Shown piece after piece: positions 1 through 64,000 of a DNA stretch of 64,000 bases. The notes below the pieces were generated by a model. The model was given only the letters and a program-made list of their open reading frames with translations. It had not been told where the DNA came from and did no database searches. Source of the stretch: Porphyra umbilicalis (taxonomy: Eukaryota > Rhodophyta > Bangiophyceae > Bangiales > Bangiaceae); contig KV919105.1 of NCBI GenBank assembly GCA_002049455.2, positions 1 to 64,000 of the forward strand, written 5' to 3'. Positions within the stretch are counted from its first letter, which is position 1. Each line of letters opens with the position of its first letter. A program made the position numbers and the translations under genes.

Positions 1-585
1 GGTCTGGTGAGGGCGGCCCCCCGGTAGCCACGTCGGGGTGGTTGATTTTGCAGATTATCATTTTGGTAGCCCACAAGGCTACCATAAAACCAACGGCATT
101 GCTAGAGTCAACTCTGGCAGGTTTTCCATTGGATTGTGGTACTGCAGCCCATCTGCGGGGGGGTGCTCTGAGGGGGCCCCACCGGCGTCCTGGGGGGGTC
201 TGGGAGGGCCGCCCCCGGTAACCTCGTCGGGGTGGTTGATTTTGCAGATTATCATTTTGGTAGCCCACCAGGCTACCATAAAACCAACGGCATTGCTAGA
301 GTCAACTCTGGCAGGTTTTCCATTGGATTGTGGTACTGCGACCCGTCTGGGGGGGGTGCTCTGAGGGGGCCCCACCGGCGTCCTGGGGGGTCTGGTGAGG
401 CGGCCCCCCGGTAGCCACGTCGGGGTGGTTGATTTTGCAGATTATCATTTTGGTAGCCCACCAGGCTACCATAAAACCAACGGCATTGCTAGAGTCAACT
501 CTGGCTGGTTTTCCATTGGATTGTGGTACTGCAACCCATCTGGGGGGGGTGCTCTGAGGGGGCCCCACCGGCGTCCTGGGGGAGT
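1..585 (+). repeat. 193-bp satellite, three head-to-tail copies
   Basis: Copies begin near 1, 197 and 389, a period of about 193 bases. Each contains TTTTGCAGATTATCATTTTG, a GGCTACC block, and an imperfect palindrome TAGAGTCAACTCTGG followed by CAGGTTTTCCATTGGATTG. Short ORFs seen here on both strands are repeat shadows. The same core, reverse-complemented and with the same period, recurs at 63240-63830. The array runs off the left edge, so its total length is unknown. Confidence 0.9.
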
Positions 586-1150
586 CTGGGGTCACCACCG
601 ACGCGCGGGGGTGCTCCGAGGCCGCCCCCTGGGGAAAAGTCGCGACGTGGGGGGGTTGCGTACACTGCTTGAGCGTGGTGTGCCGACCGACCACTGGTGT
701 GCCACAGGTCTATATAAGACCTGGACCCTGTGCGTGCCCGCTCAGTCAGGTTACGAACCTGACCCCCTGGTGACGCGCAGGTGTGTCCCCAGGCCGCACC
801 CGCGTTGGCCGCGTGGGGGAGGGCCGGGATGTGGGGGGGTTGCGTACACTGCTTGAGCGTGGTGTGCCGACCGACCACTGGTGTGCCACAGGTCTTTATA
901 AGACCTGGACCCTGTGCGTGCCCGCTCAGTCAGGTTACGGACCTGACCCCCTGGTGACGCGCAGGGGTGTCCCCAGGCCGCACCCGCGGTGGCCGCGTGG
1001 GGGAGGGTCGGGACGTGGGGGGGTTGCGTACACTGCTTGAGCGTGGTGTGCCGACCGACCACTGGTGTGCCACAGGTCTATATAAGACCTGGACCCTGTG
1101 CGTGCCCGCTCAGTCAGGTTACGGACTTGACCCCCTGGTGCCGCACCTGT
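586..1150 (+). repeat. Three 184-bp monomers, each with a TATA box
   Basis: Near-identical units start close to 638, 822 and 1006 with GTGGGGGGGTTGCGTACACT and end in a CTGACCCCCTGGTG block. Each holds a TATA element inside a small palindrome: GGTCTATATAAGACC at 707-721 and 1075-1089, and GGTCTTTATAAGACC at 891-905. The array lies directly upstream of the ATG at 1218, resembling repeated promoter monomers. Promoter function is inferred from the TATA boxes and position only. Confidence 0.85.
1075..1089 (+). promoter_or_regulatory. Gene-proximal TATA box in the third monomer
   Basis: TATATAAG sits in a 5-bp inverted repeat (GGTCT/AGACC), 129 bases upstream of the ATG at 1218. That spacing suits a core promoter with a leader of about 100 bases. 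The copies at 707-721 and 891-905 would give longer leaders. Confidence 0.5.
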
Positions 1151-1217
1151 CACACCCCGAGACGCCGTCGTGCTTCTCAACCCCCCCCCCCCTCAACCGT
1201 GCGACGCTGAGAGTGTC

Positions 1218-3673
1218 ATGGCGACGTCTCTCGCTGGCGCGGCCGACGGGTCTGTGCCCCTGCCCCCCACTGTCTTGCGCGATGTGAAGGTCGGAAGCCT
1301 GCGCATTCCGGATCTGATGCCCCGCCGTCAGTCCAGCTTATTGGTTCGTGACATCCTGGCAACCATTCGGCGATATCGCACATTGCCAGAGGCGCATGCA
1401 CCGATCTTGTGCCTCGACCGTGAGGACCCGTCCTTCTTCATCCCATGCGACGGCGGTCATCGTGTGAGCGCGATCCTGCAAGCGCTGCGGGAGGGTATCT
1501 TGGGTGCAGAGGACATCATTCGCGCCCTCGTCATTGTCGACCAAGATGAGCAGAGCGTTTCCCTCTGTGACTCCATGCGCGCCCTTCTGGCGATGGAGTA
1601 CATTGATCAAGGCCAAACATCGCACGCACGACGGCGTACGACAGCATCACCGCCAACCTCATGTTCTTCCGAGCCTGGTCGGTGGAGACTGCCATTGCGC
1701 TCAGCATTAGCAGTGCAGCCGAGTATGCCGCTGGGTACACCACCAAGCAGCTGTACGTCTCTTGCAGGAAGGCGCCGAGGACATTTGCTGCTCGGCGTAA
1801 GGCCGTTGAGACGCTGGTCAAGGCTGTCTTTACCTTTCTGGAGAGCCCCAGGGCGCTACAGTTTCTGGGGAAGACTATGGAGGAGGGCCGCTTTGAGCCA
1901 CCCAGCTACCCTCACTACCGCTACAGTCTGACGGTGTTGGGCGCCCCAAGCCTGCGCAAGCCTCTCGCCCCTGAGTCGTCGGCCGACGAGCGGAACCAAG
2001 TTCGCTGCGTGCTGCTGCGCGTGTTTGAGGCGTGGTACGACGTGCACATGGGCATTGATGGCGACACGCCTCGACCCTGGGAGGGGGTCGAACACCCCAC
2101 CCTGACGGTCGCCCTAGCCAAGCGTATTGGCGACTCCTTTGTTCCCTTTGTGCGAGGCATGACGGAAGCTGCGGTGATCGCCGGGAGATCGCTGGAGGAG
2201 GTGTTGGCGCTCCATCCGGGGCCTGCTGCCGATGTGCCGTACCCGTCGGTTGAGGACCGTTTGGTGTCCACGTTTCGCCACCTCGCTCCCCCGCCGTCAT
2301 CTGTTGAGGAAGACAGTGACGGGCTGTTCCAGGCCCAAGGGAATGCCTTGCGCGCCGACCTTGTGGACGCGCTCCGGCAGGATTCCGAGCACCCGCCAAT
2401 TGTTGCGTGGGTCGTCCCTGGTCTGCCATGCGCCTCCGACGCAGACGCGGCCGACGAAGAGGATGCCAATGCGCCCGCGCTCGGCCCGGACATTGACCAG
2501 GTTCTTGCGCACCTTGATGGCGAGGACTCGCAGAGCTTTATCGACCCTTTTCAAGAGACGTCGTCAGGGCCACTACCTGTGATTCGTGTACCAACCGGGG
2601 ACGAGCTTGCGTGTCGTGATCTCGAGGCTGCCGACCAGTGGGGTTTGGCGGATGCCGCTGGTGGCGACGGCCCGCGCGGTACCCCCCGCGTGTCTGACGG
2701 TGGCGCCTCTGGTGACGGTGATGGGGACGGGCCCGCCGGCACCAAACCCCGTGCGGCTGACTGTGCGGCCTCTGGCGACGGTGGTGGGGACGGTGGGGGC
2801 TCTGGTGGCGACGGCCCGCCCGTGACCCCCTGCGTGTCTGACAATGCCGCCTCTGGCGACGGTGATGGGGACGGGCCCGCCGGCACCACACCCCGTGAGG
2901 CTGACGGTGCGGCCTCTGGCGACGGTGGTGGGGACGGTGGGGGCTCTGGTGGCGACGGCCCGCCCGTTACCCCCTGCGTGTCTGACGGTGCCGCCTCTGG
3001 CGACGGTGATGGGGACGGGCCCGCCGGCACCACACCCCGTGCGGCTGACGGTGCGGCCTCTGGAGACGGTGGTGGGGGCGATGGGGGCTCTGGGTGCGAC
3101 GGCCCGCCCGTTACCCCCTGCGTGTCTGACGGTGCCGCCTCTGGCGACGGTGATGGGGACGGCACCCATGGCCGGATGGACGCACACGGCCTGGACCCCA
3201 CCGGGAACTCTCACGTGAACGACCGAGGCGGACGTGCCCGGGCAGGTGACGGTGCGAATGGTGGCAAGCCTCCCACGACTCCCGCAACGGCGCTTGCCAC
3301 GTCGGCCGCGGGGCGCGCGACTGTGTCGCCGGATGGCGCGTCGCCGCCGTCACGCGCTTCTCGACGTGACTCTGCTCGCACCACGCCTGGTGCTGCTCAG
3401 CGAAAAAGGCGTCCACCAGTGTCTGGCAAAGGTGCGACTCGGCGCGGGCGGTCTCCCGAGGTTGTCGAAGTCACACCCGGCCGGGCGCGTTCCCCTCTTC
3501 GAAACGAACAAGCGGCGCGTGCGACCCGCTCGACCCGTGGCACCCGAGCGACGGATGCCACTCTCCCGACGACACACACGGGGGGTGTGTGGCACCGTCG
3601 CCCTCGAGGTGCGAGCGGTGTCCCTGTGCACGTGTACGCGCACCCCACGGCGAGCGCAGAGGACGCCAACTAG
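1218..3673 (+). pseudogene. ParB/sulfiredoxin-fold-like protein with Gly/Asp repeats, frameshifted
   Basis: The ATG at 1218 follows the TATA monomers. The first 125 residues or so resemble the ParB/Srx-like fold: a PRR segment, an alternating hydrophobic region, and the phosphate-loop-like CDGGHRVSAI near residue 82. Reading then moves to another frame near 1615, which runs to the TAG at 3671-3673. That part has a mostly helical segment (to about 2230), an acidic Pro/Ala region, 48-aa Gly/Asp/Ala repeats (2660-3165) and a basic Arg/Thr-rich tail. The same frame stays readable beyond the TAG, so this is probably the 5' part of one larger decayed gene (see 3743-5085). ParB-like domains in proteins of this type may bind DNA or a nucleotide; no function can be assigned here. 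The single frameshift could also be a sequence error. Confidence 0.5.
2660..3165 (+). repeat. 144-bp in-frame coding tandem repeat
   Basis: The block CCCTGCGTGTCTGAC recurs at 2828, 2972 and 3116, a period of 144 bases or 48 codons, giving about 3.5 copies. Each unit encodes a SGDGDGDG run, a TPRAADGAASGDG segment and a GPPVTPCVSD segment. The long open frames on the opposite strand (2551-3214) follow from this composition and are not genes. Confidence 0.85.
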
Positions 3674-3742
3674 CTTCTCCGCGAGTGGGCCTGTGGTGCC
3701 AGCGCGGTTGCGTCCGCTGCCGAGCTTAGTGGTCCGTCGCTC

Positions 3743-5085
3743 ATGTGTGTGCTGACAACTCCCGCTTTCAGTGTGCTCGTGCCGACGAACCACCGTGCGA
3801 GGCTGGCGGTCCGTCGCCCGCTTTGGCTGGCCGTCGACGGGCGCGTCCGCACGTGGGGCCTGCTGCAGCGGATGCGACCGCTGACTGCCGTTGGCGAGCG
3901 CCCGGTGGAGCTCACACACGAACGCGTTGAGGGCGGGGTCGCGGCGGCCGCTTTTTTCAGTGCGAGCGCGACCCTGCTGTTCAGTCGAGGATGGGTCACG
4001 CTGGACCACCTCGCAGACATGACGACCATGGGGGCCGTCGGTCACGACGTCGCGGCTGCTCTGTGGACGTTGCTGGCTGGCGCGACGGCCAAGTCGGACG
4101 GGCACGTCCAGGTGTTGACCGCCGCTTCTCGATCGGCGTCGGACCCCTTTGCCACCATGCACTACAGCCGCCGTGTGGCAGACAAGGACCGGCCTGCCGC
4201 CGCCAAGGTGGACCTCCTGATTGCGTGCATCTCCACCACTTGACGGCGGAGTTCCGTGCCGCACACGAGCAGGAGGACGCCCCACCCGCGGTCGAAGGAC
4301 GCCGCGTCGAGGCCGGGTATGGTCACGTGCGAGTGACGGCCCCTGACGCGGTTCGCAGTCCGTTCTTCCACTATGGGGAGCCGGACCCGATCGTGGCGCC
4401 AGAGTTTTCGACCGTACGAGCAGACGGCAACTTTGTGGCGCTCGTCACGGCGACCAACGCGCATGTCATTGAGTAAGGGCCGTCGTCTACACCTGCGGTC
4501 CTGCCCCCCTTCTCCGTCACGTTCATCCGCCAGGACCTCCACCACGCGTACGCCAGTCGGGAGGTCGTGGCGCGCGTCGCGGTCATGTACTCGGGGGTCG
4601 AAGCCGACGACGTGGTCAGCATGGTCTTGGGGCGCACGCATCCCAACCTACCAGACGCGCCTCCGCTGCAAGGCGGAGCCTGCGCTGTATAAGAGCTGCA
4701 CCTGGCACAGGGAGGCATTCGTGGCCATCGGGTTGTGGACGGGGTCAGCGGCTCGCAGCGTCCCCCGGGCATGACGACTGCCATGGAGGCGCTGACAGCG
4801 GCGGCCCAGGCGCACGTCAGCCTGCGGGCGTTTGACCCTGGGGAGTTGGAAGCGACCACCGCCCGCGTCGTGCCCTCCCCCAAGCCGGCGAGGCCGACGC
4901 TGCGTGCCCACACGGCGTTGGCTGGGATGACCACTCCGCCCCGCGACGCGACATTGTCGAGGATGGTCCGGCTACTCCCATCCGAAGCGCAGCCGTCGTC
5001 CGACTCGGACGGGCAACGTGCGGCGAGCGCAAAGGATGCGGACAACGAGGCCGGGGGCTCCCCCTCGGGATCCTTCCTTGAATGA
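3743..5085 (+). pseudogene. 3' continuation of the ParB-like gene, several stops
   Basis: The reading frame of the upstream repeat protein continues past the TAG at 3671 and is open from 3743 to 4243. A second frame takes over near 4240 and is readable to 5085, broken by TAA at 4474 and near 4688. The protein shows a segment with Ala/Leu-rich helices (LTHERVEGGVAAAAFF), a region ending TATNAHVIE, and a Ser/Asp-rich tail. I recognise no family. The order and frames suggest one ancestral gene of about 1,290 codons with 1218-3673. It ends where a truncated Copia gag begins on the other strand. Confidence 0.35.
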
Positions 5086-6191
5086 ACTTCCGCCCCACGC
5101 TCCTCCATCATGCCGACCGACATGAGGTTGAAGCCCATTCTAGGAACAAGGAGAACCTTCTCCAAATTGATCTTGCGCGTCTTGCGGTGAACGATGACAT
5201 TGAGCACAACGGTTCCAACGCCCGCCGTGGCTACGGACCCCTTGTCACCCATCGTGACGCTCCGTCCCGTGGTCGTATGATAGTCGTCGAAGCACCCGCG
5301 CATCCAGAACATGTGTGCAGACGCCCCAGACTCCACAAGCCACGACTTGGAGATGTCATCGGTGTCAGCTGCATTGCCCACCAGACAGATGGCGTCGTCG
5401 CTGCCGCTACTATCGTCAGCCGCAATCGCGGCCACCTTGTCCTGTCTCTGCTTCTTGTCCTTAAGCTCTGGGCATTCGCGAGAGATGTGCCCAAACGTAT
5501 GGCAGTAGTAGCACTCGATCGTGGAGAGGTCATCACGGCGGCCTTGACCTGGATAGTTGGCGCCGACGAGTGCCATGTCGCCAACGCGCTTCGTCGCCGG
5601 TGACTTGTCCGCCTGCCGCCGCTCCTCCTGAAGCAAGCGGATCTTGACAAAGTCGAGGCTCAGCTCGTCCTCGCTCTTGGCGTCGAGAGCCACCAGCAGG
5701 TTGTCGTACTTTGACGTCAGCCCGTTAAGGACGCTCATGGCAACGTCCATCTCCGTCACCTCGCCGCCCATGGCCTTGAGGTCCTCGCCGAGGCTGCGCA
5801 CGCGGTTGATGTAGCCCGGCATGCCCTCGCCAACGGTCATTTCGACTGTGTAGAACTCGCGTCGCGCCTTCATCTTGTTCATCAAACTCTTGCGCTGGAA
5901 GGCACCTTGCAGCGTCGACCACATTTCCGCCGTCGTCTTGCAGCCCGACACGTGCTCGAGCTGCTCAGACCCAATGGTGAGCCCGATGATGGCGCTCGCC
6001 TTCGTGTCTCGACGCTTCCACACCGCCAACTCGCGGGTCTCCGCGACCGTCGACTTGCCGTCTTCGTCAAGCATATCGTCCAGGTCGCGCAGCGCGAGGA
6101 CCATCTTAATGCGCTGGCGCCACTCGCGGAAGTTCGTCTCCGTCAACGTGTCGATCTTGATGCCGCCCATGCCGGCAGCGCCTCCGTCCAT
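5082..6191 (-). pseudogene. gag: Copia A Gag and protease, 3'-truncated
   Basis: The ATG at 6191 opens a Ty1/copia Gag of the UBN2/DUF4219 type (residues 1-200). A CCHC zinc knuckle CYYCHTFGHISREC follows at residues 227-240, then a protease motif WLVESGASAHM near residue 284. The usual catalytic Asp of DSGA is Glu here, which should abolish activity. Similarity stops near residue 370 (about 5082), just after NLMSVGMMEERGAEV. The frame then runs into unrelated DNA, the antisense of the preceding plus-strand gene. Integrase, RT and RNase H are absent, so only the 5' end of the element remains. Its LTR and primer-binding site lie immediately upstream on the minus strand. Confidence 0.9.
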
Positions 6192-6337
6192 GATGTCGTC
6201 TTGTAGTAGCGCCCGACCTTGCCGAGCCGTGCGCCTTGTCCGTCATGTCCTTGAACAGCCTTGACCTCGTCCTCGTCGCACTTGCCGCGACCGCCGCGAC
6301 ACCAGCCGGCACACCTTGCTCTTGTCACAGCCCCGGC

Positions 6338-6352
6338 TCTGGGCCCATAACC
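6338..6352 (-). other. Copia A primer-binding site (half initiator tRNA type)
   Basis: Read on the minus strand, GGTTATGGGCCCAG directly follows the LTR end. This is the internal initiator-tRNA-Met (half-tRNA) primer site known from Drosophila copia. The same site occurs in Copia D (57973-57986) and in the TRIM inside G2. Confidence 0.85.
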
Positions 6353-6771
6353 TGTTGAATCGCAGTGGGGATGGGGGTTGGGGGGACCACGGTGAAGTGG
6401 TTCAGTGGCTTGAGCTTGTGTGTGTGTGTGCGAACGTGCTTTGTTGGTTGTCCTAAGGTTTGTCCGCCTCTCCCAACCGAGAGCACCTCTCAAATAGTCC
6501 CCACCGGCCCAAGTGCTCCCTCCTCTCGCGCCCACACCGACGCCCACGCCCTCGCACCAAATCGAATCACTCACCAAAACAAAAGCCACTAGAGCAAAGC
6601 GAAGATCAAATCCAAGACATGCCAAAAGTAACGCCCCAAGATGACCCAACACGAATGTGTGCAACTTGACCACGTCTTGCAAATGTCCCATGTGGGGTAC
6701 CATATGGGTCACCGACCATCATCCATCCGCGAACCGTCAGTGGATTCGGCGACGAGCATCAGAGTCCAACA
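6353..6771 (-). mobile_element. Copia A 5' LTR (419 bp)
   Basis: On the minus strand it begins TGTTGGACTC and ends GATTCAACA, giving TG...CA ends with inverted TGTTG/CAACA. A closely similar 418-bp copy is a solo LTR at 50980-51397. It has a GT/AC microsatellite near 6419-6430. No matching 3' LTR is present, in line with truncation of the element. Confidence 0.9.
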
Positions 6772-7005
6772 CCACCGCCCAGCAGTATTACTCACAACAG
6801 TTGCGTCCACGTGGCAACGTGTCCGCGGCGCCACCGCTGCGCGCGAGTATCATGCGCATTCACACTCCTCCTTATTCTCATAAGCCCGATCGTCCGGGGA
6901 GGAGGATGAAGCATAAACAACACCTTGACAGTCCACCATGGAAGACTTCGACTGGTAGTCACCGTCGAGGAGCCGGACGTTGAAGCGCCCCGTCTGAATC
7001 GTCTG
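6772..7005. other. Short unassigned stretch 3' of Copia B
   Basis: No gene or recognised repeat. It lies between the RNase H stop of Copia B and the LTR of Copia A, so it may be Copia B 3' untranslated or LTR sequence. No matching 5' LTR was found to confirm that. Confidence 0.3.
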
Positions 7006-8430
7006 CTACAATGGCGTGTTGCGGCAGGCCTTGGTCATCTCGTCCGCCACTTTACCACGGGCGCGCAGCCACGTCACCGTCGCTAGCGTGTCGCCGTGGG
7101 AGAAATGGCGCAGCTCCTGCACCGCCGCCTCAACCTCCTTAGGCTGGACGCTGCCGGCAGCATCGAGCGTGTTGTACAGCGACAGGTCTTCGGTGTCGAC
7201 GTCGATGAAAGCTAGAGCATGTGCGTCACCAGCAAAGATATGTACCCGCGTCGAGGCCAGCTCGAGCGCCATCAGCACTTCCTTGAGAATGGTGTACACC
7301 TCCGCGGCGAAGGAGGAGTGAGTGACCCGCCGCTGGCGGTGCGAGGCATAGGCCAACAGCGTCAGCTGCGTGTCCGGGCTGAGGAAGCCACGGGCGCCTG
7401 TCGCGGGCAAGGCAAACACAGCGACACCAGTGTGCGCCGTGGGCACGCCGAGCTTCACGCTGGACGCATAGACGAAGAGGTGCAAGCGCAGGTCCCCGCG
7501 GAGGGAGCGGAAGAAGAGGGGAAGCGGGCGCGCTGCCTTGGCGGCCTTGACGACTCGGTTGGCTGCCGTGAGGTCGTGCACGGCCGCCCGCGTGAACCGG
7601 CGCCCCAGCGTGGATGCCGCGCACGCCAGGTACGGCATGGTCTGACCCATAACCAACAGAAGCGCCATGGTGTCGCGTCGGTAGAGCGTGAGCTCTGTCG
7701 CGGGGAGGCGGGCATCCGGTGTCGCCGCAGGCTTAGGGGTAGTATCAATCGTCTTGAGAGAGTCGACATACGGCTCCTGGTCGGCCGCGATGGAGATGCC
7801 GCCGGCCACATCGTCCGCCACCGTACTCACGCGCACCCCCGTGAAGGTGAGGGCGCCCGACCTGATGGGCCTCGCGGCAAAGGCGCCGCGAAGCGACGAC
7901 TCAAAGCGCTGCACCGCCTCCGTGGTACCACCAAAGAGGAAGCCGTCGACATGCACGGCCACGACGAAGATCAGCGTGCCCCTGCTGTGCTGCGTGAACA
8001 CGCCGTTGTCGAAAGGAGCGCGCGTCAGCTGCACGTCAGTCATCAGGTGGAACACGCTGGCATACCGGCGGCGCGGCGCGTCGGTCAGGCCGTAGGCGCA
8101 CTTTCGAGGCTGCAAGACTGAGCCAGACGGCACGCGAGCTTGAGGTGGCCTGTATGATAAACACCGCGACGGGGCGGTCAAGCGGCAGCCCCTGCAGGAA
8201 GGCAGTCCGGACGTCCACCGTGCGCGGAAGGAAAGAGTGCGTCGCCATAGCCGCCAGTGCCACCCGCATGCCCGCCCGCAACGAGAGGCGCTGTCGACCG
8301 AGGCACGGTTGGGGTCTTTAATGCCACGCTCGACGAGGCGGGCCTTGCAGCGGGGAGCGCCGCCAGCAGAGTCTGCTTCCTTGATGGTGAGCTCCTAGAG
8401 GGTGGACAACACCACCTGTCCCGCATAGGG
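7006..8430 (-). pseudogene. pol: Copia B reverse transcriptase and RNase H
   Basis: An early RT motif VDVRTAFLQG is readable near 8215 in one frame. The main frame (8181 to the TAG at 7006) has YGLTDAPRR, then AVHVDGFLFGG at the catalytic site, where copia usually has YVDD: the second Asp is Gly and the Tyr is His. The RNase H segment ends with HSSFAAEVYTI, LYNTLDAAGS and VADEMTKACRN. At least two frame changes lie between 8180 and 8430. Copia C in this window also has His in place of Tyr (HVDD), so that change seems lineage-specific, whereas the Asp-to-Gly change is likely inactivating. Confidence 0.85.
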
Positions 8431-8603
8431 CACCTCGATGTACACGGCCAGGTCGGACCTGGCGTCCACCTCTGCCGTCATGGCGTCGTCAAACGCCGCT
8501 CCGCCAGGCCATCCGGGACCTCGGCCCGCCGACGAAACTCCCGACGATTCACCAGGGCTTGATGCACGGCGGCACCATCACGGTTCAAAACCTCGCAGAG
8601 GTC

Positions 8604-9353
8604 TTAAGACTTGGAAAGGGCCGACCGCAGGGAGTCGCGAGACAGACTGTGGTGCGCCGCACGCCGCGGCGCACGCGCGACGACAAAGGCCTGGTGGGAC
8701 GTGGCCCGCGTCCGGCCCGCCCAACGGGGAGCTGGCGTCATTTGCGGGGTCGGCAGCGGCGCCGCGTCCTCGGAGGCAATGCGGTTAAGTGCCGCAGCCG
8801 CACCAGCTAGCATGGAGGCCGTAGCGTCGTCGTCCGTCTGATCGTCCAAGGTCGCCGCATCGTGCGAGCTGGAAGTCGGCACCGTCACCAGCGTTGGCGC
8901 GGAAAAACCCACAGCGGGGGATGACGCGCCAGCGATGGCCGCCGAAGGAAGAGGGGCCGACGAGGAGGGTTGAAGAGGGAGGACAAGCCGCAACTGGCTT
9001 GTTTGTCGGTTGACCCACTGCTTGGCGTGCTGCAGGCGCACGGCGTCCTTGGCCACCGCCACGTCCGTCACGTGCGCGGGACCCTGCCAACACCCTGGGC
9101 CGGGCGTGAAACTGTCCGACCAATAGTACACTGAGTCCCCGACCGCAAGCGCACAGGGCGTGGCATTGGTCGCGTTCCGCGCGAACGCCCGGCGTAAAGA
9201 CACGTCCGCCTCCGCGCGAGTATGCACCTCCCGCGGCCTGTGGAGCAGGTCCAGGTTCCGGTGGGGGGCCTTGTCGCCCGCGACGCGGACGTCGCCGGGC
9301 GCCGGCAGCTCGTCCGCCATCGCGGTTGACAGGCGGGGGTTAGACCCGCACAT
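8604..9353 (-). pseudogene. pol: Copia B integrase C-terminus and linker
   Basis: One open frame contains VGDSVYYWSDSF..WQGPAHVTDV, the SH3-like C-terminal segment of copia-type integrases, followed by WVNRQTSQLRLV and a Ser/Ala/Pro-rich linker. It overlaps in a different frame with the integrase core just upstream, so a frameshift separates the two. Confidence 0.75.
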
Positions 9354-10450
9354 CAGCTCATACGGCGTTGCGCCGTTGTGTTGCCCGAGACGTTCTTGGC
9401 AAGGCAGGCCAAATCAAAAAGCTCTTGGAGATCGGCACCGGGGTGGTCGACGCGCAGGCGAGCCACCATCGTCTTATGCTTTTTGTTGTGACGCTCTACC
9501 GCGCAGTTGGAAAAGTGCGCCTGCGACGCTGTCGAGTAGACCGTGATGTTGTGGTGCTCGGCCAGCGTGCGCCACAGGGCGCTGTCGAATTTCCCGCCAG
9601 GGTTCCAAAAGCACGGCCCGCGGCGGACCGCGATGCACCAGCCACCCCGACAGAGGAGCGCGTGACACACTCACCGTCTCCTTGTTCGGAATAGCCAAAG
9701 CCTTGGAAAACGGAGTACCTAAGTCCACAATGTGGAGAAAGCGGCCTAGGGGGGCCACTTCCACCAAGTTCACGGCCACGGCGTCTTTGAATTTGATCGC
9801 ACGCGGGATCGAAACGAGCGGGCGCGACGGGCGCGGGCCCGTCCTCGCGCAGGTGTTGCAACCATTCACCGCAGCTGTCACCGCTGCGAATACCTCCCCA
9901 TCCCTCACCTTGCCCTGCCGTAGCAAAGCGTGCAGCCGCGGCGCGCTGCTATGTCCGTACTGGGTGTGCATTTTGTCCACCGCGCGGTCGAGTCCCGGCG
10001 TGTGCTTGGTGAGCACGGCCATGCTCTGGAGTGGCGCCGTGTCGGGGATGTCCACCACCGCCGGCGCCCCCATGCCCGGCGCCAACGCATTGACGGTGAG
10101 GTTGCCCACCGACGACGCGGTCAGGCGGACGACGAAATCCAGCGCGCCGACGGTCATGACGCCGCCGTTGACTTCAAGCACCACCCCAAGGAACGCCATC
10201 GTCTTCCGGCTGAGCAGCCGCGGAACGTCGCCCGCCACCACCCACGTCTTGACGAGACAGCGGCAGCGCCCGATCAGCAGCGGCAACGTCACGCGCTATC
10301 GGGAATGCTGCTTGGCCCCGCCACAAAAGGTGAAGATGGAACTGGCCGCAATAGAGCGGATGTTCGCCCGTGCCACTGTGGTCAGACGAGCGACGTATGT
10401 CGCCACCCAAGCGGCCCTGGCAATGGAGGCGGTCGCGCCGATGTCAAGAT
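9353..10450 (-). pseudogene. pol: Copia B protease, zinc-binding domain and integrase core
   Basis: A protease motif LDIGATASI lies near 10447-10415. GDVPRLLSRKTM and the N-terminal zinc domain follow (HTQYGHSSAPRLHALL, then CNTCAR near 9860). The first integrase Asp is probably that of FKDAVAVNLVEV. A frameshift near 9600 moves the reading into GGKFDSALWRTL and AVERHNKKHKTM, which carries the catalytic Glu. A TAG lies near 10299. The protease has Ile where copia usually has Ser or Thr (DIGA); Copia C shows the same residue. Confidence 0.8.
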
Positions 10451-10486
10451 GACGTCTCCAACGCGCGTGTCGAGGGTCTGCGCCTA

Positions 10487-10651
10487 CTCCTTTTCGAACG
10501 CAGCGAGTACGATGTGAGCGGACTCGTGCGCCACGTACCCCATCCCGGCCGCGTCGGCGTCGCCACCCGGCTCAGGGGGCGCGACAGCATCTCCGCGGGC
10601 GGCAAGCTCTCGGGCGAACTTGCCGCACTCCTGGTGCAAATGACCGCTCTT
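10487..10651 (-). pseudogene. gag: Copia B Gag C-terminus (distal half of zinc knuckle)
   Basis: Reading starts exactly at the gypsy G1 LTR border with KSGHLHQEC, the His and last Cys of a CCHC knuckle, and ends EKE at a TAG near 10487. Its proximal half is at 30982-31000, 20 kb away. This split is the strongest proof that G1 inserted into Copia B. Confidence 0.85.
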
Positions 10652-11150
10652 TGTAGCGGTAGGGGGGTCCCGCGGCTGGCAGAGGGCGCGGCCCCTCAGC
10701 TCTGGACAGCAGACCCCCGGGGCGGCCCCAAAATATCCCGATCCGGGCCAGCATGGGAATGACCTGTCCGAATCTCAGGGAGATCGGATCTGGTCGGGGG
10801 CGCGGCTTTTCCCCTGTGGTTTTCCCAATCCCCCGTCTACTTGTTTGAACTTTTCGTTTTGGAGGGATTTATCTGTTTGGCGCAGTTGGGGTGGCTACTT
10901 TGGCCGCTGGCGCTCGGTTTGGGGTGGGGTATATTGACAGTGGGGAGGTCGTCCCCACCGCCGTTTGATAAAACCAACTGCGCTTTGGACTACGATCGCC
11001 CCCTGGGCTTTGCCGTGATCCTCTCCTCCTGTTGGGGGAAGGCTGGGCTGTGGGTCGATTCCCGGGGCAGTTCCTTCGACGGACCGAGCTGATCAAGAGG
11101 TCACTTCGGCGGGACGACGAACCAAAGTGGTGGTGTTGAGAACCGCTACA
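10652..11150 (+). mobile_element. Gypsy G1 5' LTR (499 bp)
   Basis: It begins TGTAGCGGT and ends ACCGCTACA, perfect 9-bp inverted ends. Related LTRs are at 19655-20155, 29084-29583 and 30476-30976. Shared internal landmarks are CAAAATATCCCGATCCGGGC, TTGGAGGGATTTATC and CCGTTTGAT. Short ORFs across all four copies are shadows. Confidence 0.95.
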
Positions 11151-11154
11151 ATTT

Positions 11155-11175
11155 CTGGTGGAGCAGCAGGGGATT
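11155..11175 (+). other. Gypsy primer-binding site
   Basis: TGGTGGAGCAGCAGGGGATT begins 4 bases after the LTR and would pair with a tRNA 3' end (CCA plus acceptor and T-arm). G2 has the same site at 20160-20180. The tRNA identity cannot be given without the host's tRNA set. Confidence 0.6.
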
Positions 11176-11341
11176 CCTGCCGTTGCCACGCCAGTATCGG
11201 GTAGCCGGTTCCCCGATCGTTGGTTGGTTTGTTAAGTGAGGACGACGTGGATCTCCGCGTCGTTCTGTCGTCGATATCCGCAAGGCCACTACGGTTGCGT
11301 TTCCTTCCGACCACCCCAAGTCGGACGCGAACGCTGCCGGT

Positions 11342-13152
11342 ATGCCGGCGGGCACATCCGCGGTGACCTCAGCGAGCGCCGCACCTGGGGGATCCGCGAG
11401 TGGATCAGGGATTCCCTTCACCCCGCCTCCACCATTGGCGGATCTCGTAGACGAGAAGGCAGGAAGGGTCCCACCGGGGGCCGACACCTTTCTTTCCCGA
11501 CATTACGGTGATTGGACGGGGTTGGCGGATCAAGAGCACAATCGGACGACGCCTTTCGCGATGGCGGATCTAGATACGGCGTTGTCGACGTTCCGCGAGT
11601 TGTTGTTGGCCGACATTTCTCGGGTCATCGCGGCGAGCCCAGCAGGCTCCGCTCAAGATGCCCCACGCCGGGATTCCCCCGTGGACACGCGCAAGAGCCG
11701 CAGCGACGGGAAGTCACGGCGTCATCGTAGTCCATCGCTGTCCTCGTTGTCTACATCTTCATCGTCGTCACCGACGACAACCGACGACGACGAGGACCGC
11801 GCGGGGACCAAGGCGGGTTCCGGCAAGTTGGCGGTCCTCGAGTGTCCGGACGATCGCTTCGCGGGTGTCCTCGATTACCGATCGTACAGCCTACACAACC
11901 GCCACTCGACCTACGGGACGTCACAAGCTCGAAAAATGGGACGAACGGCCAAGAATATGAAGTTCTCTTTCGGGGGTACCCCGCTGTTCAACGGGAAGGA
12001 ACCCCTCAAGGTTTTCTCGTGGCTTCAGAAGTTCGTCAAGGCCTGCGACGACAATGACGTGTCGGAAGGGATGGGTCTACACCTAATTCCCAACTTCCTC
12101 GCGGGCGACACCGACGCGCGGTTCGCTCCGAACCTCCCGGGATCGGAAATTTGAGGCGGACAGAGAGCCCTTGGGTCCTTCCCCGCGGCGGTAAATTGGC
12201 TGTTGTCGACCTACGCGGAGCCGCACGCATTGGGCTTAGCGCAGGATAAGTTTAGCCGGGCGACACTGGTGGACAACGAAGGGTTGCACGCCTTCGCGAC
12301 ACGCCTACGGAGCCTCGCCGAGCTGTGCGGCAACATCCACTCCGAGGGGACGATGAAACAGCAGCTGATCCAAGGCCTACCAGAATACTTTCGGACAGAT
12401 GTCTTCGTGTACAACACGGTGCAACGGAGTTACCAGCAGTTGTCGGATTACGTGGCGGAGAAATATCGGGCCGCCGAAGACTTCATGGCGCTCGCCAACC
12501 GGGGGTCCCCTGAGGGCTCATCGCGGAAGGGGCAGACGTTGACGGGGCCCCGAGGTCTCTCGGTCAACCACCTCGGCTCCTCGTGAAAGGAAGACGATAC
12601 TGAGACGCACGACATGGTCGCGGTACTTCCGTCTGGTACCCCGGGGTTCCGTACGGGCAGGGCAGCGCCCCAACCTCGGCGGGAGGTTACGACGGGTCCC
12701 CCGCTGTGTTACAGGTGTTGGACACGCAGAAACCGGGTACCCGACTGCAAGATTCTGACGGATAAAGAGCGCCAAATTGTGAAAGCCGCGCGGAGTACCT
12801 TCCTCCGAAAGAGGAACGCCGGGGTGGTCACCACCCCGGATCGCACCACCGTCGTGGCCCTGCTGTGGAACGCCATGTTCGGCGCACGGAGCCGGCGAAG
12901 ACGGAAGGGGGGGGCGTCCCGCCCGTGGCAACCCCGTCCAAGGGACGCCGCGGGGCGGAAAACGCCTAGGGGGGGTGACCTTTCCATCCCCCTCAACCCC
13001 CCCTGTCCGCCCCAACTCCCCGATTGCTCCCCGTCGCGTCACGTTTGCCTCCCCGGGGGTAACCGCGACGTGGCCCGTCCCGGCCCGATGTCCCTGTCGT
13101 CGTGGGCGATACCGTCCGCGGTTCTAGGGGACTCTGTTGCTGTTGCGACATG
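11342..13152 (+). pseudogene. gag: Gypsy G1 Gag
   Basis: One frame is readable from MPAGTSAVTS to SVAVAT with TGA at 12152 and near 12583. In G2 the frame starts 14 codons earlier with ATG; here that codon is GTT. There is a Ser/Asp-rich segment with RKSRSDGKSRRHRS, then the retrotransposon Gag core (FSWLQKFVKACDDNDVSEGM to AEKYRAAEDFM). The zinc knuckle reads CYRCWTRRNRVPDC: the His of CCHC is Asn, so zinc binding is probably lost. G2 keeps His. The same frame leads into protease, so Gag and Pol seem to be one reading frame in this family. Confidence 0.85.
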
Positions 13153-13180
13153 AGATTTTGAGGTTTGAGCGTCGTACCAG

Positions 13181-15260
13181 TTGGCACCGTGGCAGTCCCG
13201 CACACCCGCGAGGGCGGTGGTCGACATGGGTGCAGGACCCAGCGTTATCCACGCGGATATGTTTCCCGAGGGGTGGATTGAGTATGCATCGCGGGCGCCG
13301 CCCCGGACCCAGGTGAGGGACGCCTCGGGGCAACTGCTCAAGGTGAACGCGGAGGTGTCTCTGACCATCTATGTCGGGGTAACCGCCATAAAGTATGACC
13401 TTCTCGTGGTTAAGTCGCTGTCGGTACCGCCCATCCTCGGGTGGGACTTCAAGCGGAACTACGTGGACGCCATCTCCCCCAAGACACAGCTGATTAAGTG
13501 GGACGACGGTACCTCCACGGTGGCGCTGCGTAGTTGGACGGGGAATACGCGGCCCGCACCCCCCCGACGAGGGAACAAGCCGAAAGCCCACATCGGGGCC
13601 ATCCGGCTTCGCCGAGGGGTGACCGTGGGCCCGCGGTGCATCCAGAGGGTTCAAGTGTGCTGCAGTGTCAAGGGGGTCCACCTCGTGCGGGAACGCCCAG
13701 GCAGAATGAGCCGACGGGAGGTGCTGCTGCACAACGCCATTGTGGAGTTCTCCCCCGACACCCCGCGGTCCCTCCATCTCCCGAACATCGGGGACGCGCC
13801 GGTCCACCTGACTAACGGGTATGTTGTCGGGACCGCGACGGTCTACAATGTACTGCCCCACGTCGTCGCAGATGAGGGGGGACCGGGGGCAGTCTTGACG
13901 GTCGGGATGAAACTCCCCCGCAAGACCGACGAGGAGGCCGAGACGAGCCGCCGAGCAGAGGAAGGGATCGACGAAGGACAGCCCCCACCTCACCCGCCGG
14001 ATAAGACGTACCCAAAGCCGGAGGTCCACTGGGAGGGTGTCCCCGACGCCCTGCGTGGTGACGTAGACGACCTCCTCGAGAAGTACAGGACGTTGTGGGC
14101 GGAGCAACTCGGCAAGGTCTACGTCACTCCCCATCGGATCGAAGTGACCTCCAGGGCATGGCCACGGCGGGCCCATCCTTACCGGGCGAGCCACGCCTCA
14201 CGGGAGGACATCGCGAAAGAGGTGCAACGGCAACAGGACCTCGGGGTAATCGAGCCCTCGAGTGCAGAGTGGGCCTTCCTCGTGGTCCTGGTCCCAAAAC
14301 GCGACTAACCGATGCGGTTTTGCGTGGATTATTGACAACTCAACGAGGTGACGGTACGGAACGTGTACCCGTTGCCACGCATGGACGACTGTATCGGTTT
14401 CCTCGGGGACGCCGAGATGTTTTCCACGCTCGACTGTAACTTGAGGTATTGGCAAATTCCCGTGGCGGACGAGGATCGTGACAAGACGACCTTCGTCTTT
14501 CACGAGGGGGCATACCGCTACATCCGCCTCCTCTTTGGTTTGTCGAACGCCCCAGCGACCTTGCAACGGGCCATCGACATGATCCTCGGGGAACTCAAGT
14601 GGAAGAATTGCCTCGTGTACCTCGACGACATCATCGTCTTCTCGCACTCGGCGGGGGAGCACGTGGAACACCTCCGGGAGGTCTTCTCGGCACTTCGTGG
14701 CGCGGGCCTATCCCTCATGGCTCAGAAATGTCACTTGTTCCAAGAGGAGGTGGAGTATTTGGGCCATATCGTGGGCCCGGGGCAGCTGAAAGTGCAGGAT
14801 AAGAACTTCCGCGGGCTCAAGGAAGCGTCTCCCCCGCGGTGCAAGAAGGAGCTGCGTAGCTTCCTCGGGATATGCAACGTTTATCGGCGGTTCGTCAAGG
14901 ACTACGCCCTAGTGGCGCGGCCGCTAGCCGCGATGACAAGTTCCAAGCGACCCGACCGATGGGGGACGCTGTCCGACGAGGCGTTGGGGGCATTCGAGGA
15001 GCTCAAGAGGAGACTCACGGAGGCACCCATCTTTGCCCTGCCGCGTCGAGATCGGGCTTACACGTTGGACACCGATGCGAGCACGGGGCAAGTCGGGGAG
15101 GTGCTGCTGCAACAACAACCCGACCAATCCACGCGATCCGTGGGCTATTCGAGGCGCTCTCTCAACGCGGCCGAGCGGAACTACAGCACGACGGAGCGGG
15201 AGTGTCTCGCGGTGGTGTGTGCCTCCCTTCTTCTCCGTCCCTACATCGAGGGGAGCGGTT
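13181..15260 (+). pseudogene. pol: Gypsy G1 protease, RT and start of RNase H
   Basis: The protease has AVVDMGAGPSVI (Met in the DTGA motif; G2 has DTGA). A spacer of about 230 residues leads to RT. TAA at 14306 and TGA at 14334 break the frame just before PMRFCVDY. RT then reads FSTLDCNLRYWQIPV, the catalytic LVYLDDIIVFS, and the thumb. RNase H begins with YTLDTDASTGQVG and RSLNAAERNYSTTERE. A frameshift near 15255 ends this frame. The order PR-RT-RH-INT identifies Ty3/gypsy. Confidence 0.9.
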
Positions 15261-17045
15261 CTCGGTGCGCACGGACCACGCGGCACTCAAGTGGATGCTA
15301 CACATGGATGGCGCCCACGGGAGATTGGTGCAGTGGCGGCTACGATTGGCGGAGTTCGACTATGTAGTCCAAACGCGACCGGGTGCATCCCACCACGTGG
15401 CGGACACTATGTCACGCAATTCAACACCCGCGGTGGACGACGGGGCCATACCCGACGCGGTACCTTGCGTGGCGCTACTCAACTCGGCAGCCGCGTGGCA
15501 GTTACCACCGCAAACGGAGGGAGGGCTTCTATCCCCCCTGACGCTCGCGGAGCTCCTCGAGGGCCAAGCGGCAGACGGACGTTGCAAGGAGGTCCGAGCG
15601 GCCATAGACGGCAGCAACAAATCTCGGTTTCACGAGGACCCAAAAGGTCTCTTGGTACGCGTGGCTCCGTTGGATGGGTCGACACAAGTCTACGTGCTGA
15701 CCCACATAAGCGACGGGGTGATGATGCGGGATCACTCTCCTCCACAAGCCGGACACCCAGGGGCAAACAAGATGTACACGTCGATGCGACGGTGGTTTGA
15801 TTCGGAGTCTATGTTGGTCGACGTCTATGCCTTTGTGGCCAAGTGCACGCAGTGCGCGCGAAACCGCGTCGGTAAGCGACGCAAGACGAACTACCTCAAG
15901 ACGTTTCCCCCGACGGAACGGCTGACGGACTTGTGCACGGACCTGCTCGATCCCCTCCCCCGAACCTCGGCGGGGAACGAACACCTTTTGGTCATCGTGG
16001 ATCGCTTCTCCAAGATGACACGAGCCATCCCCTCGAGCGGATCGACGCGGAGAGCATCTCGGCAGCCTTTTTGGACTACTGGGTGGCAGCCTACGAACCA
16101 CGAGCGACTGTGCTGTCCGACAACGGCCCCCAGTTCAGGTCCACGTTTTTCCAAGGGGTTTGCTCACTCCTCGGGATCTCCAACCGGTACTTCACGACGT
16201 ATCATCCGCAGACGAATGGCCAAGTGGAACGGTACAACCGAACCATCGTGGGTCAGCTGCGGACGTTCTTCGGGGATCACCAAGACTGCTGAGATGAGCT
16301 CGTGTCGATGCTGACACTGGCCTAAAACAGTCGGCCGCAGCAGAGCACCGCGGTGGCACCCCTCGAGTTCGTTACCCCCGAGCGGGTACGGAGCCTTTCT
16401 ATTGAACGCATGGTTGGTTTTCAAACGCCCAAGGAGACGGACGGTAGCCCACGGGCCATCCGCGAGGTCATCCGGGCGAGGCTACGAAACCTCATCCATA
16501 AAGGACGACGGTCCCTCACATTGGCACAACGACGATAGAAAAGGAACTCCGACACCAGTGTGAGGCCAGTCAACAAGGACGTCCAAGCGGGGGATTGGAT
16601 GTTTGTCGATGGTCACGCGCGGACCACGTACAAGCTCGGGACACGCGCAGCCGGACCCTACAAGGTGTTGGCCCGCGGGGAGGGCACGTTCTCGTTAGAC
16701 ATCGGCGGCTACCCGGAGATGGTGAGCAGCGACCACGTGACGGCCGCGCAGGGGCCGCCAGGGGACCCACCGACTCTCCTGCAAAACCTCGGGGTACCCC
16801 AAGATGTTGACGTCCCCAAGGGACACCAGCACACGGGCAAGGAGCTCGTCTGGAGGGCCTTCGTCGGGCACAAGGTCGCAGACGAAGGCAAGCTACGCTT
16901 GTGGACCCGTTGGTGGGGCTACCACCCCGAGGAGGACACCCTCGAATTGGCCAGCCGGTTCGACCTTCGCAATGTCCACCAGTACATGCGACGCGTGGGC
17001 CTACGAGTCGAGGAAACGGGGTCGGTCGTTGACTTCCTCGCCTAA
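15261..17045 (+). pseudogene. pol: Gypsy G1 RNase H end, integrase and chromodomain-like tail
   Basis: After the shift, RFSVRTDHAALKWML and PGASHHVADTMSR complete RNase H. Integrase follows: the HHCC domain (HPGANKMYTSMRRWF, CTQCARNR), LVIVDRFSKMTRAI, a frameshift near 16040, LSDNGPQFRSTFF and NGQVERYN (catalytic Asp and Glu). The C-terminus has LWTRWWGYHPEEDTLELA (about 16897-16950), which resembles the chromodomain of chromoviruses (aromatic residues and E-E-D-T). Stops at 16290, 16323 and 16537 disable the frame. It ends VVDFLA at the TAA 17043-17045. Confidence 0.85.
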
Positions 17046-17231
17046 GGGGATTCCTGCGTGGAGACAAGTGGCTTCCAAGTTTCGAGTCGTGGCACACCTT
17101 CAGCCGGGACACGTGTCCGGGTGGGAGCACGTCGCCGTGGTGGTGACCATCACTGTCGCGCGGTGGGACGGTGGTCCTCCTCGTGGTCGTGGAGTCGAGC
17201 CAAATCGTTCGGGCGGCGTGGACGTGTCCGT

Positions 17232-18080
17232 CAGGGGTTGGTGAGGATAAATCCTTAGAGGATATATCCGCACCGGATACTCGTATCCATCCGGGATATG
17301 CGCTGAGGCTGGAAGCTCGTAATGTACTCAACTCGGAGGGAAAAGAGTAGAGCCGTCCTTATCGGAGCCCTTGTGCCAGAATAGACAGTACTCAGATCGG
17401 ACTTGGGACACTCCGCTTTATCCGGTAAGAATATCTGTAAAAGCGATAGCGGCAGTGGCGCCTTGAGATTCATATGCAGGCGTGCAATCGAATCGTCAAA
17501 CAAGCCACCTGTCCTATTCGTGCTAGCACAATTAGTGCAGTCTCGCGAACTTTGGCCGATCCCGACGAGAAGAACTGTGCTGAACTGATGTACGGCAGTC
17601 ATGCATAGGGCCGGATACGAGCTCTCGGCCAATCAGCAGTTGTGCGGACTGCAGGTTGCTCTTGCTCCCATGGTCCAGAATTGACAAGATTGCAATACGT
17701 AGTACGACTGCAGATGCGCGGCTCTGAAATGGGGCCAGCGAGAACTGGTTCCAGCCTCCAGCACAGGTGTTTCTGACAGTCCTGCCGAGGGCACCGGATG
17801 GCGACAGAACCAGGGCAGTCGCCTCTCCGGCCGATCTTTCTTCGTTCCCCGTCCCGATCGCGATGCCAGGAAAGTTGCAATCTTATCGAATGTCGCGATC
17901 GGATTTTATCCCAGATCGTTGCAAATGCTCAATCCGATATGACTCGAGATCTTCTCCAAAAATTCTCATCTATTCCGTAATTGAGTTTTCGCTATTGTCA
18001 TGAGCCCGGTATGCAATCATTATGTATTTCCATGGATTGTATCGGAGTACTGACGAAATATCATATTCCACCAATCCCTG
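17232..18080. mobile_element. hAT-2: 849-bp non-autonomous hAT element in G1
   Basis: A perfect 8-bp duplication GTGTCCGT flanks it (17224-17231 and 18081-18088). The ends are CAGGGGTTGGTG and, inverted, CAGGGATTGGTG. CAGGG ends with 8-bp TSDs are typical of the hAT superfamily. The block is absent from the matching place in G2 and has visibly lower GC than its surroundings. The left end is rich in GGAT/ATCC palindromes. No transposase-like ORF was found. Confidence 0.85.
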
Positions 18081-18340
18081 GTGTCCGTAGTGGGGGCGGC
18101 TCGTGACGGCTGACCCACACGGACCCGCCGGGTGACGGATTACAAGGTGGGATCGGGGCTCGGTCCGGGGTACAAGGGGGGCTCTCCCAGGGGTGATACG
18201 CAAACGGCCCACGCGGGGTTTATTGGTCGCTGACATGCCTGGCAATACCGTCGACACTATGTCACCCCTCTACACTACGATATGCAATTACAGTCCTCGT
18301 GGAGTGACCCCCGACCTCCCCTCGTGCCAATCCTCTTGGT

Positions 18341-19654
18341 TCAACGACGCCACGACAAGGGTGCCCCACCCTCGTTGCCGGGCGGACCTCGGGGGCGCTG
18401 CGCCGTCGGCTCTTCGTGGTAGGCGTCGCGGTCACGCAGGTGCTGCTGGCGGCGGCTCATGCCAGCGGCGGCCACGCCGGTCTCGCGGAGGAGGACGGCG
18501 CGGGCGTTACGACGGCCAACCAACTGAAGCAACTCCTCCACTTGCTGAGGTGGGATGCCGGCGTTGTCACGGGCCCATTGCGCGACCGAGTCCCCGAGGG
18601 AGACGACGGTGTGGCACACGCCGGCCATCAAGGTCCCCGTCGTGTAACCGCGGAGCTTGCCGGGGTCGCATGCGACGACACGCGTCAACCCCTGCGGTAC
18701 CCGATCCGAGAGGACGTGGTCCTGCTGGTCGAATGCGGCATCGGGCATGTCCTGGTGTTCCACGGGGTTGAATAAGACGATGCGGTTGCCAAAGGAGTTG
18801 CCCACGGAGGGGGCGGTAGCCGGGGTGGACGACGACAGACCCGCCGGGGACGATCCCGCGGCGCCGGTCACCGCGGAAAAAGCGGGAGGCTCGGTCCCAC
18901 CCCCGGGGTAGCCGGGCCACGCGCCGTGGAGACCGCGGCAGCGCAACCCCCACGGATGTCACCGTAGCTACGGGCTGCATGGATGTCCGCGGTGTAGGGG
19001 AGGTCGAAGGGGCGAAGATCCTCGGCGACCTTGGCGCACGCCGCGTGGTTCTCCATCTCGAAGCCGGCCCAGACCCAACCTTCGCGGTCTCGTCGGTCGG
19101 TGTTGTGGGCATGAAAGCGTTGACGGAAGGCCTTCGTGTCGGGCAGCTGGTCCGCGAGGTCCAGCAGCGCCCCGAGGATGGCGGTCGCCTCCGCGTCAGC
19201 ACCCCCGGGACCGACACAGATGTGGCTGGGACCCAAGGCTCGGATCCAATCGAGGAGTCGCGGGGGGTACAGCCACAAGACCCGACGGTTCTGGAAGGCC
19301 TCTAAGAGAATGACGGCCGCCTCTAGGGCCCACTCGCTGCGGAAGATGGCCCACGGGGTCCGCCGTCCGGCGTGAAGATCGTCCGCGGCGTACGTGTGCA
19401 CCCACGGGAGCTCGGCCATACAACCATATGGGACAACCACCCCGGACCACCACGCGGGGGTTGAGAGGTAGAAACGCGAGCGGGTCGCCTTGGCACAACT
19501 CGAACGCTCCGCTTGGTGCTAGCCCACAAGGTGGCCGGTGAGCCCGCCCCGTTGGTTGCGGGCCGTCGTCGGCTGGGCCGTCGTGGGGCCCTCCGAGTCG
19601 GCAACGTCGATGAACGGCGGGGACGTCAAGATGTATTCCAAGGTCGGCACCAAC
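18341..19654 (-). pseudogene. G1 antisense ORF, C-terminal 80 percent
   Basis: Read against gag-pol, two overlapping frames give a protein ending ...LSWRR at 18341. Visible segments are YLSTPAWWSGVVVPYGCM, VLWLYPPRLLDWIRALG, ILGALLDLADQLPDTKAFRQ, DRRDREGWVWAGFE, VAEDLRPFDLPYTADI and, after a frameshift, RGYTTGTLMAGVCHTVVSL. G2 carries the same protein at 26897-28530. The N-terminal part of this copy is at 29589-29908, separated by the G2 insertion. One Trp codon of G2 is TAG here. The composition looks like a soluble, moderately acidic protein with no clear membrane segment or catalytic motif. I do not recognise the family. Some plant Ty3/gypsy lineages (Tat/Grande-like) also carry extra ORFs at this place. 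Confidence 0.65.
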
Positions 19655-20155
19655 TCTGCCTGTCGAGGGGGGTCCCCAGTTGGAAGGGGCGTGGCCCCTC
19701 AGCTGTGGACAGCACACCCCCGGGGGCCATCCCAAAATATCCCGATCCGGGCCAGCAAGGGAATGACCTGTCCAGATCTCGGGGAGATTGGATTCGGTCG
19801 GGGGGCGGGGCTTTTCCCAAGTGGTTTTCCCAGCCCCCCTACTACTTGTTTGAACTTTTTGCTTTGGAGGGATTTATCGGTTTGGCGCATTTGGGGTGGC
19901 TACTTTGGCCACCGGCGTTCGGGCTTGGAAGGGGTTTATTGACAGTTGGGAGGTCGTCCCCACCGCCGTTTGATAAAACCAACTGCGCTTTGGACTACGA
20001 TCGCCCCCTGGGCTTTGCCGTGATCCTCTCCTCCTGTTGGGGGAAGGCTGGGCTGTGGGTCGATTCCCGGGGCAGTTCCTTCGACGGACCGAGCTGATCA
20101 AGAGGTCACTTTGGCCAGACGACGAACCAACGTGGTGGTGCTCAGAACCGCTACA
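19655..20155 (+). mobile_element. Gypsy G2 5' LTR
   Basis: It begins TCTGCCTGTCGAGG, a decayed form of the TGTGGCGGTCGG start of the 3' copy, and ends GAACCGCTACA. The primer-binding site TGGTGGAGCAGCAGGGGATT follows four bases later. Confidence 0.9.
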
Positions 20156-20298
20156 ATTTCTGGTGGAGCAGCAGGGGATTCCGGCCGTTGCGACGCCCGT
20201 ACAGGGTAGCCGGTTCCCCGATCGTCTGTTGGTTTGTGAGTTCAAGGCGACGTGGGTCTCCGCGTCGGTCTGTCGTCGATTACCGCTCGGCCACTACA

Positions 20299-21990
20299 AT
20301 GGCGTCGCCGTCCGACATCCCCAAGTCGAATGCTATCGCTAGCGGTATGCCGGCGGGTACATTCGCGGTGACCCCAGCGGTCGCTGCAACAGGGGGATCC
20401 GCGAGTGGATAAGGGATTCCCTTCACTTCGCCTCGGCCATTGGCGGACCTCGTGAGCGAAAAGGTTTGTCGGGTCCCGCCTGGGGCTGGTGCCTTCCTCC
20501 GTCGACGTCACGACGAACGGACGGGATTGGTGGATCAAGATCGTGATCCAACGACGCCTTTAGCGATGGCCGATCTGGACACGGCGCTGTCGACGTTCCG
20601 CGAGTCGTTCTTGGCCGAAGTTTCTCGGGTCATCGCGGCGAGCCCCGCGGGCTCTGCTTAAGATGCCCACCGCCGAGGCTCTCCAGTGGACACGCGGAAG
20701 AGCCGCAGCAAAGGGAAGACACGGCGTCACCGTAGTCCCTCGTCGTCATCGTCGTCTTCATGTTCCTCGCCATCGCCGGCGACAACCGACAATGACGACG
20801 ACCACGTGGGACGCAAGGTGGGGTCCGGCAAGTTGGCGGTCCTCGAGTGCCCGGACGATCGCTTCGCGGGCGTCCTGGACTACCGATAGTTCCGCCTACG
20901 GAACCGTCACTCGACCTACGGGACGTCGCAGGCCCGCAAGATGGGACGGACGGCCAAGAATATGAAGTTCTCCTTCGGGGGGACCCCGATGTCAAACATG
21001 AAGGAACCCCTGAAGGTATTCTCGTGGCTCCGAAAGTTCGTCAAGGCCTGCGATGACAACGACGTGTCCGAGGGGATGGGTTTGTTTCTAATTCCGAACT
21101 TCGTCGCGGGCGACGCTGAGACGCGGTTCACTTGGAACCTACCGGTGTCGGATATCGCGGGCGGACGGGGCTCGCTTGGATCCTTTCCCGCGGCGGTCAA
21201 TTGGCTGTTGTCGACCTACGCGGAGCCGCACGCTTTGGGGCTGGCGCAGGACAAGTTTAGCCGGGCTGCGCTCGTGGACAATGAGGGGGTGGATGCCTTC
21301 GCGGCACGTCTACGGAGCCTCGCGGAGCTTTGCGGCAACATCCACTCCGAGGGGATGATAAAACAGCTGCTGATCCGAGGCCAATCGGAGTATCTACGGA
21401 CGGATGCCTTCGTGGACAACTCGGCGCAACGAAGCTACCAGCAGTTGTCGACCTACGTGGCGGGGAAATATCGGGCCGCCAAGGACGTCATGGCGTTGGC
21501 CAGCCGGGGGTCACCGGGGGATCATCGTGGAAGGAACAGACGTCGACGGAGCCCCGAGGTCTCTTGGTCAACCAACTCCACTCCTCGTGGGAGTAGGATG
21601 ACACGGCGACGTACGACACGGTCGCGGTGCTGCCGTCGGGTACCCCGGGGTTCCGCACGGCTGGAGGAGCGCCCTATGTTCGGCGGGAGGCCCCGACGGG
21701 TCCCCCGCTGTGCTACATGTGTTGGACACGTAGACACCGAGTTCCTGATTGCAAGATTCTGACGGACAAACAGCGAGACCTCGTGAACGCTGCGCGGAAC
21801 ACCTTCCTTCGACAGAGGAATGAGGGGGCGGGCGCCCTCTCGGATCGCACCTCCGTCGTGGCCCTGGTGTCGGACGACCTGTTGGGCGGCGCGGAGTCAA
21901 CAAGGATGGAAGGGGGGGACGCCCCGCCCGTGGCAACGGTTCTAGGGACTCTGTTGCTGTTGCGACATGAGATTTTGAGGTTTGAGCGTC
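20299..21990 (+). pseudogene. gag: Gypsy G2 Gag
   Basis: The ATG at 20299 opens MASPSDIPKSNAIASG, which I take as the family's true Gag start. TAA at 20410, TAA at 20659 and TAG near 20887 interrupt one continuous frame. It covers a basic/Ser-rich segment and the Gag core (VFSWLRKFVKACDDNDVSEG to AGKYRAAKDVMALA). A frameshift near 21520 leads to the intact zinc knuckle CYMCWTRRHRVPDC (about 21713-21754). Confidence 0.85.
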
Positions 21991-21997
21991 GTACCAG

Positions 21998-23728
21998 TTG
22001 GCACCGTGGCAGACCCCCACCCCCACGAGGGCGGTGGTCGACACTGGCGCCGGACCAAGCGTGATCCGCGAGGATATGTTGCCCGAAGGGTGGAACGAGT
22101 ATGCATCGCGGGCGCCGCCCCGGACCCAGGTGAGGGACGCCTCGGGACAGCTGCTCAAGGTGAACGCGGAGGTGTCTCTGACCATCTATGTCGGGGTAAC
22201 CGCCATGAAGTATGACCTTCTCGAGGTTAAGTCGCTGTCGGTACCGCCCATCCTCGGGTGGGACTTCCAGCGCAACGACGTGGACACCATCTCCCCCTAG
22301 ACGCAGATGGTCAAGTGGGACGACGGCACGTCCACGGTGGCGACGCGGAGCTGGACGGGGAACACGCGGCCCGCGCCCCCTCGCCGAGGAAACAAGCCAA
22401 AGTTCAAAGCCGGGGCTATCCGGCTTCGGCAAGGGGTGACCGTGGGCCCGCGGTGCATCCAGGCGGGTCAAGTGTGCTGCAACACCAAGGGGGTCCACCT
22501 GGTACGGATACGCCCCGTCAAAATGAGCCGACGGAAGGTACTGTTGCACAACGCGGTCGCGGAGTTCTTCCCCAACACCCCGCGGTCCCTCTTCCTGACG
22601 AACATCGGGGACGTGCCGGTGCACCTAACTGAAGGGTACGTCATCGGAACCACGACGGCCCACAATGGACCACTGCACGTCGTCGAGGAGGAGGAGGAAC
22701 CGAGGGCGGTCCTAACAATGGGGGCGGATCCTCGTGAAAAACCCGACGAGGAGGTCACGACGGGGCGGCGAGCCGAAGAGAGGATCGACGAGGGACAACC
22801 TCCGCACCACCCGCCGGACAAGACTTATCCCAAGCCGGAGGTCCTCTGGGAGGGCGTCCCCGACACGCTTCGTGGTGACGTGGACGACCTCCTCGAGGAA
22901 TACAAGGCGCTATGGGCGGGACAACTCGGCAAGGTCGACGTCACCCCGCACCGGATCGAGGTGACCGCCGGGGAACGGCCACGGCGGGCCCAGCCCTATC
23001 GGGGGAGCCACGCTTCGAGGGACATCATCGCCAAGGAGGTGCAACGCCAACGGGACCTCGGGGTTATCAAGCCCTCATGTGCCCAGTCGGCCTTCTCTGT
23101 GGTTCTGGTTCCGAAATCCAACGGGACGATGCGGTTCTGTGTGTATTACCGCCGACCTAACGAGGTCACGGTGCGGGATGTGTACCTGTTGACACGAATG
23201 GACGATTGCATTGACTTCCTCGGGGACGCCAAGGTGTTTTCGACGCTCGACTGCAACTCGGGGTATTGGCAGATCCCCGTGGCGGACGAGGACCGGGACA
23301 AGACGACCTTCGTTTGCCACGACGGGGCCTATCGCTACATCCGCCTTCCTTTCGGTCCGTCCAATGCCCCGGCGACCTTCCAACGGGCCATCGACATGAT
23401 CCTCGGGGGACTCAAGTGGAAGAGGTGCCTCGTGTACCTCGACGACGTCATCGCCTTCTCGCAGTCTGCGGGGGAACACGTGGAACTCCTCCGGGAGGTC
23501 TTTACGGCGCTGCGCGGCGCGGGTGTCTCCCTGAAGGCCAAGAAGTGCCATTTGTTCCAAAAGGAGGTGGAGCATTTGGGCCATATCGTGAGCCGGGGGG
23601 AGCTGAAGGTACAAGACAGGAACATCCGCGGACTCAGGGAGGCGTCTCCCCCGCGGTGCAAGAAGGATCTACGTAGCTTCCTCGGGATGTGCAACGTTTT
23701 TCGGCGGTTCGTCAAGGACTACGCCCAA
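21998..23728 (+). pseudogene. pol: Gypsy G2 protease and reverse transcriptase
   Basis: The protease site AVVDTGAGPSVI is intact. TAG near 22299 is the only stop before the TRIM. RT motifs are KSNGTMRFCVYYRRPNEV, FSTLDCNSGYWQIPV, RLPFGPSNAPATFQRAI and the catalytic LVYLDDVIAFS, all with expected residues. The thumb ends FRRFVKDYA directly at the TRIM insertion (TSD CCCAA, 23724-23728). Apart from the TAG and the insertion this RT looks recently functional. Confidence 0.9.
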
Positions 23729-24300
23729 TGTCGGGATTCAAAAATTGTACCACTCAGCTACAGCCACAATACCGGTGTGAATGAACCTGGGGAGTTCAAA
23801 CTTATAGTCTAACACTTCCCCTAACTTCACAGGACCTCAAGTATCACGTAAGAAGCCAATCCCGAGGCTCCTGCGACTGATTTCCTTTCAAGTCGCCAAC
23901 TTGTGAGATTTGAACCTGCGACCTCCTGCAAAGTCAACAAGCTCTAACTGGAATTTTCTGGGCCCATAACCTGTTGGGATTCGAAAATTGTACCAGTCAG
24001 CTACAGCCACCATACCGGTGTGAATGGTCCTGAGGAATTCAAACTTATAGTCCAACACTCCTCCTAACTTCACAGGACCTCAAACCGCCAGGTCTCACTC
24101 ACGAAGCCAATCCCCAGACTCCGGCGTTTTCATGTCGCCCTCAGGTGAGATTTGAACCTGCGACCTCCTGCAGAGCCAACCAGCTTTAGCTGGAATTTTC
24201 TGGGCCCGTAACCTTTTGGGATTCGAAAATTGTACCACTCAGCTACAGTCTCAGTAACGGTGTGAATGGTCCTGAGGAGTTCAAACTTATAGTCCAACAT
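23729..24300 (-). mobile_element. TRIM-like mini-retroelement with three 86-bp LTRs
   Basis: Three 86-bp repeats (23729-23814, 23972-24057, 24214-24299) have TGTTGG...CCAACA-type ends and alternate with two internal segments of about 157 bp. Read on the minus strand, each internal segment starts with GGTTAYGGGCCCAG, the half-initiator-tRNA primer site used by the Copia elements here. It then has a tRNA-like stretch with GGTCGCAGGTTCAAATCTCA, a good pol III B-box. There is no coding capacity; the short ORFs are shadows. CCCAA flanks the unit on both sides (23724-23728, 24301-24305), and G1 lacks it at this position. The LTR-internal-LTR-internal-LTR form suggests recombination between copies. 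Confidence 0.85.
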
Positions 24301-24305
24301 CCCAA

Positions 24306-26442
24306 GTGGCACGGCCGTTGGCCGCCATGACAAGTTCCAAGTTGCCCGACCGGTGGAGGACGCTGTCCGACGAGGCCCTGGGGGCATTCGAGGAACTCAA
24401 GAGGCGACTCACGGAGGCCCCCATTCTCGCCCTGCCGAGGCGACAAGGGACCTACACGTTGGACACGGACGCAAGTGCGGGGCAGGTCGGCGCCGTCCTT
24501 TTTACAAGAACAACCCGACCAATCCACGCGGCCCGTTGGCTATTGGAGCCGTTCCCTCAACGCGTCGGAGCAAGACTACAGCACGACGGAGCCGGAGTGC
24601 CTCGTGGTTGTGTGGGCGTCCCTCCTTCTCCGCCCCTACGTCGAGGGGACCCGCTTCATGGTACGCACAGACCACGCGGCGCTCAAGTGGATGCTGCATA
24701 TGGACGGGTCTCACGGGAGGCTGGCGCTGTGGCGGTTGCGCCTGGCGGAGTTCGACTACGCGGTACACACGCGCCCCGGGGCGTGACACCACGCGGCGGA
24801 CACGATGTCACGCATCTCAACACCCGCGGGAGACGAGGGGGCGATACCCGACGCGGTACCTTGTCTGGCGTTGCCCAACTCGTCGGCCGCGTGGCAGTTA
24901 CCGCCGGAGACCAAGGGGGAACTCCTAGGCCCCCTGACGCTTGCCGAGCTCCTCGAGGGGCAGGCGGAGGACGGACGGTGCAAGGAGGTCCGCTCGGCGA
25001 TGGACAGCATCGACAAGTCGCCGTTCTGCGAGGACTCGAACGGCCTGTTGGTACGCACGGCGCCGTTGGACGGGGCCACGCAAGTCTACGGGCCGACCCA
25101 CATGCGCTACGGGGTGATGATGCGGGAGCACCACCCTCCGCAAGCCGGGCACCCGGGGGCGAACAAGATGCACACGTCGATGCGACGGTGGTTTCATTGG
25201 GAATCAAAGGTGGTGGACGTCTACGCCTTCGTGGCCAACTGCACGCAGTGCGCGAGAAATTGAGTCGGCAAGCGACGCAAGACAAACAACCTCAAGACCT
25301 TCCCCCCGACGGAACCGCTGACGGATCTGTGTATGGACCTGCTTGGCCCTCTTCTTCGGACGACGGTGGGGAACAAACATCTGTTGGTAATCGTGGACCG
25401 CTTCTCCAAGATGACGCGGGCCATCCCCCTTCAGCGGATCGACGCGGAAACAATCGCGGCAGCCTTCTTGGACCACTGGGTGGCGGCGTACGGACCCCCG
25501 GTGACGGTGTTGTCGGACAATGGCCCCCAGTTCCGCTCCACGTTCTTCCAAGGGGTTTGCTCGCTCCTCGGGATCTTCAACTGGTACTCCACGACGTACT
25601 ACCCGCAAACGAACGGCCAAGTGGAACGTTACAACTGGACCATCGTGGGCCAGTCGCGGACGTACGTCCAGGACCACCAAGACCGATGGGATGAGTTGGT
25701 GTCGATGCTGACGTTGGCCTACAACAGACGACCGCAGCAGAGCACCGGGGTGGTGCCCTTCGAGTTCGTCACCCCCGAGCGTGTACGAAGTCTCTCCGTG
25801 GAACGCCTCGTCGGCTCCCCAGCACCCAAGGAGACGGGCGGCAGCCCACGAGCTGTCCGCAAGGGCATCCGAGCGCGGCTGCCAAACTTGATCCACAAGG
25901 TGCGGAAGTCCCTCACGCTGGCACAGCGGCGGTACAAGAGGAAGTACGACGCCCGCGTACGACCGGTCAACAAGGACGTCCACGCGGGGGACTGGGTGTT
26001 CGTCGATGGCCACGCGCGGAACAAGTCCAAGCTCGCGACCCGCGCGGCCGGACCGTACAAGGTGTTGTCCCGCGGAAAGGGCACGTTTTCTCTGGACATT
26101 GGCGGGGACCCTGAGACGGTAAGCAGCGACCACGTGACGGCGGCGTCGGGCCCGCCGGGGGATCCGCAGACGCTCCTGCAGAACCTTGGGGTGCCCCAAG
26201 ACATCGTGGTCCCCAACGGGCATCAACACACGGGCAAGGAGTTCGTCTGGGAGGCCCTCGTGGGCCACGCAGTCGTCGACGATGGTACGCTACACCTGTG
26301 GTCCCGCTGGTGGGGGTATCACCCCGAGGAGGACACCCTCGAGTTGGCCAGGCGATTCGACCAACGTAAGGTGCACCAGTATATGCGGCGTATGGGCCCA
26401 CGAGTCGAAGAAGCCAGGTCGGTCGTCGATTTCCTCGCCTAA
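24306..26442 (+). pseudogene. pol: Gypsy G2 RNase H, integrase and chromodomain-like tail
   Basis: The frame resumes in register after the TRIM with ARPLAAMTSSKLPDRW. RNase H has YTLDTDASAGQVG, a frameshift near 24505, and RTDHAALKWML. TGA at 24784 and 25261 interrupt it. Integrase is otherwise complete: HPGANKMHTSMRRWF..CTQCARN, LLVIVDRFSKMTRAIPL, LSDNGPQFRSTFF, NGQVERYN. From 25333 to the TAA at 26440 the frame is open for 369 codons. The C-terminal LWSRWWGYHPEEDTLELARR is chromodomain-like. Confidence 0.9.
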
Positions 26443-26896
26443 GGCAATTCCCACGTGGGACACGTGGTTTTCAAGTTTCGAATCGTGGCATCTTTTCGGG
26501 TTCGAGATGTGTCCCGGTCGGAACCACATGGCCGTGGTGGCGAACGTCCCTACTGCGAGACGGGCTGGCTGTCTTCTCCGTGACATGGGGGGACGGGAGC
26601 CAAGGCGATCGGGCGGCATGGACGGCATCAGAGGGCCGGGGTGGTACGTGATGGCTGACAAACGGGGGCCTATCCAATGATGGACCACGACGGGGGTCCA
26701 AGATTCGGCCTGACGAGCAAGGGGCTCTCCCAAGAGTGATACGCAAACGACTCTCGTGGGGTTTATTGGTCGGTGACGCGCCGTACGGCACCATCGACAC
26801 TACAATACCCCCCTTCACTACTACGAGCTACGACTACAACTCCCGAGGGGGCTGTTACCCAATCCCTTCAACATCACTACCCCCCCCACCCCCGGG
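26443..26896 (+). other. G2 3' non-coding segment
   Basis: This segment lies between the integrase stop and the antisense ORF stop. It aligns by eye with 17046-18340 of G1 without the hAT insertion. It contains GGGGTTTATTGGTCGGTGAC, also in G1, and no gene. It may hold the 3' end of the antisense transcript. Confidence 0.5.
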
Positions 26897-28530
26897 TCAG
26901 CGGCGGGCCGACGAAGGCCCACCCCACTCGGGTCCGGGCGGACCACGGGGACGCTGCGCCGCCGGCTCCTTGTGGTAGGCGTCGCGGTCGCGGCGATGCT
27001 GCTGACGGCGATTGGCCCCACCGGCGGCCACGCCGACCTCGCGAATGAGAACCGCGCGGATGCTACGACGACCAATCAACTGAAGCAACTCCTCCAAGTT
27101 ACGGGGCGGAACCCCGGGGTGGTCGCGGGGCACACTGGGCGATCGAGTCGCCAAGGGAGACCACGGTGTGGCTCAAGCCGGCTACTAGGGTCCCCGTGGT
27201 GTAGCCGCGAAGTTCCCCGGGGTCATAAGCCACGACGCGCGCCAGACCCTGCGAGACACGGTCCGAGGGGATGTGGTCGAGTTGGTCAAAGGCCACGTCG
27301 GGGATGTCACGGTGTTCCACGGGGTCGAACGTGACGATGAGGCTACCCCCGGAGTTACACGCAGAGGGGGCGTCGGATGCAGCCGGCGGCGACGGATCCG
27401 ACGGGGACAACCCCGCGGCACCGGTCACCACGGAGGTAGCGGGCGGTGCGGTTCCACCCCCGGGGTAACGCGGGCTGCGGGCAGCCGAGACGGCGGCGGC
27501 CCAACCCCCACGAGCAGGGCCGTAGCCACGCGCATCCAGGATGTCCGCGGTGTACGGTAGGTCGAAGGGGCGAGGGTCCTCGGCGACCTTGGCATGAGTG
27601 CCGTCGTCGTCCACCTCGAAACACGCCCAATTCCAGCCCTCGCGGTCCCGGCGGTCGGTGCTACGCGCGCGGAGGCGCTGACGGAAGGCCTCCGTGTCGT
27701 GAAGCTGGTCCGCGAGGTCCAGCAACGCCCCGAGGGTAGCGGCCGCCTCTGCGTCGAGACCCGTGGGGTTAATGCAGATGTCGGACGCCCGGAGGGAGCG
27801 GATCCAATCGAGGAGACACGGGGGGTAGCGCCACAAGACCTGGCGGGTGCGGAACGTCTCAAGAAGAACGACGGCCGCCGCGAGGGCCTACTCGCTACTG
27901 AAGACGGCCCACGAGGCACGCCGTCCCGCGTAGAGGTCGTCCGTGGCGTACGCGTGCTCCTACGGAAGTTCCACCATGCAGCCGTACGGGACCTCCACCC
28001 CGGACCAACACGCGGGAGTCGGCAAGTAGAAGCGCGAGCGGGTCGCCGTGGCACAGCTCGAGTACTCAGCCTGATGCCACGCGACGAGGTGTCCAATAAG
28101 GCCGCCCCGGTGGTTGCGAGCCGTGGTCAGCTGGACCGTCGTGGGGCCCTCCGCGTCCGACACGCCGATGAAGGGCGGGCACCTGAGGATATACTCGAAG
28201 GTCAGCACCAACGGCGGGTCCACCGGGGGGTCGTCCATGAAGCCCACGTAAGAGCGGCGGTACCCCAACTCGCTGCTACGCCGCACCACGGTGATCGACG
28301 AGGCGCGGTCGTCAAAGGAAGGCACGAGGGCGTGCGGCATTGCCGCGATGTGCTTGGCGAACGGGTTGGGAGGCGCGTCGGGTCGATGCGCCGTAACGTC
28401 GCGGGGGCCAGCGACCCCGCCACCTCCATGCGGGCATCCTCACGGGCCCACGCGGGCGCCCACGTCTTCGGGTTGGACAACATGTGCAGGGGGCCCACCA
28501 CGGTCTGGTAGCGCATCTCCTCGTCGGCCC
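26897..28530 (-). pseudogene. G2 antisense ORF (about 545 codons), decayed
   Basis: Three frame segments (28552-28202, 28340-27099, 27154-26897) read as one protein against gag-pol. It starts near ADEEMRYQTVVGPL; the G1 copy has ATG here. Next come MPHALVPSFDDRASSITVV, YVGFMDDPPVDPPLVL, SRFYLPTPACWSGVEVPYG, YPPCLLDWIRSLRAS, GALLDLADQLHDTEAFRQ and DLPYTADILDARG. It ends EELLQLIGRRSIRAVLIR...WGGPSSARR. TAG at 27960 and 27888 interrupt it. Its span, 1,634 bases, equals the rejoined G1 copy (320 + 1,314). Family and role are unknown; antisense transcription from within or beyond the 3' LTR would be needed. Confidence 0.65.
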
Positions 28531-29083
28531 TCGCGGAGGACGACGCGGGCACGGGCGTCCCGTCGACGGGCGGCCGCCGGGTCCTCGGTCCGACAAGGAG
28601 GGATGGGGGGGAAGGAACCCCCGGGGGGCCGACAGAAGCAAGAAGCGGCGGGCGCCACGGGGGGGGGGGTGGACGGCACGTCGTGGGGTGGGCGGAGGAA
28701 CGAGTCGGCGAACACCGCGTCGCAGCGAGCGCGGAGGGTTACGTCGTGGGGTGGCGTGGGGGAGTCGTGGAGTCGCCTGTGTGGGGGTGGGGGGTGAACC
28801 CGGGGTGTGCGTGTGGGCCCACGGTGAGGGGTGGGGCCAACGGGCGTCTCGGGGGGTGTGGGGGGCCGCGGGACACCCGTGCTGGCCGCACGCCACGCCA
28901 CGCCGGTGTCGCGTGGAGCCGATCCCGTCCGCGGACCGACCTCGGCAATCCCCCTGGGAAGGGGATTGGGGGGGGGGGGTGGCGGTTGTGGCCGGCACCC
29001 GGCCAGGGGGCCGGGCCGGAACCCCCTCCTCAGGGGTCGTCGCGGGACGGGCAGGGACGCCACGTCACGCGACGAGCGGGCTG
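28531..29083. other. G2 stretch before the 3' LTR
   Basis: Very GC-rich sequence with G-runs (for example near 28969-28980). It ends CCACGTCACGCGACGAGCGGG before the LTR, similar to 30450-30475 in G1. Long frames on both strands follow composition. It would hold the promoter of the antisense ORF if that is transcribed, but I see no clear TATA box. Confidence 0.4.
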
Positions 29084-29583
29084 TGTGGCGGTCGGGGGGG
29101 TCCCCAGTTGGAAGGGGCGTGGCCCCTCAGCTGTGGACAGCACACCCCCGGAGGCCGTCCCAAAATATCCCGATCCGGGCCAGCAAGGGAATGACCTGTC
29201 CAGATCTCGGGGAGATTGGATTCGGTCGGGGGGCGGGGCTTTTCCTCAGTGGTTTTTCCAGCCACCCTACTTCTTGTTTGAACTTTTTGCTTTGGAGGGA
29301 TTTATCGGTTTGGCGCATTTGGGGTGGCTACTTTGGCCACCGGCGTTCGGGCTTGGAAGGGGTTTATTGACAGTTGGGAGGTCGTCCCCACCGCCGTTTG
29401 ATGAAAACAACTGTGCTTTGGACTACGATTCCCCCCTGGGCTTTGACGTGACCCTATCCTCCCGTTGCGGGAAGGCTGGGCTGTTGGTCGATTTCTGGGG
29501 CAGCTCCTTCGACGGACCGAGCTGATCAAGAGGTCACTTCGGCCAGACGACCAACCAACGTGGAGGTGCTCAGAACCGATACA
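29084..29583 (+). mobile_element. Gypsy G2 3' LTR
   Basis: It begins TGTGGCGGTCGGGGGGG and ends AACCGATACA. It is followed directly by the CCAAC target duplication, not by a primer-binding site, as expected for a 3' LTR. Confidence 0.93.
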
Positions 29584-29588
29584 CCAAC

Positions 29589-29908
29589 AGCGGGTTTGCC
29601 GGGGCATCATCAAAGAACCCCAGGCACTACCGGCGGTACTCCAGCTCGCGGCTACGCCGCACCACGGATATCGATGAGGCTCGGTCGATCAGGGATGGAA
29701 CGAGGGCGTGCGGCATCTCAAAGATCTGCTTTGCGAAGGAGTTGGCGGGACGCGCCGGGTCGATGCCCCGGAACGCCGCGTGGGCTAGCGTGCCTTCCAC
29801 GTCGGGACGAGCCTCCTCACGCGCTCATGCCGACGCCCACGTCGAGGGGTCAGTCAAGATGGGCAGGGGGCCCACGACGGTGGTGTATCTCATCTCCTCG
29901 TCGGCCAT
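29589..29908 (-). pseudogene. G1 antisense ORF, N-terminal fragment
   Basis: The ATG at 29908 opens MADEEMRYTTVVGPLPIL. FAKQIFEMPHALVPS, DRASSISVVRRSRELEYRR and GFFDDAPANPLL follow and run to the G2 insertion point. The rest continues at 19654 downwards. A TAG follows the first 22 or so residues and another follows EYRR. Confidence 0.65.
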
Positions 29909-30475
29909 CGAAGAGGACGACACGGACGCGGACGCCTCGTGGTCGGGCGGCCGCCGGGTCCTTGGGCCGTCAAAGGGAGTGGGAGTGGCCGCGTGGTGAA
30001 GGAGGGCGGGGGAAAGGGGCACCCGAGGGCCGACAGAAGCAAGAAGCGACGGGCACCACCGGGGTGGTGGGTGGCACGTCGTGGGGTGGGAGGAGGAACG
30101 AGTCGGCGGACACCGCGTCGCAACCAGCGCGGAGGGTTTCGTCGCGGGGTGGTGGTGAGGAGTCGCCGAGACACACGTGGTGGGGGAGTGAGACCGGGGT
30201 GTGCGTGTGGGCCCACGGGGAGGGGCCGGGCCTGCGTGCGTCGCGGGGGTGTGGGGGCCGCGAGACACCGGAGCGGGCCGGGCAAAACGCCACGCGGGGG
30301 TGGGCTTAGCCCAATCCGGTCCGCTGACCGACCTCGACAACCCCTGTGGGGCGGGGATCGCGGGGGAAGGGGGGCTGGTCCTGGCCGGCACCCTGTCAGG
30401 GGGCCGGGCCGGACCCCCCTCCTCGTGGTCGTCGCGGGACGAGCGAAGACGCCACGTCACGCGACGAGGGGTCTG
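29909..30475. other. G1 stretch before its 3' LTR
   Basis: GC-rich sequence homologous to 28531-29083. No gene. It ends CACGCGACGAGGGGTC just before the LTR. Confidence 0.4.
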
Positions 30476-30976
30476 TGTAGCGGTCGGGGGGTCCTGCAGC
30501 TGGCAAGGAGCGCGGCCCCTCAGCTGTGGACAGCCCACCCCCGGGGGCCGTCCCAAAATATCCCGATCCGGGCCTGCAAGGGAATGACCTGTCCAGATCT
30601 CGGGGAGATTGGATTCGGTCGGGGGGCGGGGCTTTTCCTCAGTGGTTTTTCCAGCCACCCTACTTCTTGTTTGAACTTTTTGCTTTGGAGGGATTTATCG
30701 GTTTGGCGCATTTGGGGTGGCTACTTTGGCCACCGGCGTTCGGGCTTGGGAGGGGTTTATTGACAGTTGAGAGGTCGTCCCCGTCGCCGTTTGATAAAAC
30801 CAACTGTGCTTTCGACTACGATTCCCCCTTAGGCTTTGCCGTGATCCTATCCTCCCGTTGGGGGAAGGCTGGGCTGTGGGTCGATTTCTGGGGCAGTTCC
30901 TTCGACGGACCGAGCTGATCAAGAGGTCACTTCGGCGGGTCGACGGAACAAATTGGTGGTGCTGAAAACCGCTACA
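30476..30976 (+). mobile_element. Gypsy G1 3' LTR (501 bp)
   Basis: It begins TGTAGCGGTCGG and ends AACCGCTACA, mirroring the ends of the LTR at 10652. Copia B Gag resumes immediately after it. Confidence 0.93.
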
Positions 30977-31713
30977 ATCTTGCCGCAGTGCCGGTAGCTG
31001 GACGCATCCTTTCGCGGCGGCCCACGGGAGGAGCTACCGCCTCCCCCTCGGGGACGGTGTAAGGTAGGCGTCGTCTGGCGGGCGATGTGCTCTGCGTACG
31101 TGACGACCATCATGGCGGCCTGCCGCGACGACTTGAGCAGCGAGGCGCCCCCCGACAAAGCACGCAGGGCGGTTGTGATGGGGGTGATCCCGTTCCTACC
31201 TCGCATGGCGTGCACTGCGGCTGTGGGCACCATCGACGCATGCGGGTTGGCGTCCAGCCCCGCCTGGTCTAGTACGATGGCGCCGGCCGTCTTGGACGAC
31301 ATTGAGTCGCCGTTGAGGGTGCACTGCGCTAGCGACTGGCCGATGGCGGCGAAGTACGCCTCCATCGTGCGCTTTTCGCGGTAGAGCGTCTTCAAATGGC
31401 GGCACGCGTCCTGCCCCCGCTTGAACTCGCTGCCGCCGAAGGCGGAGCGCAGCATCTGCGGGAGGGTGTCATGGCCCGACGCCGTCATCAGGTTGGGGAC
31501 CGGAATGATACGTGCCGCCTCCCTGGCAACGCCCCCCAACGCCGTCCGCATCACGCCTTCCTTCTTATCGTCAGGCAGCGTCGTGGGGGGGTCTCCGGTC
31601 GGAGGGGGAGGGCAGGTAGTGAAGTTATGGGAGAGTTGTGGTGCGCGGTGGGTGGCGGTGTGTTGCCGCCTGCAAGCAACAGACGCAACTGTTAAGTTGG
31701 GCGAGGTGGCCAA
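30977..31713 (-). pseudogene. gag: Copia B Gag, N-terminal part
   Basis: An open frame of about 245 codons runs to the gypsy border. It shows VPNLMTASGHDTLPQMLRSA, ACRHLKTLYREKRTMEAYFA and LKSSRQAAMMVVTYAEHIA, a helical copia-type Gag. A Pro/Gly linker and SSYRHCGK, the proximal half of a zinc knuckle, follow; the first Cys of CCHC is Tyr. The rest is at 10651-10487. No ATG is placed confidently near the 5' end; the first Met in frame after the leader is in EGVMRTALGG. Confidence 0.75.
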
Positions 31714-32652
31714 CTCGGTCGGAAAGCGCGGTTGGGTGGGCGCCCGTGTGCTACTAGGCGTCTGTCACAGGCGGTGCTGGGGGGGGAAGGGCTACGGCAG
31801 TGCCTGCGCGGGCATCCGGAGGCCTTTGGAGTGCAGGCTTGGGCGAGAAAGCGCGCGCGCTCGCATACTGCCGTCACCTGCGAGAAAGGGCGACCAGACA
31901 CTCAATGCGAGCTTGCTTCCGATCCATTGACTTGATCCGCAATGTTTCGGGCACTTGGACGCTGAGAAGCGCTTTGAGCGCTCACAACATCGATCACTGC
32001 CCTGTATTTTCGAGCCTACGAGAGCAACTGGCACCAAAAATTGCGTCTTCCCTGGTGCTTCCTGCAGGTATTTTTATTCCCTGTTCGGCAATATATCGAG
32101 GCAACGGCGTCCGTGGGGAGAAAAAACAATGGGCAAACAAGGTGGAATCGACGATTCTGGTGATACACTTTGGCGTCGTTGATCCAGAATCGCGTCAGGG
32201 TCAATACGGCCCGAGTCTGGCACTGCCCCCGGAAAAAGGACGAAATCGGGGCCACAAAGTCAATCTACAGGCATCAGTCAATGGGATCGCCAGATCCTTG
32301 TCACGGCAGTCTCCGGGCGGCCGACCTATGGAGCCTAACGCGCAGCGCAGGGTCTACCTAAACTATGATGGCTTCATGGCGGACTGGGTGCTGGGCGATG
32401 CGTCACCTGCTGGGCAGCTGAACCTGAAGCGCGGTGCTTCCGCTCTCGCTTTCCTAGTCGGTGACGACGTGCAGCTTGCAACGTTCCTGGCCAGACAGTT
32501 GCTGGGTAACAAGGTCGGCGATGGCGGCATCCACATATTGGTGAAGGAAGCGGCAATATGGACGTCGTTCTCCGATGGAATGCTATGGGGGCAGCTGTAC
32601 GGGCCGACTGCCTTGGCTCACCTCATCTTGGAGTGGTCCTGGCGCTTAAGCT
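31714..32652. other. Unassigned region with one long plus-strand frame
   Basis: A plus-strand frame of 303 codons (31800-32711) is open without a recognisable domain. Part of it (PMEPNAQRRVYLNYDGFMAD, NKVGDGGIHILVKEAAIW) is less biased than chance frames in this DNA and could be a gene remnant. The region should contain any Copia B 5' LTR, but none could be matched. Confidence 0.3.
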
Positions 32653-33432
32653 GTGGCCCACGACTTGAACGAGGTCGATTCCATTCTTGGCGGCCTCATC
32701 ACCCACTATGAGGCTGTCGGCAGCAACGTGATTGTGCTCAGCGAGTACGGCATCACTGCCTTTGACACACCGGTGCACATCAATCGCGCCCTCCGGGCTG
32801 CGAACGTGCTTGCCGTCCGCATCGAAGACGGGCGCGAGCTCCTCGACGCCGGCACATCGTCAGCTTTTGCGGTTGTGGACCACCAGGTAGCCCACGTGTA
32901 CCTCAACGACTCCGATCCAGCGTTGGCTACCCGTGTGCGGGAGCTCGTGACAAACCTTCCTGGCGTCGCGCGGGTGCTAGACAGCACCGGGAAGGCCGCG
33001 GAGCACGTTGATCACCACCGCGCCGGTAACTTTGTCGCCGTCCCGACCACGTCTTCCTTGTTCACCTACTACTATCGGCCCGAGGGCGCCGGTGACGTCG
33101 CTTCCGACTTTGCGCGCACAGTACACATCCATCGTTAGCCCGGCTACGACCCCGTAGAGCTCTTCCTCGATCCATAATTGACCTTTGCCAAGGGCCGCGT
33201 CTCTTGGCGGCTGGCCAAAAAGATTATGGGGATGAGGTACCGAATGGATGTCATCCCGCTCAACGCGAAGCTCGTCAAAGGCAGCCGTGGGGCCACGGAC
33301 GTAGACCCCGCGTTGGGCGCAGTGCCGTACATCAAGGCCGCTGGAGTCTTGGACGGCAGGATCGACTTGGACGGCTGCGTAGATGCCACCGCTGTGTACG
33401 ACATAATCCTCAACACACTTCGAGCTGGTTAA
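32653..33432 (+). pseudogene. Alkaline-phosphatase-superfamily phosphodiesterase, C-terminal half
   Basis: One frame reads from HDLNEVDSILGGLI to DIILNTLRAG. Recognisable pieces are NVIVLSEYGITAFDTPVHIN, whose Ser-Glu-Tyr-Gly corresponds to the metal-site SEHGM-like motif, then AFAVVDHQVAHVYLND, DHHRAGNFVAVP, FARTVHIHR, MDVIPLNAKLVKGSRG and DATAVYDIIL. These match the C-terminal half of bacterial nucleotide-pyrophosphatase/phosphodiesterase-like proteins, such as the family found with ebo-type gene clusters. TAG at 33136 and TAA at 33175 interrupt it, and the N-terminal catalytic half was not found upstream. It is probably a decayed gene of bacterial origin. Introns upstream of 32653 cannot be ruled out. 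Confidence 0.7.
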
Positions 33433-33512
33433 GATTGTATGCTTCATTTGGAGATTATTGGAGTTCCCATTGAAACTAGGTTGGAGAGAGTTGAGGAAGC
33501 TGAAAAGGTTGA

Positions 33513-34079
33513 ACTAGACATGCATTCTAGACCGCTTTCACGCCCTCTACCCGTTTCCGTCGAGACATTGGACGTTCCGCATGGTCCTCGTGCCCATATG
33601 CGTCATACCGCCCAAAGTACAAAAAGTCACCGGTTGGACCCCCGAATCCCAAGCTCTCTTCAACATCGCCACACTCACCCCTTGCGCTATGGGTCCCCAC
33701 AACACTTGCATAGTTTCCGCGTTCGCGCCGTTCCCTCGCCAACTTTATTGCCCAAAAACCAACATTCTTCACTACATTCACACTGCACCCTCGCCCAGGT
33801 ATGCGCCACACAATTTTGACGCCCCACCATCTTGACGCGTCTGTGAAGCCTAGGCCTGTCAAGAGTCGCGCGTCTATGCACTCGGCTTGCAGAGATACAG
33901 CACCGAAACTACCTTTCGACGCTACGACGCCCTGGGCCTCCCCCTTTTCTGCAAACGAACGCCTTGGCCACTCTGTACCCTTCTTCTCCACCTTCAGAAT
34001 AGGTGTGTAGAGGTTCGCACCCATCCGACACATTGTGCAAGAGTTATGCTTGTCGCCGTACCCCAAGTCCCAATCTTAA
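33513..34079. repeat. Direct repeat, copy 1 (about 565 bp)
   Basis: It shares CTAGACAT at the start, TTCCGTCGAGACATT, TGCATAGTTTCCGCGTTCGC, CAACATTCTTCACTA, and TATGCTTGTCGCCGTAC at the end with copy 2 at 34205. It is moderately diverged. Reading frames on the minus strand are similar but broken; no known domain. Confidence 0.85.
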
Positions 34080-34204
34080 AGATTCTTCCTCAAACCCCCC
34101 TAAGTTTCCTCAACCTCCTTTCAGTATCAAGTCAAATATTTCTTAATAGGGGTCACACTTTTTCCATGCCACCTCCGCTCGCCAATACACCCCCTGATCT
34201 CATA

Positions 34205-34768
34205 CTAGACATACACTCTCGATCTGCTTCACGCTTTATACCCGGTTCCGTCGAGACATTCGACGTTTCGCACAGTCCTCGTGCCCATGAGCGTCATACC
34301 GCCAAAAGCACCAAAAGTCACCGGTGTGACCCCCTAATCCCAAGCTCTTTTCAACTTCGCCACACTCACCCCTAGCTCTATGGGCTTCACTAGACTTGCA
34401 TAGTTTCCGCGTTCGCGCCGCTCCCCAGCCAACTTTATGGCCCAAAAATTAACATTCTTCACTAAATTCACACTGCACCCTCGCCGAGGTATGCGCTGCA
34501 CACTTTTGGCACCCCACCCTTTCGTCGCGTCTATGTAGCATAGTCATGTTCAGACTTGCGCGTCTTTGCACTCGGCTTGCTGAGATACAGCCCCAAAACC
34601 ACCTTTCGACGCTACGACACCCAGGGCCACCCCCATATCTGCAAACGCACGCCTTGGCCACTCTGTACTCTTCTTCTTCACCTTCGGAATAGGTGTGTAG
34701 AGGTTTTGCACCAATCCGACAGCTTTTGCAAGAGTTATGCTTGTCGCCGTACTCTAAGTCCCAATCTT
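34205..34768. repeat. Direct repeat, copy 2 (about 565 bp)
   Basis: Second copy of the block at 33513, offset by about 690 bases with a 125-bp unrelated spacer. No target duplication or terminal motif was seen that would make these LTRs. Confidence 0.85.
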
Positions 34769-34932
34769 GCCATTCAGAATGTTTTGACACGGGGTCATGT
34801 AGAAGGAAATGTACATCCCTGTTTCCATGCTCGCCCACACGTCGAAAACAAACAGGAACTCATTTATTGTCATATACGTCCGTAGTTCTTCAGGCATGCG
34901 ACACCCGAACTGAATCCTACTTCGCTTTCTGG

Positions 34933-35169
34933 AGATACACCTCCCAATCCAAATATTAGGTTTCAGTTCACTTGAACCGCCCACATCGCCCAAACTTTGC
35001 TGACTTGGGGCACGTGCCGCATGCCCCCAGCATGCACGTTGGATGTTGATATAAACTGTAGGGTAACATACACATTCACAGTCTAGGCCCAGAGATACGG
35101 TTCCCAATCCAAATATTGGGTTGCAGTTCACTTGAACCGCCCACACCGCCCAAACTTTGCTGACATGGG
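34933..35169. repeat. 77-bp direct repeat, two copies 160 bp apart
   Basis: AGATAC..CCCAATCCAAATATT and CAGTTCACTTGAACCGCCCA occur at 34933-35009 and again at 35093-35169. Between them lies unrelated AT-richer DNA. Function unknown. Confidence 0.8.
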
Positions 35170-37183
35170 CTACCTGCCCAATACCGTTGTCATGATCGCA
35201 CGATGCAAATTGTTTTCTGATCCTGACGGGCCGTGAAACAAAGTTTCGCACGGTGTGCGGTTTGACCGCTCTTTGTAAACTGTTTATGTGGTGTTTCCTG
35301 GGGGACTTTGTTGGCCAGTCCGTGTCGGCGCGAAAGGGTAGGAGTTGAAAGGCGACATTAAGGATGGCGGCGCAATCGGCGACGACGGCTGTCAGACAGT
35401 GCGAGCATCGGGATTAGGCGGGAGGGGGCACGCCGAAGCATCTCTACGGAGCAGCAACACACGGGCTGGCGAAGTTAGCGCCCCGCCATGAGGTAGCCGT
35501 GCTACCCGACCATGCTCTGGGCCAAAGTCCCATGATCACGCGGCAGCAAGTGCCACTCAGGAAACGGGTGCCTCCTGCCATAATGGAGTACCTTGTCATG
35601 GGGGTGGCGGGAATCCTCTTCCCCCCTGTGGCCTGCGACGACGCGGTTTCGTCGCTCTGCTCGCACCGAGGTCGGAGCAGAGCCGTGCCGCGGAGCAGAC
35701 TATAGGTTTCCAGCCAGGAGGTTATCGATTATCGATGAGAAATGGGATATACTGGTTGCTCTGGTTGCTGTCAAGGTATGTTCACTGCGAACTCTCATGC
35801 TACGAACGTGGTGATCTGGGATATGATGCGAAAACCACTCGTCAACACATTCTTTGTGCCGCTCCATACTGAGTGAACGAGCGCTCCGTTGCGCTCTATG
35901 TTAAGAACTCGCACGTCAGGCTGATCCCAGACACACCCCGCCACGCCGCTCACGTGCTGTGCGATTCTTTCCTCCTCTGCTCGAGTGACTTACTCATTTT
36001 TCGCTTTTCAGCTTGTACCATGTCTGCGCCTTGTTGCCTGTTCACTTGGCCGAGCTGTTCATTCTGATTTGTCTGGCGCTTTCCCTTCCTACGTATTGTA
36101 CATGTATGTTCATCATGGCCAGCGCACCCGTCAAAACGATGGGGCTTACTCTTGGGGTGCCTCTCCTTGCATGTCTCCATGTACGCCTCGTCGTCTTCGT
36201 CGTCATCAGTGTTTCTCTGTCCCTCCAGAATTGCGCCGTTTTCTTCGTCTCTGCCGATCCGGACCTGGCTCTGACCAATTTCTGATGCAAGACACGTATT
36301 GATCCGATCTGGCATCCCATGGAAGTGCACTTTCTCTCGGCCGGCTACGAGCAGCATCTGCCCCCCACCACCCCCGCCCATGTCGACCAACGGCCACAAA
36401 TGTCGTCCAAACGTCCCCACAGCATCGATGACATGCATTTCATTGCCCAGCCACGTCGAGTTTCCGCCTGCAGCGTCATCAGCGGGCCTTTTATTCCTCA
36501 TAAAGGCGTTCAAGACAACGGTGGGATGCAAGGAAACACATCTATCTCTCAAGTCTACGGTCGTACAGTCGTTCCACCAAAAACCTAGCACACCCGCGGG
36601 ACCAATAGTTCCATCGGCATCTCACATGTGCCTCTTTTGCTCTCCAATGCTATATTTTTTAGACATGCGCTGCTGAAATTCCCTCGAAAATGCCCAATCC
36701 ACGATTACAGCGGAGGCCCGGCGGGCCTCAGGGACCTTCTCAACAGGGACATGTGCTTTATGAAACAAGTTTTCCGAGACAGCTGAAGCTGCACCGGATT
36801 TACGAACTCGTGGTAGGTCCATTGCAGGCGTGCCGCGAGAATGTCGCCCACGTTCACACGTGTTGGGCACTATCACGCATGGCAGCAAATTGTTCCCTCG
36901 ATAGATCCTCCAGTCCTGCGCTCTCATTAGCGCGGGGATCCACAAGGCACTGCGCACATTCTCGCTGATGTGGTGGACCAATGAGAGAGCCCCAGAGTGC
37001 CTCTATTGAGAACAGGCCCTGCAATAGAAGCCTCACTTGTTACCGGCTCACCCGCAGCGGGAAGGCACATTACGACTCACTCGAATTGTTCCGATGCAAG
37101 CCGTCGCCTTTTTTCGAAATGGGCTCATCACACGCAAGCTGAGCTAACACACGAGGCAGCAGAAAACAGCAAGGACTTCTCGA
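35170..37183. other. Lower-GC region without recognised genes
   Basis: No domain, LTR or repeat was recognised. The longest minus-strand frame (36591-35950, 213 codons, no ATG at its start) contains NSTWLGNEMHVIDAVG and a His/Lys-rich tail, and cannot be assigned. A small palindrome ATCGATTATCGAT lies near 35724. Confidence 0.4.
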
Positions 37184-37299
37184 GGGCCTGCACTGGCCCC
37201 CCACGTCGGGGTGCCAGGCCCGTCGACCAAATTCGCTGTTCCGCCCGTGGCGCGCGTGCCAGGCGTTACTCGTCCAGTGTCGATGATCAGAGCACGGCC
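37184..37299 (+). repeat. Inverted-repeat arm shared with 45740-45866
   Basis: GTGCCAGGCCCGTCGACCAA and GTGTCGATGATCAGAGC here recur reverse-complemented at 45740-45866, on the other side of Copia C. Minor differences only. The arm contains CCCCACGTCGGGG. Confidence 0.8.
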
Positions 37300-37850
37300 C
37301 CGGGCGTGTCGCCCACTTCAGCTGACAGCCCAGTGCGAGCAGGACTGAGACCAGTAGATCTCGTCCTCCGCGCCATTTCGAACCGCTGGCAAGTCCATTG
37401 CGAAATCATAGTGAATCGCAGCATCTTTTGACCCTATCTTGATCCCTGAACGATGGCCCGACGGTCCAGATCACAGGCCCGTTCTGGGTCGGTCGACGTC
37501 ACATGATCAAATTTGTGACGATCAGAACGCAAGTGTCGACCCGACGCCGGCGTCGTCCATTCGGACCACGTCGCCGCCGCGATCCGCAGCCCCCCCACCC
37601 CCCCCCCCACCGCCGACGCCGCCGTCGCCGCGGCTGCGGCCGAGGCGTCCCCCCGATCCCCCCCTCCTGCCGCCCCACGCTCCCCCCCGCCCCCCCCCCC
37701 CCACTCCTGTTCCAATCACTTCTGTTTCTCGTCTCGTCCTGCATTCGTTTTTCTTTCTTTCTTTTTCGTGGGCCATCTGCCTTGTTCTTTGGGCTGTTTC
37801 TCTGTGTCGTAGATAAACACACACGCTGCTCCTGTTCTTTTTTGTCTTGG
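37300..37850 (+). repeat. Long inverted repeat, left arm (about 550 bp)
   Basis: It runs from CCGGGCGTGTCGCCCACTTC through a C-rich low-complexity block (37588-37702) to TTCTTTTTTGTC. The right arm at 38108-38656 is its reverse complement, with a spacer of about 257 bp. Frames seen in the C-runs are artefacts. Confidence 0.9.
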
Positions 37851-38107
37851 TCTTTCTTCTGCGCTGCGGGACTGAGCTTGCGCTCGCTGCAGTTTAATGC
37901 ACTTCTTCACTGTCGGCATCAGTTCTTCCAGCCCGTCCACAGTGCGTGAAATGCTGTTCCAGTCGTGGAGGGAGAAGCCGCCTCGAATTCAGAGGGCACA
38001 GACCCACCGCCGTGACCTTCATTCCCCCTTCAAAAAAAAAAAAACGCAAGAGAGCCACCGGCGGTGATCAGCACCCACAAGGAAGATCGACGAGGGCGGC
38101 AGTGGTC

Positions 38108-38656
38108 AAAACGACAAGAAAAAAGAACAGCATACGTTTATCTCAACGACTCGAAGGGACCGCCCACCGAACAAGGCAGATGACCCACGAAAAAGAAAGC
38201 AAGAAAAACGAATGCAGGACGAGACGAGAAACAGAAGTGATTGGAACAGGAGTGGGGGGGGGGGGGCGGGGGGGAGCGTGGGGCGGCAGGAGGGGGGGAT
38301 CGGGGGGACGCCTCGGCCGCAGCCGCGGCGACGGCGGCGTCGGCGGTGGGGGGGGGGGTGGGGGGGCTGCGGATCGCGGCGGCGACGTGGTCCGAATGGA
38401 CGACGCCGGCGTCGGGTCGACACTTGCGTTCTGATCGTCACAAATTTGATCATGTGACGTCGACCGACCCAGAACGGGCCTGTGATCTGGACCGTCGGGC
38501 CATCGTTCAGGGATCAAGATAGGGTCAAAAGATGCTGCGATTCACTATGATTTCGCAATGGACTTGCCAGCGGTTCGAAATGGCGCGGAGGACGAGATCT
38601 ACTGGTCTCAGTCCTGCTCGCACTGTGCTGTCAGCTGAAGTGGGCGACACGCCCGG
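38108..38656 (-). repeat. Long inverted repeat, right arm
   Basis: Reverse complement of 37300-37850. It ends at GCCCGG directly before the 32-bp direct repeat that opens Copia C. The spacer holds an A13 run near 38031. Confidence 0.9.
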
Positions 38657-38689
38657 TGTGGAACGTCCGGCCCACAACTGGTCCGCATG

Positions 38690-41630
38690 ACCTCTGGCCG
38701 CCCTACCCCACGGACAACCTGCATCGCACGACCGGCGGCCTCACCCGCCTCCAGCTTCTTCAGCTCTACCTCGACGGCGAGCACGAGCAGATCCAGAACT
38801 AAAGCGCCCCATCTTCGCCACTTGTCGCCCCCTTTCTTCCCGCTCCCGCCCCGTTGCCCCCGCCGCCTGCCCCGCCTGCCCCCCCGTCTCGCCCCGCCAC
38901 TCCGCCCCCACCTCCCCGGCCGTCCTCGCCCCCGCCCCGTCCGCCTGTCGCCGCCGCCGCCCTTCCCCCCATCTGCGGCGCCCCTTCTTGTCACCCTCCC
39001 TCCACCGCCGTCCGCGCCGTCGCCCAGTCCTACACCGCCGACCGCCAGTACGGCGGCCTGGACAGCGAGTCCCTCACCCGCGCGCGCTCCAACTTCACCA
39101 ACATCTGTGACGCGTTCTCGGTCCCGCGCTCCCTCCGCGCCACCTGCATCCCCTTCGCCCTGCGCCTGAGTGAACACAGCCTCCCCGCCCTCGCCCAGGA
39201 CTCCCGCGGCCTCCCTCAGGACGCCATCTGGGAGGCCATCCACTCCCGCGTCTATTCCGCCGCCCGCACCCTGCGAATGCGCGAACAATGGCAGTCCACA
39301 ACTTACCGCTCCGAGCCCGTCCTCACTAACGACACCGCCGTCTCCCGCGTAGAGCGCATGATATCCCGCCTTTCCCTCCTCCAGTCCCAGCTGCCCCCGC
39401 GCTATCACACCGCCGCCATGCTCGCCGACAACATCCTGGACACCGTCCGTGGCGAATGGTTCGCCGCCTCCCTCCTCGCCTGTGCCGCCCACGACAACCC
39501 CCACGAGCCCGCCGCCCAGGCTAAGCTGCTCCTCGCCACCGGCCCCCCCGGCATCCGTACTCCCGCCGCGCTCTCCCCCCCCGCCGCCCCCCCCGTCCCG
39601 CACGCCACCGTATTCCTCGCCTCCACCCCCGCCCCCGACGTTCCCCTCCCCTCTGTCACCGATACCTGGACCGTGGACACCACCACCCCCGACGAATCCC
39701 GCCCCAACGACGTCTTCTACGATCTGCGCCGCTTCCGTGTCGGCGCTGACCGCCCCTACCGCACGGGGTCGTCCCCCGCCCGCCCGTACCGCGGCCCCGG
39801 GCCGGCAAACCCCTGCCGCATCTGCCATGGCACCGATCACTTCGCCCGCACGTGCCCCTCCCTGCGCCCCAAGCCCCTCGCCTCCCCAACCTCCGCCAAC
39901 CTCGCCTTCCCTACCACTACCGATGCCGTCCTGCCCCCCCCCCTCACCGCCGACCCCCCGGCCGCCCCCGCCGCCCCGGCCGCCGCCTCCCCCTTCAACG
40001 TCGACTACGACGCTGTGTGGCACCTCCCCACGCTCCCCCTCTCGGCCGTTTACGCCGCCCCCGACGTCGACACCTCCATCGCTATCGCGGATATCGGCAC
40101 GCCCGGCGATATCGTCGGCAACTCCTGGTCACGCCGCGAGCCCCAAGTCGCAACGTCCCCGCTACAACCCGCCACCACCCGCTACGCGCTCGGCCACGAC
40201 GTGCCCCCGTCCCTCGGCGGCCTCTACCTCCGCATCACCACCACCGACACTGCCGGCCGCGCCCTATCCTTTGACCTTCCGGAGGTCCATGTCCTGCGCC
40301 ACACGGCCGTCCCCCTCCTCCTGGGCCTCCAGTCGCACAAGCGCCTGCGTCTCGTCGTTGACACCCATCGCGACACCATCCTCTTCGGCCCCGCCCGCCG
40401 CCCGGTTCTCTGCCGCCTCCAACGCGGCCACCTCACCCTACCCCCGCCGCCGCCCCGCCCTTTCGCCGCACCCGCCCCCTTCGCCTCGTTCTACATCCGC
40501 TCGGAGCTTGGCCTCGCCCACCGCCAGTTTGGGCACGCCAGTGTTGACGCCCTGCTCCGGGCTTTCCCGCCCGCCACATCCACCCCGGCCGACGTGGCCA
40601 CCCTGCGCGACGTGGCCCGCTCGTGCATCCCATGCCAACAATTCGCCCACCTGCCCCGCCGCCCCCGCCAGGCCCTCCTGCCCCGCCCACTCACGTTCAA
40701 CCGCGTCCTTGCTCTGGACACCTTTCAGTTGCGCCCCGACCTCCCCAAGGTCCTTGACGTTACTTGCCTCCACACTGACTTTGGCCTCGGCCGCTTTGTC
40801 CCCGCCATGCGCGGCTCTCACACCTTTGCCATCCTGTACCTCATCTGGTTCTGCGTTTGGGGCTGCCCCGACACTATCCTCTCCGACCGCGGCCCCAAGG
40901 TTGAGAACGACGCCTTCATTGGCGCGCTTCACTCCATGGGTGTCCATTGGCGCCCCATCCCCATCGAGGCCTCATGGGGCATCGGCCGCCACGAGCGCCA
41001 CCACGGACCAGTCCGCGAGCCCTACCTCCGCATCTCGGCCGAGACGCCCCAACTCGCGCCCGACCTGGCCCTGGCCATGGCTTACAAAGCCCGCAATGAT
41101 GCCCCCCGCGCTTACGGCTCCTCCCCCACCGCGGCCTTCACCGGCGAGATCCCGCGCCTCCTGATAGGCCCCAGCCACAATGCCGACCCCACCATCGCCG
41201 CCCGCCACAAGGCCATGCAGACCGCACGCAACACCATGGAGCACTACACAGCCGCTGACCGCCTCCGCGGTGCCCTTTCCCATCCTGGCACAACCGTCCC
41301 TTTCGTCGAACTCGGCCAGGAGGTCTGGTTCCACCGCGACCGCCACGGCTGGCTCCGAGGCACCGTCCACTCGCTCGACGGGAAAACCGTGGACGTACGA
41401 CACAACGGCCAAATTTTTTCCTCCCACGAGTCTCGCACCAAGCCCTTCGTCTCCCGCCGACCACCCGCCCCGACCGCCGCCGCCCCTCGCCCCCCTCTGC
41501 CGCCGTCGCCCGTCGCCCCGACTCGGCCCCCGCTGCCCCCATCCGCACCAACACCGCCGCCCCGCCCGTCGCCCCGCCCCTCCTCGCCGCCTCCCGTGTC
41601 TTTCTCTCCCCCGCCGTCAGCCCCGACTCC
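38690..41630 (+). pseudogene. gag-pol: Copia C Gag, protease and integrase
   Basis: One frame is open from about 38800 to 41630 and beyond, after a short in-frame leader (GLTRLQLLQLYLDGEHEQIQ) that ends in TAA near 38800. A Pro-rich N-terminus precedes helical Gag (SLTRARSNFTNICDAF to LDTVRGEWFAASLLAC). The zinc knuckle CRICHGTDHFARTC lies near 39812. The protease is ADIGTPGDIV near 40085. Integrase has LAHRQFGHAS...CIPC, VLALDTFQL, ILSDRGPKVENDAF and HERHHGPV, so a D, D, E triad is readable, and a C-terminal VELGQEVWFHRDRHGWLRG. A Pro/Ser linker follows. Large Gly-rich frames on the opposite strand are shadows. Confidence 0.8.
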
Positions 41631-41636
41631 CCGGCC

Positions 41637-41957
41637 CACCCTCGCTGGGACGCCGCCAAGGCCACCGAGATCGCCGTCTTCGACTACATCGACTGCAAGT
41701 CCGCCATCCCCGCCCACTTCGTCCCCGCCGGCCAAAAAATCTTCCACTACCTCTGGCATGTCACCCATAAGCCCAACCGCGGGAACGGCAAGCCAGCCGA
41801 GCGGGCCCGCTTCTGCATCGCCGGCAACCGTGACTAGCACAAGGCCAGCACCGTCGCCACGTCCCCCGTCACCCCCCAACGTGTCATCCGCGCGGTCGTC
41901 GCCGCCTCCGTCATCCTCCGATTCAACCTGCTCACGGAGGACTTCCTCCGTGCCTAC
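41637..41957 (+). pseudogene. pol: Copia C start of reverse transcriptase
   Basis: A frame change in the Pro-rich linker leads to RWDAAKATEIAVFDYIDC, GQKIFHYLWHVTHKPN, ERARFCIAGNRD, a TAG at 41834, and VTPQRVIRAVVAASVILRF. It ends FLRAY at the hAT insertion. These correspond to the first RT blocks of copia elements. Confidence 0.75.
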
Positions 41958-44056
41958 CAGGCCCTACCATGGGTATCGATTTTGGTCGTGGATATTTTCC
42001 CTCCGAACATCTTGGGACAGAGTATTTTCGCACTTTCGGAAACGCAACGTGAGTATTGGTATATGAAATATCCAAGGATGCGGGTATCTCATACTCACTC
42101 ATCACATATAGACTTGGTGCGGGGCTACTTTGCGAAATGGGGGACCACTTCTTGTCGAGATCTGACCGGGACGATTTCTATAATTTTGGACATCATCGCA
42201 AGCGCTCGGCGAACGCGGGGATTGGTCGTGCTGACAGACTCGAGTGACAGCCTCGTACCGTGAAGCCTTCGTGATGTGGCCCGTCACTGTTGCCCTGACC
42301 ATGTCAATGTAGCAAGACCCTCTGCAAAGATGGCTGTTGCACCGAACAAGTGCAGAGAGTGGGGAATTGCGTCGAGGGCGCGCCGCAGCGTCCAAGGAAG
42401 AGTCTCGCAGCGCGTCCAGGGGGGAGGCAGCCTTCATCAAATTCCGAAATGGTTGGTCGACGCGAGGGGGGGACCGGTTATGTCGACGTCGGAACGTGAT
42501 TCTCGGCCGGGAACGAGCCGAAGGCAATTCCAGGCACGTGCGTGCAATACCCTGGACTTCAAGGCGGTGGCGCGTTCGGCGACGCATCGACACCGGGCAC
42601 TCGGGCCGGCTCCATAGCCGCGAGCGCGTGCGGGGGCACTCTGAGCCACGTTGCCGTGGCGGGGGGTGCATAAAGCGGGGAGACGGGTGCCGCCGCCGCG
42701 ACCGCAGCGGCGGCGGCCCACCGGCGTCGAGCGATGCCGACGGGAGGGGCCGTCACTCCGCCGCGCAGCACAGCTGCGCACGGCGGACGGGGCGGTCGAC
42801 ACGGCGCACAGACGGGCGGGTGGGACCGACCGCGCGCGACGAGGCGCCTCTAACCGCGCCACCCGACGGCGTCAGAAACCGCTCAAGAGCCGCCGCAGCA
42901 AAATCTGGCGCGCAGACACGATTATTGGCGGGTCCTCAAGGGCGTGTAGAACCCCGAAAATCTCTGCGCGTGGTTTCCGGGCGCCACTCTGGTCGGTGGG
43001 GGGGGGCAGGGGGGCAGGGGCCGTCCGGGCACTGTGTCTTCTGTGGCTGGACAGTCCTTCTCAGCTACGTCACTCCATTCGCTGCTAGCGTCATTGCAAG
43101 TCTTTGAATGCTGACGCGCCGTCAGATCACTGAGGACTCGAATGCAAACTGCTTCCTATGTGTTGGAGTGCAAGTCTCCTGATCTAAGTACATGTGTGCA
43201 TCACTACACTTTGAGAGAATCCTGTCCTAAAGGCCGAAAAAAATGAGCCATCTGTTGAACAAGGGGGTGGAGAGGTCGACCGCTCGAAAGACAGTTGTCA
43301 GGGCTGCTGACCAGGCCGGGCAGACAGAGGCCATAAACACTGGCCGGACAATGAAAAGGACCCAAGAAAGAAGGAGCAAGACGCACTTTCGGAAAGAGGT
43401 CACTGCGCAGAACCGAGCATAAAGAAAGGAGGTTACAGCTGCCGGTGAGCGACCTGCGGGCAAGCCAGCCGCGGCTTCGGGGGCGACAGGCACCACCCGA
43501 GATCCAGCAATTAAAATATGTGGATGGCACCCACTTCTTTGTGCATGACAATTAGCGCTCAGTCTGCTTGAGCTCACGCGACATACCGTACCGCAGCCTC
43601 AGCACATTGTTCGTGTCCTGCTGCGGAGCATGACGGGTACACAGCAGTGTGGACTTGATTATGTTTTTCACGCTGACGTCCCAGGCGTGCCTGTTCAAAC
43701 TGATGTTGGACATATCTCGCGGAGGGAGCCGTAATAGCATTCCGAGCTTTGATTGGCCGAGCTGAGTGTCTCACAGAGCTGTACTCTGATGCGGCCACTT
43801 TCTAAGCCCCAGTTTCGAGCGATTCGCATGACCAGACAGCAAGGATGTTCGCAGCTCCGCGGCGCATTGATCTGTAGGACTGTAAGCTTCTGCTTACACG
43901 AGAGATACTCATTTCTGGATGTCGCATGAGTATTTTCTTGTATGCGTTCCCAATCGTGGGTGTAATCGCCCACATGCTACTGGCTTTTGAGTATGGGTGC
44001 CGACACCTAAATACTCATGGGTATACTCAATCAACAAATACCCATGATAGGGCCTG
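41958..44056. mobile_element. hAT-1: 2,099-bp hAT-type DNA element in Copia C
   Basis: It is flanked by the perfect 8-bp duplication GTGCCTAC (41950-41957, 44057-44064), which fits the hAT target preference nTnnnnAn. Terminal inverted repeats are CAGGCCCTACCATGGGTAT and, at the other end, CAGGCCCTATCATGGGTAT. The subterminal 100-150 bp carry several ATACTCA/TGAGTAT motifs, more on the right. No transposase was recognised among its frames, so it is probably non-autonomous. Removing it with one TSD restores the RT reading FLRAY-LQSD in frame. Confidence 0.93.
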
Positions 44057-44064
44057 GTGCCTAC

Positions 44065-45348
44065 CTTCAGTCGGACCGCCTCACCGACCCCGTTTACGCC
44101 TGGGCGCCCCCCGAGGCCGGCCTGCCCGACGGCACGGTGTGGAAATTCCACCGCGCCATGTACGGGAAAAACAATGCCTGCCGCCACTTCCACTTCAACA
44201 CCCAGTCCCACTTCCTCACAATCCCCGACATCACCGTCAGCTCGGCCTTCGACACCATCTACCTCGTCGTGCTCCGCGGCGCCATCTCCACGCACGTCGA
44301 CGACACCCTCAACGCCGGCGACCCCGCCTTCCTCGCCTCCGTCGCCACCGTCCTCAAGTCCTACTCCACCCACCGACCCGACCACGGCGACATCCAGTTC
44401 GCGGGCATCACCGCCCGCACCGACAACTCCGGCATCGACTGCGACGCCGGCCCTTACGCCGCCGCCCTCACCCCGCTGCCGCTGTCCCCTCCGCTCTCCT
44501 CCCCACTGCCCGACCCCAAGGCCCTCCACTCCCTCGCCGCCAAGCTTCTGTGGGTGGGCCGCGTCGACCGTCCCGACGTCCTCACCAATGCCGCGCACCT
44601 CGCCAAGCTCCCCAACCCCGCCGGCGCCGACGCCCGCCGCGCCAACGACACCCTCGCCGCCGTCGCCCTCCACCCCATCTCCCTCCACTACCCCCCCCTC
44701 GACCCTGCATCCCTCTGCTTTGACGTCTACGCCGACTACTCCGGCTCCGCCACCTCCCCCCTGTACCGCCGCCAACCCGGGTACCTTATCACCCTGGTCG
44801 ACGCCTCCCGCCGCTTCTCCTTTCTGCACTGGGCCTCCCACCTCCCCCACCGCGTGTGTCGCGGCTCCTGCGCTGGGGAGCTGCTCGCCCTCGCCGACGC
44901 CGTCGCCGCCGCCCTCGCCGTCCGCCTCCTGCTGCAAGAGCTCCTCTCCCGCCGGATCCCCCTCGCCGCGTACACGGATTCCTCCGCCGCATACGACTTG
45001 GTCACGTCCTTCAAGGACGCAACGGACATGACGGGAAAGAACGACCTTTTCATTTTCCGCCGCTCCCTCCTCTCCGGCTCTATCCACACCATTTCCCTCA
45101 TCCAAGGCGCCGACAACCCCGCCGACGCTCTGTCCAAGCCCTTGTACGCCCGCCCCGCGCCCAACCCTGCCCTCACCAATGCCCTCTTGGCCGGCAAGCT
45201 CCATGTCCCCGTTATCTCCTGCACGACGTCCGCCGGCTACCGCACCGCCCCCCGCGACGCTGCGCCCTCGCCGCGCCGCGCCCCGCGGCCCCCGTCGCCT
45301 GCCCGCGCCGACGAGGGGGGAGTTTGCCCCCCCCCTCGCGACCTCTGA
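44065..45348 (+). pseudogene. pol: Copia C reverse transcriptase and RNase H, 3' part
   Basis: It resumes at LQSDRLTDPVYAWAPPEAG, then WKFHRAMYGKNNACRHF and GAISTHVDDTLNAGD, the catalytic region with HVDD in place of YVDD. The connection continues through LHSLAAKLLWVGRVDRPDVL. RNase H follows with SFLHWASHLPHRVCRGSCAGELLAL, YTDSSAAYDLVTSF and GADNPADALSKPL. The frame is open to the TGA at 45346. Both catalytic Asp residues of RT are present. Confidence 0.85.
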
Positions 45349-45739
45349 CGATGGCCAACTCGCCCAGGCCTCGTCCACGCCCGCTCGCCGCCCCACGCCG
45401 CAACGGCCGCCACGTTGCCGACGACCCGGCCGCGGCCACGCCACCGCCTCCCCTTCCCCGCCACGCCCCCGTGTTCAAGACGGCACGGTATCGACTTGGC
45501 CACGGTTGCGCTCGCCTCGGCTCGCCCACGACCGGGGAGTGTGGAACGTCCGGCCCACAACTGGTCCGCATCTGGTTTCCCGGACTGCCGATTTCGTGAG
45601 ACTTTTTGTCGTATCTCCCGCTTGACCTTTCAATTATCGTATCTCTGACTGGACCTGACTGATCTTATATGAACCTCCACCCCGCCGCCAGACAGACGAC
45701 GGCTGCGGCGGCCAGCCTTCTTTGACATATTCACACCCG

Positions 45740-45866
45740 GGGCCGCGCTCTGATGATCGACACTGGACGTGTGACGCCTGGCACGCGCGCCACGGGCGGA
45801 ACAGCGAATTTGGTCGACGGGCCTGGCACCCCGACGTGGGGGTCCAGTGACGGCCCTGGAGAGCTC
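45740..45866 (-). repeat. Inverted-repeat arm shared with 37184-37299
   Basis: Reverse complement of the block at 37184-37299. The two arms bracket Copia C and the long palindrome, about 8.7 kb in all. They could be ends of a composite element or two opposite copies of one repeat. Confidence 0.8.
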
Positions 45867-47001
45867 TTCGATGTCATGCGTTGCCGTGTGTGTTGGAGCA
45901 CCCAAAATCTATTGAGCACAGGAAGGGGATTGAGACTTCTTCTGGGACACGTCACTTAATTTTAGCCGCGCTTGCAAGAAACCAGAAACATATGGGACGC
46001 ACTTTTGATGTCGGCCGAGTGCTAGGTTCTTTGTGGAACGACTGTAGTCGCCTGAAAGTGTGTCATAAAAAAAAGCCGATGAAGTTGGCTCCAGGATGCG
46101 TCCATGCGGAGCGCCAACGCTCATTTCATTGCCGAATTCTGTCCACGCCAATATGAGTCGCGCTCACTCGCCATAATGCGTGGAATCGACCTTTAGGTGT
46201 GGTGCCTGGAATCGGGCTCTGTCGTGCTGTCGTGGCACGCCGATTGGGGCCGACTGAGACCATATTCGGTGCCAGACAGCTGTATTGCAGCTGAAACGGG
46301 CGCTTGAATAGGCTACGTGTCACATTTTGAAAATGGATCGACGATGATCGTAGCGACAATCCCACCCTAACCCGTTGCTCAACCACATCCGCGTCAGGAT
46401 ATCCCACGCTGAGATGTACTCCTGCACTGTTGTTGACATTAGAGAGCATCGGCAATTCGAATGTGGGTCGGCGGCGTGGGATGGGGACACGCTTCGCGCC
46501 ACGTAGCGGCCGCAACCCACATTTGGAACCCATTTGTGGCTCTCTGGGTCATCCGACTCACGCCAAATACGGGTCGGTGAACACCGCGTGGCCACACACG
46601 AGGCGTTAGTTGTACCCCCACCGCTCGTCTCAACCCGAGCTTGGCGCCCACCACGGGCGCTTAGGCCTCCAGTTCCGTGTGTGTCGAGAAGGCGCATCGT
46701 CTTGCACCGTACAAATTGCCTTTGTCAGGCACCGTACCCCCCCCGATGCAGTCACGCCCCCCCCTATCCCACGCCCCTAACTGCCGGCGCCCCTCCATGT
46801 GAAACTCGCACTATGGCCACTGTATACCATCTCCATCGACCGCCGCCCTGTCATATGGTCGGCCAGGGTGTCTCCCCAGGGGGAAAGGGGTGATGGTGCT
46901 TGGGGTGGAGGTCAGTTGGAATGTGTTGCTCGCACAGAGGTTACTGCTGTGCCGTTGCGGTAGATGTGGAGAGCTAAAATCGTGTGGACTTTTATTTGGA
47001 C
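45867..47001. other. Unassigned region between Copia C and the Fanzor gene
   Basis: No recognised coding domain. Minus-strand frames such as 46533-46126 (135 codons) show no family resemblance. A C/T-rich tract lies at 46738-46775. Confidence 0.4.
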
Positions 47002-47102
47002 ACTTGCCGACGCTAAATGTGGGTAAGATGTGGGTAATCCGACGTGGGTTGGCAACCCACATACTACCCACATTTGATACCCACGCCCGACTTGCCGACG
47101 CT
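47002..47102. mobile_element. 75-bp hairpin insertion flanked by 13-bp direct repeats
   Basis: ACTTGCCGACGCT occurs at 47002-47014 and again at 47090-47102. The 75 bases between contain AAATGTGGGTA / TACCCACATTT as outer complementary parts and GTGGGTTGGCAACCCAC as an inner hairpin with a 7-bp stem. It looks like a very small MITE or hairpin element with a duplicated target, but the superfamily is unclear. Confidence 0.5.
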
Positions 47103-47529
47103 CTCTTTTGGCGCGTTCACACCAGATCAGGCCACGCCGGAGACTGTCCGGATCCTGTCCGCGTACATCTCCAACAGTAGCCCAATGTAGCCCCCGCTGG
47201 GGCGTAAGTCCACGCTTGTTTCAGCGGCGCTATCGGGACGCCACCCGGACCCAATCAGCGGCCGCCACGCGCAAGCGAATTGGAAATATTTTTAGAATTC
47301 CTACCGCTCTTGTTTGAACCGCCCTTAGTTCACAAGATGCTTCCTTACTTATATTGGAATGTTCATCGCGAGAACTTTTTCTCGAACTTCGTAACGAAAC
47401 ACAGTGGTCACTGTTCCAGCACCCCCGCAGTAAAGTGGTACGCATTCCCGACGTTGTTGACAGCGGTTGCTTGCGAAATCTACATACCAGTAGTCACCTC
47501 TGGAAGAGATGAGGAGCGAAGCTCCCTAT
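47103..47529. other. 3' flank of the Fanzor gene
   Basis: No protein gene. In Fanzor and TnpB systems the guide RNA usually overlaps or follows the nuclease 3' end, so this segment (read on the minus strand) and the last codons are where such an RNA would be sought. I could not define one. Confidence 0.25.
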
Positions 47530-50020
47530 TCATACCCCACGAGATGAACCTGGTGAACAGTCTACGATTACCCGCTCGAGGCGGCTCGAAGACGAGTGGC
47601 TGCGCCCCACGGCTGGCGCGGGGCTGGCAGCAGCCATCTGGCCGACGCTACTCGTCGCCAGGGCACCGCTTGCCGACGCAGCAGCTGCGTCGTGCGCCAC
47701 GTCTGCCACCACACCCAGCGCCTCTACCTGCACCCTTGGCGCCGCGACTGGCACGGCCGTGGGGGCCGTCCCGGCCTCCGCGACCGCCGGGGTCATCCCG
47801 GCCTCCGCGACCGCCGGGTCGGTGACGACTGGTCGGCGCCAACGCTCCCATGACGTGGGTGAACACCGCGTCCACCTGTAGCCGGCCTCGTAGGTTCCCG
47901 CCGCGATCGCAGCCGCGTGCCGCGTCGCCTGGATTGGGTCTTCCTTGGGTGCAGCGCGTGACACGGTGTACCCCCGGATTTGGAGGCAGATGCTCCGACC
48001 CTGCATGCTCCTGATGGCAATCTTGGACATGTTGCGCGCCGCGTTGGTGTCTCGCCCGACGTCCGTCGCGGGACACGCGACGTTGGTACACAGCTTGACC
48101 CCCCACAGCGCGAGCGGGTCGGTCCCAAACGCCCACTAGCCGTGAGCCGCAATCGCCTGCAGCACCTTTGTCCGCACCGCCTCTGCGTGCTGCTTGGCGC
48201 GCTGGGCAGCCGCACCGTCGCGTGGGCCCGACCGACTGCCGGTCGTCACACCCCGTCGCGCGCGCCGGCCGCCGCGGAGGGGCGAGGCGCGCTTGGCCGC
48301 CGACGCTGACGCGGGATGCGCCTAGCTGCTTGCCGCCTTGAGGGGCGTCAGGTCGACCGGCGAGTCGGGCGACACGTACGTGTTGCACAAGCCGTGACCG
48401 CACGCGGCGCACGTCTGGCTCGTATTGAGCTCGTCCACGTACACGATGTGCACGTGTTTGTCCATGCGCCGCACGAGGTCGACGCTGCCGGCGCGCGGCC
48501 GACACCGCCCAATGCCCAGCACCGCTTTGGTACCGTCCACCGTGCGCCGCAGGAGCCCACCCGTCATGCGGTGGGCCAACTGCGCCGCGTACCGGTTGCG
48601 CTGGATGAGGGCGTGCAGGCGCGCCTTTCGCCGGCCCGACATCACGGCCGCCCCGTACGCCGCCTGATAGGCGTCTGTGTAGGTGCGGGCGATGCGCGAA
48701 GTGGCCGCCACCAGCCACGCGCCCTACGAAGCGACTTTGAGGGAGCACCCGGCCGTCAGTGACTCGCGCGACACGTCGGGGTTGGTCGCCGCCCACGCCG
48801 CCGCCGCTGCCGCCTCGGCGCACCTGGTCATACCGGCGCCCGTCGCCTCGCGGTACGCGCCCTTGGAGACGACCAGCGTCGCCCCCGCCGGCGGGACGCG
48901 GGCGCTCGGTCTCGTGGTCGTGGCCGCACTCCAGAGGGCGGCACACAGTACCCGTACGCGGTCTGCCGACGGAAGCGGCGTGCCAGGCACACCATGCTGC
49001 GGGAGCTCTGTCGGCGCAGCGGCGTCGGCCGCAGCCGCTGCGCGCTTTGCGTTGCGCGCTGACGCCGCCGCCTGTTTCGCGGTGCGCGCCGCGCTGTGCC
49101 GCACGCGCGCAGCGTGTCGCTGATCCCCGACCGACAGGGCGTAGCACGCCGCCTCTGCGTTGGCCGCCGACTCGGCCTTGGCGCCTGCGTCGGCTGCCGC
49201 GTCGGTCGACGACTTGAACAGGGCCGCCTCGCCCATCCACACACACACGTGATTGGGGAGGCGCCACGGTTGGACGCCGCCGTCAATGACCGCGGCGTGA
49301 GTGAGCGCGCGCAGGCGCGTCTGCAGCGACCGCCGGCCGTCGAGGCCGCTCGTCCCTCGCTTGCGGGCGACCTCTTGCCGCTGGACAGGCGTCAGCCACG
49401 CGTCGCCGTATGACGGCTGCGTGTACCGCGGCGGCTTGGGCGGGTCAGGGGGGGGGGGGGCTCCAGCGCAGCGGCCGGCTCCGTCGCTACGTGCTCCAAA
49501 GGCAGCAAAGACGCCTGCGCCGCCGATGTGGCCGCCGTCGGGCCCACCAAAGCTCCACGACTCTGCTTTGGGGGAGATCCCTCCGCCCCGGTCGACGCGC
49601 CGAGCGCGCCACGGCCGCGCTTTTTGGTCGTCCCGCACACCGCGTCACCGCCGCCGACGGGTAGGCCCGCCGCGGTGGCCTTGGCCGCGGGCGCAACCTC
49701 GGTCACCGTTGCACGCAGCGTGTCGACGTTCGGCAGACACTGACCGCTGCGACGCACGTGGCACTCTGCAGCTGCGGTCGCGGCCGTGGCCGCCCGCGGG
49801 AGCGCGTCGGCTGCAATCCGCAGCGCCCGATACGCCTGGCACACGTGTAGGTGCGGTGCCGTTGAGAGCGCAAACGGCACTGCGCCGGGGCAGTAGGCAG
49901 CGACGATGGACGCGACGCCCGGGTCCAACCCGACAAAGACGAGCGCCTTGACAGCGTCGGGCGCAAACGCCATGCGGTCGAGCTGCGTCCGCACGCTCGC
50001 CGTCTCGGTCGGAACCCCCC
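47530..50020 (-). pseudogene. Fanzor/TnpB-type nuclease: RuvC and zinc-ribbon half
   Basis: The RuvC-I strand VFVGLDPGVASIVAAY has its Asp at 49923-49925. After an Ala/Pro-rich insert and a frameshift in the G-run at 49449-49461, the frame continues with YGDAWLTPVQRQEVARKRG and SKGAYREATGAGMTRC. RuvC-II is IVYVDELNTSQTCAACG (Glu at 48430-48432), which also starts the zinc ribbon. The second Cys pair and RuvC-III are in LCTNVACPATDVGRDTNAAR (Asp at 48049-48051). So the D-E-D triad and C-x2-C...C-x4-C ligands are all present. In-frame TAGs lie at 48724, 48322 and 48136; the last two fall in the poorly conserved insert between the Cys pairs. An Ala/Val-rich C-terminal extension ends at 47530. 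Family members are RNA-guided DNA endonucleases of eukaryotes related to transposon TnpB. The spacing between RuvC-I and RuvC-II (about 500 residues) is longer than usual. Confidence 0.88.
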
Positions 50021-50979
50021 CCCGCGGCCGTCACTGGCCGCCTTGCGGTTCGCCCGCCGAGCGGCCGCCTTCGACGTGGCAGTGGCGGGGTGTCGTATCG
50101 TATAGTGCACGCCGACGCCGTTTGACACGATGAAGGGGCCAACGAGCTTCGAGGCGCGGATGATGCCCGCACGGCGGAGCAGCGCCTGCACGACCAAACC
50201 GTCGGCCGTCTGTGGTTGGATGGACCCCAAGTGGGCCGCCAGACTCTGGCGGAGAAGCATGCCGCTGACGCGCGCGTACGCGGTGCACGTAGCCACTCGA
50301 CAGGGTGACATGTCAGCCGCCTTGATGCCGGCGCCGACGCACAGGGCCTGGGCATAGTGCAGCAACGGGTAGACGTGCATTGGCCGCTGTCGCAGGGCCA
50401 AACGTGTCTAGGTGCAGCAGCTAGCGCCGCCGACCGCCGACATCCGTGTACACGAGCACGCTGTCGTAGGCCAGCGTCGCGGCGGCCGCCATGGCAGCCC
50501 CATGCGCCGCAGACACTTTGTTCGCCAGCCACTTGAACGACGGCGGGCGCGTGCGTCGGCGGCTTGCAGGCCGGCAACGAGGACCGCAATCAGTGCCGGG
50601 CGGCGCTGTCTGTCGAGACCGCATGGGGCCTGCGGGTAGACCGCGAGGACGATGCACTTTACAATAGCCTTGACCGCCGACGTGACGTGCGTCACATAGT
50701 GATTTTCAAAGGACGTTGCGACGGTCGCCCAGCCGCCCGTGTCGGCCGGACACGGCAGCAGTGTGCTGCACGGCAGTTGCTCTGGCTCGATTATGGCCGC
50801 CGCCACTGCCGCCGACGCGGCAACAAAGGCGGTGTAATCACCGTCACCGGTTGCTGCCTTGACATCTTCACGTTGCTTGGCGTGCGCGCGCCGCCCCGAG
50901 CAAGAGACACACGCCCGCCGGGAAGCGCCGTCAAACGCGTGGACACCGCGACACGAGACGGTCGAGGCGGCCTGCTTCC
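50021..50979 (-). pseudogene. Fanzor-type nuclease: N-terminal helical/recognition part
   Basis: Right after the solo LTR the frame continues with GVHAFDGASRRACVSCSGRR and TSFENHYVTHVTSAVKAIVK, a helical segment like the N-terminal lobe of Fanzors. A frameshift near 50560 moves to PPSFKWLANKVSAAHGAAMA and LAYDSVLVYTDVGG. TAG (50421 or 50408, depending on frame) and a shift back lead to MHVYPLLHYAQALCVG, then KLVGPFIVSNGVGVHYTIRH, which corresponds to the TDGVSV-like strand before RuvC-I. A C9 run near 50012 marks the next frameshift. Confidence 0.75.
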
Positions 50980-51397
50980 TGTTGGACTGTGATGCTGGTC
51001 GCCGACTCCACTGGCGGTTCGCGGATGGATGATGGTCGGTGACCCATATGGTAAACCACATGGTAAATTTGCAAGACGTGGTCAAGTTGCACACATTCGT
51101 GTTGGGTGGTCTTGGGGCGTTACTTTTGGCATGTTTTGGATTTGATCTTCGCTTTGCTCTAGTGGCTTTTGATTTGGTGAGTGATTCGATTTGGTGCGAG
51201 GGCGTGGGCGTCGGTGTGGGCATGAGAGGGGGGAGCACTTGGGCCGGTGGGGACTATTTGAGAGGTGCTCTCGGTTGGGAGAGGCGGGCGAACCTTAGGA
51301 CAACCACCAAAGCACGTTCGCACACACACACACAAGCTCAAGCCACTGAACCACCTCACCGTGGTCCCCCAACCCCGATCCCCACTGCATTTCAACA
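50980..51397 (+). mobile_element. Solo Copia A-family LTR inside the Fanzor gene
   Basis: It begins TGTTGGACTG and ends TTTCAACA, matching the LTR at 6353-6771 in the opposite orientation. CTTCC flanks both sides exactly (50975-50979 and 51398-51402). No internal sequence remains, so a full element inserted and later recombined. LTR plus TSD is 423 bp, a multiple of three, so the host frame resumes in phase. Confidence 0.95.
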
Positions 51398-51402
51398 CTT
51401 CC

Positions 51403-52468
51403 ACGCCAGCCCGTGGCTGCCCGTCAGCGGCGCCGGCACGGCCGCCATAAACTCGTCGAGCGTGCGTCGGCCGCCGCCACCACCACCCGCACCCAGACCG
51501 CAGCCACCGCCGTCTACACCGTCGAGCAGATACCGCATCGTGCCGTCCATGACAATGGTGACGAGGCGCACATGCTGCGTCTGTGCCGTCGCCAACTCTG
51601 TCAGCGCAGCCGCGCCCGCCGCCGCATTGGTGACAGCCTCGACAGGCGCCTCGGTTTTGAGATGAGCCGAGGTGGTCGGCGGGCGTCCCGCTGTCGGCGC
51701 GCAGTCTGTGGGCGGCCGCGGGAGCTTTCGCCGCCAGACGGCAAAACACCGGTCGATCGACACGGCCACCGTTGTCGTCACCTCCCCCGTCATGCGGTAC
51801 TGGTCGGCGCACGCCGAGTAGCGGCCGCGGTCCTCATTGTGGTCCGACCAGCCGTTGGCGACGGCACGCAGCGGACACGCTGCGCTCGCGCGCGTGTGGC
51901 CCCGCGCGTGGCAAACACCGCACCTGGTACGGCCGCTGCCGGCTGTGGCGCCCTTGGCCGACCCGGCGGCCGCCACACGCGCCGCCTGCGCCTCCTTGGC
52001 GGCCGCGTCGGCTGCACACGATTTCACATTGTGTCTTGTTGTCCCGCAGCCGCCGCATCGGCGCAGGCGACCACGCGTGCCGCCGCCGCCGCTCGCCGGC
52101 GCGGCCCCTGCGCCGGCACCCGCGTCGTCGCCCGGGTGGTCCCCCGCGTCGGGCTTTGCCATGGAGATCAAGCCCTTGGCCGCGGACAAGACGCTAATTG
52201 CGGCGTGCCGGGCGCGCGCGCACAGGCGCCGACAGGCGACCACCGCGGCATTGTCGGCGGCTGTCGCAGCGCCGGCGGCAGCATCTGCCGCGCCGCCGTC
52301 CCCAGGGACGGCAGCAGGTGTTCGGTGCGGCGGCACGGTCACCGCGTCGACGGCTCGCTGCACTGCGGTCGAGGACGACTCGGCGTCGCCCAGCGCTGCC
52401 GACGCGCACGACGTGGTGCCCCGCGCGTGCACGGGGTTTCCTGCGAGCAGCTTGCCCAGCAGGGTGCT
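51403..52468 (-). pseudogene. Fanzor-type gene: N-terminal extension with two CCHC knuckles
   Basis: One open frame joins the Copia D border (STLLGKLLAGNPVHARG) to the solo-LTR border (APLTGSHGLAWK). It has CGGCGTTRHNVKSC (52016-52057) and CGVCHARGHTRASAAC (51875-51922), spaced C-x2-C-x4-H-x4/5-C like nucleic-acid-binding zinc knuckles. Later come YRMTGEVTTTVAVSIDRCFAV and a Gly-rich stretch. Zinc knuckles are typical of Gag and some transposases. Whether they were part of the same protein as the nuclease rests on the continuous frame through the LTR insertion. Confidence 0.65.
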
Positions 52469-52473
52469 CGCAT

Positions 52474-52871
52474 TGTGAAGTGAGCGGTAGTTGGGTGGAT
52501 GCGTTGCTTTACTCGAGAGCAGTCTGAGGCGCGAGGCCAGCTGGCTCTTAACCCCTCCGTGTGCCTCTCTCGCCACGTCCTGCCGGGGCACCCCCCGCCA
52601 GCGCAGTGCTCCCTCCCCTGGAGGGTACATGCTCTCACCACCCCACAAATCGCGACGCCTCTCGAGGAGCCCACGAGAATCTCCCCGAGCTCCGCTGCAA
52701 AGTGAGCTGCCCTCGAGATACAAGTACAAATAAATACATCACACACATACAGCAATGCATGTCAATGGCACAGCCAAACAAGCCGATGACCGCATAAGTA
52801 CTCCTGGAATTAGCCAGGCAGTCCGCGGTAACTCCGACTTACCTGCGCGGGCTTGGGGGGCTGCCTCAACA
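52474..52871 (-). mobile_element. Copia D 3' LTR
   Basis: On the minus strand it starts TGTTGAGGCAGCCCCCC and ends CTCACTTCACA. A purine-rich tract GGTGCTGGGGGGAG immediately precedes it (52872-52885), a good polypurine primer. Small plus-strand frames here are shadows. Confidence 0.97.
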
Positions 52872-53187
52872 CTCCCCCCAGCACCCCACAGTCCGCGCCA
52901 TTGGCGCCTCAGCGCGGTCACAACCCGTCCCGACCAGCGCGACATCTCCTGCCATCATCCGCAGTCGAGAAAATGCCAAAGTCGATCCCCAGGTTCCAGG
53001 TGTTGCACTTGCAAAATCGACCTTCGCCAAAATCACCAAAATCACGATCGATGTGAAGCAGACGTCGAGGTGAGTGCAACGCACTAGGGCGCGTCTCGAA
53101 CGGAGACGATCCGGCGCATCGGCGGCCCGTTAAAGTGCGGGCGTAAACGCATCTCATCGACTTTGCCGAAAATCGGCTCGACCCGTC

Positions 53188-53371
53188 GGAGCTGTAGGCC
53201 TACAGCTCCCTTAGCCAAAATCGGCCAAAATCGACTGGCACCAAATCGAGTCGGGCCCGACCGGCCGACTTGGCCCGAATCTGGAGACTTCCAGATTCGG
53301 GCCCAAGACCACAAAGAAATCGACTTCACCAAAATCGACTCGACCCGTCGGAGCTGTAGGCCTACAGCTCC
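53188..53371 (-). repeat. Copia D 3' UTR: paired palindromes and a strong hairpin
   Basis: A perfect 22-bp palindrome centred on AGGCCT (GGAGCTGT...ACAGCTCC) occurs at 53188-53209 and again at 53350-53371. Between them, 53272-53303 forms a 14-bp perfect stem with a GACT loop. The whole 780-bp untranslated region (52872-53650) repeats CCAAAATCGAC-like motifs. It may be an RNA structure used in packaging or transport, but this is conjecture. Confidence 0.85.
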
Positions 53372-53650
53372 CGGCCGAAATCGCCCAAAATCGACTTCGG
53401 CCAAATCGAGTCGGGCGATCGCCGCGAACCCGCGGCTGCGCCACCGGTCGGCCACAGTGGCGCCACAGCGCCCCAGGACGATCCCAACCGGCCGTCCCCC
53501 CAAGGCAACAGCGCCCCGTTGCCGGCCCCAAGCAAGTGGATGGTAGCGCAACCGTCCACGGCCGGCACCGGCCCGCAGCAAGGTCGACAGAGGTCGCTAC
53601 CGCGAATCCGGGGCTGCGCCACTGGACGCCTCCAGTGGCGACATGGCGCC

Positions 53651-56600
53651 TCAGCACTCCCCCAACAGGGGGTCGCCAATCCCGGCGCCCCGCGCAGCCG
53701 CGCCCAGGTCTTCACCAACCCCGACGGCAGCCCGGAAAGCCGTGAACGCCGGCGACGGCAGCGGCTTGGTGAGCCCATCCGCCGGCATGTCGGCGCTCGG
53801 GAGGAAGTAGAAGGCCACATCCCCGCGCGCCTGGTAGTCGCGAACCATGTGGTAGGCGACGTCGACATGCTTGGTCCGCCCCGTCGCCTCGGGATTGTTG
53901 ACCAGCGCCAGGCAGGACTGGTTGTCCTCCCCCATCGGCACAGCTCCGCCGTCGACGCCCAGAGCCGACAGCAGCTTGCGCAGCCACAGCGCCTCCTTGG
54001 TCGCCATCGCGGCGGCCACGTACTCGACCTCGGCCGTCGAGGTGGCAACGGTCGACTGGCGCTTGCTCGCCCACGCAATCGGCCCGCCATTGCAGGTGAA
54101 GACGAAACCGGTTGTCGACCGACGACCGTCGATGTCGCCGGCCCAGTCGGCGTCGACAAACCCTTGCAGCGGCTCGCTGCCGCCGTAGACCACCCCCAGG
54201 CGAGTCGTCCCGCGCAGGTAGCGCAAAACCCCCTTGGCCGCGCGCATGTGGTCCTCCTCAGGGCAGGACATGAAGCGCGACAGCACCCCCACGGCAAAGG
54301 CGATGTCTGGCCTCGTCGTGGTAGACAGGTAGAGGAGGGAGCCAACCAACTCGGCGTAACGGTTGCCTTCCGGCAGCAGGCCCTCCCCTGTCTTGGTCAG
54401 CTTGACCCCCAACGCCATCGGTGTCTTGTTTGGCGTCGCCTTGTCCATCCCGAACGCCTCCAGCAGCGTCGCGGTGTGCCCCGGGTTGCTCAACGTCAGA
54501 GTCTTGGCCGCCCGGTTGCGCATGACCTTCATGCCGATAAAGTCCTTGACCTCCCCCATGTCGCGCACCTCAAACTTGGCAGACACGAAGCGCTTGACGG
54601 CCTCGACCCCAGCCAGCCGCTCACCCGCCACGATAAGGTCGTCGACGTACACGAGGATAAAGATGCACCCGTGCACGGGGTGGTGCCACTCATAGAGGCA
54701 CGGGTCCACCTTGGAGCGGACCGCCCCCATCTCCTTGAGCTCTTTGTCGAGCTGGATGCCCCACAGCCGCCCTGCCTGCTTTGTCCCGTAGAGTGCCAGA
54801 TTTAGCCGACATATCTCCTCCAGCCCCTTCGGATCGACACCGTCGGGGAGTTTGATGTACATCTCCTTGTCCATCTTGGCGTTGAGGAAGGCTGTCTTGA
54901 CATCGACATGATGAACCTCCCAGCCCGTAGCTGCAGCCACAGCAAAGAGAGACCGTGTCGTAGCCGCGTTGGGCACCGGCGCCCATGTCTTATCAAAGTC
55001 GCGCCCCGGCACTTGGTTGAAACCTTGGGCCACGAGTCGGGCCTTGTAGCGCGTCATCTTTCCCTCCGCGTCGTGCTTGATGTCAAACACGAATCGCGTC
55101 TTGACGGCCTTGTGCTTCTTGTTGTTACCGTTGGTCTTGGACCAGGTGCCAAGGTTCTTGTGTGCCGCCACCTCCTCCGTAATGGCCTGCTTCCACAGCG
55201 GCCAGTCAGGACGAGCGCGCGCCTCCTTCTCGTTTGCAGGCGGTTTTTGCAAGTCCCAGCCCGCCTCAGCCGCGGACGCGGTACCGCTTGCCAGGTACGC
55301 TTTGGGTTCCTTCTCCCACCATGTTACCTTGGGCGCTGGCTTGCGCTTCGAGCGACGAGGCCCCGGTGCGACGCTGTCACTGGCCGCAGGTGCTTGACCG
55401 ACCCAGGGTGTCGAGTCACCGTCGCCGTCATCGTCCTCTTTCTCGCTCTCTTCAGCGAGGGAACGAGGACTGCCATCTTCGTCGCTTGTGGAAGTTTCGT
55501 CGGGGGTGTACTCGTCCCCGCGCCCGCCTTCAGCGTCGAGCATGTCCATTTCCCCTTCCGTGCCGTCGACGCTGTCGGCGTCAGCCTCCGCAGTTAGCCG
55601 GGGACCAGCGCTTGGCCCGACCGCCGACGTCTCGACCTTAGCCGGGTTCTCCTCCATCAGCACGTCTCGACGCTCGGAGACTTCGTTCGTCTCGTCCTCG
55701 AGGATGCGGTAGGCCTTGCCACCGACAGTGTAGCCGACAAAGCGGCCGACGTCGGTCCTTGGCTCCAGCTTACGCTGCTGCTTCTTGGGTTTGAGCGCCC
55801 ACGCCCGACTCCCCCAAACGCGGAATCCCGCGACGTTGGGGCGTCGACCCGTTAGAGCCTCCAGCGGCGTCACGTCCAGCCCCGCCTTGGGGGACCGGTT
55901 CAGAACATGAACGACGGGGGCCAACGCCTCAGCCCACAGCTCTTCCTCCGCTCCCGCATCGAGCAGAGCAGCACGCACGCGCTTCATCAGCGTGCGGTTC
56001 ACCCGCTCCGCTTTGCCGTTCTGCTGTGACTTGTACGGCGCCGTCATCTCCGACGTGATGCCCTTGTCCTCGTACCATGCCTTGAGGTCGTTAGTGACGT
56101 ACTCCTTGGCACCATCATGACGGACGCGCTTGACCTTGACCCCCGTGAGCGTCTCGAGCTGCTTAATACGCGTCCTGAGCACGTCAGGGGCCATCCCTTT
56201 TGTCTTGATAGGCGTAGCCGTGATGAACCCCGTTGAGTCCTCCAGCGCCGTCATAAAGTAGAGGGAGCCACCCAGCGACTCAGTGAGTGGGCCACCAATG
56301 TCGGTGTGCACCACTTCGCACTTGGTTGTCGCTGTAGACGAGCGGGGGCTCGGCGACTGAACCATCTTGCCGTCCACACACGGCACACACACAGTGCCAA
56401 TGACGCGCTTAGCGTCTGCCACTGACGACGGCATGCCGTCGACCATTGTGGCCGCCCGCTTGAGGTTCTCCAACCCCAAGTGGTTGAACCGACGGTGCCA
56501 CAGCTCCGCCTCCCCAGCTATGCGCGTGGATGCCGCGTTAGCCGACGCCTGGACCGGCGTTACCTTGAGCACATACTGCTCCAGGTCGTTCACCTTGCCG

Positions 56601-57829
56601 ACCACCGTCGCCTTGTCGAGCACCCCGCTGAAGCGAACAGCATCCCCGTCGCTGAGGATGTAACAGGCGATGTTGACAAACACCACCGCACCTCGATTGC
56701 GGTCGACCGCTCGAACCGACAGCAGGTTGCTGGTCAGGTTCGGAACGAGCATGGCCTCCCCTAGCACCATGCGCGTCTTGGTTTTGCCCTTGCCAACGTC
56801 CATGGAGACGTGGCCGTGCCCCTTGATGGGCACCTTATCGCCGTTGGCCAAGGTGACCTCGGCCCCGCTTCCCGCCGTCCGGACGGTGAAGCCCTTATTC
56901 CCGGCGGCCATGTGGTTGGTTGCACCAGAGTCGAGCACCCAAGTTGATGACCCCAGGGTGCTCCCGTGAGCCTTGCTGCTCCCGGTATTGCCAGTAGAAG
57001 CAGTGTAGGCCAGAGCGGCACCTGCGTGGGGCCCGCCGCCGTGGCCGCCTTCACGACCACCACCGCCGGGCTTGCCCTTGCCCTTGGCCTCGTCCGCCTT
57101 CTTCTTGTAGCAGTCGCGCTGCATGTGCCCCTTCTTGTTGCAGTAGAAGCACACGACCGACTTCTTGTCGAACGGCTTCTTAGGCGCCGCTGCCGCAAAG
57201 GCTTGTGGCTTGACACTGCCAGAAGGCTTGGAAGCGCCGACAGAACTGCTTCGCTGCTCGACTTGAAGCAGCTTAGCCGTCACGTCCGACATGACGAGCT
57301 TAGTGTCCTTGTTCTCCAACACCGTCCTGAGCATCCCGTACTCTGCCGGGAGCCCTGCCAGGACACGCAGCGCAAGCGTGTTGTCGTCCACCGGGTTTCC
57401 GAGCATGGCGAGCTCGTCCCGGAGCATCTTGGCGCGCGACGCAAACTTGATGATGTTCTCGTCGCCGCCCTTCTTCAGGCTGCTCAGCTCGTCCATGAGC
57501 CGCAGCAGCTGCGCGTTGTCTCGCGCCTCGAACATGACCTTGAGCGCGTCCCACGCCTCTTTGGCCGTGTCCACCGAAGTGACCGTGTTGAGATGCACGG
57601 GCTTGACCGACATCTGGATGGTCGCCAGCGCCGCCTCGTACATGGCGTCCCACGCGTCGACCACCGGGTCGGACTTCTTGTCGTCGGACGAAGATGCCGG
57701 TCGGTCCGTCACGACCGCCGCCCAGAGCTTCTCCTTCTTGAGCTGCGCACGCAGGTACGCTGTCCACACCTTGTAGTCGTCGTCCAGCTGCGCAAACCGC
57801 GGGCCGCCATAGCGGCCGTGGTCTGCCAT
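53651..57829 (-). CDS. gag-pol: Copia D Gag-Pol polyprotein (1,392 aa), intact
   Basis: I chose the ATG at 57829 (MADHGRYGGPRF). An in-frame ATG at 57982 lies inside the primer-binding site and would add 51 residues. Gag of UBN2 type covers residues 1-200. The zinc knuckle is CFYCNKKGHMQRDC (227-240) and the protease WVLDSGATNHM (about 297-307). Pre-integrase and integrase have WHRRFNHLG, VCVPCVDGK, VVHTDIGGP (about 508), RHDGAKEYV (about 572) and NGKAERVNR (about 607). An acidic linker follows. RT has VDVKTAFLNA, LALYGTKQAGRLW and LVYVDDLIVAG (about 1,060); RNase H has GFVDADWAGD, SKRQSTVATSTAEVEY and HVDVAYHMV. All expected catalytic residues are present and there are no stops. It encodes every enzyme for copia replication. 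Confidence 0.97.
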   Translation of the reverse strand: MADHGRYGGPRFAQLDDDYKVWTAYLRAQLKKEKLWAAVVTDRPASSSDDKKSDPVVDAWDAMYEAALATIQMSVKPVHLNTVTSVDTAKEAWDALKVMFEARDNAQLLRLMDELSSLKKGGDENIIKFASRAKMLRDELAMLGNPVDDNTLALRVLAGLPAEYGMLRTVLENKDTKLVMSDVTAKLLQVEQRSSSVGASKPSGSVKPQAFAAAAPKKPFDKKSVVCFYCNKKGHMQRDCYKKKADEAKGKGKPGGGGREGGHGGGPHAGAALAYTASTGNTGSSKAHGSTLGSSTWVLDSGATNHMAAGNKGFTVRTAGSGAEVTLANGDKVPIKGHGHVSMDVGKGKTKTRMVLGEAMLVPNLTSNLLSVRAVDRNRGAVVFVNIACYILSDGDAVRFSGVLDKATVVGKVNDLEQYVLKVTPVQASANAASTRIAGEAELWHRRFNHLGLENLKRAATMVDGMPSSVADAKRVIGTVCVPCVDGKMVQSPSPRSSTATTKCEVVHTDIGGPLTESLGGSLYFMTALEDSTGFITATPIKTKGMAPDVLRTRIKQLETLTGVKVKRVRHDGAKEYVTNDLKAWYEDKGITSEMTAPYKSQQNGKAERVNRTLMKRVRAALLDAGAEEELWAEALAPVVHVLNRSPKAGLDVTPLEALTGRRPNVAGFRVWGSRAWALKPKKQQRKLEPRTDVGRFVGYTVGGKAYRILEDETNEVSERRDVLMEENPAKVETSAVGPSAGPRLTAEADADSVDGTEGEMDMLDAEGGRGDEYTPDETSTSDEDGSPRSLAEESEKEDDDGDGDSTPWVGQAPAASDSVAPGPRRSKRKPAPKVTWWEKEPKAYLASGTASAAEAGWDLQKPPANEKEARARPDWPLWKQAITEEVAAHKNLGTWSKTNGNNKKHKAVKTRFVFDIKHDAEGKMTRYKARLVAQGFNQVPGRDFDKTWAPVPNAATTRSLFAVAAATGWEVHHVDVKTAFLNAKMDKEMYIKLPDGVDPKGLEEICRLNLALYGTKQAGRLWGIQLDKELKEMGAVRSKVDPCLYEWHHPVHGCIFILVYVDDLIVAGERLAGVEAVKRFVSAKFEVRDMGEVKDFIGMKVMRNRAAKTLTLSNPGHTATLLEAFGMDKATPNKTPMALGVKLTKTGEGLLPEGNRYAELVGSLLYLSTTTRPDIAFAVGVLSRFMSCPEEDHMRAAKGVLRYLRGTTRLGVVYGGSEPLQGFVDADWAGDIDGRRSTTGFVFTCNGGPIAWASKRQSTVATSTAEVEYVAAAMATKEALWLRKLLSALGVDGGAVPMGEDNQSCLALVNNPEATGRTKHVDVAYHMVRDYQARGDVAFYFLPSADMPADGLTKPLPSPAFTAFRAAVGVGEDLGAAARGAGIGDPLLGEC

Positions 57830-57972
57830 GTTGACGACCTCGGCGCCGCACAGCGCCGCACTAACGACGTAGGGAGCAGAACACGCCCGCCCGACGCCGG
57901 AACACACCGCGATCCCAGCCACGTCGTCTCGCCAGCGACCGCAGGGAAGACGACGGTTACCACCAGCGACAG

Positions 57973-57986
57973 CTGGGCCCATAACC
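57973..57986 (-). other. Copia D primer-binding site
   Basis: GGTTATGGGCCCAG starts directly at the 5' LTR border, the half-initiator-tRNA-Met type. Confidence 0.9.
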
Positions 57987-58384
57987 TGTGAAGTGAGCGG
58001 TAGTTGGGTGGATGCGTTGCTTTACTCGAGAGCGGTCTGAGGCGCGAGGCCAGCTGGCTCTCAACCCCTCCGTGTTCCTCTCTCGCCACGTCCTGCCGGG
58101 GCACCCCCCGCCAGCGCAGTGCTCCCTCCCTTGGAGGGTACATGCTCCCACCACCCCACAAATCGCGACGCCTCTCGAGGAGCGCACGAGAGTCTCCCCG
58201 AGCTCAGCTCCAAAGTGAGCTGCCCTCGAGATACAAGTACAAGTAATTACATCACACACATACAGCAATGCATGTCAATGGCACAGCCAGACAAGACGAT
58301 GACCGCATAAGTACTCCTGGAATTAGCCAGGCAGTCCGCGGTAACTCCGACTTACCTGCGCGGGCTTGGGGGGCTGCCTCAACA
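57987..58384 (-). mobile_element. Copia D 5' LTR
   Basis: 398 bp, minus strand TGTTGAGGCAG...CACTTCACA. It would carry the element's promoter; no obvious TATA box was singled out. The target duplication CGCAT lies at 58385-58389. Confidence 0.97.
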
Positions 58385-58389
58385 CGCAT

Positions 58390-59218
58390 CTCGCAAGGGG
58401 CCTACCGGCCCCACTTCGCCGGCCGCTTCGCACGCGGCGGCGGAGGCGGCGACTTCGACCGTCGCGGTCCGCACGGCAGATGCGGCACATTGTCGCGCGG
58501 CGTCTACGTGGCCGCCGGCCTTGATGGCCGCGTCCCCGCGGATCGCACCCAGACGCGTGACGGCGTCGTCACGGTCGAGGTCCTTTTCGACGGGTCCGTC
58601 GACGGGGCCGTCCCCGCCGCCGGCGTCCCCACCGCCACTCCCACTAGCTGTCTGCAGGGCGAGGTCGATCCCTGGTGCTGACGGGGGGGGCACCCCGCCG
58701 GCCACACGGGGGTCGTTTGGGACACTCGCCGACGGCGCGGGGCGCGCGGGGACGCGCCCCGTTGCTTGTTGGCGGCTGTCGGGGGCAACCCCACCAAACA
58801 GAGGGAGCAGACAGCCGTGGTCGCCGATAATCGCCGAGGCACGAGTGTCGTCGCCGGGACCGCCCGCAGCACCGACTCTGGTGGTCGCGGCCATGGCCCG
58901 TGCACTGCCGCCAGCGGTGGCCCCGCCCGCGGGCCCGTTGCCGTCTGCCACACCCGCCCGTGCGCCATTGCCGCTGCCAGCACCACCGCCCGCCATCATG
59001 GCTGACCGCCGCGCCCCGGTGCGGCCGCGACGCGCTCGCAGCGCCGTCGACGTGCCGGGCGCCTCCTCGTCGTCTGTGGACGACACGTCTTCTGCGTCGG
59101 TGCCGGCTGTCGCCCCAATGCCTTCCAGCGGGACAGTGCCGCACGCACCGGCGCCGTTATCAGCCGCGCGACGCGAGTGTTCGCTGCTTGCGACGGACGG
59201 GGGTGCGTCCACGCGCAT
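58390..59218 (-). pseudogene. Fanzor-type gene: N-terminal low-complexity region
   Basis: The ATG at 59218 opens a 276-codon frame (MRVDAPPSVASSEHSRRAAD) running to the Copia D target site. It is rich in Gly, Ala, Asp and Arg with no recognised domain and probably disordered. The frame joins exactly to 52468 after removal of Copia D, which links it to the zinc-knuckle part. Whether this is the true N-terminus depends on an unverified start. A TTTTAAAA element lies about 390 bases upstream (59605-59612). Confidence 0.55.
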
Positions 59219-60749
59219 GGCGTCGTTCCGGCGAGCACGGGCGTGTCCGCAGACACCCGTCGCGTCAGGGACGCGGGGAGTGGGGCCCTGTCGAACAAAC
59301 TCTCACACACCAGGGTGTGTCGCCTGCCCCAGAGGCGTGCGGGCAATGTCACCTGGGTCGGCCATACCCCAACGTACCGCGCGCCGTACAGGCGGGGGGC
59401 ACCACGGCGCGTGACACCGTCTACCGGCCGGGGTGGGGGAGGGGGGCCGGCGGGGGCGTGCGGCTGCAGCCGCGCTCAACAATGGGGGGGCGGCGCGCAC
59501 GAGACGCCCTGCGCCGCCGGCACGCGCGGCGGCGGGGGGCGTCGGCCCAGTGTGCGCTGTTGCGCCTGCTGGTGCCGCTCATCGGTCCCGGTCGGTGGCG
59601 CTTTTAAAAGCACGCGTACGGATGCCGGCGGCACGAGCGACATGGTAGACGCTGCGACACGACACGGTACGGAACACGACGGGGTGACCAACGGGGGCGC
59701 GGCACCCATTGCGCTGTTGCGCAGCGGCGTGCCGAGATCGAAGCGGTGCGCCACCAGCCGCGCGCACGCACGTGGTCTTTGCGCGGCGCTGGGGCGGCTG
59801 CAGGCCCCACACTGCACGCCTATACGGGGTGCCCGATGCGGCGCGTCGCCCAAACAGAGGCAGCGGCGGCCGACCGGCGTCCGTGACAGTGTGCACGCGA
59901 CAGGGGCGCCACCGACGCGTTGGGTGTGGCTACAAACGAGTAAATTGTGTCACACATTGGACCGACAGTGTAGGAAGTATGAGTTGGCGCCGGGAGGCTC
60001 TGGGATGCTCGTGTGCGTGTCGTGGGGCCGTTCGCACCGTGCGGTAGGGTCGACGGCTGCGCCCGTCCACGTGCCCGTCCTGTGGTGGTACCGTCATTCC
60101 CCGTTGATCAGACACCCCTGCGGGGTTGCTGCCACACCCGTTTGAGACGGCTTCTTTTTCCCAGGTCGTCGCCGAAAGGGCCCTGCCTGGTACAACCAAT
60201 GGCAGTTGGGGTGTGCAGCAGTCGCCAGACCGCCTGGCATGGAGCGAGAAAGTGCCTCGATCGCCAATCTGTGGGTGACTGTCGGCCGCCTCGCTTGAGT
60301 GATACAGTCAATCCCCGACCTTGTCACAACCGCTGAAGGCCCAGGTGGGCCTTTAACGAGTCGACCGACGATCGCCCCCAGAGAGGCGATCAAGGCACAT
60401 TGTCCCGTCGCGCAAGGCTCTGAGCTCCATTTCAGAGACCGACCCGCATTGATCGCATCAGGAGGGCAGCTTCTGGTCACGATTGTTGGTGAAGAAGCCT
60501 TCAGCACTGGCTGTGGCAATAGTGCTGGCAGGTGCAATTCGTGCCGTAGGGGTGGGCCATTATCGAGGATTGACTGTATGTGTCTGTCGGCGACGAGGCA
60601 CGCGGCGGGTACTGGCTACGGTGGTGTACCGAAGAAGGGGGGTGGGGGGTGCACTGCGCAGGGCGCGCCCCCACCGGCAAGGACCCAAACAGCGCCGTCG
60701 CGTCGACCGGGGCAGACAAGGTGTCCGCCACGTGATGCCCCACGGCGGC
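59219..60749. other. Region upstream of the Fanzor gene, no recognised gene
   Basis: It includes GCTTTTAAAAGC at 59603-59614, a palindromic TATA-like element usable on either strand. Longer frames on the plus strand (59177-60145) lack any recognisable domain. AT-richer DNA follows 60150. Confidence 0.4.
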
Positions 60750-60995
60750 GCGCGCCCCGCGGGCGGGGGCACGATGTGCGCCCGCGCGCGCCTATAAAAG
60801 GGGTGCGTCGCGGCCCGCAGCTGCGTCGCGTGGGTGCCGGGCAGTGGCGTCGCCGGGTGGCTGCACGGCGCCGCGTGCCCCGCGGGCGGGGGCCCGACAT
60901 GCGCCCGCGCGCGCCCATAAAAGGGGTGCGTCGCGGCCCGCCGCTGCGTCGCGTGGGTGCCGGCCAGTCGCGTCGCCGGGTGGCTGCACCTGCGG
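60750..60995 (+). promoter_or_regulatory. Two 123-bp units with TATAAAAG-type boxes
   Basis: GCCCCGCGGGCGGGGGC, then CTATAAAAGGGGTGCG at 60792-60807 and CATAAAAGGGGTGCG at 60916-60930, with a shared GTCGCGGCCCGC...GTCGCGTGGGTGCC tail. GC-boxes followed by a strong TATA motif suggest a core promoter reading rightward. The unit is duplicated in tandem, with a partial third copy of the 3' part near 60965. No gene is recognised directly downstream. Confidence 0.55.
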
Positions 60996-61911
60996 CGCAC
61001 CAGCTCCTGCTGCCTTTGCGGCGCACCAGCTTCTGGCCCCGTGTCTTGGGCCGGATCGTCCCTGTCCCTGCGCCCGTGGTGCGGTGGTTGGCCGCGGGGC
61101 GACCGGTGCGTGGCTTGATGTTTTTTCTAAAGTACCGTTGTTATCGGACTTCGTTTTTCAGATTCTGGGTGGCACCCCCCTGACTTGCTCGTACACGCAA
61201 GTGTCTGCCAGGGTCGTGCGTCACAGCGACGACATTCGTGATTGACATGGTGCACCCTCGTTGAGGGTATCTCCCAGTTCTATATCACCCAGATATAAAA
61301 CTGGAGCGTAGCACACCGGATATTGGTTGTCCACTGTAGCGCTCATCGAAATATGTGCGTATGCCGACCTTCAGAAATCGTTGACAGGCTATGAAACAGT
61401 GTGTGCGGTCGAGATTTCGATACATCAAGAAACGGTTGGATCTGTGTACGGTATCGCGGCGCGACGAACCGTGACCGCGGCGTACGCGTACGACTGGCAT
61501 TGACGCGAGTGGGTGTCTGCTGCTGGTCTCTCGACGGTGCCCAAGAAGAACTGTGTCACACCTGCCCGGCGCACTGTCGTACCCCCCCGCAACAGGCCAC
61601 ATACCGGGGGCACCGCGGTTCCAGAAGGAACGGTCATGTGGATCGGAAATCTTTTCGCATCCCGTGATTCCATTGGTCCACGTTTGCTACATGGTTATTG
61701 CCACCACTCTGCAACTGCCGCCTTTGGCGGGTCAGCGTGTAATGAATTTTGTTTCTCCAACCAACCGCCCCACACTCTGACGGGGTTCAAGGGCGAGCAC
61801 ACGTTGTCATGGAGGCAAAAGCCGAGCGACATGTTCGAGTACATCCCAGTGCAACGCAAACCGCCAAACTACTCTAATGGTACTTGGTCCCAAGTGTACT
61901 TCAAGGGACTG
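60996..61911. other. Region between promoter-like repeats and LRR gene
   Basis: A plus-strand frame (61513-61912 and beyond) contains TLTGFKGEHTLSWRQKPSDM and NGTWSQVYFKGLL, less biased than chance frames, but no family is recognised and no good start is seen. It could be an exon of an unknown gene. A near-duplicated AGATATAA motif lies near 61290. Confidence 0.3.
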
Positions 61912-62769
61912 CTACGCGCAATGGTGGAGCGGGCCGACTTGCCGTCCGGTGGCCTTGTGCGTGTCGGGCGCCGCACCGTTTGCGCTCGCGGCGTCGCGCG
62001 CGCGCGTCGCGTTCTTTGCACCGCCCGCGTCGGCTGCCGCTACCGTCGCGACCCCGCCGACGTCGTCAGCGGGCGACGCTTCGTCCGCATATGTCCGACG
62101 AGGCACCGGCGGCAGGTCCTGGAGCGACTGCAGGGGCGGCGGTGGCGGTGTCGGTGGACGCGTCGGACCAGTGTGCCAACGGCGTATAGTGGCCGCAGCC
62201 GCCCAGGCGGGGTCCTCGCAAGCCGGGTTGTGGCGCACGTCGACGGCCTGAACGGTCGACGGCACAGCCGAAACGGTGGCGACGGTGGTGAGCACGTTGT
62301 TGGACAGATCCAACACTACCAGGCTCGGCACGCCCCTGCGTGTCAGAGCCGCGGGCCACCCTTGCAGCCGGTTGTTGGACAGGTTTAGGACAGCCAGTTG
62401 CTTCATGGGCGCTGTCGGCATAGTCGCGACCGTCAGCCCACAGTGGCTCAGCCGCGCGTGCTCGAGCGTGGGCGCGAGCGCAGCCAGCACGGCCGTGGGG
62501 AAGTCGTCCAATGGGTTGTGGGAAACGTCCAAGACGCGCACACGCCACTGCGCTTTCATTGCCAGCCAGCCGACATCTCGGATGCCGTTGTGGTGCGCAA
62601 AGACGCCCCACACGGGCGCGCCCGTCGACCGCAACAGCTTCTTGATGGCCTGCACCACCTCGGCCCGCACGGCAGACGACTCCTTGATCCCCATGAGGGA
62701 GATGATCCACTTGCGCTTGCGCTCTCGAATCTGTCGGACCATTGTGCCGGCGACTTCGTCCGTATCCAT
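61912..62769 (-). CDS. Leucine-rich-repeat protein (285 aa)
   Basis: The ATG at 62769 (MDTDEVAGTMVRQIRERKRK) is the first in a frame open to the TAG at 61912. After a basic helical start and IISLMGIKESSAVRAEVVQA, four to five LRR units follow: VRVLDVSHNPLDDFPTAVL, LEHARLSHCGLTVATMP, LAVLNLSNNRLQGWPAAL, LVVLDLSNNVLTTVATV and VQAVDVRHNPACEDPAW, matching LxxLxLSxNxL. The C-terminal 80 residues are Pro/Ala-rich. There is no signal peptide or membrane segment. LRRs bind proteins; the partner is unknown. A GCTACTTAAAC element about 165 bases upstream could serve as a weak TATA box. It shares orientation with the Fanzor gene. Confidence 0.75.
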   Translation of the reverse strand: MDTDEVAGTMVRQIRERKRKWIISLMGIKESSAVRAEVVQAIKKLLRSTGAPVWGVFAHHNGIRDVGWLAMKAQWRVRVLDVSHNPLDDFPTAVLAALAPTLEHARLSHCGLTVATMPTAPMKQLAVLNLSNNRLQGWPAALTRRGVPSLVVLDLSNNVLTTVATVSAVPSTVQAVDVRHNPACEDPAWAAAATIRRWHTGPTRPPTPPPPPLQSLQDLPPVPRRTYADEASPADDVGGVATVAAADAGGAKNATRARDAASANGAAPDTHKATGRQVGPLHHCA

Positions 62770-63239
62770 CACACGGGCAGAGGCGTCGGCCGTGACCGCG
62801 TCCGCACGATGTGGGGGGCGCGCGACGCCAGACGGGTCGGCCGCGAGCAGCACACACACGCCGAGTGCGGCCGGCGCGCGACCACACGCGCAACGGGCGG
62901 CGGGCGACCCCCGACGGGACCTGCCGACGCCGTTTAAGTAGCCGCGCGGGTGCGCACAGGCCGGCACCGGTCAGACGCAGTGGCAGCGCGCGCGCACACG
63001 CGCCCGTCCAGACGCGTGAGTGTCGCTCAAGTAGCCGTGAAGGTGGGCGGCCGCCGGCGGCACCGCTCCCACCAGATCACACGTGGGCCGTCCCAAGTGC
63101 GACACCGTCGCGCATCCAACAGCGCGGGTGCTGACACAGCCCGTCCCCGGTGCACGTGGGTGGGAGTGGCTTCAGCGCGCGCGACAGAAGGGGTGAACGG
63201 CAGCGCTGGGGAGTGACCACGCACACACTGAGGGAACTC
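62770..63239. other. Upstream flank of the LRR gene
   Basis: No gene recognised. AAGTAGCCG occurs twice (62935-62943 and 63030-63038), in a GC-rich setting. An A11 run at 63260 precedes the satellite. Confidence 0.35.
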
Positions 63240-63830
63240 ACCGCACACGGGGGTTTCCAAAAAAAAAAAGACCCCCCACACCTCGGACGGCCACTCTGGG
63301 GCGTCTGCCGCGCACCCACTGACAGTCGGGCCCTGCACCACAATCCAATGGAAAACCTGCCAGAGTTGACTCTGGCAATCTCTGAGGTTTTACGGAAGCC
63401 TGGGGGGCGACATCTTCAAAAGTCGACGCCATTCTCCAGACGAGGGTTTTCACAAGAAAAACGACCCCCCCCACCTCGGACGGCCACTTTGGGGCGTCTG
63501 CCGCGCACCCACTGACAGTGGGGCCCTGCACCACAATCCCAAGGAAAACCTGCCAGAGTTTACTCTGGCAATCTCTGAGTATTTACGGTAGCCTCGGGAG
63601 CGACGTCTCCAAAAGTTGACCCCATTCTCCAGACGAGGGTTTCCACAAGAAAAACGACCCCCCCTACCTCGAACGGCCACTCTGGGGCGTCTGCCGCGCA
63701 CCCACTGACAGTGGAGCCCTGCACCTTAATCCAATGGAAAACCTGCCAGAGTTGCCTCTGGCAATCTCTGAGGTTTTACGGTAGCCTGGGGGGCGACATT
63801 TTCAAAACTTAACCAAACCTGCGCACCATG
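63240..63830 (-). repeat. 193-bp satellite, inverted copies at the right end
   Basis: GGCCACTYTGGGGCGTCTGC recurs at 63289, 63482 and 63675, a period of 193 bases. Each unit has CAATCCAATGGAAAACCTGC and the palindrome TGCCAGAGTTGACTCTGGCA (9-bp arms), the reverse complement of the core in the array at 1-585, followed by a GTTTTACGGNAGCC block. The rest of the unit differs from the left array, so the two arrays share only a conserved core of about 70 bp. Confidence 0.9.
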
Positions 63831-64000
63831 GGAACAGCTACGCGTCGCAGGGCTGTGCAGACGCAGCGGAAAGGGCTGAGTCGGATGACGAAAAACATTG
63901 AAAATCCCGTCAGAGAACCAGGCCCACTCGACGGTCAGAGACAGACGCTGTCCCCACGGTGTTGCTGCCCCCACGCGACACAACCCGACGAGGCGCTGGT
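63831..64000. other. Right edge, nothing recognised
   Basis: Unassigned sequence after the last satellite unit. The short minus-strand frame here is not supported as a gene. Confidence 0.4.

Follow-up and report, generated by a model that had tools for sequence, protein, structure and literature searches.

A decayed Fanzor-type nuclease gene of exceptional length and its probable place at the right-hand end of a multigene mobile element in Porphyra umbilicalis

The nuclease gene and its two insertions

The stretch of DNA under study (the window, 64,000 nt) carries a decayed Fanzor-type gene on the minus strand at 47530-59218, insertions included. A Copia LTR retrotransposon (52474-58384, minus strand, pol frame 53654-58021) lies inside the gene. 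Its LTRs are 96.7% alike over 399 bp and the target site duplication CGCAT flanks both sides. A solo LTR without assigned strand is found at 50980-51397 (target site duplication CTTCC); a 94.5% relative of it is located at 6353-6771 of the window. Five paralogues (L009, L011, L012, L013 and L015) cross both insertion places unbroken, thus empty sites are present elsewhere in the genome. Target site duplications and uninterrupted paralogues bear out the two insertions of the original prediction.

The prediction had further joined the remaining sequence to one minus-strand reading path of ~5.35 kb. This length and the ATG at 59218 agree with the 1,775 codons of L009 when counted from the corresponding Met, and the motif order does lie on the minus strand. 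A single open frame, however, is not present: tblastn with L009 splits the copy into five main segments, spread over three frames, which contain 2, 0, 1, 4 and 3 stops. Hence frameshifts and stops interrupt the window copy besides the two insertions. Near the N-terminus a weak CCHC zinc knuckle is indicated (51863-51931, minus strand; PF15288, E 0.0041, below cut-off).

Signature motifs, paralogues and fold

Motif reading on the minus strand places the RuvC-I block GLDPG (GWDPG in paralogues) at 49917-49931, the RuvC-II block VDELNTSQTCAAC, whose Glu precedes the first CxxC by six residues, at 48400-48438, and the second zinc pair (Cx4C) with the RuvC-III RD block CTNVACPATDVGRDTNAAR at 48034-48090. 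All three are present in the predicted order. The nuclease family comprises 65 matches in the genome, 47 of which span 130 or more of 133 residues, window copy included. Three of these 47 near full-length matches lie in open frames of 1,921, 1,660 and 1,458 codons. Intact paralogues as sought by the original prediction thus exist, since the frames of 1,921 and 1,660 codons have the signature in one frame. The two longest proteins measure 1,775 aa (L009, from the matching ATG) and 1,636 aa (L010, from the first Met).

The three blocks share one uninterrupted frame in L009, L010, L011 and L014 (not in L013), which counters the concern that they stem from unrelated proteins or separate transcripts. 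All four frames read GWDPG and so have the DPG that marks RuvC-I in Fanzors. Among 18 loci the patterns for RuvC-I, RuvC-II and RuvC-III were found in 14, 17 and 15, respectively; L012, with the whole gene covered, is without the RuvC-I block. In alignment A1 the Glu, the four Cys and the RD are invariant in all nine rows, and RuvC-II reads E-HNTSQT-CAEC with the Glu at the Fanzor position six residues before CxxC.

The comparison of L009 and L010 gave a dN/dS of 0.354 over 1,649 codons, with 0.24-0.47 in eight of nine windows along the alignment. As judged from these codons, selection on the nuclease protein along its whole length is shown. At a GC content of 64% long chance frames are abundant in the window, and the motifs could be accidents of GC-rich pseudo-reading frames. 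Against this stand the dN/dS of 0.35 and 5000 shuffles of the L010 protein, none of which matches the relaxed ordered motif, so that the probability of such accidents appears vanishingly small. Among 151 stop-to-stop frames 400 aa or longer (from the window and from loci over 3 kb) a scan gave six matches, all of them members of the nuclease family.

The prediction was also checked against TnpB/Fanzor profiles, with a divided outcome. PF07282, the zinc ribbon of TnpB, Fanzor and Cas12f, matches nine of nine relatives with E values no higher than 0.1, the best being 6.1e-8, while no profile matches over the whole RuvC domain. The L010 piece scores 27.8 bits against a gathering cut-off of 26.3; the window fragment alone (E 2.6e-4) and the full-length frames are under the gathering score. 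NCBIfam guided_TnpB matches weakly (E 0.012-0.087, far under cut-off) and P0003 not at all. Solved Fanzor and TnpB proteins were not matched: phmmer gave chance matches only and the profile search found Cas12f at E 2.1. AlphaFold2, run on a relative without RuvC-I, reached a pLDDT of 32. Protein searches, one of which scored 7,985 candidates chosen for having the most words in common, returned four close relatives (P0001, P0003, P0004 and P0005) and no distant ones. Nine IMG/VR stretches fit a pattern, none being a relative.

The PF07282 match spans only profile positions 16-37 of 60. Together with the missing whole-domain match and the very long spacers this would suit a protein that keeps only a TnpB/Cas12f-like zinc ribbon for another role, e.g. 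nucleic-acid binding for the element, its RuvC triad being convergent or no longer catalytic. We regard this as improbable, given the recurrence of all three RuvC patterns in the 18 loci and selection across the whole protein. Based on sequence comparison, the proposed identity as a TnpB/Fanzor-type nuclease gene is supported.

Known Fanzor1 proteins (PMC3627910, PMC10711439, PMC10432273, PMC11423790) have in common with the present family the DPG, a repositioned Glu directly preceding the zinc finger, the RD, and multicopy occurrence in mobile DNA. They are mostly 600-700 aa long (PMC11423790), reaching ~800 aa (PMC10711439), whereas the paralogues described here have 1,636-1,775 aa, longer spacers, weak N-terminal CCHC knuckles and multigene surroundings. 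The prediction of a gene far longer than typical Fanzors therefore holds, the paralogues being more than twice the described lengths. PMC10711439 gives as Fanzor marks the DPG at RuvC-I and, at RuvC-II, a Glu that stands six residues ahead of the first CxxC. The motif D-X(125,275)-[TS][TS]-X-X-C4 finger-X(5,50)-RD (PMC3627910) fits in order and residues as well as in the RD spacer of 6, but the first spacer of 497 residues between RuvC-I and RuvC-II in L010 exceeds 275. A distance of 103 residues separates the two zinc pairs, of which the second is Cx4C; they so differ from the C4 finger of the Fanzor search pattern with two CxxC pairs 12-18 residues apart; some Fanzor1 proteins have zinc-finger-domain insertions (PMC10711439). 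Cas12f and TnpB have the zinc-ribbon block in common with the present protein, which in contrast is eukaryotic, much larger and has a repositioned Glu. Another red-algal Fanzor1 is listed for Cyanidioschyzon merolae (CMe, table of PMC3627910), likened here by its occurrence in a red alga. It is the sole red-algal Fanzor found in the open-access PMC literature searched, where no element of the kind outlined below was found.

Upstream genes and their linkage

The common sequence does not end with the gene. An upstream part at 59219-61190 (minus strand), in which a 123-bp tandem repeat spans 60741-60998, is common to copies. So is a leucine-rich-repeat gene at 61912-62970 (minus strand; PF12799, E 1.5e-9), for which a 121-bp probe gave 10 matches. 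Copy comparison extends this to 63247-64000 (minus strand), comprising a 193-bp tandem array (63247-63807) and further common sequence, and the common stretch runs on past the window in contig C345. There an Ulp1-like protease (C345:64937-65965), a gene with weak likeness to DndB (to C345:70231) and a ParB-like gene (C345:76604-77590) were found. What the original prediction could not show is that its gene closes, on the right-hand side, what is probably a larger multigene unit.

The upstream content common to copies consists of the leucine-rich-repeat gene, the Ulp1-type protease, the weakly DndB-like gene, a divergent gene for a ParB-like/N6-adenine methyltransferase and AAA ATPases, 20-40 kb in total. 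AAA ATPase and ParB-like/methyltransferase gene are followed on the opposite strand by DndB-like gene, protease, leucine-rich-repeat gene and nuclease. The ParB label rests on a short motif and had no Pfam match.

Linkage was counted on hand-merged rows (65 nuclease matches merged to 55 loci with two short fragments dropped, 25 Ulp1 matches to 18 with five short pieces dropped, and 33 ParB/methyltransferase matches to 24). Of the 18 Ulp1 loci, 14 have a nuclease gene within 20 kb, always on the same strand. ParB/methyltransferase lies within 20 kb of Ulp1 in 11/25 and is divergent in all of them, and AAA within 20 kb of ParB/methyltransferase in 18/26, again without exception on the same strand. 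C272, absent from the ParB/methyltransferase matches and added to that list by its methyltransferase frame, is counted in the latter two figures, and AAA matches below 90% identity (14 of 40 among the matches listed) were left out. Under the nearest-neighbour rule the side comes out unexpected at three places with other copies close by, namely one C232 copy, C274 and C5.

C5, C8 and C33 show the same gene order. At these loci the nuclease fragment is 84-92% and the AAA DNA 91-93% alike, in contrast to only 30-46% for the Ulp1 and ParB proteins. The unit is thus a mosaic, which on sequence grounds points to an exchange of modules within it. Our confidence in a single element is lower, and that in the following alternative higher, owing to this mosaic. 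Nuclease gene and sharp right end would form one mobile unit by themselves, the upstream genes being nested repeats or exchanging modules. In line with this, some AAA-region sequences stand apart from the remaining unit genes, in contigs without the rest, nuclease subfamilies differ directly upstream of the gene, and no left end of the element was found. Nor was a transposase found. Strand relations, however, are identical in every linked case counted, including those with strongly diverged middle genes, for which recent segmental duplication is no explanation. We regard separate modules as the less likely reading, though one to be taken seriously. As left ends, C345:61190, C345:70231 and the 194-bp array were each ruled out by further copies extending past them. 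A telomeric setting of the AAA region was ruled out as well, as the two contig starts examined bear a dispersed repeat.

The right end and a putative mechanism

Directly 3' of the nuclease gene lies a 44-bp right end (47486-47529, minus strand) with two hairpins located 3' of the stop codon. It ends in CTACTGGT with a sharp boundary at 47486. The genome holds at least 40 matches. In all 20 right-end loci compared homology stops at the same base, and the flanks beyond differ between copies (28 distinct flanks among 31 loci). The 44 bp may possibly represent a guide-RNA scaffold. The hairpins are of modest stability (z -1.2 to -2.0; z -1.0 for 130 nt), compensatory changes are absent and one pair is broken in one of seven sequences. 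Low fourfold-site diversity in the last 220 bp (0.03; non-homologous rows excluded) was dropped as a sign of RNA function: it is equally low at -700 to -580 (0.027) and so does not single out the right end.

Terminal hairpins are also known from Helitron2, and Fanzor1 genes are known in Helitrons (PMC3627910). The unit might therefore move as a Helitron2-like element mobilised in trans, its 3' hairpins being a terminator instead of an RNA scaffold. In favour of this, 27 of the 28 Helitron Rep matches listed in the genome exceed the cut-off. None of these 28, however, is located on the 11 contigs with linked genes (C5, C8, C25, C31, C33, C60, C88, C232, C272, C345 and C363). Moreover the right end reads CTACTGGT rather than CTRR, and not every copy has T as its first flanking base. 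We assign only a small probability to this route. The Spu-1 Fanzor of Spizellomyces resembles the present family by dozens of full-length and partial loci in one genome, yet is described as a ~2.1-kb single-ORF locus with inverted repeats (PMC10432273); of the six upstream stretches tried here, none contained the right end in inverted orientation.

Seven of the 20 right-end loci match nuclease copies over the last 109-121 bp only. Gene-less relatives were ruled out for six of the seven, which have one common long upstream sequence, a retroelement inserted in the 3' UTR; L012, L016 and L017 carry it in the identical position. It has an RT-like frame by eye and no Pfam RT match. L031 is the only one of the seven without this sequence. 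The right-end matches of L025 and L036 are short because contig ends cut them off; what is present of them matches in full.

We consider it probable, on the comparisons above, that the window gene is a dead copy from a family encoding very large Fanzor-type RNA-guided endonucleases, and that it marks where a multicopy, multigene mobile element of this GC-rich eukaryotic genome ends on the right. The whole unit would then move as one giant element. In intact copies a transcript might continue across the right end; its scaffold would be the terminal hairpins, perhaps together with the final portion of the ORF, and its guide the host sequence directly past CTACTGGT. The nuclease would cut the matching empty site and repair would copy the element back in, serving retention or homing, while the methyltransferase would mark the DNA to be spared. 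Only tentatively we propose an undescribed class of giant eukaryotic elements (~20-40 kb) that combine their own outsized RNA-guided nuclease with a ParB-like/N6-adenine methyltransferase, an Ulp1-type protease and AAA ATPases. These might propagate by a restriction-modification-like homing in which unoccupied sites, chosen by flanking sequence, are cut and methylated DNA is spared.

If true, the known size range of Fanzor proteins would be more than doubled. Dozens of natural copies, most with their own flank, would offer a test of the guide source for a eukaryotic RNA-guided nuclease, and the tie to a mobile unit of several genes, a DNA methyltransferase among them, would make the benefit of Fanzors to their carriers directly testable.

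PHROGs and PADLOC searches with the other element proteins matched the methyltransferase and AAA only. The methyltransferase part of the C5 copy (residues 852-1081) matches phrog_67 with E 2.9e-17 and bears the motifs DPPY and DLFMGTGTT. It resembles the phage DNA methyltransferases of this group in the N6-adenine methyltransferase part, whereas here it is found in a multicopy eukaryotic unit beside a Fanzor-type gene. In the C25 copy the motif is DIPW instead of DPPY.

Open relatives and probable assignment of the nuclease family

The decayed nuclease gene of the window (47530-59218, minus strand) was analysed within a genome of 83.8 Mb in 665 contigs; the window (positions 1-64,000 of contig C345) has 64% GC, which together with the genome size is reminiscent of bangiophyte red algae, and no nuclease stretch was detected in it outside 47-60 kb. 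Both insertions in the gene, a Copia element and a solo LTR, are real, each with a perfect 5-bp target duplication, and both insertion points are uninterrupted in five paralogues. The single minus-strand path expected after removal of both insertions holds only in part, as frame changes and stops are also present. With insertions, frame changes and stops together this copy is dead on more than one count.

Using the RuvC-II fragment of the window as query, 65 genome matches were obtained, 47 of which span at least 130 of 133 residues (the window's own counted). Paralogues with long open frames do exist elsewhere in the genome, frames of more than 1,400 codons being found in three of these 47 (loci L009, 1,921; L010, 1,660; L011, 1,458). 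The three motif blocks lie in one frame as originally predicted, in the order GWDPG, DEHNTSQTCAECG (DEHKTS in L010) and CTNVAC plus GRDTNAARN. In the family a Glu is located six residues before the first CxxC, which is the Fanzor arrangement according to PMC10711439. A motif scan of 18 loci recovered the RuvC-I pattern in 14, RuvC-II in 17 and RuvC-III in 15, whereby an absent pattern can reflect a short fetched stretch or an altered block. The window copy falls a single residue short of the RuvC-III pattern, and RuvC-I is wholly absent from L012, a copy retrieved a second time as L008.

PF07282, a zinc-ribbon model for TnpB, Fanzor and Cas12f, hits every one of the nine members of a family alignment at E ≤0.1 (best 6.1e-8), and a piece of L010 exceeds its gathering score. 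The predicted TnpB/Fanzor profile match was thus obtained for the family, but the window fragment (E 2.6e-4) and the full-length frames stay below cut-off. The zinc-ribbon block is weakly matched by the NCBIfam TnpB model, a PHROG transposase family and PADLOC Cas12f models. Sequence searches with the family matched no solved Fanzor, and AlphaFold2 yielded a low-confidence model (pLDDT 32) of a sequence without RuvC-I.

Comparing L009 with L010, dN/dS is 0.354 over the whole frame and 0.24-0.47 in eight of nine windows; the value of 0.76 for the last 110 codons derives from a very small number of changes. Values for the nine remaining pairs, several of which have broken frames, range from 0.41 to 0.67. 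Judging from these values along the frame, the long spacers belong to a protein under selection. Motifs, their order and selection, not the fold, point to a complete RuvC site. Several copies lose the frame at one and the same proline-coding homopolymer run near L010 residue 1030, where assembly or slippage may account for some of the breaks.

Published Fanzor1 proteins mostly have 600-700 aa (PMC11423790) with an upper length of ~800 aa (PMC10711439). As predicted, the family is far longer: the two longest open copies encode 1,636 aa (L010, from the first Met) and 1,775 aa (L009, started at the Met equivalent to window 59218). The L010 spacer between RuvC-I and RuvC-II (497 residues) and the distance between its zinc pairs (103 residues) are likewise outside the motif published in PMC3627910. 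Since length, spacer and zinc-pair distance exceed the published range, the family is best called Fanzor-type, a divergent giant variant and not a certified Fanzor1, in comparison with open-access PMC literature.

The right end and a possible guide RNA

With the terminal 100 bp of the element as probe, at least 40 matches were listed out of 100 candidates. In 20 right-end loci among the matches listed, homology ends at the identical base after CTACTGGT, and 28 distinct flanks follow among 31 loci. Two hairpins are predicted in the 44 bp following the stop codon (window 47486-47529). Their stability is modestly above shuffles (z -1.2 to -2.0), and no compensatory changes were found in them.

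Over 21 nuclease-bearing copies, fourfold-site diversity drops from 0.10-0.17 at -1300 to -940 to 0.03 over the last 220 bp, and diversity is 0.0195 over the 44-bp UTR. The low terminal value would fit an overlapping RNA, or else an end used in transposition. Exchange between copies fits equally well, since fourfold-site diversity is also low (0.027) at -700 to -580.

By analogy to Fanzor and TnpB, an RNA transcribed across the right end would take its scaffold from the hairpins and its guide from the flank. The proposal is modelled in part on these systems as described in PMC10432273 and PMC11423790. Most nuclease copies examined have their own flank, therefore each would direct the nuclease to its own empty site, whereby the element may be retained or copied. 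The adjoining methyltransferase suggests a protection or marking role.

One and the same retroelement occupies almost identical positions in the 3' UTRs of several nuclease copies (89-98% alike; L073 275-8409, L074, L020, L022, L023, L026 and the 3' ends of L012, L016 and L017). It shows a reverse-transcriptase-like frame by eye, and a Pfam RT search gave no match. In L073, 87 bp of target preceding it are repeated on its far side. It may be a non-LTR element with site specificity for the nuclease right end. The right end at locus L031 (C129:88840-88939) is homologous over 109 bp; its upstream sequence is unrelated and is not this retroelement.

A larger unit of mosaic history

Nuclease copies remain alike far upstream of the gene. 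Counted from the right end, the nuclease is followed by an LRR gene (window 61912-62970, PF12799), an Ulp1-type protease gene (PF02902, above cut-off on contig C60, below on the window's contig C345), a long frame with no domain match, a DndB-like gene (weak match, E 0.018), a 194-bp tandem array, then on the opposite strand a gene joining a ParB-like stretch to an N6-adenine methyltransferase (PF01555), and AAA ATPase genes (PF00004). The ParB-like label is our presumption from a short motif only. PF01555 scores 1.6e-13 in the C5 copy, with DPPY and DLFMGTGTT, and 1.1e-12 in the C25 copy, where DIPW replaces DPPY.

Ulp1 has a nuclease gene within 20 kb in 14 of 18 loci, without exception on its own strand. 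ParB/methyltransferase comes this close to Ulp1 in 11 of 25, invariably divergent, and AAA this close to ParB/methyltransferase in 18 of 26, with both on one strand each time. The distance between right end and ParB/methyltransferase gene is ~20 kb (C25), ~22 kb (C363) and ~31 kb (C60); including a second AAA gene the C60 unit reaches ~40 kb, at least 8 kb of which is tandem array. These sizes are provisional, since extension upstream through the copies did not reach a left end and AAA-region sequences occur also apart from the unit.

On C5, C8 and C33 gene order is kept, but Ulp1 and ParB proteins are only 30-46% alike while nuclease fragments (84-92%) and AAA DNA (91-93%) are far more so. 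The middle thus has another history than the outer parts on either side, and modules were probably exchanged.

About 85 bp of the unit's far-left sequence (L066-L070) resemble the sharply bounded terminus of a different dispersed repeat present in many contigs. Window 1-5078 (plus strand) holds a partial second copy of the unit (193-bp array, DndB-like gene, next long frame), ~95% identical to L052 1-4679. The window further contains an inverted repeat of ~520 bp (37300-37818/38136-38656, 97.5% identical) and repeated blocks, 77-95% alike, at 10648-17094, 18378-26490 and 26934-30978 with retrotransposon-like frames by eye.
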